A stretch of DNA of 64,000 bases from Lunularia cruciata (lineage: Eukaryota > Streptophyta > Marchantiopsida > Lunulariales > Lunulariaceae). Where the stretch lies: positions 27,256,243 through 27,320,242 of the forward strand of contig OX419761.1 of the NCBI GenBank assembly GCA_948567375.1, read 5' to 3'. Of the stretch, positions 1 to 64,000 are shown in pieces. The position numbers and the translations under genes were made by a program. The first letter of the stretch is position 1; the number at the start of each line of letters is the position of its first letter. The notes under the pieces were generated by a model, which worked only from the letters and a program-made list of their open reading frames with translations, made no database searches and was not told the DNA's origin.

Positions 1-2640
1 AGTTTCAACCTTCCCTTAAAGAGGAGTTGTTCAACCCATGCTGCCCTACTCTACTGAAAGCGCTGAAAGTGACTAGAATAGTGTTCAGTTCTTATGCAGG
101 CCCAAGTGAATGCTCCGTGATGATCGAAAGCAACGACAGACCTTTACGCAGGAGCCAGATCATCTGCCATTGACAAGAGATCGTAGCTTCTTGGTTTATT
201 CAAAGTTCCTTACGGACTTATGGCCTTCGTTGGAGCATCCTGTTCCAATCTTCGAGGTGAAAGATCGAAAGTCTGCTTTGAAAGATCCATCACTTGAAGA
301 TGGAGCACAAATCAGAGGAAGTTCCACATTGGGACCCGCTATAATCCAAAAACTATCTTTGTAACAAACGCTAATCAGATTCTTTTGTTTTGGAGGAACT
401 CTTCACAACATGACTTCGACGATAAATACTTTGATTGTGATACCGACAGAGACACAAACATTCAACTCGTGATCAATATAGTCCCACTAAAAAATCCCAA
501 CGATTGTCGTTTACTTGAATCTGATTACTCTTGACCGAGCGGACTGATCATGGGTTCTGATGGAAAGGAAGTTACGTCTTTAGTGGAGTATCAAGCTTGA
601 GGCAATACATTAAGATGTAGAAGGGGAGAGAAAATATGAATCTACTATTGAGCAACGCCGTCGCCTTTCCACTATTGAGCTTTCAACTACAAGGGACCGA
701 ACAGCGCTTTCGATAAGAAGTGAAGTCATGATGTAAACAAAGGGATGCATGCAGTATTCTCAACTTGCGGCCAACTGAACCACTTGCGAATCACTTCAAG
801 GAAGTAAAGAGTCTACAATGCCCTCTCATCCACATGCCACTTTGCTTTCTCTACTTTATGAGGGTATATCAAAACTGAGATATGTTGACGAGCGGAAGTG
901 ACAATCCTCGTCCTAGCATGGATCCCTGCATAAAGATTTGCGATATTTGTTTCTTTGCCGGAGAAATTACAAATGGTATGAGCTGTTGAATACACCAGTA
1001 CCTATTTCCACAGAGAAATTGATTATCGATCGACCTTACCCAAGCTCAAGTCTTGGTCCCCTGAATATATGCAGCCGTGTTCTCGTTGCTAGCGTTCATC
1101 CTGTGCGTCGCCTGACTCGGGCATTAGAGACTGAGTGGGTGGATAATAAGGGATTCAGGCTTTGTTCTACCAAAACTTGTGCAGAGGCTCAACTAAATAG
1201 CTATCTCGCCGTTCCACAATAAATGCCTTGATTCTAGTGCCGTGCTATTCTTTAGGGGAGATTTCAGCTATTGATGAGTGGTGTTACGTGTTATGCCAAA
1301 TCAGTAGGGTTTTCAGACATCAATGCGGCTATAGTCAAAATTCCAATGAATGAACAACTTCGGAACTTCTCTTTGGGTTGCAAATGACATTTAAGTTGGA
1401 ACTGGGCGGCATACATTCTAGTCTTCCTGCATAACAAGCAAATGTTATATAAGTCAAAATTGAGAACGATAGGGGAAGATAGAAGTAAACAGTACGGCAA
1501 GAATGTCACTCCAGCAGCCCGATGTTCCCATATTAACTTTCCAGACGTTGAGGTCGAGTCGTCTCCACATTCGCTTTTCGCCTCCATGCGCACGCAGAAC
1601 TCGAACACGAGGTTTAAATTCTGATTCAGTTCAAACTTCGCGTTGACAAAAAGTACAACATATAAACTCGACTGCAAAAAAAGACAAAACTAGTTGACCT
1701 GGGGAACTACTCCCAGCTACCAGATAGACACGTATCCCATGAGAACATCGCAACACGTCTCCCCAATGCTGGAAAAGATACACACCGTATATGTAACATG
1801 GCAGTGCCATAAGTCCTGAATAAAAGAGAACCGGACGGAAGGTCAGATCAGGGTCTCAGACTGGGAGATAAAGTCCAAGGGTTGCGATCGAATCCTGGTT
1901 GGACTGCAGTCAACAACAGAGGAGAAGAAAGGAAGTGCTTACGGTTTCTGCACCGAAGTAACCGTAGAGATTCATCCTCGTGTTACCATCCGCGTCTTTC
2001 TGAGTTTGGATTTTAAGAACTGGGGTTTCCCGAGAAGTGGTGCAAGCGATTCTTCCATGTACATCCGGATATCAGAATCGCAACTAGGATACAATAAAGA
2101 ATGTACTGTACTGGACATGGTTGACGGATTTATCATGAATATAGAATAAGTTTACTGTTTATCATATGCAGGTGTAGATGGAATTGCACGTGCATTGCAG
2201 TTCAGGGACATCAAGGAAGCTCTTGGAAGTCCCCGACAAGGAAGCTTGTTTCAGGGGACGAGGCGACTGCGTTCAAGTTCAAGTTTCAGGAGGACTTGAA
2301 CAAATTCGAGAGTACTGATTCTTTGATGGTGCCTCGAGGACAGAGCACGTTTGTTTGTGGTGACGATCTAATCTCTCCAAATCAAGATCCAGACTTATGA
2401 TTGCTTTGACATTTGCACCATTGGAAATAATATTCATTCCAATTGAGCACGATTTCGACACAACCATGCGTGCACACAACTATATTAAAATAGCTGGAAA
2501 TTAAGATTTCGTTCGATGATAGACATTTTCTATCGCCAAAAGGCCAAATAGTATACCCCATAAGATAAAGGAATACAAAAACATCAAGAAGGGTGCAGGG
2601 GAGACTAAGCCCTAGCCCAAGCAAAAAGTGCAGAAAACCA
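1..2640. other. No recognisable gene (non-coding or decayed)
   Basis: Mixed-composition sequence with only short open frames (up to about 128 codons), in all six frames and without recognisable motifs. I see no exon chain with consistent splice phases, no RNA gene and no paired terminal repeats. A B-box-like stretch near 1887-1897 was considered and rejected. Unrecognised exons of a poorly conserved gene cannot be excluded. Confidence 0.4.
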
Positions 2641-3448
2641 AGATGAAACTACATCCCCTGCTAAAAAAAGGGAAAGAAGTCAAGTAATATACAAGTGAAA
2701 TGTGTGATGTAGATATTTCAAAGGTATTTCTGGTAAATGAAGCAGGGATCTAGACCGACATACATAATAAGGCTCTCCGAGTGTGATAACAAGAAAGACA
2801 GATGGAAAGACTCCACCCATCAAGCACCACAAGGAAAAGACATGGGGTAAAATAGGCTAAGCCCCAATAATATCTAGATTGGAGCTTCTATTGCAGCTGC
2901 TTGTCTATGAAGACCTAATGCTTGTTATTGGTGTAGTGTGATAGAGACCTGCTCGCACAAATAAAAGGTGAACATGGTTTGCAAGATAGCTAGTGCTCAT
3001 TTCCTTTATAAGGAACCTTGCGTTGTATTTCAAAGGAAATCATCAAACTGATGATGAAGATGGCCAAGATCTACACTGCTAGAGGATAGAAGATATCAAA
3101 GGAAGGAGAGCCTTGGTATGTAGTGGTCCTCCTTCCTCTAAGTGGTGATGATTCCTATAGCTCTTGTTGAAATGCAAACATGTGTTGAAGACTCTGGTTG
3201 TGCTGGGTTCATGACACTATATCATGAATGCTAATATATGTGTCTGTACCTTCCGAGGAGATGTTCCCAAAAGATCCAACCACCGCTCAATCAAAACCTT
3301 AAAACTAGTGGATTATAGAATCTAAGCCATTGTATCTTATATGGCGTCATGAACTCTAATGGGCTCTCCACTTATGGCATGTTGTAGAATGTGAATGCGA
3401 TCTAGGTCATATGTAGATTTGCAAACACACTTGTCTAATAGCCCTAGA

Positions 3449-3660
3449 AGTGTTGGATGTGGTAAACCCAACCATAGGTAGAGTTTATCACATTATGGTG
3501 ATAAGCACAATAAACTCCTCAAATATGAAACACAATTCCTCAATCAAAGGGAAGGCTTGGCTCTTATAAGTGTTGGATGTGGTAAACCCAACCACAAGCA
3601 GAGAAGCATGGTAAACTCCTCTCCTCAAATGTGAAACAAAAGTACTCAATCAAAAGGAAG
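3449..3660. repeat. Two-copy direct repeat, 120-bp period
   Basis: A block starting AGTGTTGGATGTGGTAAACC at 3449 recurs at 3569, exactly 120 bases later. Later parts of the block (AAACTCCT, AAATATGAAACA versus AAATGTGAAACA, then CTCAATCAAA) also match. This is a local tandem duplication with moderate divergence; no coding role is visible. Confidence 0.7.
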
Positions 3661-4647
3661 ATGTAGAGCTAGATTTTGGAGCCTTTTCATATGTATGAGA
3701 GAATCCTAGTTTTATGTTTGAGTAAAAATTAAGTAAACACATCAATGAAGATGTTGATAAGAATGTGTGTATATGCTCAATAAATCTTTGTAGAGTCTAC
3801 TGATACAAAGTAACAAATTTGGCAGAATATTGTGAGTGCAAGACCTTGAATTAGATCACTAGTCAAACAAGATGTGTTTGGGAAATCACAAGTACATGAA
3901 TCTACTATGGCAATATGTGCCAATTAAAAAGGATTGCCCTTGTGTAGGAACTTATCTTGCAATAGAAGAACCACTAGTATACATACTCCTAGGTATGTTA
4001 CTTGTGCAATAACATCTTGTAATATGAGATCACAACCTCCCATGGCTATGTAAAGTAATATCTATAGTCTACACCACTTGTCTAAAAGTTGTTGGACCAT
4101 ACATGGTTCTAATAGAGTGGAGAAAGTGCAACATACGGTGTTTTTAAAGGTATTTCAATGAGGTAGGAGTACCTCTATGGGTGGGTAAGTATGTGCTAGA
4201 TAAGGGGCTTTGGAACATAGCATCTTGTCAGGATAGAGTAAGCCACTTTTGTGTTCCCCAAACAAAGGAGTAGATGAGTGTGTGCATTGTAACTCTAAAC
4301 CAGATTGTGTATGATAAATGAGCTACAATAATCATCCACTCCCAAATCTAGAGGAGAGCACAATATCCTCACAACTCCTATTGGGAATTAGAATCTTGAT
4401 TCTAACTCTAAGAGAGTGAAGACAATAATTGGACTCAAAACCTTGCATTTATGAGTTTGGAATTGTAAATCTAAGATCTCTAGGCAAAGTGTCAAGATAG
4501 AAAAAGTTTAAACTAATCCTATAAAGTGCCCAAGATATGAGTATCATTTGAAAGAGATAGAAAGAGTTATGATGGAAAAGTGGTTACAACCGCACACAGA
4601 GTTATAATGAGCTATAGTAAATAAAGTACTCCTAGGAGGTCTCCCTA

Positions 4648-4740
4648 GCATGTGCATTCAATAGATGCTAGTTGTGTGAACTCCCTTACGGAAAGGTGTA
4701 TAAATTTTACTATTACCATAGGAAAATTTATACACATGCT
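4648..4740. repeat. Nested short inverted repeats (hairpin)
   Basis: The outer arms AGCATGTG (4648) and CACATGCT (ends 4740) are perfect inverted repeats. The inner arms GTGTATAAATTTT (4696-4708) and AAAATTTATACAC (4723-4735) form a perfect 13-bp stem with a 14-nt loop. It could be a decayed MITE-like fold-back, but no target-site duplication was identified. Confidence 0.45.
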
Positions 4741-7159
4741 CCTAAAATGTTGGGAAATTACAAAAGTACCCTTAAACAAAATTTTGACTGAAAAAGACCT
4801 TAGATGGTTGGGGGCTGTGTTTATGAGTGTTTAGGTGAGTTGATGCTCCCTCAACTTGCACGCCCAGAGAAAAAGCAAAAAGTAGAAGAATATATGATTC
4901 AAAAATATAGCATTATAATACAACTTATTCCATTTGCGGATATCATTTTTGATAGAATTGAGTTTTGTTCAAAGATATTCACCTTGATTGATTTGCTTTG
5001 GCATTATTATGAATTAATAAGAATTAAAACCTACTTTATATGAAACAACTTGATTAATTTATTTAAATCCAAAATCTTCTCCAATTGTACCACCCTGTCA
5101 AACCTCATCTCCACTCCCAACCAAGCATATTTTTGCAATAATTTCTTTTTTGTTGTACTTGTATAATTTCACAACTTGTTGGATGTATTAGTATAAATTT
5201 CCTATGATATTGTGGTGGTTATCCAACAACAAAGGTATCTCAATGCAATAAAAAGTGTACATAAAGGGATAAGGAGTGGATCTGATCCCTTTGCTACTAA
5301 ACAAAATGCTCAAAACAAAGTTGGATGAGAAATGATATTGAAGGTATTTAAGACACACAATTGGATAATCACTAATCCGGATTGATATCAAAGGAAACTC
5401 AAATGCAGATAATCATTGTCTTGCGTCTATCCAGAGTAACTATTGTGTATTAATTAGAGAGAAAAAGGATTTTAAGGAGTGAAAAAATTGTAAACAAATA
5501 ATGCTTGATTACATGTAAAAGAATATCTCCAATAACAATTGTGCAAACATTGGGATCGGATGTCCTCTTGGTAGCAAGGAGACAAAAGGTGCCAAATAAA
5601 CAATCCCATTCCAAGGGAACTAGATTTAAGGCAATGCATTAACAGAATGCAAAAGGAAGAAGGAAGGCTAAAGACAATCATATAGATATTAAAAAACAAA
5701 AATTGGCAATCCACCTATTAAGAACCAAAAAGAATAAAGAATGAAAAAAACATGAGCAAAGAAGAATTTTGTAAATAATAATTCTATTAAGACGTATAAA
5801 GAATGGAATAAGGCATGAAAAAAAATTTGTAAACAATAATTTTTCATCTAGATTGGAGGGTAATAAGGATTAATTAAAGGAAAATAATATGTGTTCAATA
5901 TATGAAAAGTCTATTTAAAAGGATGGTGGTCTAGAGGTAATAGAGCCTGTATATAAAATAGCCTTCAAGATTAGAATGACTTGTCAAAGGTTAATGGGAG
6001 TTACTTCTCTGATCTATCCTTCGGCTTCATTGAAAAAACTCAGTGCTCATGTGATATATCGGGCTCGGTGTCCAGATGATTAGCCCGGTGTTTCACTTGA
6101 TTGGCACTTTAGTGCACCACTTGAAACCGATGGGTCTACACCGAAAGGTCTCATAATCGAGATTCTCACAAAGGGATCATTGATTTTGGTTCTATTTGAC
6201 TCGAAACCCCACGATCCGAAGTTCCAGAGGTCCACACAAATTGAAATCCAAATGGAAATTCGATTCAACCATCGATTGATACTGTCCAGATTGGAGGTCT
6301 ACGATCGCCTTTTCGACACAACAAAATGGAGATATTCTCTCTAACATAGCATCGATGTCAGGCGCGCCGGGAAAGTCATCTGGTAAACTTTCAGACTTAA
6401 TGCGTTACAATTTTGCATTGCTTCCTTTCCTTCCCGCTTGCTACACCTTTCTCGTTTTCAGTGAGGCCTACCATGGCAGCAGATTGACATCACCAGGAGT
6501 TAGTTGCCCATCATTAGCCAGGGCACCTAACCCGGGGATCTAGTTACAGCGTGACCACAGGTGTACAGAACAAGTCAGCGCAATCGACCTGTTGCTGCTG
6601 ATCTCTCTATGTCAAGAGACTTCTCCGAAGCCACAGAACAGGCGATGCTCCCCTTATTTTTAACCAGAAGGATACATTTGTTTGCTTTTATGTTAAAGAT
6701 AACGCCAGCTAGGCAACCAGCGGCATGCCCTGGCCAGGCCACTGCCCCGGTAACCGATTGTTGCTATGCAGTCCACGTTCGGCATGACGCAGTTCACACG
6801 CGTGAATACTACAGTACAGACCGTTATCCGGTTTAGAGCCCACGTTCTTCATGCCGTCATCTGCTCTGAAGACAGGGGCACCAGTTTCCAGAAGAGTTCC
6901 AGAATTCGGGCTAGGAATCTCCTAACCTTCTTATTCAAATTTTCGATACCGCCACTCGTTGCAATTGGCATGTGAGTATCTCTGCACGATGGTTTGGAAA
7001 AGAATTAGACAAATTGCTCAGAATGTATTGTTGATAAGGGAACGGAGAACGCATGAAGGATAGGAAGACTCTATAAGCCTTGACACAAGACGTACAATGG
7101 AGCTAGGCTCCAAAGTATCTATATGAGAAATCTGCGACTACCACCCCTAGGATACCAAG

Positions 7160-7560
7160 TTATAAGGTCTCCAATCCACCAGAGCATCCGAATAAAATAT
7201 CACCTAGTGTAATGGGATTCAATATTATCAATACAAGAAATTTGCCCTATCGCACCTAAGATATCCAAGCTATGTAAATTGTAAGATCTAGAACCTACTG
7301 GAACATCCAAAGAAGTATCACCTAGTGATTGCTCAACTATGGATTGCACTAGCCAATACTCTTTATAGAGCAATAGATACATATTGTCTAAAGTATAGTA
7401 TGAGAGTGAGAATGGTACCCCTTACATCTACTATGATAAGCTCTAGTGCACTCCTTGACAAATGTGTTTGATGTTATGTCTATCGCTCCGTTCACTCCAT
7501 AGCTAGAGGAACAAAGAGGTGACCTCACTGCATACCTCTATATTTGGAAATCTTGTGTGC
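7160..7560 (-). pseudogene. Degenerate relic of dispersed coding repeat D (inverted copy)
   Basis: Read on the minus strand, this stretch matches the relic repeated at 11.4-13.9 kb on the plus strand. It carries the words SKYRGMQ, GHLFVPLA and (at DNA level) the run AACACATTTGTCAAGGAGTG, followed by the CTCTCACTCTCATACT segment and the GCAATCACTAGGTGAT segment, in the same order. Several stops and frameshifts interrupt it. The pattern resembles the C-terminal part of a non-LTR retrotransposon reverse transcriptase ORF, but that family assignment is a guess from wording only. Confidence 0.5.
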
Positions 7561-10500
7561 TGCTGTTCCTCTCACGGCCCATCCAAGGAGGATGAGTAAT
7601 CATTCCATCCAAAATTGCATTATGTTTAGGGTCCGTAATCACAACATTAGCCATTCTCACTTGATCATCTCAAACCAAGTATAAATCTACTCCAACATAT
7701 GTTTGCAAAAAAAATATAATTCTGCTCGGACATATGAACATATATTTACAAAACATATAAACGCTCCCTTTGAACACAAAGTATCCACTCTCTTGTACCA
7801 TAGCAAACGCTGTATGTTCTATTGAGAGGAGAATGAGAGAATCACTACATTGACTATAGTGTCATACAAAATAGTGGATAGGTGGACTATAATAGGGTAG
7901 GTATTGAGTATACATGTTCTCGTTGGTGATGATCACTGTGATGCATCCATAACGCGTTTAAAAATCTTCTCGGTTGTCAAATCGGTCAAATTGTCCAAGG
8001 GGATATATAGAGAAACAGGTGTCCGTATAGGTAGTTAAAAGCTCCTTTCAAACAAACACCTTCAGTGGATATAGCACCTGAAAATGTGTGAAGTACACAT
8101 TTGTTTGTGAGGTTGCACGAGTAGTAAGAAATACAGTAATTGTATGTATCGAGTATGGTTCGATTTCAACTGTTGTGGTACTTGACGCGACGTTGTGTGT
8201 GACCAATATTTGTTCTGCAGTTTGGTGATGGGGTGTTGCCGTTCTGTTTGAACGTGAGGAAAGTACGAAGAGAAGACAGATACAGCAACTCAGTGAGTCG
8301 TAAGACTTCACACGGATAACACAACATGTAGTACCTTCAGGAATCTAGAAGTTCGGCTGACGATGTGAAACATGTCAACACATAACGGGATCAACGTAAT
8401 GTGTTTGTCACGCCGAAATAGTTTCAGTTATGAGCTTCTGTGGACCTGACTCCTCAAGTCATGTGCTCCCACTTGGACGGATGCTTGGAATGGATAGTGT
8501 GTCGTGTAAGCATCAAAGAAAGTTAATCGTTAGTGGTCTGATTTGTTTCCTAAGCTTTACTGTACATGAAAGAACTCCCATTGATTATAAAGTAACTGCA
8601 AACTAAATTACAGCACTTCCTTCCTTACACAACGGCTAGTCTTGATGTTACTTCAGTGACATGAATCATCTGAGAACAGTATAAAAGACTCACACACTGA
8701 TTCCAGGCAATTGTTATCTTAGGAATATCATCCGGTACCCAATCTTTTAAGACATGCTTGTTAGTTGGGGATTTACAAGCAACTGTGACAACCTGTTCGA
8801 TGGTGAGCACTACGGGTTTTAGTCGTCGTTTTAGTGCACCGGCGTTACCTGACAGACGAGATAACAGTGGATAAGAACAAATTGAGGGATACAGCCAAGG
8901 TAGTGGAGATAAAGATCATTTGTAACCCAAAAGCGTCATATCCGACAAGAAATATCATCTCCTGGACTCAAAATGGTGAGATCCAGCGGGATGGTTTCCT
9001 GTCTGCCCCAAGACACAAAGAAGTTGGTGGCGAGTATCGTGCTAGCGTCAAGCGCTTGACTTGTCCAAGCATGGCGCGATCTCGAAGTCTAGCTTCTACA
9101 ACGGCTTACAACACGTTGGCCAGAAGTGTGGCGTGAGAAGAAAACGAGAACGAATATAAGATATTCCCTAAGAACCACCACCAAGGAAGTACGCCACCCA
9201 CCATCTGCCAAGTGTGACCGAGTTTGTGGTGGTATCTCCGTCAAAGCTGGATCATTCGGAAGAGTTTGCACTTTTGACTCCAGGTTAAAATCTACACAAA
9301 TTCCCTAATGTGAATCTCAAACGACGATGCATGACTGGGCAAAGGTGCTCGCTTGCACTGCATGAACCGTTGATCTCACGACCTTTTCTCTCATTTACCA
9401 ATTTCCTTTTTACCCCAACATGAATACTCCCTTCGATTGTGGTGTGTAAAACCAGCAAGGCCCGTCTTTCAAATCTGCCCGTTTGTCGGACAGAAAGCCC
9501 GGTACCCATCCAAGTTCCTTTGCCAGCCAGTCATCCACATTTATCTCTGTATTCCGCGACCCGCCAGCTAAAGTTAGACGATACCACATTCCGTAGCAAA
9601 AACAGAACCACTTGAACCGGCAGGATATAATTTAGCCAGAATGGTGAAACAGATTATCTCTTATGAGGTGAACCTCCGGGAAAACCATGTCATCAAGAAT
9701 GGGATGAGTATCACATTTGCGATTCAAATACACAAAGTGTCAATATAAGAGTTTCAATCCAATAGAGTTCTTCGAGGAGATTCTCTTTAACAAGTTATGA
9801 TATCCTTTTGTCTTTTGTGTAAAGACCTTTCAGCCATAAGAGAACAACGAACTATCTTTAATCCAATGGTATGTAGAAAACATTCAATATCGAAGTTGAA
9901 AACGAAATAGTGAGTACAAAACTGAAAATTTTCCTCTTCAGGAAGGTTTTCATTCGAAGCGAAAGTTGACGGAGAGTAATGGACCATTATATGTTGGTTT
10001 AGAAACGTATTCTTGTTATTTAACCTTTGATTCTTTTCCTGGAACTTCAAGTTAGATTGGAACAAGTGTCGAGAATACAATTTGAATTGCCCAGACAGAA
10101 CTCTAAAAGACGACAAAAATACTAACAGTTTTATAAAATCTTGGTAACGAGAACAACCCGCTGCATTGGGCTTATCGTGGATTTGAGGTGCAATTTGTAA
10201 TATCTCTTAACCAGAGCTGTCTAAATGTCTTCACGAGATCCTCGTGGATGGGCTTCTTTGCATTGTTTTCTCGCCTATGATCTCCTGTTTCACGGGCTAC
10301 TGAAGTGATTTGAAGGAGGAACTGTATGTCCGAGAAATCTCTAACTACAGTAGGAACTCGGCTACCACGGCAACAGAAAATGCTCTTGTCAAAGAACCCT
10401 ACACTCCTGGATTCTTTCTTAACCTGTGGTCGGTGGGATCATCTTTGACTTTCGGAACGCGGATCCGTGTCTCCAGTGTCTTACGTCAAACGTGAGAGGA

Positions 10501-10784
10501 CCCGTCACGATTGATTGCATCCGTCTATAGCCGCAAAAATCCAAGCAGATACTATCCAGCACCGCAATCTCAGTTCAATGCCTTCCAGTGCTAACCTCTT
10601 TCGGGATTCAGTGGCAACTCTATAGTACGGACCGTCCTGGCAGAATTTATACAGTACTACGCCGTTTGGTACTGCCTGCCATTTATACTCAGGCATGCTA
10701 AAATAGGGGCAGCATTACGGCTTTCAGCCCCTTCCCGGTAGATGGGTCATTGGCGAACCTGAGAGACAGTCAGTAAATTAGAAT
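7561..10784. other. No recognisable gene
   Basis: About 3.2 kb with only short frames (up to about 109 codons) lacking recognisable motifs, a repeat structure or an exon chain. Nothing can be assigned here. Confidence 0.4.
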
Positions 10785-10793
10785 TTATTTAAA
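10785..10793. repeat. Candidate 9-bp target-site duplication (left)
   Basis: TTATTTAAA here is repeated exactly at 14276-14284, bracketing sequence with imperfect inverted termini. Nine bases is the usual duplication length for Mutator-like elements. The word is AT-rich, so chance is possible. Confidence 0.45.
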
Positions 10794-11424
10794 GGGAAAT
10801 TTACACAGTTACCCCTGTTGACAAGTAGGCAGATTACCGAAATACCGTTAAGAAAAATTTAATTGCGAAAATACCCTTGGGAAGGGGTGGGCCGACCGGG
10901 CTTCTCCGGTTCCGCGGGTGGTGTGACGGAGAGGATTAATTCTAATCTTGACCCAGTTCTCGCGGGTTTCAATTGATGTTTGAATTTAGAGTAGCTTCAG
11001 TTGGAGTTGAATCACATGTGAGTATCGAGTAACAGAGCTATATCATAGATTTGACAAATGTAGATGGAATTTGCTACAAACCATCATGGGATACTAATTT
11101 TAGTCTCTGAAAACAATCAAGATTGCACAATCTGTGGATCACGGCGGTTGCAAGCAGAAACTCACAAATGGGGCTACCCTTGTTCCTTTGATCCGAATTT
11201 TTCTACCATCGGGTGCTTCCTCGCAAACGGAAGTATCATTCGTAGCCCTTGTTCCTTTCACTTGAAATTCTTTTGTCATAGTATGCTCCATTGTTCACTC
11301 TACAAACTGGAGTATAATTCGTAGTTGTTCTTTTTCACTTGAAACTCGCGTTCCATCATCTCAACTTTCGCTCTAGAAAGAGTGAGTGATTACTCATCCC
11401 CTGCAGAGGCGGTGAGCGGAGCAG

Positions 11425-11740
11425 TAGTTAGCACGATATCCAAGTATAAGGATATGCAACAAGGTCATTTTTTTGTTCTTCTAGTCTTGAAGTTATATGG
11501 AACTATAGACTATGGACACAACATTCTATACATTTGTCAAAGAATGGGCGAGAGCTTATCATATAAGATGTTACAATTACCACTCTCACTCTCATACTTC
11601 AGATAATATATGTCCATTGTTCTTCAGAGAGTATTGGCTGGTGTAATCCATAGAGTTGCAATCACTCTAGGTGATGTTTCTTTGGATGCCCCAAAAGTTT
11701 GTAGAATTTACAATTTGCATAGGTCGGATATCTTGGATGC
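11425..11740 (+). pseudogene. D coding relic a (upstream copy in unit 1)
   Basis: The conceptual translation shows SKYKDMQQGHFF, then a frame change, then a YMSIVLQRVLAG-like word and a LGDVSLDAP-like word. The same order of words occurs in the three other relics in the D units. Short frames and shifts show it is decayed. The layout resembles the end of a LINE-type reverse transcriptase ORF; I am not certain of the family. Confidence 0.45.
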
Positions 11741-11950
11741 GGTAGGGCAGGTTATCATATAGATATTGTTGAGACCTAGCCGCATTCTACCTCATTTGTC
11801 TCTCCATTGTATGATTTGATGGGATCTTTCATCTTTCATGTGGTTGCCTTCCTACTTTCATTTTACAAACGGATGTCTTAATCAATGGACGAGGATAATA
11901 ACAAATGATGTAAGTATATATCTTCTTTTTTTGGAGATCTCCAGCAGCAG

Positions 11951-12235
11951 ATTGCAAGGTCTCCAAGTATAGGGGCATGCAGCGAGGACACCTCTTTGTT
12001 CCTCTAGCCTTTGAGTTATATGGAGTGAGGTACACGGCGTTCAACACATTTGTTAAGGAGTGCGCGGGAACTTCTCATGTTAGGTGCCAAGGGGTACCAC
12101 TCTCACTCCCATACTTTGTAGCATATTTTAGACAATGTGTGTCCATTGCTCTATAGAGGGTAGTGGCTCGTGCAATTCAAAGGAGAGCAATCACACTAGG
12201 TGATGTTTCTTGGGATGCTCTAATTTTTTGGAGAC
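11951..12235 (+). pseudogene. D coding relic b (best preserved)
   Basis: One frame stays open for nearly the whole stretch, with a single TAG inside the last third. It reads CKVSKYRGMQRGHLFVPL, FNTFVKEC, VPLSLPYFVAYFRQ and RRAITLGDVSWDA in order. This is the clearest evidence that the repeat once coded for protein. The FVPL...YFRQ...SIAL order resembles C-terminal segments of plant non-LTR retrotransposon ORF2 proteins, but a profile search would be needed to name it. Confidence 0.5.
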
Positions 12236-13015
12236 TGTTTGACTTGCATATTGTGTATCCTAGGTGATGTTTCTTGGGATTCTCTAGTTGTTTGTAGACT
12301 GTTCGACTTGCATATTGGATATCCTAGGTGCAGTAGGGCAGATTTCTCATATAGAATCTATTGGACCTTAGTTCCATTTTACCTTTTTAGTCTCTCCATT
12401 GTCTGGCTTGATGGGGTCTTTCCATCCTTTGTGTTTTTTATGAGGTCACACTTTTTCCTTTTTGTGTAATATTTCCCTCTATTCAATATATGGTGATTGG
12501 TGGTAGAGTTAATTTTTTGGTAGAGAGGATTTATTCTAATCTTGACCTTAGTTCTTGCGGGTTTCAATTGATGTTGGAATTAGAGTAGCTTTGGTTGGAG
12601 TTGAGTCACATGTGAGTATCAAGTAATAGAGCCATATCATAGATTTGAAAAATGTAGATGGAATTTGCTACAAACCATCATGGGATACTAATTTTAGTCC
12701 TTGAAAACAATCAAATTGCACAATTTTTTGATCATGGCAATTGCAAGTAGAAATGCACAAACGGGGTAACCCTTGTTCCTTTGATCCAAAATTTTCTTCC
12801 ATTGGGTGCTTCTGTGCAAACGGAAGTATTGGTCTTAGCCCTTGCTCCTTTCACTTGAAATTCTTCTCTCATAGTGTGTTTCATTGTTCACTCTACACAC
12901 GGAAGAATAATTTGTAGATGTTCTTTTCACTCAAAATTCTTGTTTCATCATCCATCAACACTCTATGAAGCATGAGTGATTACTCATCATCCTGGATGGG
13001 TGATGAATGGAGAAA

Positions 13016-13345
13016 CAGCTAGTAGAATATCCAAGTATAAGGATATGCAACAAGGTCATTTCTTTGTTTTTCTAGTCTTGGAGTTATATGGAACTATGGA
13101 CTATGGACACAACATTCTATACATTTGTCAAGGAGTGTGTGAGAACTTATCATATAAGATGCTACGGGTACCACTCTCACTCTCATACTTTGTAGTCTAC
13201 TCTAGATAATGTATATCCATTGTTCTTCATAGAGTATTGGCTGGTGTAATCCATATAGGAGCAATCACTCTAGGTGATGTTTCTTTGGATGCTCTATTAG
13301 TTTGTAGAATTTACAATTTGCATAACTTGGATATCTTGAATGTGG
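13016..13345 (+). pseudogene. D coding relic c (upstream copy in unit 2)
   Basis: Counterpart of relic a in the second tandem unit. It begins ISKYKDMQQGHFFVFLVLEL and contains the downstream GATGTTTCTTTGGATGCTCT segment. Stops and frame changes interrupt the frame. Confidence 0.45.
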
Positions 13346-13559
13346 TAGGTTTATCATATAGATACTGTCAGAACCTAGCCCCATTCTACCTCATTTTTCT
13401 CTCCATAGTATGATTTGATGAGGTCTTTCATCTTTCATGTGTTGGATGTGGTTACTTTCCTACTTTCATTCTACAAACGTTTATTTTAGTCAATGTACGA
13501 GGACAAATAATAGATGATGTAAGTATATATGTTCTTTTTGTATAGATCTCCAATAGCAG

Positions 13560-13860
13560 GTTGCAAGGTCTCCAAGTATAGGGGCATGCAGCGAGGACAC
13601 CTCTTTGTTCTCTAGCCTTGGAGTTATATGGAGTGATGGACACAACGTTCAACACATTTGTCAAGGAGTGCGTGAGAACTTATCATGTTAGGTGGCAAGG
13701 GGTACCACTCTCACTCTCATACTTTGTAGTATATTTTAGACAACGTGTGTCCATTGCTCTATAGAGGGTAGTGGCTGGTGCAATTCAAAGGAGAGCAATC
13801 ACACTAGGTGATATTTCTTGGGATGCTCCAATTGTTTGTAGGCCCGTACAACTTGCATAA
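13560..13860 (+). pseudogene. D coding relic d (downstream copy in unit 2)
   Basis: Counterpart of relic b. It carries CKVSKYRGMQRGHLFV, then a one-base loss in the CCTCTAGCC region, then the FNTFVKEC and VPLSLSYFVVYFRQ words and a GDISWDAP-like end. The coding relic therefore occurs twice in each D unit, four times in tandem in all. Confidence 0.45.
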
Positions 13861-14275
13861 CTTGGATATCCTAAGTGCGGTAGGGCAGATTTCTCATATT
13901 GACTCTATTGGGGCTTAGCCCCATTTTACCTTTTTCATTTCTCCCTTGTCCGAGCTTGACGGGTTCTTCCCATCCTTTGTGTTTTATACATACCCTTTTT
14001 GTGTAATATTTCTCTCTTTGCGATATATGGTGATTGGTGGTAGAGTTAATTTCTCCAGCAAATTTGGATTCCGGCTGAAGTTTACACGAATGCCCCCTGA
14101 TGGGTATGGCGAAGGGATACGTGTGAAACCCAAAATCCCTCTCCAGACCGCACCACCAAGAGTTTTTTGCGATCAAAAATTAGTTTAGGGTATCTTCGTA
14201 ATTATTTAATTTGTAAAATGCTAAAAGCATTTGTGTAAATTTGCATTTAAATAGAGCATTTGTACAGATTTCCTT

Positions 14276-14284
14276 TTATTTAAA
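14276..14284. repeat. Candidate 9-bp target-site duplication (right)
   Basis: TTATTTAAA, identical to 10785-10793, directly follows the right terminus (GATTTCCTT) of the candidate MULE-like element. Confidence 0.45.
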
Positions 14285-16163
14285 TGGAAAACCTATAGGG
14301 CACGGTCCCGTCCATAAATAGACACACTTTTCCGTTCACATAGTAACTCTAACTACGAACGTAAGGTCAAGGCGATCTCCTCACCATCCACGGTATTACG
14401 TCGTCACTGCAGCACTTAGATACAGTATGCCGATGCAGTAGTGTAGTCGTAAGCCCATGAGCCTCGTCGCGTGACCGTCACTAACCGTCATGGGTTTCCG
14501 CAAATGACGTGGAAACCATGTTTCCGTTGAACAGCCCGCAGGGAAATGGACTGTAGTAGAACACCGTGGTGATCTCATTAGGAGTTTCACTAGCAACGCA
14601 GTAGAAGGGGGACGACAGTCGCTGTCATGGACACGCTCGAGCGAGCGAGCGAGGGCCGAAATGGTGAGATTTTGATAGAAAAGGGGCTGCTCCGTCACAG
14701 TGTTGTTGGTTTGGCTGCCGGTTTGGTGCTGGTTCTTTGGTGGGAGGGACAGGACCAGCAGGGAGGAGAGTGGTGGGGCTTTTCCTCTTGTTGCTGCTTC
14801 TACACTTCCGCCATCCACCACCTGTACCTTTTGATTGATGCAGGCCCGGGCCAAGCGATCAGTTCCCTTCGATCCTTCCTGGTATCGCCGGGTCCGTGAA
14901 TCTTCGAATCCCCGGGTGCTCGTAATTGCATCACTTTGGTCCGACTCGCAAGGGTTTTGCGTAGGTAATCCCCTGTTGCAGATGTAGGCGTGTACAGTGA
15001 GTCATTTATCCTGTCTTTGGCTTTAGCTGCACTGCGCTGATACTTGGCAGCAGGCGACTTTAAAACTGGTAATGATTGCTGTGATATGATGGCATCGCCA
15101 ATTTGATAACGAGGGATGATGCTCAGACTCTATTTGCTCCGTCAAAGTATTTTACCTCTAGCTTGGCTATTTCCACTCGGGGTTTGGTGTAGAACTGTCC
15201 TTGTTAGTGGGGTTGTTTCTTCGTTGACCGCATTCTTTCTGGCCTCGGTTTTCCCGGGTCTTCTTTTTGAGATTTGGTAGTCCCAGTTGCCCGCAGTTAT
15301 GCAGTTAAGTCGTGCTCCTGTCCTTCTTTTACGCTGCCAGACCATTCTGCTTCCTCGTGCCAAGCTGTTTGCTTCATTCTTCACGAATGTTCACTGTTTC
15401 CTTCCGTGTGCGTAAACTTCCCATTCTTCCTTTTCTGCTCAAATAAATCTCCCGTTGGCCCAATCACCGTGTCTTTGTAAGGCCGGGTCTATTCACTCAC
15501 GAGCAGACTTGAAAGCCTACCAGGTTAGATTGTGAATTGGGCTGTGTTCGCCTGTGTGGCAGCTCATCATTCAAATAAACAGTGCGGTTGCGAATGAATT
15601 CTGTCACTTGGCCTCTAGAGCGGTCTCCTGAAGGAAATTTAATATAATGCAACCATATCTCTCTGTTTTATAGGAGTTGGAAGCATCCGCGTAGCATGAT
15701 CATTTCGAGCCTTGTCCTCACCGGGTCAATCAGTAGTTGTGCACATTTCATTTTTCACGACAGGGACTCTCATGATAGAGTTTGGAACCCCACGGGTCAT
15801 TTGATTTCATTCACGTCTTGAATATTATTAAGACTAGAATTCTTAGTTTCAAAAACAGTCCGGACCGATCTCGGATTACAGGCAGTGCTATCACTCTGGC
15901 ATTTTTGCGGGTCTCCGAGCGGCTGGACTACACAAAAAGGGGTTCCAGGGAGGCTGAGCTATTCGACTGGATGTGTTATCCCCGTTTGAATGTGGAGGCG
16001 GTGATTTTCCTGGAGTCGAAGGGACGAATCTGGAACTTGTGTTTGCACTGAGAGTACAACACTCCTGCGAGTGGATTGTTCAAGCGGCAGATACTTGTTG
16101 TGACTTAAACGACGTTTGAAGAAGTCTTCATAGACCGGAAGTAGTTGAAATAGCTGGAAATCG
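14285..16163 (+). promoter_or_regulatory. Upstream region of the lipase gene (putative promoter and 5' UTR)
   Basis: The sequence is less AT-rich than the repeats around it and includes a TATA-like CATAAATAGA at 14313-14322. If that box is real, the 5' UTR would need an intron, because the chosen start codon lies 1.84 kb downstream. Open frames here (a 152-codon minus frame at 14396-14854 and a 90-codon plus frame at 14627-14899) show no family features and overlap on opposite strands, so I do not call them genes. Exact promoter and transcription start are unknown. Confidence 0.3.
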
Positions 16164-19100
16164 ATGGTTCTGCGATGGATCCTGTATGGGTTAGTCAGTC
16201 TGCTGGAGCTAAGTGTGAGCTCCGTGGTGCACTTGTCATACGGATTTTTCATTTTCTTCTCTGCAGTGCTTTTGGATGTCGCTGGGATTATTTCGCTGGA
16301 ACAAAAGAAAAGTTCCGGTAAAGTGATGCCGATTCTGTCATCTGCATTGTCACCTGTAAATGGGACGCTGGTGGAAACGAAAAGTGAAGGAATTGGGCAC
16401 CCAACAAGGCACCAAAATCCTGCAGATCCGGCTCTAAACGTAGACACGAAGGCTCCAATTGTGATGCTTCATGGCATCTTTGGCTTTGGCAAAGGGGTCA
16501 GTACTTTCCGAGGCGATCGATGCCAAAATTCATACTTTGCTTGCTTCATATTTCTTGCACCATTTCCATTGACCTGTTAATTCTACATCTTGCCATGAGA
16601 TTATCTTTGGACTTACACAGCAATCGTATTCATGGTGAGTGCCAGTTTCTATGCATATTGAAACAATTGATCTTGGCATCTGCAGAAGTTAGGGACTCTT
16701 TCGTATTTTGGCGGCGCGGAGTTGAGGGATGATCGAGTACTGGTTCCGGATCTCGGTTCGCTTACCAGTGTTCATGACAGGTAAGATTGAAGCATGTGCA
16801 AAACACTTGGATCAATTCGAGCTTGCACCAATGTTGTCAAACTCAGACCCGGTCTTCGAAAGTCGAAAGATGCTTCGTGCAGTCGGGCATTGTGATCTCA
16901 CTGCCTCCGCTTAATTTCAGACGTTCAGCGGGGAATTCCCCTTTAACTGTCCGGACGTTCATGGGAGTCTGCTTGGTATGGGCATTGACCGGATGAAATT
17001 CCTTCTGATCAAGAGCTACGCCTGAACAAAACAGTAGTCGTGAAGATTAAATTAGGCGTGGCATCGATTTCTTATTATGGTTTTGAACGTTGCTCCAGAG
17101 CGTGTGCGCTTTTCTACTATCTGAAGGGTGGAACTGTTTATTATGGAGCCACTCACGCACAGGAGAACGGCCATTCAGTAACCGGTCGAACCTACCATGA
17201 AGGTGAGAACAGTTTTGTCAGCATGTTGCCGTTCACTACTTGGGGTGGAATACTCATGCCTTTCAATCCAGTTCCTGTTTCGTCTTTCGCTTGACTACAT
17301 CGTGGGGCGAGTATACCACATAAATCAACTCAATTTGGTACAATACGTGAAAGACCCTGTTCCGCTAACAATAATCCGCAACTTACCCTGCCTTGCGCGA
17401 TGGTTTGCCAGGGCAGTATCCTGAGTGGAATGAGCATCATCCGGTTCATTTCGTCGGGCACTCTACTGGTGTGCAAGTTGCCCGATTATTACAACACATG
17501 CTAGCTGAGAAGGTAACATATGGATGCCTGTTCCCAAATTTTGCTAGTTGCAACATCTCAATTAGCTCCGTAATCCTGTCCTGGCGCTACTTTCACGTTT
17601 TTATGTGTGTTTTGATTCTGAAGTTTTGCTACGGGGGCACACAGAAATTCCCTGGGCATGAGGACACAAATGAGAACTGGGTAATAAGTATAACGTCCTT
17701 GTCTGGTGCTCTCAACGGAACTACTCGAGTTCATACGGATGGCGTCAGGTCAGTTTCTTCTTGGGCACCTACAACACAGAAATTTCTCTTTTTTTCTTAG
17801 AGGGCCTACATACGCTAGTTTCTTTGGCCCTTCCCACAGGTATTCGCCCTGAATTGCTCTAGCTTATTCTTGAATAAGCCTGCTTTAGGTGTTTATATGC
17901 AGCAATGCTCAATTTTATTCAAGGAATCAAATTGTGAGGGCAATTTGCACATGTGCACAGCAACTTACTTGTTTCGTTCGTTGCTTCGCAGTGAGGATGG
18001 TCGGTCATTGAGGACCCTCTGTTTGCTACAGATACTGCGGATAGCTGTTCTCTTTTACGAGTGGATCGATCTTGCTCTACTCAATAAATACTATCAATTT
18101 GGATTCGATCATTATAATTTAAGTTGGCGTAAGGCCGGGTTTAAAGGTCTCATCAGTACGTTATTGGGTCATTCTGGACCCTTTGCACACAACGACTGGA
18201 TTATAAACGATCTATCTCTGGTTGCTGCTATTGAATTCAACAAGCGAATCAGAACTTACCCCAATACTTATTACTTCAGGTAAAGGTCTTATGCACGGCC
18301 TTAGTGAATTGAGCTTTCGTTTCTTGGGATCTTCTACCAAATCCGGTAGAGAACGTAACTGTTGGTGGAACTGCTTTTCTCATCTGCTCGGGATTGATCA
18401 TTTTACTTTGTGAATTTGTGCAGTTATGCATCGAAGACAACCACCAAGGTTCTCGGGGCTACTCTACCATCCTCGTTCTTGGGGATTCATCCTCTGTTAT
18501 TGCTCCGGTCCATCCAAATATCTCTTCACAAGTTTACATCTCCTCCTTATGATGGCTACAGGTAATTTAAACTTCTCCTGTCGCATCAGAGCTACGCCGG
18601 AGAATCAATAGAAAGCACAAGTGACTTCATTGGGTTGTAACGATTTTCACCTAACGATTTTCATACAGAATTTGATTCCATGAACGACGTGCTTTATGCA
18701 GTCGCTTCACCACAGCCAAGGAGAATCTGTCTGTAACATCAGTTTCTGGAATTCCTACGCAGAGACGAGGAGTGGAAGGACAATGACGGCGCTTTGAACA
18801 CAAAATCTCAGCTATTTCCTTGCATACCAACACCTCATCCTAATCAAGAGCTTGATGGCGATGATCTCAAACTTGGACAGAGTTATCAACCCGGAATCTG
18901 GTCAGTAGCCCTTCTAATCTATCTTCCTCTGTCCTCACCTCTTCAGGCTTTTTAATACAGGGGAGTCCAAATGTCAAACGAGTGAAAGCATTCAATGTTT
19001 CTTGCTAAATTTAGTCAAGCAAATGCTTTCGGACTCATCTCTCTCTTGTATGGCGAGCAGGTATTACAGAGTCATTGAAGCCGATCACATCAACTTCATC

Positions 19101-19256
19101 ATAGACAAGGATAGGGCAGGGGTCCACTTCGACATCATGTATGATAATATCTTTCAACGCTGTCGAAAGCACTACCAAAGGTCGACAACAGTGAAAAGTT
19201 TAGCTTCAGTTTGCCAGTGTGTTGGTGATTGTGCCTGCAACCACTTTGGAAAGTAG
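16164..19256 (+). CDS. Alpha/beta-hydrolase, bacterial-type lipase family, nine exons
   Basis: Predicted triacylglycerol-lipase-like hydrolase of the plant family related to staphylococcal and Geobacillus lipases. Exons: 16164-16496, 16686-16780, 17099-17202, 17412-17512, 17645-17748, 17992-18279, 18424-18561, 18763-18900, 19061-19256. They total 1497 nt (498 residues) with GT-AG introns in consistent phases. The start is the first ATG after an in-frame TGA six codons upstream. Residues 1-45 are hydrophobic (probable signal anchor). The strand-helix start IVMLHGIFGFGKG lies near 99-111, and VLVPDLGSLTS follows in exon 2. The nucleophile elbow GHSTG is at 193-197 (Ser195). NDGALNT near 395-401 supplies the likely catalytic Asp396, and EADHIN near 440-445 the likely His443. 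Length fits plant homologues. The C-terminal tail is Cys-rich. Splice sites are inferred by eye; substrate and location are untested. Confidence 0.88.
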
Positions 19257-19850
19257 GAAAACTGCACATGTTAGAAAAAGGTTTTGGTACATGTTCTAGT
19301 GGTATATACAATTAACCCCAACTCGTTGTCTGTACTGATGTCGAGGCATGGCACTGAGCAGTGAGTCAACTTTCAAAGAAAGTTGGTAGATCGCTGCTGC
19401 TCACAATGATCTGTTTCCTTTTTTGTGTGAAACTTGATCAAGCTGCCCAGTTTTATCGTTCAGCCTACTTCCCGTAGCCATGCCTGTTCTTCAAGTCATC
19501 CCCGAGGCTCGTGCAACTCCTCGGACACTGCAACTTGTCTACTGGAGGTCCATCGGATCAGAAAATTGCCTATCAAAGCGATAGAAGTTTCTCTGATGAG
19601 TATTCACTTACAATTCTCGATCATTTCCAAGTCTTTCTTGGCTGCACCACGTCATGTACTGAGGAGAGCAGAGTAGTTTGATGGTAGGGCTGACCATCTC
19701 CCCAGAGATGTACCTGTCTAGGCAATTGGTTTAGTCATTCTATGTACTTGTGATAGCAGGAGATGACACAGTCGAATAATTCAAGACGACCCTTTCCTCG
19801 GGGTCCATATTAAGCCCACCCAGTTCTATACAGTATCTGATATGCCTTTC
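19257..19850 (+). other. Probable 3' UTR of the lipase gene
   Basis: Follows the TAG stop of the lipase exon 9 and contains no competing gene. An AATAAA word at 19888-19893 is a possible polyadenylation signal, which would give a 3' UTR of roughly 630-660 bases. This is inferred from position only. Confidence 0.35.
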
Positions 19851-20087
19851 TTAGAGTAATTTCCCATCGTATGCGATGCCTTCGACCAATAAATCAACCT
19901 GTCCTATCATTTCCTTGAGAATGTGTTTTGCCTTTTTGGACTTTAAGAAGGATGGTTGTGGCCACAGGTACCAGCATATTTCGTGGATCTTCTCGTATTG
20001 GTTTTGCAGGGAATCCATCAATGCACTCTTAAGCAACCTTTGGAGTGACCGCTTGGAGTAGTTTGAAATGCTCTTAGCAACCTTCAC
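19851..20087 (-). CDS. Small hypothetical ORF, function unknown
   Basis: A 78-codon minus-strand frame with a protein-like composition: basic N-terminal part, a heptad-like middle (LLKSALMDSLQNQYEKIHEI), a Trp-containing WYLWPQP word and an acidic-hydrophobic end (QVDLLVEGIAYDG). I do not recognise it. It overlaps the presumed 3' UTR of the lipase gene on the opposite strand. No splice partners were found upstream, and the opposite strand also holds a 61-codon open frame. It could be one exon of a decayed gene or chance. Confidence 0.2.
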   Translation of the reverse strand: MKVAKSISNYSKRSLQRLLKSALMDSLQNQYEKIHEICWYLWPQPSFLKSKKAKHILKEMIGQVDLLVEGIAYDGKLL

Positions 20088-21419
20088 AGTGACTTAAATA
20101 TTTTCATACACCGCATCTAACATTTTGTGCAAGGATAGTATCAGCTCCAGCTTTCAGCGTTCACTTTGAAGGCTGCTAAGGTTGAATCAAATCATCTTGC
20201 GACTTCCCTCATTACGTGTAACGTAAGACAGGCCCGACGGAAAGCTCTACGCCGCTTGAATTCTGCACCAGTAATTGGAAGTATAGTGAGGTATTGATGC
20301 AAGTGATAGTGGTAGTAATTTGATTAACCCTATATTGAACCTATTGGAACCGTTGGAACCGTATTCGGACGTACATTGAAATTGAAACATCTCCGGTGTA
20401 AGCTCGGCTGAGTTCATTTGGCTTTCTTTGTGAGATTTCAATTGGGAGCTAATTGGGTGTCGACACTACGTTGAACCTGAAACAAATTGAAACAGAAGAA
20501 CCGTTTGGGGTAAAACAAGGTAGGTAATTGACGTCGACAGTCCTGTCGTTTCAAGCGAAGTACTAGTGTCTCTCATTTGAGATGAAATGCCATGTAGTTA
20601 ACAGACGAAGTTGAAACCCGTTGCTTTTCGAACGAGAGTAAATAGACTTGGCGACTTGTCCGTTGAGTCTGATCCAAAGGGTATTAACGTTTACCGGGGA
20701 GAGAAAACACGCCATTATCATTGGCAAGAATCCACGTTTGAGGGTTTGACGACCTCATCAAGGACGCTTGGTGTTTGAAGCTAAGCCCCATTGTCTGGAA
20801 GAGAAACTGTTTACAACTCCTTGAGTTGTCACATGTTCACTTCGCTTAGTTCACCAGAAGACCTCTTCGTCTATTTGAAGTAATTGGTGTTACGCTGAAA
20901 ACCATCCATGTTCAATTTTTGTCTTCGGAACTTCTCGTTGGATGCTGAAGTCTATTTTCTTTTCCTTTCTGGATCGTAGCGTCTTTTCTTCCTTGTTTCC
21001 GAATGAAATAACGAGTGGATTGGATTCTACCTTTCTGAGTATCCAGAATCTTTCAAGATTGGACGAACGAGTAGAAATCATCATGAGTATCTGAGTGTGA
21101 GGTTTGAAAAGATAGGCATGGGGCAGATCATACTTATTTCGAGGAAACTGGAACTTGATCATCCATCTTTCATCTGGTTTCTCTGAATCTATATGAATAC
21201 TCCGCTGGTGAGGGTTGAACAGGTGACGATCCATCCTATGCATTTTAAGGTGAGAACAAACATGAAGTCCTGAAATATCCAGTAGAGCATGAGCATACCC
21301 TGCCATCATCGATATGCACCACGACCGTACTCGAGGAGCATCAACGGGGAGAGAAAACACGTCATTCTCGTAGGCCAACGATAATAGCGTGATTCTCACA
21401 AGTACTCGTACACTTCTGT
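20088..21419. other. No recognisable gene
   Basis: Contains a 169-codon minus frame (20890-21399) with no recognisable motif or compositional support. A roughly 35-bp block containing CGGGGAGAGAAAACACG occurs at about 20696 and again, slightly diverged, at about 21346. Nothing else can be assigned. Confidence 0.35.
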
Positions 21420-21540
21420 GACTCTATTGGGGCTTAGCCCCATGTTACCTTTTTTTCTCTCCCTTGTACTTGTACGGCTTGATGGGGGTCTTCCATCCTT
21501 CGTTTTTCTTACGCGGTCGCCTTTTCTTCTTCTGTTAATT
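21420..21540 (+). repeat. Isolated tail of the D repeat family
   Basis: ACTCTATTGGGGCTTAGCCC and the following CTCTCCCTTGT, GCTTGA and GGGTCTTCCATCCTT landmarks match the end of D unit 2 (about 13902-13990) in the same orientation. Only the tail is present, consistent with a 5'-truncated copy of a non-LTR element. Confidence 0.6.
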
Positions 21541-22082
21541 TTCTGACACGTGTATTCAAATTGCCTTATAACTCCTCCCCTGCCCATTACTCGAGACCCT
21601 CCAAAGCACCCGAGGCACTCCTCTCGCCAACCCTCTTCCCCTTCACCTCTTTCGTTTGGTTATCGTTAGTTCCACGTTTGCTTGTTGTTCGTTCTGCCTT
21701 CCGCTCCGGTTTAAGTGTCAAATGACTTTCTCCTTCCCGTGCCTTTCTACTCGCTCGTTACTGTTTTCTTCGAGTGTCATCCGACTTGCTTCTCCCCGTG
21801 CCTTCTAAGTCGCTCCTTACCGGTTCTCCGATGATTACCTCAAGTTAGATGGTAGATGTAGTACCTCTCGTTACTACATCTACCATCTCATTCTTTGGTA
21901 TGCATTATCGTGTAATTTTGCAATGTTTTATTTACTTTAGGTACAAATAAATGTTTCCCTTCAAATATTAACAAGGTATGTCTTGAGAGTTCTTACATTC
22001 TCCTGCTTACCAATTTTGTATTCTTCTTTTACTTATTTTTCTTTTTCTTTTACTCTCAAATATTTTGCATTTAACGTCATTC
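21541..22082. other. Intergenic, pyrimidine-rich, no gene
   Basis: Low-complexity CT-rich DNA between the D tail and the Copia-like LTR. The only structure seen is the perfect hairpin at 21847-21888. Confidence 0.4.
21847..21888. repeat. Perfect 17-bp inverted repeat with 8-nt loop
   Basis: The arms AGATGGTAGATGTAGTA and TACTACATCTACCATCT are exact reverse complements separated by CCTCTCGT. As RNA this forms a strong hairpin, but the stem is shorter than usual for a plant miRNA precursor. No protein-coding context. Confidence 0.7.
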
Positions 22083-22456
22083 TGTTAGGATTAACTCAGG
22101 TTAAAGTTAACTACGGTTAACTCAGGATATGCTTTGGGTTAGATTGTGCACAACCATTGCTAGTGTATATAAGTAGTCTTAGAGTAGAGACTATGAGAAA
22201 GGTGCTCATTCTTCTGGAGCAACAGGAGAGTGGAGCAAGGAGAGAGTGGAGAGAGCTCTTAGAGATGGAGACTTTTTATGTGTGTGCATACATTAGTAAA
22301 GAGTGTTCCCATTGTTCCCCCGTGGACTTAGCCTTATGAGAAGGTGAACCACATACATCCAGTGTTTGTGCATGTGTGAGTTTGATTGTCTGTGTGCACT
22401 CCGTGGTTCTTTGGTGTTTCATTGTGATAGACCCTGTCAGTGGTTTCCTTTGTTCA
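22083..22456 (+). repeat. 5' LTR of a Copia-like retrotransposon
   Basis: Starts TGTTAGGATTAACTCAGG and ends at TTGTTCA, followed within five bases by a primer-binding site. It contains a TATATAAG promoter-like box at about 22167-22174. No second copy of this LTR is seen in the window, so the element is incomplete here. The right boundary could shift by a few bases. Confidence 0.6.
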
Positions 22457-22461
22457 AAAAT

Positions 22462-22473
22462 TGGTATCAGAGC
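22462..22473 (+). promoter_or_regulatory. Primer-binding site (initiator tRNA-Met type)
   Basis: TGGTATCAGAGC is the exact complement of the 3' end of plant initiator tRNA-Met and is the typical minus-strand primer site of Copia and many Ty3 elements. It sets the orientation of the broken element as plus strand. Confidence 0.8.
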
Positions 22474-22702
22474 TTGTGATCGAGAATGAGAAAGACAGAC
22501 GGTTATGAGAGGAGATCAGAGGTGTTGATCGAGAAGAGGAAGCAAGGCTACACTCAAAACGTTCAGCACGGAGAGCCTATCGTTTCTATATAGGATTTGT
22601 GTAGGAACGAGGTGTGTTTGGAATGAAGTGTGTGAAAAAAACCATTTTGAAAGCTTGAAGGTTGGCTATGGTGATCAGAGAGTGTTTTTCAGTCATTACC
22701 TG
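22474..22702 (+). mobile_element. Leader of the Copia-like element, interrupted by the methyltransferase element
   Basis: Purine-rich, non-coding leader following the primer site. It stops at CCTG (22699-22702), which is repeated at 32617-32620 after the inserted Ty3/gypsy element, so the leader should continue from 32617. Confidence 0.5.
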
Positions 22703-22809
22703 TGTCGTGCGTATATACATCGCTACACAACATACATCGCTGTCAACATCATACACTATAAAAGCACAACTCACACATAAGTCATATATAGACTCTAAAG
22801 TGCCACAAT
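22703..22809 (-). repeat. LTR segment A, outer copy
   Basis: 107 bp, starting TGTCGTGCG at the CCTG duplication and ending CCACAAT where B begins. It is identical to A' (23261-23367) except for one base in the CATAYATAGAC region. A TATAAAA word occurs on the plus strand. Its presence outside B marks the permuted LTR structure. Confidence 0.85.
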
Positions 22810-23258
22810 TAATCAGATTGCTTAACATTCTCAACTCAACTCAACTCAGATCAATACTTGATCTGTCACTCTATAAACTGCCAACAACTGGGCACTGATT
22901 ACAGTCAAGCCACACCCACTCAAGCATAGAGAATCCAGGTGACGCTCGCCGGCCTCTGTCCACCATAGCCAGGAACTCGAAGGCTCAACATCAGAGAAGT
23001 GAGCTCTCTGGAGCTCACTTCGAAACTATACCCCCTGGACTCGAGCTAGCCCTGAAACCCTAACGGTCCCGCTGATGGCACACTTGACGGTGCAAACGGT
23101 GCAAAGTGACGGTGGGCCCCACCGTGAAGTCAGTACCCCAAACACAAAATCTAACCGTCGGAAAGTAGTCCCTGAGAAACAGCTAGAATAACTCTAACTA
23201 CCATCATTGGAACTCCAGTGTCCGAGCATCTAGATGCGGAACTACAAATGGCGTGACA
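22810..23258 (-). repeat. LTR segment B, left copy (3' LTR side)
   Basis: 449 bp from TAATCAGATTGC to GGCGTGACA, about 98 percent identical to 32169-32616. It contains the palindrome GTGAGCTCTCTGGAGCTCAC. Followed by GC and then A'. Confidence 0.9.
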
Positions 23259-23260
23259 GC

Positions 23261-23367
23261 TGTCGTGCGTATATACATCGCTACACAACATACATCGCTG
23301 TCAACATCATACACTATAAAAGCACAACTCACACATAAGTCATACATAGACTCTAAAGTGCCACAAT
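23261..23367 (-). repeat. LTR segment A', inner copy beside the polypurine tract
   Basis: Second copy of the 107-bp A segment. On the minus strand it begins ATTGTGGCAC immediately after a purine run, where a 3' LTR should start. Joined to B by the dinucleotide GC. Confidence 0.85.
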
Positions 23368-23381
23368 CGCCCCCCTAGCTG
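23368..23381 (-). promoter_or_regulatory. Polypurine tract-like sequence
   Basis: On the minus strand this reads AGCTAGGGGGGCG directly before the TGTGGCAC start of A'. Position and composition fit the plus-strand primer of an LTR retrotransposon. Confidence 0.55.
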
Positions 23382-23534
23382 GCGGTTAGGTCCCTCTAAC
23401 TCCAGATAGCCATCTACTCTAAGTATATGGTATACCCTCTAATGGGCAAAGATCAGGAGGCCGGGTGCTATGGAGCCCCATCATTAGTCGCCTGTCTGCA
23501 ATCTATACCATATAAAGAATGAACTAGCTATAGG

Positions 23535-26500
23535 TCAAGTACATCTAGGACATAACCACTGTCCCTGAGGAACCACCGTGAGGGGAGGAGTCATACATGC
23601 CATATGCCATCCTCTCGAACAGCTATCACACACTAACATAGTAGCAGCTCCACCAGAAGAGCCACATAACATACACCTCAAGCCTGCACGTACAAGTGCC
23701 AAGCTTGGGTCCATAGTACCATCAATGTTTGGGAGGTGGCATGGTGCACAATTGCGCACATGATTCTTCCAAACAACACCATCACGTCCTTCTAACACAA
23801 GGACTCCAGATGGCAAAACCTCGCGCACTCTCAAGATAGTGCAGCCTGTAGAAACATCAAGTGTCGTCGGTGCTGTCTGTTGTAGATATACATAGTCGCC
23901 TGGATGAAATCGACGGATCAAGGGTCTATAACCTCCTCCTCGAATGGTAGCATAGAGTAAAGTATCTCTATGCTGAGCAATCGCCAAGTTCTCAAAGGCC
24001 ATCGGCATCACTCTCCGAAAGATCTCTGCCCGCTGAGAACATGCGCTCATCCATACATCGGGGTCATCCAAGTCCAAAACTACAGTAGCATCTCGACGAA
24101 TGGCTACAGGTAAATCTGGATCTCGTCCATAGAGTAGAAAGTATGGAGAGAAGGATGCTAAGGAGGCTTGCCGGCTGAACCAATAGCCCATGGCCAACCA
24201 AGGTAACTGGAGATCCCAATCTCCCAAGTGGCCTCTCTGCAAACCATACTTTTGCAATCCTCTCTTCACCGTCTGAACCACTCTCTCTGCTAAGCCATCT
24301 GCCTCAGGGTGATCTCGGGATGTAGTACAATGATCAATCAAAGCCTTGTCACACAAGACCTGAAACTCTCCCAAGAACTCTGTACCCTGATCAGTCAAAA
24401 CCTCAGCTGGTGCACCAAAATGACTAAGAACTCGATCCAGGAACGAGTAAGCTGTCCCTTCACTAGACTTGTCAGGAAGTGCCACCAACTCAATCCACTT
24501 GGAGAAGTGCTCCACCATCACCAAAACATACCGATGATGTCTCACAGTCAGCGGTAAAGGTCCGGCGAAGTCCAAACTCCAACGGTAACCCAATCCCATG
24601 ATAGGTAATGGGTGTAACTGTGGCGTAGGAGCATTGAATGATGCTCTAACTCGGTCACAAACCACACATCTGGCAACAAACTGCTGTACCTCGGTCTGCA
24701 TACCGCGCCACCAATAATGACTCTGGAGTAAGCTATATGTACGCTTTACTCCAAAATGTCCTAGCTCCTCATGAGCATGACGGACCAACTGTGGTCTCTG
24801 TGATGGAAGTGGTACTACTCGCACTCTACCATCCTCCCATACACGCAAAAGGTGTCTACCCTCCAATCTGAACCGTCTGGCTCGCTGAAGAACACGGTCT
24901 CTCTCCTTGGCCCCAACTGTGCCACCCACAACACCAGTGCGAAGATAGTCCATCACTAAGACATCATCATGAATGTCTCGCTGAACTGTACCAATATCTT
25001 CACTCTCTGGATCTGTGACCTCAATAACTCCTCCTGTATGCGCTGAGAGAGATACCACCAAAGTCTCTGCAAATATACACAGAAAGGCTGATGCATGCCA
25101 ACCTGGCACCATCTCCTCATCTGTCTCACCATGCCAACGTGCTCCGGTCTGATCCTGCTGGCTGGGACATGGGTTTCTACTCAACCCATTTGCATCACGG
25201 TTCACCACTCCAGGTCTGTGAACAACCGTGAAATCATACTCCTGTAAAATCAGAGCCCATCGTGCAAGCTTCCCTGAAAGCTTGTCGGACTCCATCAACC
25301 ACTTCAGCGGCTGATGATCAGTGATGAGAGTGAAGGGGTTACCAAATAGGTAACATCGGAAATGTGCTACTGCCCAAACTGCTGCCAAGCACTCTCCCTC
25401 ATATGAACTATACTTTGCCTCTGCTGAATTGTTGGAGCGACTAGCATAGGCCACCACAAACTCCTTCTCCTCATCATCATGCTGGATGAGCACCGCTCCA
25501 AGTCCCAACATACTCCAATCAGTGTGAACCTGAAATGGTCGTCCCCTGATCGGTCTCCTCAAAATAGGAGCAGATGTCAACCTCTCCTTGAGCTCTACAA
25601 AAGCTCTCTCCTGCTCATCTCCCCAACACCACTCCTGTGTAAGCTTGGTTAGCTTCGTCAAGGCCTTGGCAATGGCACTAAATCCTCTAACATAGCGGCG
25701 ATAGAAGTTTGCCAACCCAAGGAATGCTCGCACTCTGCTCACATCCGTAGGCCAAGGAATACGTGCAATAGCCTCCACCTTGGTCTGCTGAACACCAAGT
25801 CCTCCAGGGTAGATAGTGTGACCCAAATACTCAACCTGCTCATGGAAGAACCTACACTTCCCAGGATGTAATTTGAGTCCATGAGATCTCAACCTCTCAA
25901 ACACCTCCAACAACTGTCTCTCATGCTCCTCCACAGTAGTGCTATACACCAAAATGTCATCAATATAGCACCGAGCAAAATCCAGTCCAGCTAGGATCCT
26001 ATCCATGACCCTCTGGAACTCAGCAGGAGCATTCTTCAACCCAAATGGTAAGAATCTCCACTGATATAACACATCCTTGCCGTGAGGATCAATAGCCCAA
26101 AATGTTGTCTTGGACTTATCTTCCTCCCTTATCGGCAACTGATGATATCCCGCTCGAAGATCCAAAGTACTAAAGACCTTTGCATGCCCAATCGCATCAA
26201 AAATCTCCTCCGGTGTAGGCATGGCATACCGATCAACCCTGGTCTGTCGGTTGATAGGACGGTAATCTCCACACATCCGCCTATCTGTATAGTTGCCATG
26301 CATATCCTTCTTGGCTGGCATCACTGTCGCTGATGCATACTCTCCATGTGAAATCTCCACCAAACCAGCCTCAAAAAGGTCACTACTCCGGCTCTGAATC
26401 AATGTCCTCTCCATGTCACTATATCGATAAGGACGTCGGAAAACAGGTGTGTTGCTAGTCAGCTCAATCCGTATACCAAGTCCCTTCAGAGCACCCAAAT

Positions 26501-26540
26501 CCTTCATACTGAAGGCAAAACAACTCGTGTGACTCCTCAA
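23535..26540 (-). CDS. Pol: reverse transcriptase, RNase H, integrase, C-terminal PHD finger
   Basis: A 1001-residue open frame. The same frame continues upstream to the TAG at 26649, so the true domain start precedes the first Met. Reverse transcriptase spans about 30-330, with PFGLKNAP near 165 and the catalytic YIDD at 192-195. RNase H follows (VHTD about 338-341, EGEC about 381-384, TDHQPL about 407). Integrase has the zinc-binding H590, H595, C625, C628 and acidic residues D657 (SLDFAGP), D717 (TDQGTEF) and E752 (DGLAE). The last 45 residues form a C4HC3 PHD finger: C956, C959, C971, C974, H979, C982, C997, C1000, with W995 before the last pair. All catalytic residues are intact. A PHD finger occupies the place held by the chromodomain in chromoviruses. 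Confidence 0.93.
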   Translation of the reverse strand: MRSHTSCFAFSMKDLGALKGLGIRIELTSNTPVFRRPYRYSDMERTLIQSRSSDLFEAGLVEISHGEYASATVMPAKKDMHGNYTDRRMCGDYRPINRQTRVDRYAMPTPEEIFDAIGHAKVFSTLDLRAGYHQLPIREEDKSKTTFWAIDPHGKDVLYQWRFLPFGLKNAPAEFQRVMDRILAGLDFARCYIDDILVYSTTVEEHERQLLEVFERLRSHGLKLHPGKCRFFHEQVEYLGHTIYPGGLGVQQTKVEAIARIPWPTDVSRVRAFLGLANFYRRYVRGFSAIAKALTKLTKLTQEWCWGDEQERAFVELKERLTSAPILRRPIRGRPFQVHTDWSMLGLGAVLIQHDDEEKEFVVAYASRSNNSAEAKYSSYEGECLAAVWAVAHFRCYLFGNPFTLITDHQPLKWLMESDKLSGKLARWALILQEYDFTVVHRPGVVNRDANGLSRNPCPSQQDQTGARWHGETDEEMVPGWHASAFLCIFAETLVVSLSAHTGGVIEVTDPESEDIGTVQRDIHDDVLVMDYLRTGVVGGTVGAKERDRVLQRARRFRLEGRHLLRVWEDGRVRVVPLPSQRPQLVRHAHEELGHFGVKRTYSLLQSHYWWRGMQTEVQQFVARCVVCDRVRASFNAPTPQLHPLPIMGLGYRWSLDFAGPLPLTVRHHRYVLVMVEHFSKWIELVALPDKSSEGTAYSFLDRVLSHFGAPAEVLTDQGTEFLGEFQVLCDKALIDHCTTSRDHPEADGLAERVVQTVKRGLQKYGLQRGHLGDWDLQLPWLAMGYWFSRQASLASFSPYFLLYGRDPDLPVAIRRDATVVLDLDDPDVWMSACSQRAEIFRRVMPMAFENLAIAQHRDTLLYATIRGGGYRPLIRRFHPGDYVYLQQTAPTTLDVSTGCTILRVREVLPSGVLVLEGRDGVVWKNHVRNCAPCHLPNIDGTMDPSLALVRAGLRCMLCGSSGGAATMLVCDSCSRGWHMACMTPPLTVVPQGQWLCPRCT

Positions 26541-26648
26541 GAACCTCCAAACCCTCCGTCTTTCCTCTCCAGTAAGCTTGGGTCCAAGATCTGGCTCCCA
26601 AGTATCCTCTGTAACTGTAGTAGGAGTGGAAGACGTACTGACTGGCTG

Positions 26649-26651
26649 CTA
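26649..26651 (-). other. In-frame TAG between methyltransferase and reverse transcriptase
   Basis: Plus-strand CTA, read as TAG in the pol frame; the next codon is CAG. The frame is open for 37 codons on the downstream side before the first Met of the RT frame. It is either a readthrough stop or a CAG-to-TAG mutation. Confidence 0.85.
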
Positions 26652-28463
26652 CACTGGGCCCTTGGGAGCAATGGTGTCATGCTCCCGACCACTAGAGGTC
26701 CCAACCTCTGTGTGAAAAACTCCCTCCACTCTGGCTGCAAGCTCCATACGTCCTCTGGCTGCATCCCATGTGGACCAAGGGTGTAATCCAAGTAGCCCAC
26801 GCTCACCTGGATGGACTCCAAGTAGACCACTCTCCCTAGTAGCTACTGGATGTGTCCCAAGAATACCATGTCCACTCGGTCCATTGCCCCCAGCATGTGC
26901 CTGAATCATCTCGATAGGCACAGGGCTCACAAGTGTCCGAGTGGTGATGCCTATCAAGCGCATCCTACGCTGCTCTGCCAAACCAAGGCTCACAATCCAG
27001 GTCAAACAGTTCAGGTCCATAGCCTGACCTAACACCTGACGCCTAGATGCCTCTGACACTATTGGAACAGCGGTAATACCGGTACGAAAACCCATCGCCC
27101 GCTCTCTCTCATCAGCATTGGGCTCCACCAACTGCTGTAACTGTGAGTCCCAAACAAGTCCAGGTCCTCCCTCTCGAAAAGCATGAGAGCCTGGGAAACT
27201 CATGAGTGTGGGAAATGCAGCTCTAGGCTGTCCAACTAGGTTCACCACTGCCATAGGTAACCTATCAGCCACTACCACTGTCTGAGACTGACGTCCAGCA
27301 TCCAAGATATCATCAACAAGAATGTGGTCTAGTCGCTGAATCCCATCATAACTACGCTGTAGAACCTCTCTGGGTAAAAGGTTCGTCCACCAAAGACGAA
27401 GACGATGAGCCCGTGATCCCACTCTGGCTGCATCTAACAATACAGCAGGTCCCATCCAAGAATGGACCTGATGTGTACTCGCCACCACTCTAGTGCGAGA
27501 ATCACCCATCAATGGAAAGTTCTCCAAAAGGTAAGCTGGAGAAACAGACTGATGAACCTGGAGATGTTGTAGTATCCGTAACATCTCCCAAAACACACCA
27601 AAACGAGGATCTTGAAGACCCAAACCGCGGCCCGCACGTGTATGTCCCTGACATGGCCATCCAGAAATCACCAAGTGAACAGGCCCATGTCTCTCTAGGT
27701 CATGCGCCCCCAGTAAGGAAATGTCTCCTGGTAAGGCCTTCTGGTAACCTCTGACTGCTGACATCGGTAATAACTCCGGATACCGATAGGCCAAGTGTGC
27801 CACATGATGTAGAGAGACTCGCCTAGCAGTCTCATCTCTCTCTACATACAAGTACCTCTGTACTCGGATACCCGCCTGTAACACCGCAGCTAGTCCGGTG
27901 CTGATCCCACCAAACAACTCCAATAGGCATATCCCCTCTACTGGATACTGCCAAGCAATGAGTGTGGTATCCAGAGGTGTCAAAGCAATTGCCTCTGGAG
28001 GCTCATCCTCACACTCATCCCCTGATGGTACGAAGGCTCCACTCCAAGCCTGCTGCACCAACTGATTTGCATGCTGCTGCAATGCCTCCTCTGAACTCCA
28101 CAATGGAACATCCAAGGTGGATGGAACAATCCCACTCGTACTCCATAGCCGAGTGATCTCCTCTGGTACTGGAGTATCCTTTGCATGGGCGTTCCCCTCC
28201 AACAAGTCACCAGGCCAAGTGACTGCACCGCTGAAAGCCAAAACTGATGCTGCCATGGTCCCGGACTGTAGTGAGCCAAGACTGCCACTACTGAAACGTA
28301 CTAGTAGACGACATACCCGTCCCTCACCAGACTGCCAACCAGGTCTATAAGAGGCTATCTCTTCCCAATAGTCAATGCTAAAACCCATAGGGTATAACAC
28401 TGCTCTCCCAACTAGCACATCATAGGACTCAGCTATCGTCGCAATAGTCTGAGCTCTCACCAC
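26649..28463 (-). CDS. Protease C-terminal half fused to a cytosine-5 DNA methyltransferase
   Basis: 604 codons, ending in TAG at 26649-26651; the frame is the same as the downstream pol. Residues 1-35 (SYDVLVGRAVLYPMGF) are the end of a retropepsin. The methyltransferase covers about 178-495: motif I LELFGG (181-186, AdoMet binding), acidic motif II VERDE (207-211), motif IV SGWPCQG with catalytic Cys271, motif VI LLENFP with Glu314, motif VIII AHRLRLWW (about 352-359), ERERAMGF (452-459) before motif IX/X, and motif X LGQAMDLN (478-485). A short target-recognition region lies at about 370-450. Motif order is linear (not the permuted DRM order) and the wording is closest to DNMT3-type enzymes. 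Residues 515-550 carry three GxLGxHP repeats. No key residue is missing, so the enzyme could be active if translated. Confidence 0.9.
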   Translation of the reverse strand: MVRAQTIATIAESYDVLVGRAVLYPMGFSIDYWEEIASYRPGWQSGEGRVCRLLVRFSSGSLGSLQSGTMAASVLAFSGAVTWPGDLLEGNAHAKDTPVPEEITRLWSTSGIVPSTLDVPLWSSEEALQQHANQLVQQAWSGAFVPSGDECEDEPPEAIALTPLDTTLIAWQYPVEGICLLELFGGISTGLAAVLQAGIRVQRYLYVERDETARRVSLHHVAHLAYRYPELLPMSAVRGYQKALPGDISLLGAHDLERHGPVHLVISGWPCQGHTRAGRGLGLQDPRFGVFWEMLRILQHLQVHQSVSPAYLLENFPLMGDSRTRVVASTHQVHSWMGPAVLLDAARVGSRAHRLRLWWTNLLPREVLQRSYDGIQRLDHILVDDILDAGRQSQTVVVADRLPMAVVNLVGQPRAAFPTLMSFPGSHAFREGGPGLVWDSQLQQLVEPNADERERAMGFRTGITAVPIVSEASRRQVLGQAMDLNCLTWIVSLGLAEQRRMRLIGITTRTLVSPVPIEMIQAHAGGNGPSGHGILGTHPVATRESGLLGVHPGERGLLGLHPWSTWDAARGRMELAARVEGVFHTEVGTSSGREHDTIAPKGPV

Positions 28464-28470
28464 CGAGCTA

Positions 28471-30525
28471 TCAGTCGGATGACCAGGCTGAACCTGGACA
28501 ACAAGGTCTCCACGTGTGATGTACTATGTCGAACCACCACCTAGAGATGTCTGGATCTGAAATGGACACCTCTCCACATCGGTCTTCCGTAACCAGACCA
28601 ACAACTGCAGCCTTCCCCAACATAAGGGGCTGTGCACCAGAGTCTAACAAGACTCTCTGTGGTGTATAGACCTTCCCTGAAGGTCCCACTAAACGAAAGA
28701 TCCCCCTCTGGTTATCCAATAGGATAACACCAGGTGTAAACCGCGCTCTCTCAAAGGCCGGTCTAGTTGGCAACTCCTCCAGCCTAGCCGCTGCTGCCTG
28801 CCATAAACCACTGGTCGCTGAACGGATCCCATGCTCCTCAACCAAGTCAGCTCCACTACCAACCACCTCTGCTCTAGTAGTAGGAACTGCACCATCCCTA
28901 CTCTCACACAACGTGGCAGCCAACTGGAACACAGGGGCTGGGTCAACTCCCAATGTAAACATGTCACTGGCTGAAAATAAAGGATGCTGCATAATCAGCT
29001 GAGCCGCCCCCAACATCATGCTAGACTCAGTCTGTGTAGTAGCAGGTGGCTGACTAGCAGGTAGTCCATCATGTACTCCATCACCACCTACCACACCTGC
29101 ACTGGGACGTCTAGGAACCATGGATGTCATCTGCAATGCCTCAGATAGCGTGAAAGATTGGGGAAGTCTGACCTGTCTCCCAACCTCTCCTCTTTGTGGG
29201 TCCAACTCCACTGATGCTCCTCTAGGCTCTGGAGCACGTACTGCACTCCTAGTCACTGTTGTAGATGCCACCACCTGTGCTGCTCCACACATGAAGTCCA
29301 AAGCATCTCTATCACCAGCATATGAGGTGGAAGCCTCAGCACCCGAATCTGATCTCCTCTGAGCAATAGCCATACTAGCCAATCTCTGCTCCAATTGCTC
29401 AATCCGAGTAGCCATAGCTGTGTCAGAAGTAAGGGCAGGTACTGCACTCCTACTAGGTGTAGATCCTCTACCACCACCTCTACCACCTCGTCCTCCATGA
29501 ACTGGAGCTCCTCTACTACCTGCCATAGCAGCCCTACCACTCCGTAACTCCGGGTGTAGGTCAAAACACCGGTCACTAGTATGACCAAATCTATGGCAGT
29601 GCTCACACTGCCTCTGTGCTGGCTGTGATGCACCAGAGGTATCAGGTCCGCTGCCCTGAGTACACTCTCTCCTATGGTGAGGTCCACCACAAGTCCAACA
29701 AGCAACACCACCACTCACTGGCTGCTGCTGACCCGAAAATGAGGGTAAGGGTCTAACTCCACTAGGCCCTCCACTCGCTCCATAGGATCTGGGCTGTCCA
29801 CCCTGTCCTCGAAAACCAACTGGGCGTGGTGCACTCTGCTGCACTCTAGAAGAAGTCACAACCGTGGATGAGGTCTCTCTACCAAATCCAGCTGTCACCA
29901 CTCTCTCCTCCACCATGTTGAGCTCAATACGCTCAGCCAAACCAAAGACTACTGCCAAAGTGGGCGAAGTAGCCTGCAACAACGTAGCATCACGAACTCT
30001 ACGTCGCAACTTCCTGTCCAGTATCCCATACCAAAACTGGACTGCCTGGGCCTCAGTAACTCCCTGAGTGAAACTGATCAGCCGCCTCATGCGAGTGTAT
30101 GCCTTGCGTAGGCTCTCTCCAGCCTTTCGCTGGAACTCCTGCAAGCTCCTCAGCTTGTCAGTCCGCACTCCCTGGTAGTTTTGCCTCAAACATAGGAAGA
30201 ACTCAACCATGGGGTTAAACCCCGATACCACACCACCTCCTGCAGCGGTACCTCCACTCGTAGTAGCACTATCTCCAGCTAGTGCACCTCCACTAGCTCC
30301 ACCCACACTACTCGAGCTAGAACTCGTAGGTACAGCCGATCTACTCCTGGCCACCGAGCCTGAAGTGATAGAGACATAGTGAGGAGACCAATACTGTCTC
30401 CATAACTCAATCTCCTCCAAATGAGCTCTCCTGAACTCATGGTAATCGTCCATCGGTGGACCCTCCAAGTGCTGAAACAACCCCTTCCATGCCATGAAAG
30501 GTGTGAACAAAGTCGGGTTCCGCAT
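28471..30525 (-). CDS. Gag with two zinc knuckles and the N-terminal half of the protease
   Basis: 684 codons. The retrotransposon gag (capsid) region spans about 100-215, including FWYGILDRKLRRRVRD. Two CCHC-type knuckles follow: CWTCGGPHHRREC at about 276-288 (spacing one residue short of canonical) and a canonical CEHCHRFGHTSDRC at 307-320. An RGG-rich stretch at about 340-356 suggests nucleic-acid binding. The retropepsin active site LLDSGA has its Asp at about 628. The reading frame then leaves the protease: the following protease segment is in the next frame and carries a TAG at 28524-28526. The first codon here directly follows a TAG (30526-30528) that separates it from more gag sequence. 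Confidence 0.88.
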   Translation of the reverse strand: MRNPTLFTPFMAWKGLFQHLEGPPMDDYHEFRRAHLEEIELWRQYWSPHYVSITSGSVARSRSAVPTSSSSSSVGGASGGALAGDSATTSGGTAAGGGVVSGFNPMVEFFLCLRQNYQGVRTDKLRSLQEFQRKAGESLRKAYTRMRRLISFTQGVTEAQAVQFWYGILDRKLRRRVRDATLLQATSPTLAVVFGLAERIELNMVEERVVTAGFGRETSSTVVTSSRVQQSAPRPVGFRGQGGQPRSYGASGGPSGVRPLPSFSGQQQPVSGGVACWTCGGPHHRRECTQGSGPDTSGASQPAQRQCEHCHRFGHTSDRCFDLHPELRSGRAAMAGSRGAPVHGGRGGRGGGRGSTPSRSAVPALTSDTAMATRIEQLEQRLASMAIAQRRSDSGAEASTSYAGDRDALDFMCGAAQVVASTTVTRSAVRAPEPRGASVELDPQRGEVGRQVRLPQSFTLSEALQMTSMVPRRPSAGVVGGDGVHDGLPASQPPATTQTESSMMLGAAQLIMQHPLFSASDMFTLGVDPAPVFQLAATLCESRDGAVPTTRAEVVGSGADLVEEHGIRSATSGLWQAAAARLEELPTRPAFERARFTPGVILLDNQRGIFRLVGPSGKVYTPQRVLLDSGAQPLMLGKAAVVGLVTEDRCGEVSISDPDISRWWFDIVHHTWRPCCPGSAWSSD
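28524..28526 (-). other. In-frame TAG inside the protease segment of pol
   Basis: Plus-strand CTA, 21 codons upstream of the first Met of the methyltransferase frame and in the same frame. It splits the protease, so this copy probably cannot make a full protease without readthrough. Confidence 0.8.
28580..28602 (-). other. Frame change inside the protease (1 nt)
   Basis: Upstream of this point the protease is read in the gag frame; downstream it is read in the pol frame. Relative to the gag frame the shift is +1. Both programmed frameshifting and a single-base insertion fit. I see no obvious slippery heptamer, so mutation seems slightly more likely. Confidence 0.6.
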
Positions 30526-30915
30526 CTACTGCAGATCACACCAACTATCAAACTCCTGGATGAAGTCATCCAACTCAATGGTACCCACTGTACCAAAGTA
30601 ACGCCTAGGGCCTTTGGAGGCCCCATAAATCTCATCCATGTCCCACAACAACGGTGCGGACACACCAAGTGCACTCTCAACTGAATCAGCTCCTGTGTCG
30701 AACTCCAACTCTAAGTCAATCTCCTCCCTCACTGGGACCTGAGATACAGGCTGATACCGAGCACCACTCCGAGTAAACGCACTGCGTACTGCAGGGCTAA
30801 CTCCTCTAGAATCTCCAAAGAACTCCGTCGTGACCACGTAACTGCAACAGCAAACCCAAACCACCAACTGCAACCGCAAGTACCCCACCAAGTGCCAACA
30901 CCAACTAAACACCAC
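30526..30915 (-). CDS. N-terminal gag segment
   Basis: 129 codons ending in TAG (30526-30528), immediately followed in frame by the ATG of the main gag-protease frame. The segment (LDDFIQEFDSWC near its end) reads naturally into the next frame, so both were one gag protein. Residues 1-30 are hydrophobic and may be upstream leader rather than real protein. The true start codon is uncertain. Confidence 0.65.
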   Translation of the reverse strand: MVFSWCWHLVGYLRLQLVVWVCCCSYVVTTEFFGDSRGVSPAVRSAFTRSGARYQPVSQVPVREEIDLELEFDTGADSVESALGVSAPLLWDMDEIYGASKGPRRYFGTVGTIELDDFIQEFDSWCDLQ

Positions 30916-32168
30916 CCACTAATGTAACTCTACCGAGATAACTACACTAGGAGAAGGGCAACCTGTAACCTGCCATCATAACACGCACTCTCACGGTCTG
31001 CAGGTCATCACTTCCTGCCTCACCGGAGAGAAACAAAGGTAGTCTGACTGGTCATCACTCCAGCCTCACCACCGAGAGCACACCAGAGCACCAACGCTCA
31101 AAAGTCAGAGCACCTCACACAAACGTGGTGCACAAACAAGAAGCAAAGAATGGAGGGGATCCAATCACAAGAAATCTAAACGAAAACCCTCCATCTCATA
31201 ACACAACACGAGATTGACTCTGCCACCATTTGGCATTTGACATAAGAGTAGTTCGTATCTAAGTCCTAAGCTACCAGGATCACCAAGAATGGGATCAAAC
31301 TGCCTCTCCTAGCCAAAGCTACATGTGTATAGATAACAGTGGTACAGTCACTATGACAACAAGTGAGGGTTGACCAGTTGGCTAGGGCACCAGTCTAGGA
31401 ACAAGAGATCTAGGGGTCAAACCCTGTTGCGTACAATCTAGCAAGAAAGGCAGATTTTGCCAACCAATGACCAAGATCTACACTAAACTAGCTAGCCTCA
31501 CGCCAGCAAGCTGGCTTGCTGGCCCTTCTAGGCCTTCGTAGCCTCTCATAGCCCACAGCCCTATGCCTCGAAGCCTCGAAACGCCAAAATTCAGCCAAAT
31601 AAGGCCTTTCTTGTTGCCACTTCGAACCTCCTCCAAAATTGGCGAAACTTCTCCAAATCTGTGAAACTCCTCCAAACTAGCAAAACTTCTCCAAATCTGG
31701 CCAAACAGCGAAACTCCTCCAATTCTGGCCCAAAAATCTGACATAAATCTGACGTAAAATCTGACGTAAACCCTAAAGATGGATGTCCGCCAAATCCCCC
31801 GCTAACTTTCCACTCGAGCCAAATTGACAAAACGGGTTTTTCTAAATCACAATTTTATGAGAAGAGCTTTCCAACTCCACCTTCAATTTTACTTTCTGAG
31901 CCCAACTCGTAGCAAATTGGTCATGCCTTCACCTCCTGAGCTCAAAATCACAATACTGCTCGAAAATTGCTCTTTCTTTGCTCGAAATTTGGCCAGCGCT
32001 TCCGCACACCGTCCGCCTAACTGCCAAATTTGCATCAACTACACGAGCTTCTACACACTAGGGAAACACAGAACCTGAATCGAGCTACCACGATCCACCA
32101 AGCTTGGAGATACCACCAACACTCAACATTCCTGCACCCGATTTCCCCCTGACTTCACTTCTCTGATG
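30916..32168 (-). mobile_element. Non-coding leader of the methyltransferase element
   Basis: 1.25 kb between gag and the right-hand B repeat. It contains degenerate tandem words (three AAATCTGACRTAA-type units near 31731-31760, and several CGAAACTCCTCCAAA-type units near 31640-31715) and a tRNA-like patch at 31369-31436. Next to the LTR, the minus strand reads CATCAGAG, sharing ATCAGAG with the initiator tRNA-Met primer site; a full primer site is not evident. Confidence 0.6.
31369..31436 (+). ncRNA. tRNA-like fossil or SINE head (A-box and B-box-like)
   Basis: GACCAGTTGGCTAGGGC matches a tRNA D-arm and A-box layout (compare GCTCAGTTGGTTAGAGC). Some 23 bases later AGGGGTCAAACCCT forms a T-arm-like stem with loop GTCAAAC, in a B-box position. 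The anticodon arm does not pair cleanly, so it is not a functional tRNA. It lies antisense to the retroelement leader. Confidence 0.4.
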
Positions 32169-32616
32169 TAATCAGATTGCTTAACATTATCAACTCAACT
32201 CAACTCAGATCAATACTTGATCTGTCACTCTATAAACTACCAACAACTGGGCACTGATTACAGTCAAGCCACACCCACTCAAGCATAGAGAATCCAGGTG
32301 ACGCTCGCCGACCTCTGTCCACCATAGCCAAGAACTCGAAGGCTCAACATCAGAGAAGTGAGCTCTCTGGAGCTCACTTCGAAACTATACCCCTGGACTC
32401 GAGCTAGCCCTGAAACCCTAACGGTCCCGCTGACGGCACACTCGACGGTGCAAACGGTGCAAAGTGACGGTGGGCCCCACCGTGAAGTCAGTACCCCAAA
32501 CACAAAATCTAACCGTCGGAAAGTTGTCCCTGAGAAACAGCTAGAATAACTCTAACTACCATCACTAGAACTCCAGTGTCCGAGCATCTAGATGCGGAAC
32601 TACAAATGGCGTGACA
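32169..32616 (-). repeat. LTR segment B, right copy (5' LTR side)
   Basis: 448 bp matching 22810-23258 with about ten substitutions and one base fewer in a C run. It abuts the CCTG duplication on the right. No A segment accompanies it. Confidence 0.9.
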
Positions 32617-34336
32617 CCTGCGTTTCAAAGTGAGTTATGGTGAACAAGATATCAAGTGATAGATCAAAGCAAAGACTTTGTTTCAAGCTCAAGATTAGTT
32701 TGTGCACTAGAGCGAACGAAGTGTGGTGAAGAAAATTCTTTTTTTGGTGTATGCATTTGATGGTTTTTGAAGAAATTTGCTGTCAAGTCAAAGACTACTC
32801 AAGATCTTCAATCTACATCTGTTTTTGATCAAAGAAAGCTCAACAGGTCAGTTTCAAGGAGCTAGAGATTGAATTTGACAAATCTGATTTCAGATTTGGA
32901 ATCAGAGCAGGTGATTTACCACAGAGAAGCCCCTGGAGGCAAAATCTTGCAGTCTGGTTTTTGATGTGGTTTTGAGCTTTAGGTCATTTTTCGTGGGTGC
33001 GGTGACCGGACATCCATTCCTCTCAACATTTCACGACCTAGAAATTTATTTTTTGTACTTTTGGTCATACAATACAGTATATGCATACAATATGGTACTA
33101 GGAGTTCCATTTGACTGTGAAAAGATTCTCTATATAAAAGGAATAAACCAAAGAGCATCTTTTAGCCCTTTCTTGTCTTGTAGCGCTTGGAGGATTAGTC
33201 GAATAATTTTGAAAACTTTTCATGGTGCTATCATACAAGTTAACTTGCTAGAAAAAAAGACGGATCTAGCTTGTGATTTTTCCTTCTCTTCCCATTGCCA
33301 AGATTCCCTCAAGGGGTCAAAAAGGAGGAGAATCAAAGGTTTTTACCTCCTTAGGTTAAATAGTGAATAACCTTTTTACCATAAGTTGATTTCAATTATC
33401 ATTTACATATTTGAAATTGGGACTTTGGCGGCTATGCAAAAATGTAATCAAATCTGTGTTTCAACAACTTTCATCTTTTGGCCGATTTTGAGGTGAATTT
33501 TTGGAAGTAAGCACTTGTTTGTAGGAGAGTTGAAGATGGAGAACACCCGTTGGGCTCTAAACAAGTGAACAGGAGTGGGAAACTTCTCTTTGTGGGCATG
33601 TGATATCAAAGACAAGGTCATGGCTCATGGGAACAAGGCTGCATTTTCTTCTCAACTGCCTATTGGAATGAAGCAAGAGGAGTGGGAAGATTAGGAAGGA
33701 GAGGGTTTGCAGTTTCATCCGTTTGAATCTCTGTGATGAGATTAAGTTGGAAGTCCTCACAATGAATTCTTGTGATGAGATCTAGGATCACTTACAAAAG
33801 AGTTACTTGAACAAGTCATCTTCCAGTAGGATGCTTGCCAAGGCCCAAGTATGGTCTTGTATGATGTAGGAAGGAGGAGATCTTGCTTCACATGTGCGGC
33901 ATTGAACATCTTTGTCTTGTGAGAGCATAACTCTAGGAGATAGTCCAATGAAAGTCTTATTCCTATTTTTTCACTTTAGGTGGAACTTAAGTTTGCCAAT
34001 TTATAGTTTATTCCTCACTCTTAAAGGTTATTACTTTGACTTGCCTTTTTGGAAGTAACAAAGTTTGCCATGGCACTCATGAGTTTTTGAGCATAAACTC
34101 AGTACAAGGGGTATTGACACTTGCTCCGCTACTTTTGCATTACGTGAAACACTCATGAAGTTGCATGGGCTATTGTGGAGGTTTATTATAACAACCTTTT
34201 GCTTCCTATAGTTGTTTAGAGTTTTAGGGCTCAAACATCCATATCGCTTGTTGCGATATACTCTATCTAGTCCTTTGATGCTTCACTCCATCTCAACCAA
34301 GATATCATCCATTCTTCTCCTACTTCAATCCACTTA
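32617..34336 (+). mobile_element. Continuation of the interrupted Copia-like element and unassigned flank
   Basis: Starts with CCTG, the duplicate of 22699-22702, and continues as purine-rich leader with a second GGAATCAGAGCAGGTGATTT segment at about 32899. Open frames (134 codons at 32966-33370, others shorter) show no Copia gag or pol motifs, so coding remains are unrecognisable. The extent of the Copia-like element within this interval is unknown. Confidence 0.35.
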
Positions 34337-34914
34337 TGTAAAAGACCAAGATCAAGAAGAGAAATAGGAGAATGGAAGACCGGAGTGAGAGATCACATTG
34401 GGACACTTGAATGAGGGAAATTCTAAATGTTTAGCTTAAGCTTGGGCTTTGGTATTTATAGAATAACATACAAGGCTCTTGAGAAACTTTTCAAGAAGCT
34501 TCCTCAAAGTCGCTTTCTTAGAATGCATGCCAAGTTAACTTGGAAACTTCTCAAGAAGCTTCCTTCTAGAAGCCATATACTTGGCATGCAAGCTAAGCTA
34601 GCCTAGAAGCTTCCCAATTAACTTGACTTTCACTCTAAGCTTCCTAAGAAGGTTCTTTCTAGAAACCACCTACTTGGCATGCAAGCTAAGCTAGCAAGGA
34701 AGCTTCCCAAGCTAAGCTAGCAAGGAAGCTTCCTAAGCTTCTTCCTATGAGTCACCACTTTGCATGCATGTGACCCAATACTTGGAAGGCACCAAGAAGC
34801 TTCCTAGAAGCTTCTAGAAGCTTACAAATAGCCTAGAATATTCTAGGCCTATTTTTTACTTTGTTAGTCTTGACTAACTCATTGGTAAATTCCATATTGA
34901 TACAACACACATTT
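34337..34914 (-). repeat. Solo LTR of the AT-rich chromovirus family
   Basis: 578 bp beginning TGTAAAAGACCAAG and ending ATATTGATACA on the plus strand, matching the LTRs of copies 1-4 in minus orientation. It has a TATA box (TATTTATA at 34453-34460, read on the minus strand) and many AAGCTTC palindromes, including GAAGCTTCTAGAAGCTT near 34806. No internal region and no convincing target duplication. Confidence 0.75.
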
Positions 34915-35735
34915 GTTGATCTATTTCATAGTTCATATACATGACTTTTGCTTGGTCTTCTAATTTTAGGTCACTTAATCTTTCAAGTCTTGTTGGTTTG
35001 TGTTTGAGGACATTTGTGCTCTACTTTGCTACATGCTTTGCTTAGTGCTTATTTATTGCATGATTTATATCCATTTTCTATTGCTATCAATCAAAAAATA
35101 TTTATATTTTGTTCGTGCTTAGCCTTACTTTTGATCTATTAGATTCACTTCATCTCTTTTTTATGGATTTATTATTCATCTTGATTTGCACATATCATGT
35201 TTAATTTTCATCGGCTTCATATGCATTTAATGAGTTCTAGATCCCTCGTCCTTCAAACTGGTTTTGCTCTCATGTCCTAATATCTAACTAGTTGGCACAT
35301 TATGAATGCAATGGTACGGCTAGTGCTTAGCCACCATTTTTCTTTATTAAAAAAAATATTGTATCCTACTTTGTTATAAATCTTGAAGGTCTTGCCAGTC
35401 AACAATAGTGGTCTAGGTTTGGTAAGATGGTTTACGTATTACTTGCTAGATGCACAAATTGTTGTCAAGTAGGTTCATTATAGTGTGTGATTACTCAACC
35501 TATCGGCTCATTGCTTGTTAGGTCCGGGTTAGTTTTCTTGTTCATCACCATGTAGGATTGGTAAGTTTATGTACATACTATTTGTTTGTTGCAACAATAG
35601 TTGTCTAGTTGTCAAGTAAGCTGATTATAGTGTATGATGATTCAAATAGTTGTTTGTTTTGTGTTTGTTTCTTTTTCATTTCCTAAAAGTGACATGATGC
35701 TCCTCATACACTCCTAAGTTTTTTTTTTTCTTGTA
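34915..35735 (+). repeat. Repeat X, plus-strand copy, first part
   Basis: From about 35140 this matches the reverse complement of the window end (64000 downward): GATTCACTTCATCTC, TATGGATTTATTATTCAT, CATATGCATTTAATGAG, and TGTCCTAATATCTAAC versus TGTCTTAATATCCAAC. It is interrupted at 35736 by chromovirus copy 1 and resumes at 41205. It contains two diverged tandem copies of a roughly 150-bp block with GGTAAG and TCATTATAGTGT landmarks. No coding motif is seen. Confidence 0.6.
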
Positions 35736-36103
35736 TGTATAAAAGACCGAGACCAAGGAGAGAAATAAGAGAATGGAAGCTCATATTAAGACACTTGAAT
35801 GAGGGAAAACTCCAAATGCCTAGCATGAGCTTTGGCTCTTGTATTTACAAGAAGCATACAAGGCCCTTGAGAAGCTTCTCAAGAAGCTTCCTTGAGCCGC
35901 TTTCTTGGAGTGCAAGCCAAGTTAACTGGGAAGCTTCTCAAGAAGCTTCTTTCTAGAAGTTGCTTACTTGGCGTGCAAGCTAAGCTAGCCGAGAAGCTTC
36001 CCAAAAAGCTTCCTAGATATTTCTAGAATATTCTAGGCTAATTTGTCTTATTTGCTACTTTGTTAGCCCTACTAACTTTGTTGCTAAACTCCATATTGTT
36101 ACA
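35736..36103 (-). repeat. 3' LTR of chromovirus copy 1
   Basis: 368 bp from TGTATAAAAGACC to ATATTGTTACA, matching 40789-41204 but shorter through loss of one AAGCTTC-rich module. On the minus strand it follows GGTGTGGGAATA, a polypurine tract. Confidence 0.8.
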
Positions 36104-37480
36104 TATTCCCACACCGCTAGTTGGTGATGTCCTTGTTGCCAGTGAAGCTACAAACTCTTGGATGGCCAGTTGTGGATTCTTGAGATGAGAAAGAGGTACC
36201 CATGTGGCATCATGAAGGGGATACCCTTTCCAAAGGACCTTGTATTCGGTATGTTGTCAACGGCTTTGTTGAATATAGCAATGTGCAAGGATACGATCAA
36301 CTTTGTACTCCTCATGATCATTAATAAGGACAAGAGGAGGGGGAAGTTGGACTCAAGAGGAAAAAGAAGAGGGGTTAGGAACAAAGGATTTCAACTTGGA
36401 AATATGAAAGACAGGATGGATGCGCATATGACAAGACAAGGCAAGTCAATAAGTAATAGGAGAGACAATTTGGGTGTTGTCAAAGGGTCATATCCAATTA
36501 GGGGCAATTTTACAAACTTAGGTATCAAGTGGGAGAGGGAGGTTATTGGATGAGAGCATGAACTTATCACCAACTTGAAAGTTGAGATCAAGGCGATGGT
36601 GATTTTCATATTGTTTCTTCCAATTTTGAGCAACAAGGAGATGAGATTTGGCTTGTTGGAGGGATTGAGAGATGGTGGTCAAGAAGGTGGAAGTATGAGG
36701 GACATGAGACAGTGGAGGAGCAAGAAAGGAATCTAGAACAAGAGTGTCTTGGCCAAAATTGAGAAAGAAAGGAGAGAATTTGGTGCTTGCTTGTTTAGAA
36801 TTGTTGTATGCAAATTCCGCAACTGCAAGACATTCATCCCAATTGGTATGATCAATGTTGACAAAGGCACAAAGCATATCTTCCAAGGTGCGGTTTGCAT
36901 GTTTAATTTTTCCATCATTTTGAGGATGATAGGCTGTGGACAAAACAAGCTTGGTGCCAAGTATCTGAAAGAGTGCTTGCCAAAACTTTCCATTGAAGCA
37001 AGGATCACGGTTGGAGATGAGTACACACAACATCCCATGATGCTTGAATACACTGTCAAAGTAGAGTTGTGCCAAGGTTGGAGATCCACAGTATTAAATC
37101 CATTTGGCACCAATGATGCCAAATGGATTTTCTTACTAAAATTATCCACAAACACCACAATTGATGTGTGACCTTTCTTTGTCTTGGGCAAGGAGGTGAT
37201 GAGATCTAAGCTCACATGTTCCCAACAAGTAGCTGGAATGGGGAGTGGCTGAAGGATTCCACTCGGCTTTTGGTTATTGGTCTTCTTACATTGACAACTC
37301 TCACACAATTGGTCAAACTCCTGAACATCTCTTGTCATGTTGGGCCACCACCATTGGCATTAGAGGGTACCAAAGGTCTTGTCTACACCCATGTAACTAG
37401 CTATTGGTAAATCATGGGCTTCTTGAAGGCGCACAAGTCAAAGATCACCTTTGGCTGGAACATAGATCCGGTCCTCATGG
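36104..37480 (-). pseudogene. Copy 1 integrase and chromodomain relic
   Basis: Minus-strand pieces in order: FDQLCESCQC (zinc-binding Cys pair), LDLITSLPKT (first catalytic Asp), LISNRDPCFNGKFW (second Asp), and STAYHPQNDGKIKHANRTLE, where the catalytic Glu position of the usual GQxER word is Lys. A C-terminal chromodomain follows (EYKVLWKGYPLHDATW near 36180-36240). Frames are split by stops and shifts, so it is non-functional. Confidence 0.75.
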
Positions 37481-39090
37481 AATAGAAGGCTTTCCTTGAA
37501 GGAGAAGGTGTTGTACTTCTTGTCACATGCTATCAGACAACCATGTACCATTTGGAGAAGAGATCTTGTTGTAGAGCTGACCAAAACTTGTTATGGACCT
37601 TGGAGTCAATTGACACCGTCATAATTGCCGTCATGATGAGAGGAAGAGACTTCAAATTAGGTCATTGTGATAGAGCATCAAGGATGACATAAAACCAACC
37701 TGGTTTGTACTCAAGTTTGATGTCAAACAATTGGAGTTGCTCCCCTCAACGATGATGTCAACTCTTCATGTGTTCCAAGTGTAAGATATGCAATAATGGT
37801 TTATGATCAATTTGCATGATCACTTGTTTCTCCAAGAGATAATGCCTCCATACCTTGGTGGCATATACGATTGCAAGTTGTTCCCGATCTCAAGCAGAGT
37901 AATTTTCTTTCAGCTGTACTTAGTCAGCAAGAGATAAAGACAATGGGATGTGTAGTCTATTTGGGAATTCTTGTTGCAACACGGCTCCAATTGCAAAGTT
38001 AGAAGCATCAAAATCAACCACATAAGGTAGTTGAGGATCATATGGTTGAATCGGTCTGAGTACACTATATGTTTCAACTTCTAGAATGCTTCTTCAAGCT
38101 TGGTGGTCCACTAGAAGCTCAAGTTCTTCCCCAAGATGTCAGTCAACGGTGCAGCCACATGAGTACAATAGTGGATGAATCGTTGGTAAAAACAGGCCGA
38201 TCCATTGAATGCTCGTACTTTTGTAGCATCCTTTGGAGTAGGCCAAATCAATAATGGCCTTGATTTTCTCCTCTTCCATCTTGATCCACTCCAATGAGAT
38301 CTTGTGACCCAAGAAGGTAACCTCTTTCTGCCAAAAGGCACACTTTGACTTCTTGCAGTAAATTTCCATTGATGTAGTCGTCTTAGGACTTCTTGTACAT
38401 GATTCATGTGTTCTGCCTCTATCTTGCTATAGATTAAGGTATTGTCCAAGAACACAACCATATACCAATCCAATAGTCCATCCAACACCCAATGCATTTG
38501 ATCCATGAACACAATTGGAACATTAGTGAGCACAAAAGGTAGAACTCTCCACTTAAAATACCCATACCTTGTGCAAAAGGTAGTCTTTTGCACATCCTCC
38601 CTATCAATGGGGATTTTCCAATAGCCGCTGTGAAGATACAACTTGGAAAAGTATCATGCTCCACTCAATTCATCAAGCAAGTCATAGATCCAAGGCAAGG
38701 GATATGCATTCTTCATTGTTTGCTTATTGAGCCCACCATGCTTTCAATATAGAAGTGAAGTCCTCCATCCTTCTTTGTAACAAATAGTATCGGTGCTCTC
38801 CAAGGAGAGGTACTATGTCATATGAAGTCCTTCTCCAACAACTTGTAAGTGTTGTTTGCAACTCCTCCAACTCCTTTAGTGAGAGCTGATAGATTGGTCT
38901 ACTCACTGGAGTACTCCTTGGCAATAACTCAATCTTGAAGGGCATACCACAATTGGAGGGTAATCCCTTTGGTAGATCATCCAGAAACACATTTGCAAAC
39001 TCTTGAACTATCTGATCAACCATTGCTTGATGAGGCTCTTGGCCCTCCTCAGATTGTCCTTGTGCAATTGGCTTGATCCACACCGCCAAA
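37481..39090 (-). pseudogene. Copy 1 reverse transcriptase and RNase H relic
   Basis: Minus strand: FKIELLPRSTPVSRPIYQLS (RT start), SGYWKIPI and FCTRYGYFKWRVLPF, then the YxDD box region degenerate as MVVFLDNTLIY (second Asp changed to Asn). FNGSACFYQRFIHY marks the thumb-connection region, and RNase H words follow. Multiple stops and shifts. The catalytic motif change alone would inactivate it. Confidence 0.7.
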
Positions 39091-39290
39091 TCAGACTTAT
39101 CTTCCTCAAAGCTTGCTCTATGGTTGCTTCACTAACAAACTTCCCATCTAGGGACTAATCTTTCGTCAAAGCTTGCTCCATGGCTACTTTCTTGGTAAAT
39201 TTCCCATCTTGGGACTCATCTCCCTTCAAGGTTTGCTCTATTGTTACCTTCTTGACAAAATTCCCATCTTGGGACTGACTATTCTTAGGT
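39091..39290 (-). repeat. 60-bp coding repeats in copy 1 (about 3 units)
   Basis: Between protease and reverse transcriptase, three tandem 60-bp units encode a SQDGKFV...IEQAL-type 20-residue repeat. The same linker has about six units in copy 4, two in copy 3 and one in copy 2. Confidence 0.7.
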
Positions 39291-39339
39291 GTTTTACTCA
39301 AAGATGCCAGACAACCTAATCAGAATCTCTATCTTGGTG

Positions 39340-39640
39340 TTGAACTTGAATTTATTATCGGTTCCAATCAAATTGAACCTGATAACGTTCAAACCAAGGT
39401 AGTCCTAGAATGACATCATTATGTAGAGGTGCCACTACAAACCTCATACACTCCAAATACTCCTTCCCAATCTTGAAAGTAACAAGATGTGAGGTATAAA
39501 ATGATACACCCCCAATTAGATATTGTACCTTGCAAGTGAAGGAAACTTGCATAGGTCAAGCCTTCAATCCCATTGGAACTAATAAGCTCCAAGTAGGTGG
39601 CTCAAAATCTCCTATTGGGATTCCCCATTTCCTTGATCAT
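39340..39640 (-). pseudogene. Copy 1 protease relic
   Basis: The minus-strand words HLVTFKIGKEYLECMRFVVA and DVILGLPWFE match the retropepsin C-terminal half (ILGLPW flap and Gly-rich region) found in all four copies. The active-site part is broken. Confidence 0.65.
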
Positions 39641-40770
39641 TGCACTCCAAAAACTCCATCTGGGTAACTATTGAGGTTGCTCATTCTTTAGTGGACATTC
39701 AGCAATGCAATATCCAACTTGGCAACAATAAAAACAACCACCATTTTGTTGTTATCTTTCTCTATCCACTATACCGAGTGGTCTCCATTGGATAACATCA
39801 ATCTCCATTGGTATCGGTTCCTCCACCCGTGCATAGTGTATTGGTAGGCTTTGTGTAGGTTGAGGTTGAGACCAAGTTGTTGCAACCAAGGAAATCAAAG
39901 TGCTCAGCCAATTACATGGCTTCTTTCACGTTTTGTGGTTCCCACATGGTCATCTCCAATTTGGTTCATGACTTCAAACCCCTCACAAATTGATTTAGAA
40001 CTTCACCTTCTTGTATATTTGGAATCTACATGATGATGTTTTGCAATTGCGTGATGTAGCTCCTTATAGAGCCAATCTGCTTCAACTCTGCCAATTTATC
40101 TTATACGGCTCGGGTGGCATTTATAGTTTCAAATCAACCAAGTATTGTATCCTTGAATTCCATCCATGTTAAGATTGGTGCAACAATCTGTTGTTCAACT
40201 CGCTCGACTTGGAATCACCACCAAAGTTTTACCACACCATCCAATTAACTAGAAGCCAAGAGAATCTATTTTTGTTCATCTTGAAGATTGGTAGCTTTAA
40301 AGTAATGTTTGCAATCAAACACAAAATTCTACACTATGCTCAAAAGATTCTTGCCCTCAAACACCATGGGTTTTGGAAATCAGATTTGATCTTCTCTATC
40401 TCAAACTAGCGCTCTCTCTATGTGTTCTTGTCATTGTTGGGCTCGTTCATACAACAATCAAGTAAGGTGCTCGATTTGTTGTTTCATAGTAATGACAACA
40501 TTTGGTATTTCCGCCATGGCTACTACTCTATCCTACTACTCCCATTTTATCTAATTTATTAACATATAGATGAAGCACATCCACCGTTCTCCATAAGTTA
40601 CAACCAAAAGTATCAAGGGTTTTTCAGACAAGGCGATCATATGTATAAAATCTTGCCCAAAGCACAAGGTGATGAATTGTGTAAATTGATGCTTGGTTAG
40701 TATTTGGACACAAAAATCCCAATGGTTTGGCGGAAGTAGATTTGGTGGTCCATAAATTCCATCCATCCCA
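39641..40770 (-). pseudogene. Copy 1 gag relic
   Basis: The minus-strand start MDGIYGPPNLLPPNHWDF is shared with copies 2 and 4, just inside the primer site. The zinc knuckle near 39694-39740 reads CFYCCQVGYCIAEC, in which the His of the CCHC box is replaced. Stops throughout. Confidence 0.65.
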
Positions 40771-40777
40771 TTCCTGT

Positions 40778-40787
40778 TCTGATACCA
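40778..40787 (-). promoter_or_regulatory. Primer-binding site of copy 1
   Basis: The minus strand reads TGGTATCAGA one base inside the 5' LTR, matching initiator tRNA-Met. Confidence 0.75.
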
Positions 40788-40788
40788 A

Positions 40789-41204
40789 TGTAAAAGACCA
40801 AGATCAAGGAGAGAAATAGGAGAATGGAAGTTCACATTGGGACACTTGAATGAAGGAAATCTCCAAATGCCTAGCATGAGCTTTGGCTCTTGTATTTATA
40901 AGGAGTATACAAGGCCCTTGAGAAGCTTCTCAAGAAGCTTCCTTGAGCCGCTTTCTTGGAGTGCAAGCCAAGTTAATTGGGAAGCTTCTCAAGAAGCTTC
41001 CTTCTAGAAGTTGTTTACTTGATGTGCAAGTTAAGCTAGTTAGAAGCTTCCTTCTAGAAGTTATCTACTTGGGGTGAAAGCTAAGCTAGTTGGGAAGCTT
41101 CCCAAGAAGCTTCCTAGATACTTGTAGAATATTCTAGGCTAATTTGTCTTATTTGCTACTTTGTTAGTCCTACTAACTTTGCCGCTTAATTCTATATTGT
41201 TACA
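40789..41204 (-). repeat. 5' LTR of chromovirus copy 1
   Basis: 416 bp from TGTAAAAGACCAAG to ATATTGTTACA. It contains a TATA box (plus-strand TATTTATA, 40893-40900, read on the minus strand) and an AAGCTTC-palindrome array upstream of it in the transcriptional sense. Confidence 0.8.
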
Positions 41205-41990
41205 ATACCTTTCTCTTTCAAAAAATAGTTCTATCTATCATTGATCTCTTTAACCTCATGCCAAATAGCTCCATGTATTGTTGATTTAGAGCCTTTTGCT
41301 TAATTTCTCTATCTACTAGCTACCTTATGTGATCTTTGGCCCTTAGTCTAATTGATCCACTTACGGTTCACCTAAATTGATCTCAAGCCGTTTGCTTAAC
41401 TAAGCCATCTACTATTCATCTACTTATTGTTCACCTTAAGTGCTCATGAGCACTTTGCCTAATCGACCCATCTATTGTTCATCCACTTACTATTCAACTC
41501 AAGTGATTGCAATCCCTTTGCCTAATTGATCCATTTATTGTTCATCTCATAAGTTCTTTGGTCACCAAAATGATTCTTCTACCTCATCTACTCCATTTAC
41601 CCTTTAGCTTAGTAGTCCTTTGGTTACCAAATCAAGACTTTTGCCTAATTTTTTATTTACTTTTCACTTCAAGAGTTCTATGGTTAATGAAATGTCTCTT
41701 GCTACTATTACCTTGAACACCATCTTGGGTCACCCCTTGGCTAATCACACTCTTTAGTACACACACCTCTTTGTCACAAGTTGGATTAATGGTTACACCT
41801 CCTTGACACAAGATGGTTTAACAATTACACTTCTATTCCACTTCACACACCACTTCTTGGTTTCACTCTTACCTTGAGTTTCACTCCAATTCAAAGTTTT
41901 TTTAGCCTTCTACCCAACTCCCTTTCTATGATATTTATATGATTATTATATGTATTCTTAATTTCTACTAGTCAAGGGGTAGTTTGCTAT
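41205..41990 (+). repeat. Repeat X, plus-strand copy, second part
   Basis: Continues X after copy 1. It matches the reverse complement of 62654-63440: repeated words such as CCATCTATTGTTCATCCACTTA, CTTTGGTTACCAAATC, and CTTCTACCCAACTCCCTTT. It ends where copy 2 starts (41991). The text is dominated by an imperfect 50-60-bp periodic word (AATTGATCCATTTATTGTTC-type). Confidence 0.65.
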
Positions 41991-42411
41991 TGTAACAATA
42001 TGGATTTTACTGAAAAGTTAGTTGAGACTAAGTAAGTAGCAAGTAGGCCAAATTAGCCAAGAACTATAAGAATATTCTAGAAGCACCTAGGAAGCTACTT
42101 GGTACCTTCCAAGTATTGGGTAATGTGCATGCTAAGTGGCAACTTCTAGGATGAAGCTTCTTAGCTAGCTTAGCTTGCACGCTAAGTAGATGGTTTCTTG
42201 GGAAGCTTCCCAACTAGCTTAGCTTGCAAGCCAAATAGACGGTTTCTAAAAGGAAACTTCTTGAGAAGCTTCTCAAGAGCCTTGTATGTTCCTTATAAAT
42301 ACCAAAGCCCAAGCTCATGCTAGGCATTTAGAATTTCCCGCATTTAAGAGTCTCAATATGATCTTTCACTCCAATCTTCCATTCTCCTATTTCTCTCTTT
42401 GATCTATTACA
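41991..42411 (+). repeat. 5' LTR of chromovirus copy 2
   Basis: 421 bp, TGTAACAATATGG to TCTATTACA. Its TATA box TATAAATA lies at 42294-42301, downstream of several GAAGCTTC-type palindromes. Confidence 0.8.
42294..42301 (+). promoter_or_regulatory. LTR TATA box (copy 2)
   Basis: TATAAATA, in the same LTR position as boxes in copy 1 (40893-40900, minus), copy 3 (62261-62268, minus) and the solo LTR (34453-34460, minus). It marks the U3 promoter of the family. Confidence 0.6.
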
Positions 42412-42433
42412 TTGGTGTTAGAGTAAGAATGAG

Positions 42434-44380
42434 ATGGATGGAATTTATGGATTACCAAATCTTTTTGTGCCAAACCATTTGGATTTCCATGTCTATGTAC
42501 TACCTAAGCATCATTTCATGCAGTTCATCACCTCATGCTTTGGGTAGAATATTTTGAATGTGATCACCTTGTCCAATGAACTCTTGGTACTTCCAATTAT
42601 AACTTATGGAGAACAATGGACATGTTGCATCTACTTGTCAACTTAGATAAATTATAGGTAGCTTGATAGAGTAGTATCCATGGAGACCATGGATAAATTT
42701 ACCATTGCCATGCAACAGCAAATCTAGCACCTACTTGATTGTTGGAAGAACAAGATCATCAATTAGAAGAGCTTGTAAAGAGAGCACCATTCTAAGAAAA
42801 AGAATAGCAGATTCAATTTCTAAAGCCCAAGGTATTTAGAGGCAAGAAAATTTTGGGTGTAATTGGAGAATTTTGTGTTTGATTTTGAATGATACATTGA
42901 AGCTACAAATCTTCAAGATGAAAGGAGATAGATTCTCTTGGCTTCAAGCCAATTGGATGGAGTAGCAAAACTATGGTGGCGATTCCGAGTGGAGCAAGCT
43001 AAATGGTAATTTGTTGCACCAATCTTGACATGTGAAGAATTCAAGAGTACAATAATTGGGCAATTCCATGCTATAAATGCCACATGAGTTGCACAAGATA
43101 GGTTGGCAAAATTGAAGCAAATTGGTTTTGTAAGAAGCTACATCACTCAATTTCAAAACACCATAATGAAAATTCTAAATATATTACAAGATGAAGCTTT
43201 CAATTTGTGAGGGGCTTGAAGTCATGCACAAATAAGAAGTAACCATGCAAGAGCCCAATCACTTGGAGAAAGCTATGCAATTGGCTGAGTGCTTTGATTC
43301 CTTGGTTGCGACAACTTTGTCTTGACCTTGACCTTGACCTTGACCCTTTGTAATACCAATAGCTAGATAGATGATCTAGAGATGAAATTTGCATAACATT
43401 TGGAAGGATGTTATGCATGATGGACTAAGTAAATAAGCTAGGAGTATCACAAAAGTATTGCCAAAAGAGTACTTCTACTAATAGACCAAAAACTGAAACA
43501 TGCTTGGAAACTCTAGAATCAAGAGCTAGGCATATGATCTAAAGGTGAAACTTGGGGCGGTAATATCTGGAAGGATGTTCCACATGATGGAGAATGTAAT
43601 TCAGATAGAGGTATTACTAAAAGAGCACTTCTACTAATAGAGCAGAAGCCAAAATAGGTCTAAAAACTTCAAAGGCAATTTTGGAGGCCTAAATGGATGA
43701 ATTAGGCCTTGAAAATGTGTAAGTAATATAATGGTATCTCATCCACAAGATTATGAGATTCTTACAAGAAGATTCCCTAAAAGATTCCCTTTGGTCAAAG
43801 TCTATTTGACCAACCATATGGGACCATGACCAACATGTCACACACCCAAGCAAGTAATCTAAGGGTGGAGCTTGCTGACAAGTCACCTATCCATGTACCT
43901 AATCCTATGGAGGAGCTTCCTTGGAGGAGATACTCTTTGGCTATATAATAAAGAGAATATGCTCTTTTGGGGCATTGGAGGATTGAGGGTGAAATCTATG
44001 TTTCTCTCTTGTATCTCTCTTGAAGAGTTCTCTTGTTTTTGAAGTATTCTACCTTCAAAGAAGCTACCCACAAATTACATACGGGTGGAGGAGATGGGAT
44101 CAATGCAATCCAACAAAAACTACTTGGCCCTATAGATAGAGAAAGATTTTGATAAAATGGTGGTTGCTTTTATTGTTGCCAAATTGAGCATTGTATTGAT
44201 GAATGTCCACTCAAGAATGAATGACTTCAAAATATTACCCAAATGGAGTTTGTGGAGCATGATGATCAAGGAAAGAAGGAATCACAATAGGAGAACTTGA
44301 GCAACTTACTAAGAACTTGATTAGATCCAATGGGATTGAATACTTGATCTATGAAAGTTTGCTTCACTTGCAAGGTATGA
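42434..44380 (+). pseudogene. Copy 2 gag relic with zinc knuckle
   Basis: Starts MDGIYGLPN just after the primer site. Stops interrupt it, and a solo LTR (43349-44051) splits it. After the insertion the knuckle CFYCCQIEHCIDEC (44165-44206) is a canonical CX2CX4HX4C box, better preserved than in the sister copies. Confidence 0.65.
43349..44051 (+). mobile_element. Solo LTR of family Z (in copy 2 gag)
   Basis: 703 bp starting TGTAATACCAATAGC, with CTATATAATAAAGAG promoter-like text near the end, and ending about AGTATTCTA. It matches the insertion at 56902-57806. CCTT lies on both sides (43345-43348, 44052-44055). The target was a GACCTT hexamer run. No internal domain, so probably a solo LTR. 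Confidence 0.65.
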
Positions 44381-44394
44381 TATTTGATTGTGAT

Positions 44395-44680
44395 TGTAAG
44401 ATTTGGTTATTTTAGGAAGTTCAAAGAATTGCATATCTATGCAATTAGCAAATGGATTGAGTATTCCTATCAAGCCAATAATTGGAAGTAGATTGATGAT
44501 GGCGGATGGTAGAAAGGGTTTTGCACTTTATATCTCATATCATGTTACATTCAAGATTGGGAAGAAGTATCTAGAGTGTATGAGGTTTGTAGTGGCATCT
44601 CTACACTATGATTTTATTCTAGGTTTTCCTTGGATTGAAGGTCATAAGGTCTAATTTGATTGGACCCAATGAAAAATTCA
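44395..44680 (+). pseudogene. Copy 2 protease relic
   Basis: GSSKNCISMQLANGLSIPI, then ISYHVTFKIGKKYLECMRFV and DFILGFPWIEGHKV. This is the retropepsin region, with the active-site neighbourhood visible but the Asp-Ser/Thr-Gly triad degraded, followed by a stop. Confidence 0.65.
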
Positions 44681-44751
44681 AGTACAACACCAAGGAAGAA
44701 ATTATCGATTAGGTTGTCTAGCAAATTTGAGTAAGACATCTAAGAATAGTC

Positions 44752-44825
44752 AGTCCCAAGATGTGAAGTTTGTTATCAAAGCACCCATAAAGCAAGCTTT
44801 GGAGGAAGATAAGCCTATTTTTGTG
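44752..44825 (+). repeat. Single 60-bp linker unit in copy 2
   Basis: One copy of the SQD.KFV.KA..KQALEED-type unit that is tandemly repeated in copies 1, 3 and 4. Confidence 0.6.
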
Positions 44826-44859
44826 GTGTAGATCAGGCCAATTGAGCATGGAGAATCTG

Positions 44860-46230
44860 ATGAGTGTTAAAAGCCCCATCAAGCAATGGTTGATTAATTA
44901 GTTCAATAGTTTTCATATGTGTTTTTGGATGACTTGCAAAAGTGATTACCCTCCAATTGTGGTACGCCCTTCAAGATTGAATTGTTGCAAAGAAGTACTC
45001 TAGTGAGTAAACCAACCTATTGGCTCTCACCAGAGGAGTTGGATGAGCTTTGAAAAAAAATGATAAATTTGTTAGAGAAGAATTTCATATGGTATAGTAC
45101 ATCTCCTTGGGGAGCACCAATACTATTTGTGCCAAAGAATGATAGAGGACTTCACTTTTATATTGATTATTATGGTCTCAATAAACAAACAATGAAGAAT
45201 GCATATCTATTGATGACTTGCTTGATCAAATGAGTGGAGCACAACACTTCTCCAAGTTGGATCTCCAAAGTGGCTATTAATTCCCATTGATAGAGAGGAT
45301 GTGCAAAAGATTACCTTTTGTACAAGGTATGGGCATTTTGAATGAAGACTTCTACCTTTTGAGCTCATTAATGCTCTAGCAATCTTCATGGATCAAATGC
45401 ATCAAGTGTTGGATGTGCTATTGGATCAATAGATAGTAGGGTTCTTAGATGATATTTTAATCTATATCAAGATGGATGCAGAACATGTAAATCACATGCA
45501 AGAAGTCTAAAGACAACTATATCAGTAGATGTTCTATTACAAGAAGTCAAAGTGTGCCTTTTGGCAAAAGGAAGTTACCTTCTTGGGTCATAAGATCTCA
45601 TTAGCAGGGATCAAGATAGAAGAGGAGAAAATCAAGGCCATTATTGATTGGTCTACTCTAAAGGATACCATAGAAGTGCAATCATTTAATGGATTGGCAA
45701 GTTTTTATTGACAATTCATCCACTATTATGCTCATGTGGCCACACCATTGACCGACCTCTTGGGGAAGGCCTTAAGCTTTTAGTGGACCACCAAGCACAA
45801 AGAAGCATTTTAGAAGCTAAAACATATGGTGTCTTCAAGACCCACTTCTTCAACCATATGATCCTCAACTACCTTGTGTGGTTGACTTTGATGCTTCTAA
45901 CTTTACCATTGGAGATATGATGCAACAAGAAATCCAAATGGATTAAATCCCATTGCATTTGTGTCTTGCCAACTAATTACCACAAAAAGAAATAAATTTT
46001 CTGGAGATTGAGAACAACTAGCAATAGTATATGCCACCAAAGTATAGAGACATTATCTCTTGGGGAAGCAAATGATGATGCAAACCGATCACAAACCCTT
46101 TTGTAGACATTCAGAGCACATGAAGAGTCAACATCATTTATGGGAGGAAGAATTATAGTTATTTGACATCAAACTTGAGTACAAACCCAATAGGTTCTAT
46201 GAAATCCCCTATGCCTTATCATGGCTTGAA
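44860..46230 (+). pseudogene. Copy 2 reverse transcriptase and RNase H relic
   Basis: Pieces in order: the [13 protein letters not shown] region, CTRYGHFE, VGFLDDILIY (YxDD box as FLDD), KSKCAFWQKEVTFLGHKIS, FNGLASFY, then RNase H words near 45870-46130. Many stops, including TAG at former Trp/Gln positions. Confidence 0.65.
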
Positions 46231-47650
46231 AGAAGAAGACTTGATTTGAAGACTCTTCCTCTCATCATAGTAGCAATTACAATAATCTCAATTGACTCAA
46301 TAGTACAATCAAGTTTAAGATTGCTTTACAACAGGACCTCTTCTTTCAAATGGTAAAAGGTCATCTTATAGCACACAACAAGGAATGCAACACCTTCTTC
46401 TTCAAGGAAGGCCTTCTATTTGATGAGAATTAGATCTATATTCCAACCAAGGGTGATCTATAACTTTTGTGCTTTCAGGAAGACCATGACTTATTGATTG
46501 TTGGTCATATGGATATAGAAAAGACCTTGGGTACCTTATAATGCCAATGGTGGTGGCCCAACATGGCATGAGATTTTTGAGAGTTTGTTTGATCTTGTGA
46601 GATCTACCAATGCAACAAGGCTGGCAACCAAAAACTGGGTGGTGTACTTCAACCACTTGCCATCCCATCTGCTTGATGAGAGCTCGTAAGCTCAGATCTT
46701 ATCACCTCCTTGCCTAAGACAAAGCAAGGTCACACAATAATTGTGGTGTTTGTGGATAAGCTTAGTAAGCAAATCTATTTAGCATCAACCTTTCATACAA
46801 TTGATATTCCAACATTGGCCCAGATAACTTTGATAATGTCTTCAAGCATCATGGGATGCCCTATATACTCATCTTTGATCGTGATCCTTGATTCACCAAA
46901 AAAAATTAGCAATCATTCTTCCAAATACTCAACACCAAGCTTGCTTTTTCCATGGCCTATCATCCTCAAACTAGTGGAAAAACCAAAAATGCAAATTGCA
47001 CCTTGGAGGATATACTTTGTGCCTTTGTCAATATTCACCATACCAATTGGGATGAATGTCTTATAGTTGTTGAATTCACCTACAATAATTCCAAATAAGC
47101 AAGTACCAAATTTTCTCCCTTCTTCCTTAATTTTGGCCAAGATCCACTTGTTCCAGATTCCTTCCTTGCTCCTCCTCCATCTCATGTCCCTCATACTTCC
47201 ATACTCTTGACCATAATATCTCAATCCCTACAATAAGCCAAATCTCATCTCCTTGTTGGTCAAAATTATCAAAAACAATATGTGGAGCAACATTGTCATG
47301 ATCTTATCTTTCAACTCGGTGATAAGGTCATGCTTTCTCCTTGTAACCTACCTTTTCTCCTTGTACCCAACTTTGTAAACTTGCTCCAAATTGGTTAGGT
47401 CCAGATGATATCATCCAAATCATTTTTCTTGTTGCTTATTGACTTTCCTTGCCTTGTCATATGTGCATCTACCTTGTCTTTCATATTTCCAAGTTGAAAC
47501 CCTTTTTTTTCTAATCTATTTTCCTTTTCCTCTTGTGTCCAACTCCCTCTTCCCCATCCCCTATCAAAGATCATGAGAAGTATGGAGCTAATCATATCTT
47601 TGCACATTGTCATTAACATATGGAGTATGAAGTCCTTTGGAAGAGATATC
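46231..47650 (+). pseudogene. Copy 2 integrase relic
   Basis: PKTKQGHTIIVVFVDKLSKQ near 46710, the second-Asp region as IVILDSPKK (changed), AWPIILKL-like and LVPYTNWDEC-like positions, and the chromodomain region near 47560-47650 (EYEVLWKRYLLHNTN-like). Frames are broken repeatedly. Confidence 0.6.
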
Positions 47651-47765
47651 TTCTTCATAATACCAATTAAGAGCCTCTTTCTCATCTCCAAAATGCAAAA
47701 CGGCCAGTTAAGAGTTTGAAGCTTCCACGGTGACATCCTTGTCACCGACTAGCAATGGGAAAATA

Positions 47766-47818
47766 TGTAACAAAATAGAGTTTATTGACAAGTTAGTCTA
47801 GATTAACAAAGTAGCAAG
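47766..47818 (+). repeat. Truncated 3' LTR of chromovirus copy 2
   Basis: TGTAACAAAATAGAGTTTAT and about 33 more bases match the LTR start, then the match stops abruptly. Confidence 0.65.
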
Positions 47819-48011
47819 ATGTCATGTGTAAAGAAATCTAAGATTCCTTGGTCTTTTGAGTATGGGATCCAAGTCTATAAAGAAGTAAGATATAAGCAAG
47901 TGGTTTATATTGGAGGCCAAAAGATACTACTCCATGGAAAATGAAAGACAATTCACAAATTATGAGCACACATTCTTTTGTATTGAGCCACGACCAAAGC
48001 ATAAGACCATG
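47819..48011 (-). repeat. Repeat X, minus-strand fragment left of copy 3
   Basis: This stretch ends with CCATG (48007-48011), the left half of the 5-bp duplication of copy 3; the right half is at 62654-62658. It is therefore the continuation of the minus-strand X copy that resumes at 62654. Confidence 0.5.
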
Positions 48012-48485
48012 TGTAAAATGTAAAAGATCAAGAGTCAAGACAAAAATAAGAGAATGAAAGATCACATTGGGACTCTTGAATGAGGGAAACTTTGAATGCC
48101 TAACATGAGCATAAAATTTGGTATTTATAGGGAAATATACAAGGCTCTTGAGAAGCTTCTCAAGAAGCTTTCTAAAAGCCATATGCTTGGAGTGCAAGCC
48201 AAGTTAATTGAGAAGTTTCCTTCTAGAATTTGCCTACTTGGCATGCAAGCTAAGCTAGCCAAGAAGCTTCCCTAGAAGCTTTCTTCTAGAAACCACCTAC
48301 TTGGCTTGCAAGCTAAGCTAGCTAGGAAGCTTCCCAAGAAGATTCTTCCTTGGCATGCACATTACCCAACACTTAGAAGGTGCAAAGTAGCTTCTTACAT
48401 GCTTCTAGAATATTCTTAACTAATTTGGCTTATTTGCTACTTTGTTAGTCTTAACTAACTCATTTGTAAGCTCCATATTATTATA
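48012..48485 (-). repeat. 3' LTR of chromovirus copy 3
   Basis: 474 bp from TGTAAAATGTAAAAGATC to ATATTATTATA. On the minus strand it follows the GGTGGGGGAATA polypurine tract. Its partner is 62139-62653. Confidence 0.8.
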
Positions 48486-49844
48486 TATTCCCCCACCGCT
48501 AGTTGGTGATAGCCTCGTCACCATGGAAGCTTCAAAATCCTAGATAGTTGTTTGTGCATCATGGAGATGGAAAAGAGGTTCCCAAGTGGCATCATGAAGG
48601 GGATACCTTTTCCAAAGGACTTTGTACTCTATATGTTGTTAGTGGCCATGTTGGATGTGATGATGCGCAAGGATACAATCAACTTCATACTCCTCATGAT
48701 TGTTGATAAGGATGGAAGGAGGAGGATTTTGGACATGAGAGGAAATACAAAATGGATTAGGAACAAAGGGTTTCAACTTGGAAACATGAAAGACAAGGTA
48801 AGTTGTAATTGACAAGGCAAAGCAAGTCAAGTCAATAAGTAACATGAGAAATGATGTGGCTGACATCAAAGTGTTGTATCTAATTAGGAGCACATTTACA
48901 GACTTGGGTATCAAGTGGGAGGGGTAGGTTACTAGAGGAGAGCATGACCTTATCACCAAGTTGAAAGGTGAGATCACAGCAATGGTGGTCTGCATATTGT
49001 TTCTGATAATTTTGAGCAACAAGAAGATTAGATTTGGCTTGTAGGATGGTTTGGGATATGGTTGTCAAGAAGGTGGAAGTATGAGAGACATGAGATAGAA
49101 GAGGAGAAAGAAGGGAATTTGGAACAAGTGGATCTTGGCCAAAATTAAGTAAGAAATGAGAGAATCCAATGTTAACTTATTTAGATTTATTGTATGCAAA
49201 CTCAACAATTGCAAGATAGTCATACTAGTTGGTTCGGTGAATGTTGAAAAAGGCACAAAGCATATCTTCCAAAGTTCAATTTTCTTGTTTGGTTTGTCCA
49301 TCAGTTTGAGGATGATAGGCCATGGACAAAGCAAGCTTGGTACCAAGTATCTAGAAAGTGCGTGCTAAAATTTTCCAATGAATCAAGGATCACGATCAAA
49401 GATGAGTACATGAGGCATCCCATGATACTTGAAGAGACATTGTTGAAGTAGATATACACCAATCTTGGAGCATCCACAATATCAAAGGTTGTTGCCAAAT
49501 GGATTTACTTATTAATCTTATCCACAAACACCACAATTATTGTGTGACCTTACTATGTCTTAAGCAAAGATGTGATGAGATCTAAGCTCATGTGTTCATA
49601 TCAAGCAGATGGAATGGGGAGTGGTTGAAGGAATCCACTTGGTTTTTGGTTGTTGGTCTTGTTGTGTTGGCAGCTCTCACAAGATCAAACAAACTCTTGA
49701 ATATCTTGTGACATGTTGGGTCACCACCATTGGTGCTGGAGTGTACCCAAGGTCTTGTCCACATCCATGTGACCAAAAATTGGTAAGTCATGGGCTTCTT
49801 GAAGGTGCACAAGTCAGAGATCACTCTTGTTGGAACATGGATTT
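48486..49844 (-). pseudogene. Copy 3 integrase and chromodomain relic
   Basis: Minus strand: CHKIFKSLFDLV and related zinc-domain text near 49690, SSLIVILDSLEN (second Asp region), LLVAQNYQKQYADHHCCDLT and FQLGDKVMLSSSNLPLP (integrase C-terminal GPY-type region), and the chromodomain near 48560-48700. It is cut at 49844 by the insertion of copy 4; the adjoining text resumes at 58671. Confidence 0.65.
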
Positions 49845-50274
49845 TGTAACAATATAGAGTTTATTGATAAAGTTAGTCAAGGCTAACAAAGTAGTGAATA
49901 GGCCAAATTAGCATAGAATATCCTAGAAGTATCTAGGAAGCTTCTTGAGAAGCTTCCACTAGCTTAGCTTGCACCCCAAGTAAGTAGTTTCTAGAAGGAA
50001 GCTTCTAGAAACTTCTAACCAGCTTAGCTTGCATGCCATGTAGACGGCTTCAAGAAGGAAGCTTCTTGAGAAGCTTCCCGGTTAACTTGGTTTGCACTCC
50101 AAGAAAGCGGTTCAAGAAAGATTCTTGAGAAGCTTCTCAAGAGACTTGTATGTTCTCTACAAATATGAGAGCCAAAGCTCATCTTAGGCATTTGGAATTT
50201 CACTCATTCAAGTATCCCAATGTGAGTTTCCATTCTCCTATTTCTCTCCTTGATCTTGATCTTGATCTTTTACA
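49845..50274 (+). repeat. 5' LTR of chromovirus copy 4
   Basis: 430 bp, TGTAACAATATAGAG to CTTTTACA, followed by TTGGTATAAGAG (degenerate initiator tRNA-Met site). It contains the alternating motif GAAGCTTCTAGAAACTTC at 49998-50015. Confidence 0.8.
49998..50015 (+). promoter_or_regulatory. Heat-shock-element-like motif in LTR
   Basis: GAAGCTTCTAGAAACTTC contains four alternating GAA/TTC units at the exact spacing nGAAnnTTCnnGAAnnTTCn expected for heat-shock factor binding. The same motif is at 58412-58429 in the partner LTR. Function is inferred from the motif only. Confidence 0.45.
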
Positions 50275-50296
50275 TTGGTATAAGAGTAGGATTAGG

Positions 50297-51584
50297 ATGG
50301 ATGGAATTTATGGACCACCAAATCCACTTCCACTAAACCATTGTGATTTTCATATCCATATACTACCTAGGCATTGTTTCATACAATTCATCACTTCATT
50401 CTTTGGATAGGATTTTTTGCATATGATCACCTTGTTTGAGGAACCCTTGGCCCTTTTGATTGTAACATATGGAGAATGGTGGATGTGTTGCATCTATGTA
50501 GTAATAAATTAGATAAATTGGGGATAGTGTGATAGAGTAGAAACCATGGCAACGATGCACAAGGTTATCCTTGCTATGCAGTAACAAATTGAGCACCTTA
50601 CTCAATTGTTGGATGAATGAGACCGTCATAGACAAGAGCAGGTAGAGAGAGCACCAATACAAGAAGGAGAAGAGAAAATCTGATTTTTGAAGCCAAAGGT
50701 ATTTGAAGGCAAGAACCTTTTGAGTGTATAGGAAAATTTTGTGTTTGATTGTGAATATTACTTCAAAGCAACAAACCTTCAAGATGAACGGAGATAAATT
50801 CTATTAGCCTCAAGCCAATTAGATAGAGTTGCTAAATTATGGTAGCAATTTAGAGTGGAATGAGCTAAGTGGAAATTTTCCACGCCAATCTTGATATGAA
50901 AAGAGTGAAATAATTAGGCGGTTCCAAGCTATAAACACCACATGGGGGCGCAAGATAAGTTGGCAGAATTGAAGCAGATTGGCTCAATAAGAAGCTATAT
51001 CACTCAATTGAAGAACACCATTATGCAAATTTTGGATATAGATGGAGAAGATCCATATTTCTTTGTGAGAGGCTTGAAGTCTTGCACCAAACTAGAACTA
51101 AATATGTGTTAGCCCAAAGACTTGGAGGAAGCTATGCAGTTGGCTGAACACTTTGATTCCTTGGTTGCGACAACTTGGTCTCAACCTCGGCCTTCCTTGA
51201 ACCCATCCACATACTACACACGGGCGGTGGAGCCAATACCAATGGAGATTGATCCCATCTAGCAAATACCACTTTGCACAATAGATTATAAAAGATTACG
51301 ACACAATGGTAGATGTTTTATTGTCACCAAATTGCACACCGCATTGCAGAGTGTACACTCAAGAATGAGCAACCTTGACAAGACCTAGATGGAATTTGTG
51401 GAGTGGAATGATAAGGAAATAAAGAATCCAATAGGAGATTTTGAGCCGCCTATAGGGAACTTGATTAGTACCAATAGGATTGGAAGCTTGACCTATGCAA
51501 GTTTGCTTCACTTGTAAAGTATGATATTTGATTGTGATTGTAGGATTTTGGTTGATTATAGAAGTTCAGAGAATTGCATGTCTA
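50297..51584 (+). pseudogene. Copy 4 gag relic
   Basis: Starts MDGIYGPPNPLPLNHCDF; a stop follows the FITSFFG word. The zinc-knuckle region near 51310-51355 has lost most of its Cys codons. It is followed by the foreign insertion at 51590 close to the gag-protease junction. Confidence 0.6.
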
Positions 51585-51589
51585 TGCAA

Positions 51590-53519
51590 TGTGGTACCCA
51601 CATTTTTCATTTTGGACGAGTTTAGAAGAAGAAGTGCCTTGTTGAAACCAAATTAGAACCAAATGGAGAAGAAATGAGTGGAACTTGTGTTTTGATCAAG
51701 CTCAATGAAATCTACTTTGTGTTAAAGGAAGAAGGACTCGGATTGGATCAGACCCAAAGAAGCTTACTTTGTGTCAAAGGAGGAAACAAACTCGAATTAG
51801 ATGCCAAAGGAGTGCAAACCCAAAGGAGGGAGGGAAGTTGCAGGTCAGGATTCTTGTTGGGGGTATATCTCAATGACAACAAGTCCAAATCATACATTCT
51901 ATATCTCGTTAGAAGCGCCTTGTTTAGGGCTTTCCACTAACACCAAAATCGTAGAGTTTGGAGGTTTGTACAAGAAGTTACAAGCATTTGAAGTTTTGGG
52001 AGTAGATGTATATATTAGTTTAATGTCTTCGGGTTGGTGTCTTTGGGTCAATATGACTTCAGACTTCAAACTTGGGACTTGAGACTTCGGACTTCAAACT
52101 ATGGTTTAGAAGCTTCTTTACCTCAAGACAAAGATGATTAGATCTAAGATAGTTGGACCTCGGAGTGCAGTGAAAGTGACTTCGAGAATCTTGCTAGAGG
52201 CATTAGAGAGAATTAGGATAAAGGAAAAAAAATTAGGATACCCATGACTTCAATTTCAGTTTTGATTGAAGATAGGATAGAGTTAGAGGAGAAATAGCAA
52301 TAGCGAATAAACCCAAAGTGCAAGATCAGACAATAAGTGTCTTTGGGTCAATAACATGAATGATTGGAGTAAAGTAGGTTACAAATTGAAGGCATAGATA
52401 GTGTACCCATGCTTTCAGTTACCACTCTTGATGAGGATATAGTAGAATTATCAAAGGAATTGATAGTAGCTAGATCCAAAGTAGATGAAGTAGGAGTGCA
52501 GATGTCTTTGGAGTTACCGTTGGAAGTATTAGAGAAGAGTGGGTCAAGAGAAAGAGAGTTAGAATGATTACCTGTGATAGGAATTGTAGATCAGAGTGAA
52601 GAAGTGTTAGAATTGGTAGAGGAATTAGTAGTTGTAAAACCCAAAGATAGAGTAGTAGTGAGTGAAGGTACTTCGGGATCGGGGTTTGGAAGCCGATGAA
52701 GAAGTAGATATTGGATCAGAATAGAAAGAGATTTGAGATATGAAGAGGCAGATATGAAGAGGTGCATTGTCATTTTGGATCTGCAAGTTAGAAGAGTTGT
52801 TGTAGAACAGTATAGTTGTTAGAATTATTGTTTGCTTCCTTATTTTAGAGTGGCATTTGCAATCATATGTGATTCAGTATTCATATGTCTGAAGATAGAT
52901 AAAGTGAAGTGTTTTTTTCAGTGCTCATCGCTTGAGCTTGATTCCGAGTATCAACTATGTGTGTGTGTTTGTGAGTGTGTGGAGAAATTTGAAGTGCAAG
53001 TCAATATGCTTGTTGGATGTTGGATTCAGCAGCCTTGATCTTCATTCTATGTGTTTGATCCTAAGTGAAGTGCAATCGGAGCAATGCCTTGACAAATCTG
53101 AGAGGAATTGTAGTGTTGGTAGTATTCTATATTTGTGAGTGCAATGCAAAGTTGATATGAAGCAATTTTGGTCAAGGAAGTTGTGCCTTCAGTGGAGGGG
53201 TGGAACACAATTCTGAGGCAAAGTCATTTTCACAATGAAGTGTCATCTTTGGGAGAATCTGAATCATCACAATCAAGCGTTGTTTGGACAAAATTTGCTA
53301 TGTTGTAATTAAGGAGTGTGTATTCGTGACAAGTTGTCAAGATTGTGAGCTTGTTACTCTCTTCTAGGTGTGGTTTCTACCTGAGAGATTAAAGACGCAA
53401 CCAAGAAGAACTGAAATTGTTACTTTGCTTTGTATTTGGAAATTTCTGAATTGCATCTCTGTGGGAACAAAATTTACTTACCTGATTACTACAAAAGTGA
53501 TATTTGTCGGGTTGTCACA
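51590..53519. mobile_element. Insertion Y: 1.93-kb LTR-like unit with 5-bp duplications
   Basis: Starts TGTGGTACCC and ends GGTTGTCACA (TGTG...CACA termini), flanked by TGCAA at 51585-51589 and 53520-53524, and splits the protease start of copy 4. The interior has no pol motif. It holds GACTTC-rich short repeats (about 52060-52110) and two copies of GTGTCTTTGGGTCAATA (52039, 52338). Size and ends fit a long solo LTR or a non-autonomous LTR element. Confidence 0.7.
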
Positions 53520-53770
53520 TGCAATTAGCAAAGGAATTGAGTATCCATATCAAGCCACTAATTGGAAGCAAATTGATGATGGTAGATGGTAGAAAGGGTT
53601 TGGCATTCCGTACCTCACATCTTGTTACCCTCAAGATTGGGAAGGAGTATTCAGAGTGTATGAGGTTTGTAGTGGCACCTCGACACTATGATGTCATTCT
53701 AGGACTACCTTAGCTTGAGCATCATAAGGTTCAATTTGATTAGACCCGATGACAAATTCAAGTACACCAC
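53520..53770 (+). pseudogene. Copy 4 protease relic
   Basis: QLAKELSIHIKPLIGSKLMM, TSHLVTLKIGKEYSECMRFV and DVILGLP show the retropepsin C-terminal part. The insertion Y removed continuity with the active-site region. Confidence 0.65.
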
Positions 53771-53829
53771 CAAGGTAGAAATTTTTGATTAGGTTATCTA
53801 GCACCTTTGAGTAAGACACCTAAGGATAG

Positions 53830-54195
53830 TCAGTCCCAAGATGGGAGGTTTGTAAAGAAAGCAGCCATATAGCAAGCTTTAGAAGGAGAGAAGCTCCAAG
53901 ATGGAAAGTTTGTAAGGAAAGCAGTCATAGAGAATGCTTTGGAAGGAGAGAAGCTCCAGGATGAAAATTTTGTAAAGAAAGCAGCCATAGAGCAAGCTTT
54001 GGAAGGAGAGAAGCTCCAAGATGGAAAGTTTGTAAAGAAAGCAGCCATATAGCAAGCTTTGAAGGAAGAGAAGTCCCAAGATGGGAAGTTTGTTAGGAAA
54101 ATAGCCATAGAGCAAGCCATGAAGGAAGATAAGTTCCTCAATGGGAAGTTTATTAGTGAAGCAACTATAGAACAAGCTTTGGAGGAAGATAAGTT
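53830..54195 (+). repeat. Six tandem 60-bp coding repeats in copy 4
   Basis: Units starting at about 53833, 53893, 53953, 54013, 54073 and 54133 share CCAAGATGG.AAGTTTGT, AAAGCAGCCATA and CAAGCTTTGGAAGGAGA. Each encodes a 20-residue charged repeat (QDGKFVKKAAIEQALE-type), predicted helical. Adjacent units are more alike than distant ones, as in minisatellite expansion. Confidence 0.85.
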
Positions 54196-54254
54196 TTTTT
54201 TGTAGTGTGGATCAAGCCGACTACACAAGGAGAATTTGAGGAGAGTCAAGAGCC

Positions 54255-55210
54255 TCATTGAGCAATGGTTGATTACATAGTTCAAGAGTTTGTAGATATG
54301 TTTCTTGATGATTTGCCAAAGGGATTACCCTTTGATCATGGTATGCCCTTCAAGATTGAGCTAGTACCAAGGAGTACTCCAATGAATAGACCAATCTATC
54401 TGCTCTCACCAAAGGAGTTGGAGGAGTCACTAAACAACACTTACGGAGTTGTTGGAGAAATATTTCATACAACATAGTACATCTGCTTGGGAAGCAACAA
54501 TACTATCCATTCCAAATAAGGATGGAGGACTTTGTTTTTGTATTGATTAACGTGGGCTCAATAAATAAACATTGAAGAATGCATACCCTTTGCCTCAAAT
54601 TGATGACTTTCTTGATCAATTGAGTGGAGCACGATGCTTCTCCAAGTTGGATCTTCAAAGTAGCTATTGGCAAATCCCCATTAGTAAGGAGGATGTGCAA
54701 AATATTACCTTTTGCACAAATTTATAGACATTTTGAGTGGAGAATTCCACCTTTTGGACTCACTAATGCTCTGGCAATCTTCATGGATCAGATGCATCTG
54801 GTGTTGGATAGACTGTTGGATTGGTAAATGGTGGTGTTCTTGGATGTTCTATAGTAAGACAAAGGCAAAACATGTGAAGTACATGCAAGAAGTCCTAAGA
54901 CAACTACGACAGTGGAAGTTTTATTCCAAGAAGGCAAAGTGTGCCTTTTGGCAAAAGGAAGTTATCTTCTTGGGTCACAAGATCTCATCGGAGAGGATCA
55001 AGATAGAAGAGGAGAAAATCAAGGCCATCACTAATTGGCCTACTCCAAAGGATGCTATTGAAGTACATGCATTTAATGGATTGGCTAGTTTTTATCAACA
55101 ATTCATCCACTATTATGCTCATGTAGCCGCACCATTGACCAATCTCTTGGGAAAGAACTTGAGCTTTCAATGGACCAACAAGCACAAAGAAGCCTTCTAG
55201 AATTTGAAAC
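54255..55210 (+). pseudogene. Copy 4 reverse transcriptase relic
   Basis: FVDMFLDDLPKGLPFDHGMP, PRSTPMNRPIYLLSPKELE, a degenerate catalytic region (VVFLDVL-type with a deletion after it), AKCAFWQKEVIFLGHKIS, and FNGLASFYQQFIHYYAHVA. Stops and shifts break it into four frames. Confidence 0.7.
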
Positions 55211-55212
55211 AC

Positions 55213-55432
55213 ATGGATCATTGGATGGACAACTGGATCACTAGAATCATCAATGTCGGGACATTGATCCAATAGATGAGCAACAACACAAGGGCATAGA
55301 ATGAGGGTGAAGGGAATGCTGACATTGTGAATCTCCAACAAGGAGAAGAATCGCTGTAGGTTTAGTGTGTAGGCATGGCCCACTGTAAGATGACTTGGTG
55401 ACGGTCCAGTAGCGTACTTCAAGATCAAATTT
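55213..55432. other. About 220-bp foreign insertion in copy 4
   Basis: The sister copies are continuous across this point (GAAACAC to TCAACCATATG in copy 4). The extra 220 bp has an open frame on the minus strand for its whole length (YTLNLQRFFSLLEIH and LDQCPDIDDSSD words). I do not recognise it. It may be filler DNA copied from a gene or another element during break repair. Confidence 0.6.
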
Positions 55433-56901
55433 TCAACCATATGATCCTCAACTGCCATGTGTGGTTGATTTCAATACTTCTAACTTTGCAATTGGAGCCA
55501 TGTTGCAACAAGAATTCACATATGGATTACATCCCATTGCCTTTATATCTTGTAGACTAAATATAGCATAAAGGAATTACTTTGCTTGAGATTGGGAACA
55601 ACTAGCAATGATATATGCCACCAAGGTATGGAGGCATTATCTCTTGGAGAAACAAGTGGTCATGCAAATTGATCACAAGCCCTTGTTATAGACATTACAT
55701 TTGGAACACATGAAGAGTCTACATCATCGATGGGAGGAACATTTTTTGTTGTTTGATATCAAACTTGAGTACAAACCCCATTGGTTCCATGTCATCCTTG
55801 ATGCCCTATCAAAATGACCTGATTTGAAGCCTCTTCCTCTCATCACAATGGCAATTACGACAATGCCAATTGACTCCAAAGTCCAAATTGAGTTCAAGAC
55901 AGCTCTACAACAAGATCCATTCTTTCATGTGATACAAGGTCATCTTACAGCATGCAACAAAGAGTACAACACCTTCTCTTTCAAGGAAGGCTTTCTATTC
56001 CATGAGGACCGGATCTATGTTCAACCAAAGGTGATCTTCGACTTGTGCACTTTCAAGAAGCCCATGATTTACCAATTGCTGGTCAGATGGGTGTGGAAAA
56101 GACCTTGGGCACCCTCCAATGCCAATGGTGGTGGCCCAACATGGCACAAGATGTTTGGGAATTTGTCCGATCATGTGAGAGCTGCCAACGCAACAAGACC
56201 AATAACTAGAAACCGAGTGGACTCCTTCAACCACTCTCCATTCCATCTACTTGTTGGGAACATGTGAGCTTAGATCTCATCACCTCCTTGCCCAAGACAA
56301 AGCAAGGTCATACAATAATTGTGGTGTTTGTGGATAAGCTTTGTAAGCAAATTCATTTAGCACCAAAAATTGATATGGTGGATGCTCCTTGGCATAGATC
56401 TACTTTGACAATGTATTCAAATATCATGGGTGCCGTGTGTACTCATCTTTGATTATGATCCTCTATTCATAGGGAAATTTTGGCAAGCACTCTTCTAAAT
56501 ACTTGGCACTTAGCTTGTTTTGTCCACTGCCTATCATCCTCAAACTGATGGACAAATTGAATGTGAAAATTGCACCTTGGAAGATATACTTTGTGCCTTT
56601 GTCAATGTTCACCACACCAATTGGGATGAATGTCTTGCAGCTAAGGAGTTTTCATACAATAACTCCAAATGGGTAAGCACTAGATTCTCTCCTTTCTTTC
56701 TCAACTTTGGCCAAGTTCCACTTGTTCTAAATTCCCTTCTTGCTCCTCTTCCATCTCAAGTCCCTCATACTTCAACCTTCTTGACCACCATATCCCAATG
56801 GTTCCAACAAGCCAAGTCTCATCTCCTTGTTGCTCGGAATAATCAGAAACAATATGCATACCACTATTGTCATGATCTCACCTTTCAAGTTGGTGACAAA
56901 G
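55433..56901 (+). pseudogene. Copy 4 RNase H and integrase relic, first part
   Basis: RNase H words near 55440-55800, then a 147-codon open frame (55824-56267) with CTFKKPMIYQLL, and the integrase zinc region (HVRAANATRP, Cys lost). MSLDLITSLPKTKQGHTIIV has the first Asp. STAYHPQTDGQIECENCTLE retains the Glu region. NFGQVPLVLNS follows. Cut at 56901 by solo LTR Z. Confidence 0.7.
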
Positions 56902-57806
56902 TGTAATACTAGGAGCTAGCCAAATGATCTAGATGTGAAATTTGGTTTGGTAACATCTAGAATGATGTTATACATGATGGATCAAATAGATCAGATAGAA
57001 GTATCACCCAAATGGTACTTCTACTAATAATGCAAAAACTGAAATAGACTTGAAAACCTTAGAACCAATAGTTAGACATATGATTTAAAGGTGAGAATTG
57101 GGTTGGTAACATCTAGAATGATGTTATAGATGATGGATCAAATAGATCAGATAGAAGTATCACCAAAATGGTACTTCTACTAATAATGCAAAAACTAAAA
57201 TAGACTTGAAAACCTTAGAACCAATAGTTAGACATATGATTTAAAGGTGAGAATTGTGTTGGTAACATCTAGAAGGATGTTACACATGATGGACTAAATA
57301 GATCAGAAAGAGATATCACCACAAGGGGACTTCTACTAACAAAGTAGGAATTGAAATATGCCTAAAATCTTTGAAGGCAATTTCGGAGGCCTAAACGGAT
57401 GAATTAGGCCTAAAAAATATAAAGACCCCCCCCCCCACCCCTTATTAATGGATGAAAGGCTGGCCTTCCCTCCTCCTTGGTTTTTCTTGTCAAGAGCTTT
57501 CCAACAATACCTCACCCATGTGATTTTGAGATTCCTATAAGAAGATTCCCTAAAAGATTCCCTCTTGTCAAAGCTTGTTTGACTAACAAAATAGTACCAT
57601 GACCAGCATGTCATCCATCCAAGTGGGTAATCCAAGGATGGAGCTTGCTGACATGTCACCTATCTATGTGCCTAATCCTGTGGTGGAGCTTCCTTGGAGG
57701 AGATCCTCTTTGTCTATATAATAAAGAGAAGGTGCTCCTTTAGAGCATAAGAGGATTGAGTGTGAAATTTTTTTTTTCTCTCTTCTCTTGTCCTCAGAGT
57801 ATTACA
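56902..57806. mobile_element. Solo LTR of family Z (in copy 4 integrase)
   Basis: 905 bp with perfect 9-bp inverted ends TGTAATACT / AGTATTACA and exact 5-bp duplications CAAAG (56897-56901, 57807-57811). Inside are three tandem units of about 160 bp (from 56906, about 57068 and about 57230) and a CTATATAATAAAGAG promoter-like word near 57715. It is longer than the sister at 43349-44051 because of an extra unit. Confidence 0.8.
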
Positions 57807-58240
57807 CAAAGTCATGCTCTACTCTAGTAACCTACCCATCCCATTTGATACCCAAGTTTATAAAATCACCCCTAATTGGATAGGACACTTTGATGTCACC
57901 CACATCCTCTCTCATATTGCTTATCGACTTGTCTTGCCTTGTCATATGTGCATCCACCTTATCTTTCACGTCTCCAAGTTAAAAATATTTATTCCTAATC
58001 CATCTTCTTTTTCCTCTCATGCCCAACCTCTTCCTCCTCCCATCCTTATCCATGATCATGAAGAGTATAAAGTTGATTGTATACTTGCATGTCACCACAT
58101 CCAATGCGGCCGCTGACAATATATAGAGTACAAGGTCCTTTGGAAGGGTAATCCCCTTCATGATGCCACTTGGGACCTTTGTCTCACCTCTAGAATGCAC
58201 AAACAGCCATCCAAGAGTTTGAAGCTTCAAAGGCAACAAG
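57807..58240 (+). pseudogene. Copy 4 integrase C-terminus and chromodomain relic
   Basis: Resumes after the solo LTR with MLYSSNLPIPFDTQVYKI and HIIFHVSKLKIFIPN-like text. EEYKVDCILACHHIQCG follows, then a stop, then IEYKVLWKGNPLHDATWD: a clear chromodomain, broken by the TGA at about 58114-58116. Confidence 0.7.
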
Positions 58241-58268
58241 GATATCACCAACTAGCAATGGAAGAATA

Positions 58269-58670
58269 TGTAACAATATGGAGTTTAGCAACAAAGTTAG
58301 TCAAGGCTAATATAGTAGTGAATAGGCCAAATTAGCATAAAATATCCTAGAAACTTCTTGAGAAGCTTCCCACTTACTTAGCTTGTACCCCAAGTAAATA
58401 GTTTCTAGAAGGAAGCTTCTAGAAACTTCCAACCAACTTAGCTTGCACGCCAAGTAAGGGGTTTCAAGATGGAAACTTCTTGAGAAGCTTTCTAGTTAAC
58501 TTGGCTTGCACTCCAAGAAAGCGGCTCAAGGAAGCTTCTCAAGAGCTTTGAATACTCCCTATAAATATGAGAGCCAAAACTCATGCTAGGCATTCGTAGT
58601 TTCACTCATTCAAGTGTCTCAATGTGAGCTTCCATTCTCTTATTTCTCTCCTCAATCTTGATCTTTTACA
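58269..58670 (+). repeat. 3' LTR of chromovirus copy 4
   Basis: 402 bp, TGTAACAATATGGAG to CTTTTACA, partner of 49845-50274. It contains the GAAGCTTCTAGAAACTTC motif at 58412-58429. Confidence 0.8.
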
Positions 58671-59913
58671 TATTTGGTTCTCATCAAATAGAAGGCCTTC
58701 CTTGAAAGAGAAGGTATTTTTCTCCTTGCTGCATGTTGCAAGATGACCTTGCACCATATGCAAGAAGGGATCTTGTTGTAAAGCTATCCTAAACTCAATT
58801 TGGATTTCAGAATCGACTAATATTATTGTAATTGCCACTGTGATGAGAGGAAAAGACTTCAAATCAAGTCATTGTGATAGTGCATCAAGGATAACATGCT
58901 ACCAACCAAGTTTGTACTCAAGTTTGATGCCAAAAAATTGTAGTTGTTCCTCCCATTGATGATGTAGACTCCAAATGTAATGTCTACAACAAGAATTTGT
59001 GATTGATTCGTATGATGACTTGTTTTCCCAAGATGACTTGTTTTCCCAAGAGATAATGTCTCCATACTTTGGTGGTATATACCATTGCTAGTTGTTCTTA
59101 ATCTTGGGTAAAGTAATTTCTTTATGTAGTGTTTAGTTGGCACAACACAAAGGCAATGGGATGTAATCCATCTGGAAATTTGTACTACAACACGACTCTA
59201 ATGGCAAAGTTAGAAGCATCAAAATCAACCACACAAGGTAGTCAAGGATCACGGTTGAAGAATGGGTCTTGAAGACACCATATGTTTCAACTTCTGGGAT
59301 GCTTTTTTGTTCTTGGTTGTCCAATGAAAGCTTATCAGTCTTCCACAAGAGGTCAGTCAATGGTGCGGCCACATGAACATAATAGTGGATGAACTATTGA
59401 TAAAAAAAAATTATCAGTCCATTACATGCCCTCACTTCTACGGAATTCTTTGGGGTAAGCCAATCAATAATGGCATTGATTTTCTCCTTTTCCATCTTGA
59501 TTCCCTTTGATGAGATCTTATGACCCAAGAATGTAACTTCCTTTTGCCAAAAGGCACACTTTGACTTCTTATAGTAAAATTTCCATTGTTGTAGTCATCT
59601 TAGTACCTCTTGCATGCAATTCACGTGTTTTACCTTTGTCTTGCTATATATTAAGATATCATCCAAGAATACTACCATGTGTTGATCCAATAGCCCATCC
59701 ATCACCCAATGCATCTAATCCATGAAGACTATTGGAGCATTAATGAGCCCAAAAGGTAGAACTCTCTATTGAAAATGTCCATATCTTGTGTAAAAGGTAG
59801 TCTTTTCCACATCCTCTCTATCAATGGGAATTTGCTAATAGCCACTTTATATATCCAACTTGGAGAAGTATTGTGCTCCACTCAATTGATTGATCAAGTC
59901 ATCAATTTGAGAC

Positions 59914-59988
<75 letters not shown>

Positions 59989-60530
59989 TTAATTTTTTAT
60001 TTAGGCCATGATAATCAATATAGAAGCAAAGTACTTTATCCTTCTTTGGAACAAATAGTACCGGTATTCCCAAAGGAGATGTATTATGTTGTATGAAGTC
60101 CTTCTCCAACAACTCCATCAATGTTGTTCAAATCCCATCCAACTCCTTTGGTGAGAGCCAATAGATTGGTCTACTCATTGGAGTACTTCCTTGCAATAAC
60201 TCAATCTTGAGGTGCATACATTGATCGGAGGATAATCCCTTTGGTAGATCATCCAGAAACACATCTAAAAAATCTTAAAGTATTTGATAAACAATTGCTT
60301 GATGAGGCTTTTGCCCCTCCTCAGATTCTCCATGCATAATTGGCTTGATCCACATTGCAGAAGTAGACTTATGTTCCTCCAAAGCTTGCTCTATGGCTAC
60401 TTTACTAACAAACTTCCCATCTTGGGACTTATCTTCTTTCAAAGCTTGTTGTATGGCTATTTTCTTGACAAATTTCCCATCTTGGAAAGGATTATTCTTA
60501 GGTATCTTACTCAAAGGTGCCAAACAACTT
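58671..60530 (-). pseudogene. Copy 3 RNase H, reverse transcriptase and linker relic
   Basis: The minus strand resumes copy 3 right after copy 4. Text includes QIEFRIALQQDPFLHMVQGH, RNase H words near 59100-59300, the RT regions CAFWQKEVTFLGHKIS (near 59520) and VVFLDDILIY-like text (near 59660), and MMELLEKDFIQHN with VPKKDK (near 60060). A (TA)34 microsatellite (59919-59986) interrupts RT. Two 60-bp linker units lie at about 60376-60495. Confidence 0.7.
59919..59986. repeat. (AT)34 microsatellite inside RT relic
   Basis: 68 uninterrupted bases of AT. The sister copies have a short GCATAYCC at this place, so the run expanded after insertion. Confidence 0.95.
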
Positions 60531-60539
60531 AATCAAAAA

Positions 60540-60860
60540 TTCCTACCTTGGTTTTGCACTTGAATTTGTCATCGGGTCTCATCAAATTGAACCTTGTGAT
60601 GTTCAAGCCAAGGCAAACCCAAAATGACATCATATTGTATAGGTGTCACTACAAATCTCATACACTCCACATACTCCTTCCCAATCTTGAATGTAACAAG
60701 ATGTGAGGTATGGATTGCAGAACCCTTTATACCATCCTCAATCATCAATTTATTTCCAATTATTGGCTTGATGGGAATACTTAATTTCTTTGCTAATTGC
60801 ATAAACATAAAATTATCTAAACTTATAATATCCACCAAATTATACAACCATAATCAGATA
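60540..60860 (-). pseudogene. Copy 3 protease relic
   Basis: Minus strand: QLAKKLSIPIKPIIGNKLM, TSHLVTFKIGKEYVECMRFV and DVILGLPWLEHHKVQFD. This is the longest protease frame among the chromovirus copies (92 codons), but the active-site region is changed (DIISLDN). Confidence 0.65.
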
Positions 60861-62125
60861 TCATACCTTGCAAGTGAAGCAAACTTGCATAGGCCGAGCC
60901 CTCAATCCCATTAGAACTAATCAAGTTCCTAATAGGTGGCTCAAAATCTCCTATTATGATTTCTTTTTTGTAACTTGATCATTTTGCTCCACAAACTCCA
61001 TATGGATGATTTGATGAGGTCACACATTCTTGAGTGTACATTCAATTATGCAAAGTCCAATTTAGTGATAATAAAAACAACCACCATTTTGTTGCAATCT
61101 TTTTTTATCTATAGTACCAAGTGGTCTCAGTTGGATGGCATCAATCTCCATTTGTGCCAATTACTCCACCTATCTGTAGTGTATTGGTAGGTTCTATGGA
61201 GTTTGAGTTTGAGATCAAGATTTTACAACCAATAAATCAAAGCGTTCAGCCAAGTGCATGCCTTCCTCCAAGTGTTTTGGCTCTTGCATAGTCACCTCTA
61301 GTTTGGTTTGTGATTTCAAGCTCTTCATAATAGATCTAAAGCTTCACCTTCTAGTATATCTAGAATTTGCATGATGATGTTTTGGAGTTGCATGATGATA
61401 TTTTGGAATTGCATGATGTAGCTCTTTATAGAGAAAATTTGCTTCAACTCTTCCAAACTATCTTGTGTGGCATTTATAGCTTGGAATCAACAAATTATTG
61501 CACTCTTGAATTCTCCTCATATCAAGATTGGTGCAAAAATTGTTGTTCAACTCGCTCATCTTGTAACTGCCACCATAGTTTTGCTCCTTAATCTAGTTGG
61601 CTAGAAGCCAAAGGATTTATTTTTGTTCATCTTGAAGATTTATAACTTCAAAATAATGTTTTTTATCAAACACAAAATTCCCCACTATGCTCAGGTGATT
61701 CTTGCCTTCAAATACCTTGGGCTTTGGAAATTGGATTTTCTCTTCCTCTTCTTGAAATGGTACTCACTCTACATGCTCTTGTTGTTGATGATCTTGTTCT
61801 TCCAACAATTGAGTAAGGTGTTTGATTGGTTGTTGCATGGCAATGATAACCTTGGGCATTGCTGCCATGACTACTACTCTATCAAACAACCTATAGTTGA
61901 TCTAAGTTAACACGTATCTAGATGCAACACGTCCACCATTCTCCATAAGTTACAAACAAAGTACCAAGGGTTCATCGGACAAGGTGATCTAATTCAAAAA
62001 AATTTATCCAAAGTGTGAGATTATGAAAAAAGTGAAATGATGCTTGGGTAGTACATGGACACAAAAATCTCAATGGTTTGATGGAAAAGGATTTGGTGGT
62101 CCATAAATTCTATCCATCCCATTTT
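60861..62125 (-). pseudogene. Copy 3 gag relic
   Basis: Minus strand, between the primer site and the protease, collinear with copy 1 gag (MDRIYGPPNPFPSNH at its start). The zinc-knuckle region near 61060-61090 and the C-terminal text are present. Stops are frequent. Confidence 0.6.
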
Positions 62126-62138
62126 GCTCTAATACCAA

Positions 62139-62653
62139 TGTAAATTGCAAAAGACCAAGACTAAAGAAAGAAATAGGAGAATGGAATATCAAAGTGAAGA
62201 TCACATTGGGACTCTTGAATGAGTGAAACTCCAAATGCCTAACATGAGCGTAGACTTTGGTATTTATAGAGAAATATACAAGACTCTTGAGAAGCTTTCT
62301 AGAAGTTGCCTGCTTGGAATGCAAGCCAAGTTAATAAAAAAATATTCCTTCTAGAAGCCACCTACTTGGCGTGTAAGCTAAGCTAGCCAAGAAACGTCCT
62401 TCAAGAAACCACCCTACTTGGCGTGCAAGCTAAGCTAGCCAATAAACTCCCCTCTAGAAACCACCTTCTTGGCGTGCAAGCTAAGCTAGCCAAGAAGCTT
62501 CTCAAGAAGCTTTCTCCTTGGTATGCGTGTTACCTAATACTTGGAAGGTGCCAAGTAGCTTCCCAAATGCTTCTAGAATATTCGCAGCTAATTTGGCCTA
62601 TTTGCTACTTTGTTAGTCTTGATTAACTCATTAATAAGTTCCATATTGTAACA
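62139..62653 (-). repeat. 5' LTR of chromovirus copy 3
   Basis: 515 bp from TGTAAATTGCAAAAGACC to ATATTGTAACA, followed by CCATG. The TATA box is at 62261-62268 (minus). It is longer than the other LTRs because the GCGTGCAAGCTAAGCTAGCC module is present three times in a row. Confidence 0.8.
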
Positions 62654-64000
62654 CCATGACTAGTAAAAAGGAAGAAAAGTAAATATAACATAAAGGGAGT
62701 TGGGTAGAAGACCATGGACAGACTATGAATTGGAGTGAAATTCAAGGTCAAAGTGAATGAAGTTGTGTGTGAAGTGGAATAAAAGTAGAATAAAAGTATA
62801 CTTGTTAAACCATCTTGTATCAAGAAGGTGTAAACGTTAACCCAACTTGTGACAAAGAAGTGTCTGTACTAAAGAGAGTGTAATTGTCCAAGGGGTAACA
62901 CAAGATAGTGTCAAAAGTAATAATAGCAAGAAACATTTTATTAACTAAAGAACTCTTGAAGTGAAAGGTAGATGGAAGCAATTAGGCAAAAGTTTGATTA
63001 AGTAACCAAAGAACTCTTGAGCTAAAGGGTAGATGGAGCAGTTGAGGCAAAAGGCTCATTGTGTTGACCAAAGAACTTCTAAGATGAACAATAGATGGAT
63101 CAATTAGGCAAAGTGCTCATGATCACTTGAGGTGAACAAGAAGTGGATGAATATTAGATGGCTCAATTAGGCAAAGGGCACAAGATCAATTAAGGCAAAC
63201 CATAAGTGGATGAACAACAAGTAGATCAATTAGACAAAGTGCTCAAGATCATATGAGGTAAACAATAGGTGAAGCAATTAAGCATAATCCTTTAAATGAA
63301 CAATACATGGAGCTATTTGAGATGAGGTTTAACAATAGATAGAATTGTTTGGCAAGAGGTTTAAGAAATCAACAAAAGATGGAATTGTTTGGCAAAAAAA
63401 GAAGGTACAAAACAAACAAAAGAACTTGGGAGTGTATGATGAGTATCATATCATTGCAAGAGATGAACAGGAAAAAATATATACAATATTTTAAAAAACA
63501 AAAACAAAACAAAAAATACACTACAATGAACTTACTCAACAACTAGACAACTACTATTACAACAAACAAGTAGCGTGTAAACCACCATACCAATCCTACA
63601 CCAAGATGAATAAGAAAACAAACCCAAACCCAAACCCAAACCAAACCAAACCAGCAATGAGCCAATATGTTGAGTAAAGATATACTATAATGAACCTACT
63701 AGACAACTGTTGGTGCATCTAGCAAGTATTATGTAAACCATCTCACCAATCCTAAATTGATATTGTCAAGTGGCCTGGCCTACAAGATTTATAAAGAAGT
63801 AAGATAATTTGTTTCTTAATACGTAAAAAGGTAGCTAAGCACAAGGCGTGCAAACTGGTTGGATATTAAGACATGAGAGTAGAAGAAGTTTGAAGAATTG
63901 GGGATCCAAAGCTCATTAAATGCATATGAATTGCAAATGATATCTGCAAATAGAAATGAATAATAAATCCATAAAGGAGATGAGTGAATCTAACATATCA
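62654..64000 (-). repeat. Repeat X, minus-strand copy, continuing past the window
   Basis: The reverse complement matches 41980 down to 41205 and then 35735 down to about 35140, skipping chromovirus copy 1. It contains ACCAAAGAACTCTTGA and GATGAACAATAGATGGA words in a loose 50-60-bp periodicity, and an AAACCC run near 63621-63640. It continues beyond 64000. It confirms that copies 1 and 2 were inserted into X. Confidence 0.65.

Follow-up and report, generated by a model that had tools for sequence, protein, structure and literature searches.

The window, a stretch of 64,000 nucleotides of the Lunularia cruciata genome, contains a complete retrotransposon that encodes a cytosine-5 DNA methyltransferase (MT). 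An earlier note had placed such an enzyme at 26649..28463, and these coordinates hold, with everything lying on the minus strand and the plus strand of that span filled with stops. From its 5' to its 3' end the element carries the following features:

22703..32616 (-): whole Ty3/gypsy element, 9914 nt, ends TGTC...GACA
22699-22702 and 32617-32620: 4-bp target duplication CAGG bordering the element
32169..32616 (-): repeat B' at the 5' end, 97.6% identical to repeat B; presumably promoter, R and U5
32385..32389 (-): TATAG, 28 nt from its start to the self-primer word
32347..32361 (-): self-primer word, the predicted RNA 5' end, an exact 15-nt complement of the PBS
32155..32169 (-): candidate primer-binding site (PBS) at the border of B' and the internal region
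30526..30639 (-): Gag N-terminus (MDEIYGASKGPRRY...), start position counted by hand
28471..30525 (-): Gag, in which two CCHC-like knuckles can be made out by eye, and the beginning of the aspartic protease
near 28633-28644 (-): protease motif DSGAQP, by eye, counted by hand
26649..28463 (-): protease end, linker, DNMT3-type C5-methyltransferase and C-terminal tail, 604 aa
26949..27938 (-): MT domain, residues 176-505, pLDDT >=90 over most of the domain in a predicted model
27651-27653 (-): catalytic Cys271 of MT
26643..26651 (-): TAG CAG CCA at the ORF1/pol boundary, a UAG-CAR-YYA (type I readthrough) context
25812..26288 (-): reverse transcriptase (RT; YIDD), Pfam
25236..25625 (-): RNase H, Pfam
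24306..24803 (-): integrase, H2C2 zinc finger and catalytic core, Pfam; acidic triad by eye
23541..23675 (-): PHD finger at the integrase C-terminus, Pfam
23368..23378 (-): candidate polypurine tract CTAGGGGGGCG, abutting A2
23261..23367 (-): repeat A2
23259..23260 (-): GC spacer, creating the palindrome GACAGCTGTC at the A2/B joint
22810..23258 (-): repeat B
22988-23002: second copy of the self-primer word, within repeat B
22703..22809 (-): repeat A1 at the 3' end

Coding sequences run in the order Gag-protease-MT (ORF1), UAG, and then RT-RNase H-integrase-PHD in frame. A stop at 30526-30528 closes gag early in the window copy, which we read as damage (gag is free of a stop at the matching position in the Marchantia proteins P0010 and P0060), and a frameshift within the protease is likewise damage to this copy, in which the MT ORF is still open; at six of eight loci the protease motif continues into MT in one frame. 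The earlier claim that MT lies between protease and RT stands on Pfam matches for RT, RNase H and integrase, with the protease recognised by its DSGAQP motif only, as a Pfam scan of the window Gag/protease ORF gave no match. Protease, RT, RNase H and integrase follow one another as in Ty3/gypsy elements, the protease being placed by motif in the window and by Pfam solely in the relative P0064; where a chromovirus would have a chromodomain, after the integrase, there is a PHD finger instead. That this is a Ty3/gypsy-type retrotransposon family encoding a DNMT3-type MT is, in our judgement, practically certain. The CpG ratio is 0.48 in the element against 0.42 in the remaining window and is not distinctive.

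The terminal repeats are split, with the layout B-internal-A-B-A known from DIRS elements. Neither these repeats nor the self-primer, the PHD finger and the joint footprints figure in the earlier note. TG..CA ends and 4-bp target duplications, within the 4-6 bp typical of Ty3/gypsy elements, occur in 15 of the 17 copies readable at both ends; the one complete LTR that such an element has at each end is absent, with B standing at the 5' end and A-B-A at the 3' end. The A-B-A arrangement was seen at 18/20 3' ends, and the split 3' end pattern has 530 exact matches in the genome vs 0 for the reversed pattern, while A.GC.B followed by the PBS word has only 5. Conventional LTRs are rejected on these counts for nearly all places.

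Priming signals are conserved among copies. The polypurine tract is identical in all 19 copies with a readable A2 start, the PBS word is exact in 14/18 readable copies, and TATA[GA] precedes the self-primer word by a gap of 21-27 nt in 16/20. The 15-nt complementarity between self-primer and PBS was reached by none of 300 dinucleotide shuffles (maximum 12). No tRNA primer site was seen by eye at the B' border; a 7-nt word 54 nt inside the leader, which we take to resemble the first bases of a primer site for initiator tRNA, leaves some small probability for tRNA priming.

From these signals a replication route can be proposed. RNA would start in B', and its first ~15 nt would fold onto the PBS in Tf1-like self-priming; reverse transcription would give a linear DNA with A.GC.B as its LTR, whose ends would join into a two-LTR circle with a B|A joint. 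The integrase would then open the palindrome GACA-GC-TGTC of the 5' LTR, producing B-internal-A.GC.B-A, and insert the opened circle with 4-bp duplications. For retroviruses, integrase is described as cleaving two-LTR joints at their palindrome (PMC1180852, PMC1905944). Four of the five A.GC.B-PBS places were inspected, and in three of them a piece of 5' leader, 91, 97 and 174 nt long, separates B from A1, as expected if overshooting ends had been joined, although in the overshoot copy L072 a cut-off A and filler mean that the end is not clean. Within a copy, B and B' differ by 1.36%, vs a mean of 2.09% between copies, and they are strictly mutual nearest in 5/17 copies and nearest or tied in 8/17. 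Two equivalent palindromes are available in a two-LTR circle, and the bias to one isomer counts against the circle route; the other isomer (B-A.GC.B-PBS...) was not among the four of five exceptions inspected. Taken together, the self-primer and the footprints at the joint suggest that the integrating form is a two-LTR circle opened at its palindrome, a reading to which we give slightly better than even credence.

The main competitor is the PAT/Ngaro route, in which circularisation is direct and guided by the inner A-B joint, without LTR synthesis and end joining. The layout with its split direct repeats is that of DIRS-type elements, and KnitGypsy is described with the same one (PMC5890265). 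Yet the purine tract abuts A2 and the self-primer site abuts B', three copies show overshooting leader sequence at the B|A1 joint, and the gypsy-type integrase, TG..CA ends and 4-bp duplications contrast with the tyrosine recombinase without target duplication of DIRS/PAT/Ngaro elements, no such recombinase appearing among the Pfam matches of the four ORFs scanned. We consider this route rather unlikely.

In the HMM check that the earlier note had proposed, the MT ORF is matched by PF00145 (23.9 bits vs a cut-off of 22), and the 604-aa ORF contains every C5-MT motif listed in that note, in linear order. Motifs I-X are in unrearranged order, and DRM identity is rejected, the motif order not being rearranged. 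Sequence matches in the PDB place DNMT3A/3B/3C first (best 1e-8), followed more weakly by the bacterial M.HaeIII (0.0074), DRM2 (0.09) and HhaI (0.14); with a profile of the MT family, DNMT3A is matched at 5e-23, 4onj (an entry called just 'DNA methyltransferase') at 1e-11, DRM2 at 3e-9, M.HaeIII at 6e-6, and DNMT2 and HhaI at 2e-5 each. By sequence, the MT is thus of DNMT3 type and closest to DNMT3 among solved structures. P270, C271, E314 and N315 are unchanged in 31/31 copies and R356 in 27/31. Among 129 relatives, C271 is present in 127, the catalytic Cys, Glu-Asn and Arg are retained in 126-128, and 55 have Glu in place of Pro in motif IV (WEC). No relatives with DNA in viral contigs were found; phage MTases gave 157 records, with identity to MT of <=33% among the best 20 of 157.

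The methyltransferase is a trait of the family, as the earlier note had supposed. There are 73 scored MT matches in the genome, the window included, and all but the window itself are 96-97% identical. When places were chosen by the 3' repeat pattern alone (the first 12 among the matches listed), MT sequence lay at the expected distance in 11 of 12, two of these being shifted or with a deletion, and the twelfth held an inverted gag and leader instead. Across 31 copies, a non-random set made up of those ranked most similar to the window MT and of ten hand-picked from lower ranks, shared variants gave an omega of 0.29 (N33/S50 vs 54.3/23.8 expected, p=2e-8), while singletons gave 0.80 (N103/S53), with no significant departure from neutral (p=0.11); the two classes differ (Fisher p=1.2e-4), and omega values were corrected for the mutation spectrum. 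Constraint on MT is no weaker than on RT-RNase H (omega 0.41; the RT-RNase H and integrase values come from 17 copies each, with c06, c07, c14 and c16 omitted for indels >60 columns). The variant counts show purifying selection on MT during spread of the element, bearing out the idea that intact catalytic residues reflect past selection.

MT and RT share a frame, as the earlier note stated in placing MT in the pol frame, but they do not form one ORF: TAG separates them in the window and in 20/20 fetched copies. Because it recurs in all 20, TAG at 26649-26651 as damage of the window copy is rejected. CAGCCA directly follows it in the window and 19/20 copies, and the frame beyond is open for the next 90 codons in 15/20. 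The type I readthrough consensus is given as UAG then CARYYA (PMC5382211), and the element has both this context and an open frame after it; no special RNA fold was found downstream of TAG (z = 1.1). UAG-CAGCCA is quite probably a leaky stop, as predicted from its context.

Since MT precedes the leaky stop, it would be produced at a Gag-like level. It may then be packaged with the particle and methylate element DNA de novo, probably at CG, before or at insertion; action on element DNA is a tentative reading, to which we give slightly less than even credence. The best PDB matches of the PHD finger include CHD4, KMT2D, KMT2C, PHF12, DPF3, KAT6A, KDM5B and PHF21A, several of which read unmodified H3K4, and the finger may tether the integrase to nucleosomes, probably those with unmodified H3K4. 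Under this proposal the two activities would let new copies arrive in, or with, silent plant chromatin marks, which could lower host harm or protect the cDNA. As a whole, the proposal of a split-repeat Ty3/gypsy element with a Gag-protease-DNMT3 ORF, a leaky UAG, circle integration and an MT marking element DNA seems to us moderately probable.

Other roles for the enzyme are less well placed. It could act in trans and not on its own cDNA, silencing rival or sibling copies or the host genome and thereby keeping copy number down: it sits in the Gag-side ORF as an expectedly abundant product, and copies are heavily decayed at CG and CHG, with singleton transitions per site of 0.31 at CG, 0.21 at CHG, 0.066 at CHH and 0.023 at A/T. 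By these rates, copies are losing CG and CHG sites to deamination, which shows host methylation and not self-methylation; host enzymes could account for it, the four top PF00145 loci of the genome (L059-L062) not being element copies, and 530 split 3' ends with 73 near-identical scored MT matches speak against strong self-limitation. We regard silencing in trans as unlikely. More doubtful still is a role in binding or methylating RNA or in particle assembly, with DNA methylation not the selected function; the weak PF00145 score, the WEC variant and the adjacency of MT to Gag are in its favour, but retention of the catalytic residues in nearly all relatives and the fact that the nearest solved relatives are DNA enzymes oppose it. 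That the MT is a useless passenger carried by chance is scarcely credible: stops interrupt its ORF in 12/31 copies and singletons look neutral, but the constraint on shared variants, no weaker than on RT-RNase H, contradicts it, as do element proteins with MT in both green algae and bryophytes.

The element is of wider interest. DNA methylation usually targets parasitic elements, and here such an element, present in hundreds of copies in a land plant, itself encodes the enzyme, which is under selection. Its permuted repeats also offer a directly testable case of two-LTR circle integration, a disputed route for retroviruses, by a gypsy integrase. In protein searches, relatives occur in liverworts, Sphagnum and chlorophytes. 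The earlier description of MT-bearing retrotransposons as known but rare is right in its first part (PMC5890265), while 'rare' understates their presence in bryophytes and green algae. Titles and abstract openings of open-licence literature, besides de Mendoza 2018 and citing papers, yielded no land-plant or chlorophyte DNMT-gypsy and no PHD integrase, a weak negative in both cases.

Among chlorophyte and metagenomic gypsy proteins with MT, those of Haematococcus, Pleodorina, Volvox and Chromochloris are 44-51% identical to the window element in integrase-PHD over about 440 aa and 26-35% identical in MT. Where the order is readable, chlorophyte relatives have MT between RNase H and integrase, whereas here it lies between protease and RT; two placements in one PHD-gypsy lineage raise the question of a relocated domain versus two independent captures. 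MT was carried by 119/120 among the best 120 of 185 protein matches (P0180 has none), a share biased towards MT since the query held MT, integrase and PHD, and one that cannot tell how many PHD-gypsy elements are without MT; the MT tree, likewise, took in only matches of element-MT searches. It is conceivable, though we put it forward with marked reserve, that a gypsy lineage of an age to span green algae and bryophytes joins a DNMT3 writer to a PHD reader, with circle integration at least in the window host and, in the bryophyte branch, a writer made at Gag level that marks DNA before insertion.

Several known systems share parts of this design. Tf1/Sushi and Tcn1 elements have conventional LTRs and a chromodomain, and spumaviruses are retroviruses with conventional proviral LTRs. 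Self-priming is predicted for the former as for the window element (PMC6317226), and in the spumavirus two-LTR circle model integrase opens the palindromic joint, as proposed here (PMC1180852). SymbioDIRS-Dnmt3 is described as likewise having a Dnmt3 MT in a retrotransposon with split repeats (A-coding-B-A-B), the MT being active on CG in yeast, but it has a tyrosine recombinase and DIRS RT where the window element has a gypsy-type integrase (PMC5890265). The closest known system is KnitGypsy-Dnmt3 of Klebsormidium nitens, likened here by its published description and not by sequence; Klebsormidium-named proteins were absent from the matches listed (59; best 120 of 188; best 120 of 185). It too combines gypsy domains, an unrearranged Dnmt3-type MT and DIRS-like repeats, and is reported to be under purifying selection (Ka/Ks < 0.2); its isolated MT gave no methylation in yeast, which its authors deem inconclusive, and the terms 'PHD', 'target site', 'split direct' and 'circular' are absent from the main text (PMC5890265). 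According to the same source, KnitGypsy-Dnmt3 has its MT within the Pol ORF, whereas in the window element MT ends ORF1, before a leaky-type stop (PMC5890265).

The 604-aa open reading frame (ORF) at 26649-28463 sits on the minus strand, inside a Ty3/gypsy element that shares the window with several other repeats:

22703-32616, minus strand: whole element, bordered by the target duplication CAGG
34383-36017, 40992-41102, 48211-48348, 49935-50077, 58350-58521 and 62346-62496: 50-63-bp units
36518-38641, minus strand: other retrotransposon remains, with RVT_1 at 38111-38641
36518-37338, minus strand: integrase-like pieces without a Pfam match
53836-54183 and 56917-57339: longer tandem arrays, with periods of 60/180 bp and 156 bp
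54712-55200, plus strand: other retrotransposon remains, with a weak RVT_1 match below the cut-off

The 50-63-bp units, alike by eye (AAGCTTCT.../AGCTAAGCTAGCC...), are scattered across the window. In its own direction, the element reads B' (448 nt), leader, Gag, protease, methyltransferase (MT), TAG, RT, RNase H, integrase and PHD, followed by a purine tract, A2 (107 nt), GC, B (449 nt) and A1 (107 nt), A1/A2 and B/B' being split direct repeats. The window copy is damaged: a stop interrupts gag and a frameshift the protease, and its B and B' have diverged by ~2%.

The C5-methyltransferase motifs occur in the usual order within residues 176-505 of the ORF, which passes the PF00145 cut-off of 22 bits with 23.9, bearing out the enzyme class that the earlier note had assigned. 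AlphaFold pLDDT is at least 90 across most of residues 166-505 and below 50 at 1-119 and 509-604. In comparisons with solved proteins, made by sequence and by profile, the nearest by sequence are DNMT3A, 3B and 3C, with M.HaeIII (0.0074) and DRM2 (0.09) far behind. Because of this ranking and the usual motif order, its sequence identifies MT as DNMT3-type, unrearranged and not DRM. Residues P270, C271, E314 and N315 are intact in 31/31 MT copies and R356 in 27/31, and the MT frame is open in 19 of these copies. Among 129 element MT domains, motif IV reads WEC (Glu for Pro) instead of WPC in 55, and the catalytic Cys is retained in 127.

MT belongs to the family rather than to one chance insertion. 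At least 73 MT matches, 96-97% identical to the window MT (the window itself aside), were scored in the 566-Mb host genome, where PF00145 has 123 matches, 12 of them listed as loci (8 element copies and 4 others). The joint of A2, GC spacer, B and A1 (A.GC.B.A) has 530 exact genome matches, and its reversed control none. MT is present in 11 of the first 12 places listed by this pattern, within the sequence retrieved at the expected distance (in two it is shifted or carries a deletion); the twelfth has inverted gag and leader instead.

Omega was calculated from the N/S expected under each variant class's own mutation spectrum, using top-ranked copies plus ten chosen by hand (31 copies for MT). 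MT variants common to at least two copies number N33/S50 against an expected 54.3/23.8 (omega 0.29, p=2e-8), whereas singletons number N103/S53 (omega 0.80, p=0.11; shared versus singleton, Fisher p=1.2e-4). Recurrent deamination can mimic sharing; without CG/CHG transitions, the shared variants are N7/S22. Omega is 0.41 for RT-RNase H (17 copies, p=0.03) and a non-significant 0.59 for integrase-PHD (p=0.12). Per site, MT singleton transitions amount to 0.31 at CG, 0.21 at CHG, 0.066 at CHH and 0.023 at A/T. The shared variants reflect selection during copying, and the singletons reflect post-insertion decay with CG and CHG methylation; the past selection proposed earlier from the intact catalytic residues is thus upheld by the omega of shared variants.

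In the window, as in 20/20 fetched copies, a TAG closes the MT ORF, directly followed by CAGCCA in the window and 19 of the 20; UAG-CARYYA is described as the type I readthrough context (PMC5382211). The position of MT between protease and RT given in the earlier note stands, but the pol frame it names is not one ORF, since the TAG parts MT from RT. The protease motif is continuous in frame with MT in six of the eight loci L001-L008, the window copy and one other being the exceptions. For 14/73 scored matches the open frames given span 1402-1448 aa, roughly what Gag-protease-MT would occupy; because some of these matches also show stops, we rest the Gag-protease-MT frame on the eight loci. By eye, the protein predictions P0060 (Marchantia) and P0001 (Calypogeia) stop at about the same place. 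A special RNA fold was looked for 3' of the TAG and none was found. From the conserved TAG-CAGCCA and the common frame of protease and MT, we infer that MT would be made at the Gag level and pol only via readthrough.

The repeats suggest copying by self-priming and a two-LTR circle. At the B'/internal border, 15 nt (the candidate primer-binding site, PBS) are the exact complement of nt 256-270 of B' (the primer word), a length reached by 0/300 dinucleotide shuffles (maximum 12). TATAG begins 28 nt ahead of the primer word, and TATA[GA] precedes it with 21-27 nt between in 16/20 copies. Over 13 nt, the core of the primer word is exact in 17 of the 19 5' B repeats identified and that of the PBS in 14/18 readable copies; the candidate purine tract CTAGGGGGGCG stands immediately upstream of A2 in 19/19 readable copies. 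This complementarity and the purine tract are, on sequence grounds, marks of self-primed minus-strand and purine-tract-primed plus-strand synthesis. Such reverse transcription would yield LTRs of the form A.GC.B, and the integrated form would be a two-LTR circle cut at A.GC.B of the 5' LTR. The palindrome GACAGCTGTC at the A2/B joint resembles an LTR-LTR joint, of the kind reported to be cut by retroviral integrases (PMC1180852, PMC1905944). The circle route does not account for the use of only one of the two palindromes that such a circle would offer.

Among fetched copies, A-B-A ends the 3' side in 18/20 and B the 5' side in 19/20, and a TGTC...GACA element is bordered by a 4-bp duplication in 15 of the 17 with both ends readable. 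The A2/B spacer is plain GC in 17/19; the exceptions are c02, which carries AC, and c19, where a substitution in B comes after the GC. At L010 and L030 (copy c02), A.ac.B.A.ac.B continues the 3' end, tandem or nested, with AC replacing the GC spacer. B and B' are 1.36% apart within a copy versus 2.09% between copies, and are strictly each other's nearest in only 5/17. A.GC.B joined to the PBS word has 5 exact genome matches, and the other circle isomer is absent among the 4 inspected (L071-L074). At loci L071, L072 and L073, B leads into 5' leader sequence (91, 97 and 174 nt, respectively) ahead of A, which is whole in L071, runs from nt 4 in L073, and covers nt 1-76 after a 20-nt filler in L072; these leader stretches between B and A1 may be traces of DNA ends that overshot. 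L074, tandem or conventional, passes from the purine tract across A.GC.B to leader and internal sequence.

A first protein search gave 59 matches, including Calypogeia fissa and Marchantia polymorpha (the nearest named matches, about 60%), Sphagnum, unnamed metagenome proteins and a fragmentary Closterium match; a profile search gave 188 (120 listed). A third, querying MT, integrase and PHD of the unnamed protein P0109, gave 185. Among the 120 listed are Haematococcus lacustris, Pleodorina starrii, Volvox reticuliferus and Chromochloris zofingiensis; MT occurs in 119 of these 120, the query itself favouring MT carriers. RNase H lies ahead of MT in 70/70 third-search proteins in which both were found, whereas MT lies ahead of RT in Marchantia P0063 and the window. 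The ENA proteins P0109 and P0143 carry an annotated G-patch domain, located between MT and integrase in P0109. The window integrase-PHD is 44-51% identical over about 440 aa to chlorophyte P0155, P0193, P0230 and P0249, versus 28% over 113 aa to a gypsy integrase fragment elsewhere in the window. RT-RNase H reaches 41-47% to RNase H-before-MT proteins (three matches >350 aa), and MT 26-35% to the four chlorophyte proteins (P0249 over 207 aa only) and up to 40% to P0109.

In a midpoint-rooted tree of element MT domains only, 129 of them near full length (the window and 128 of 254 proteins), the window falls in a 13-row clade (support 100) nested in a 29-row set (support 94) that includes the rows observed with Gag or protease ahead of MT. 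Separate from it are 98 rows whose readable orders place RNase H ahead of MT; P0058 and P0239 lie between, and the deepest fork is weak (63). We take these sequences to form a single old PHD-gypsy lineage that carries MT at two positions. On this element-only tree, either a move of MT or its second capture could account for the two positions. Were there one capture, it might, speculatively, be older than the 'independent acquisition' proposed for Klebsormidium in 2018.

In the open-access literature searched by titles and abstract openings, no DNMT-bearing gypsy element of bryophytes or chlorophytes was found, and the words 'methyltransferase' and 'PHD' are absent from the main text of a plant LTR survey (PMC6317226). 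DNMT-bearing retrotransposons as such are a known concept, as the earlier note had it: they were reported from dinoflagellates and Klebsormidium by de Mendoza et al. (2018, PMC5890265), and a 2025 paper (PMC12344493), which names LTR Copia and DIRS families, repeats this for streptophytes and dinoflagellates. The split repeats have a counterpart in the Klebsormidium gypsy element KnitGypsy-Dnmt3, for which de Mendoza et al. likewise report DIRS-like repeats.
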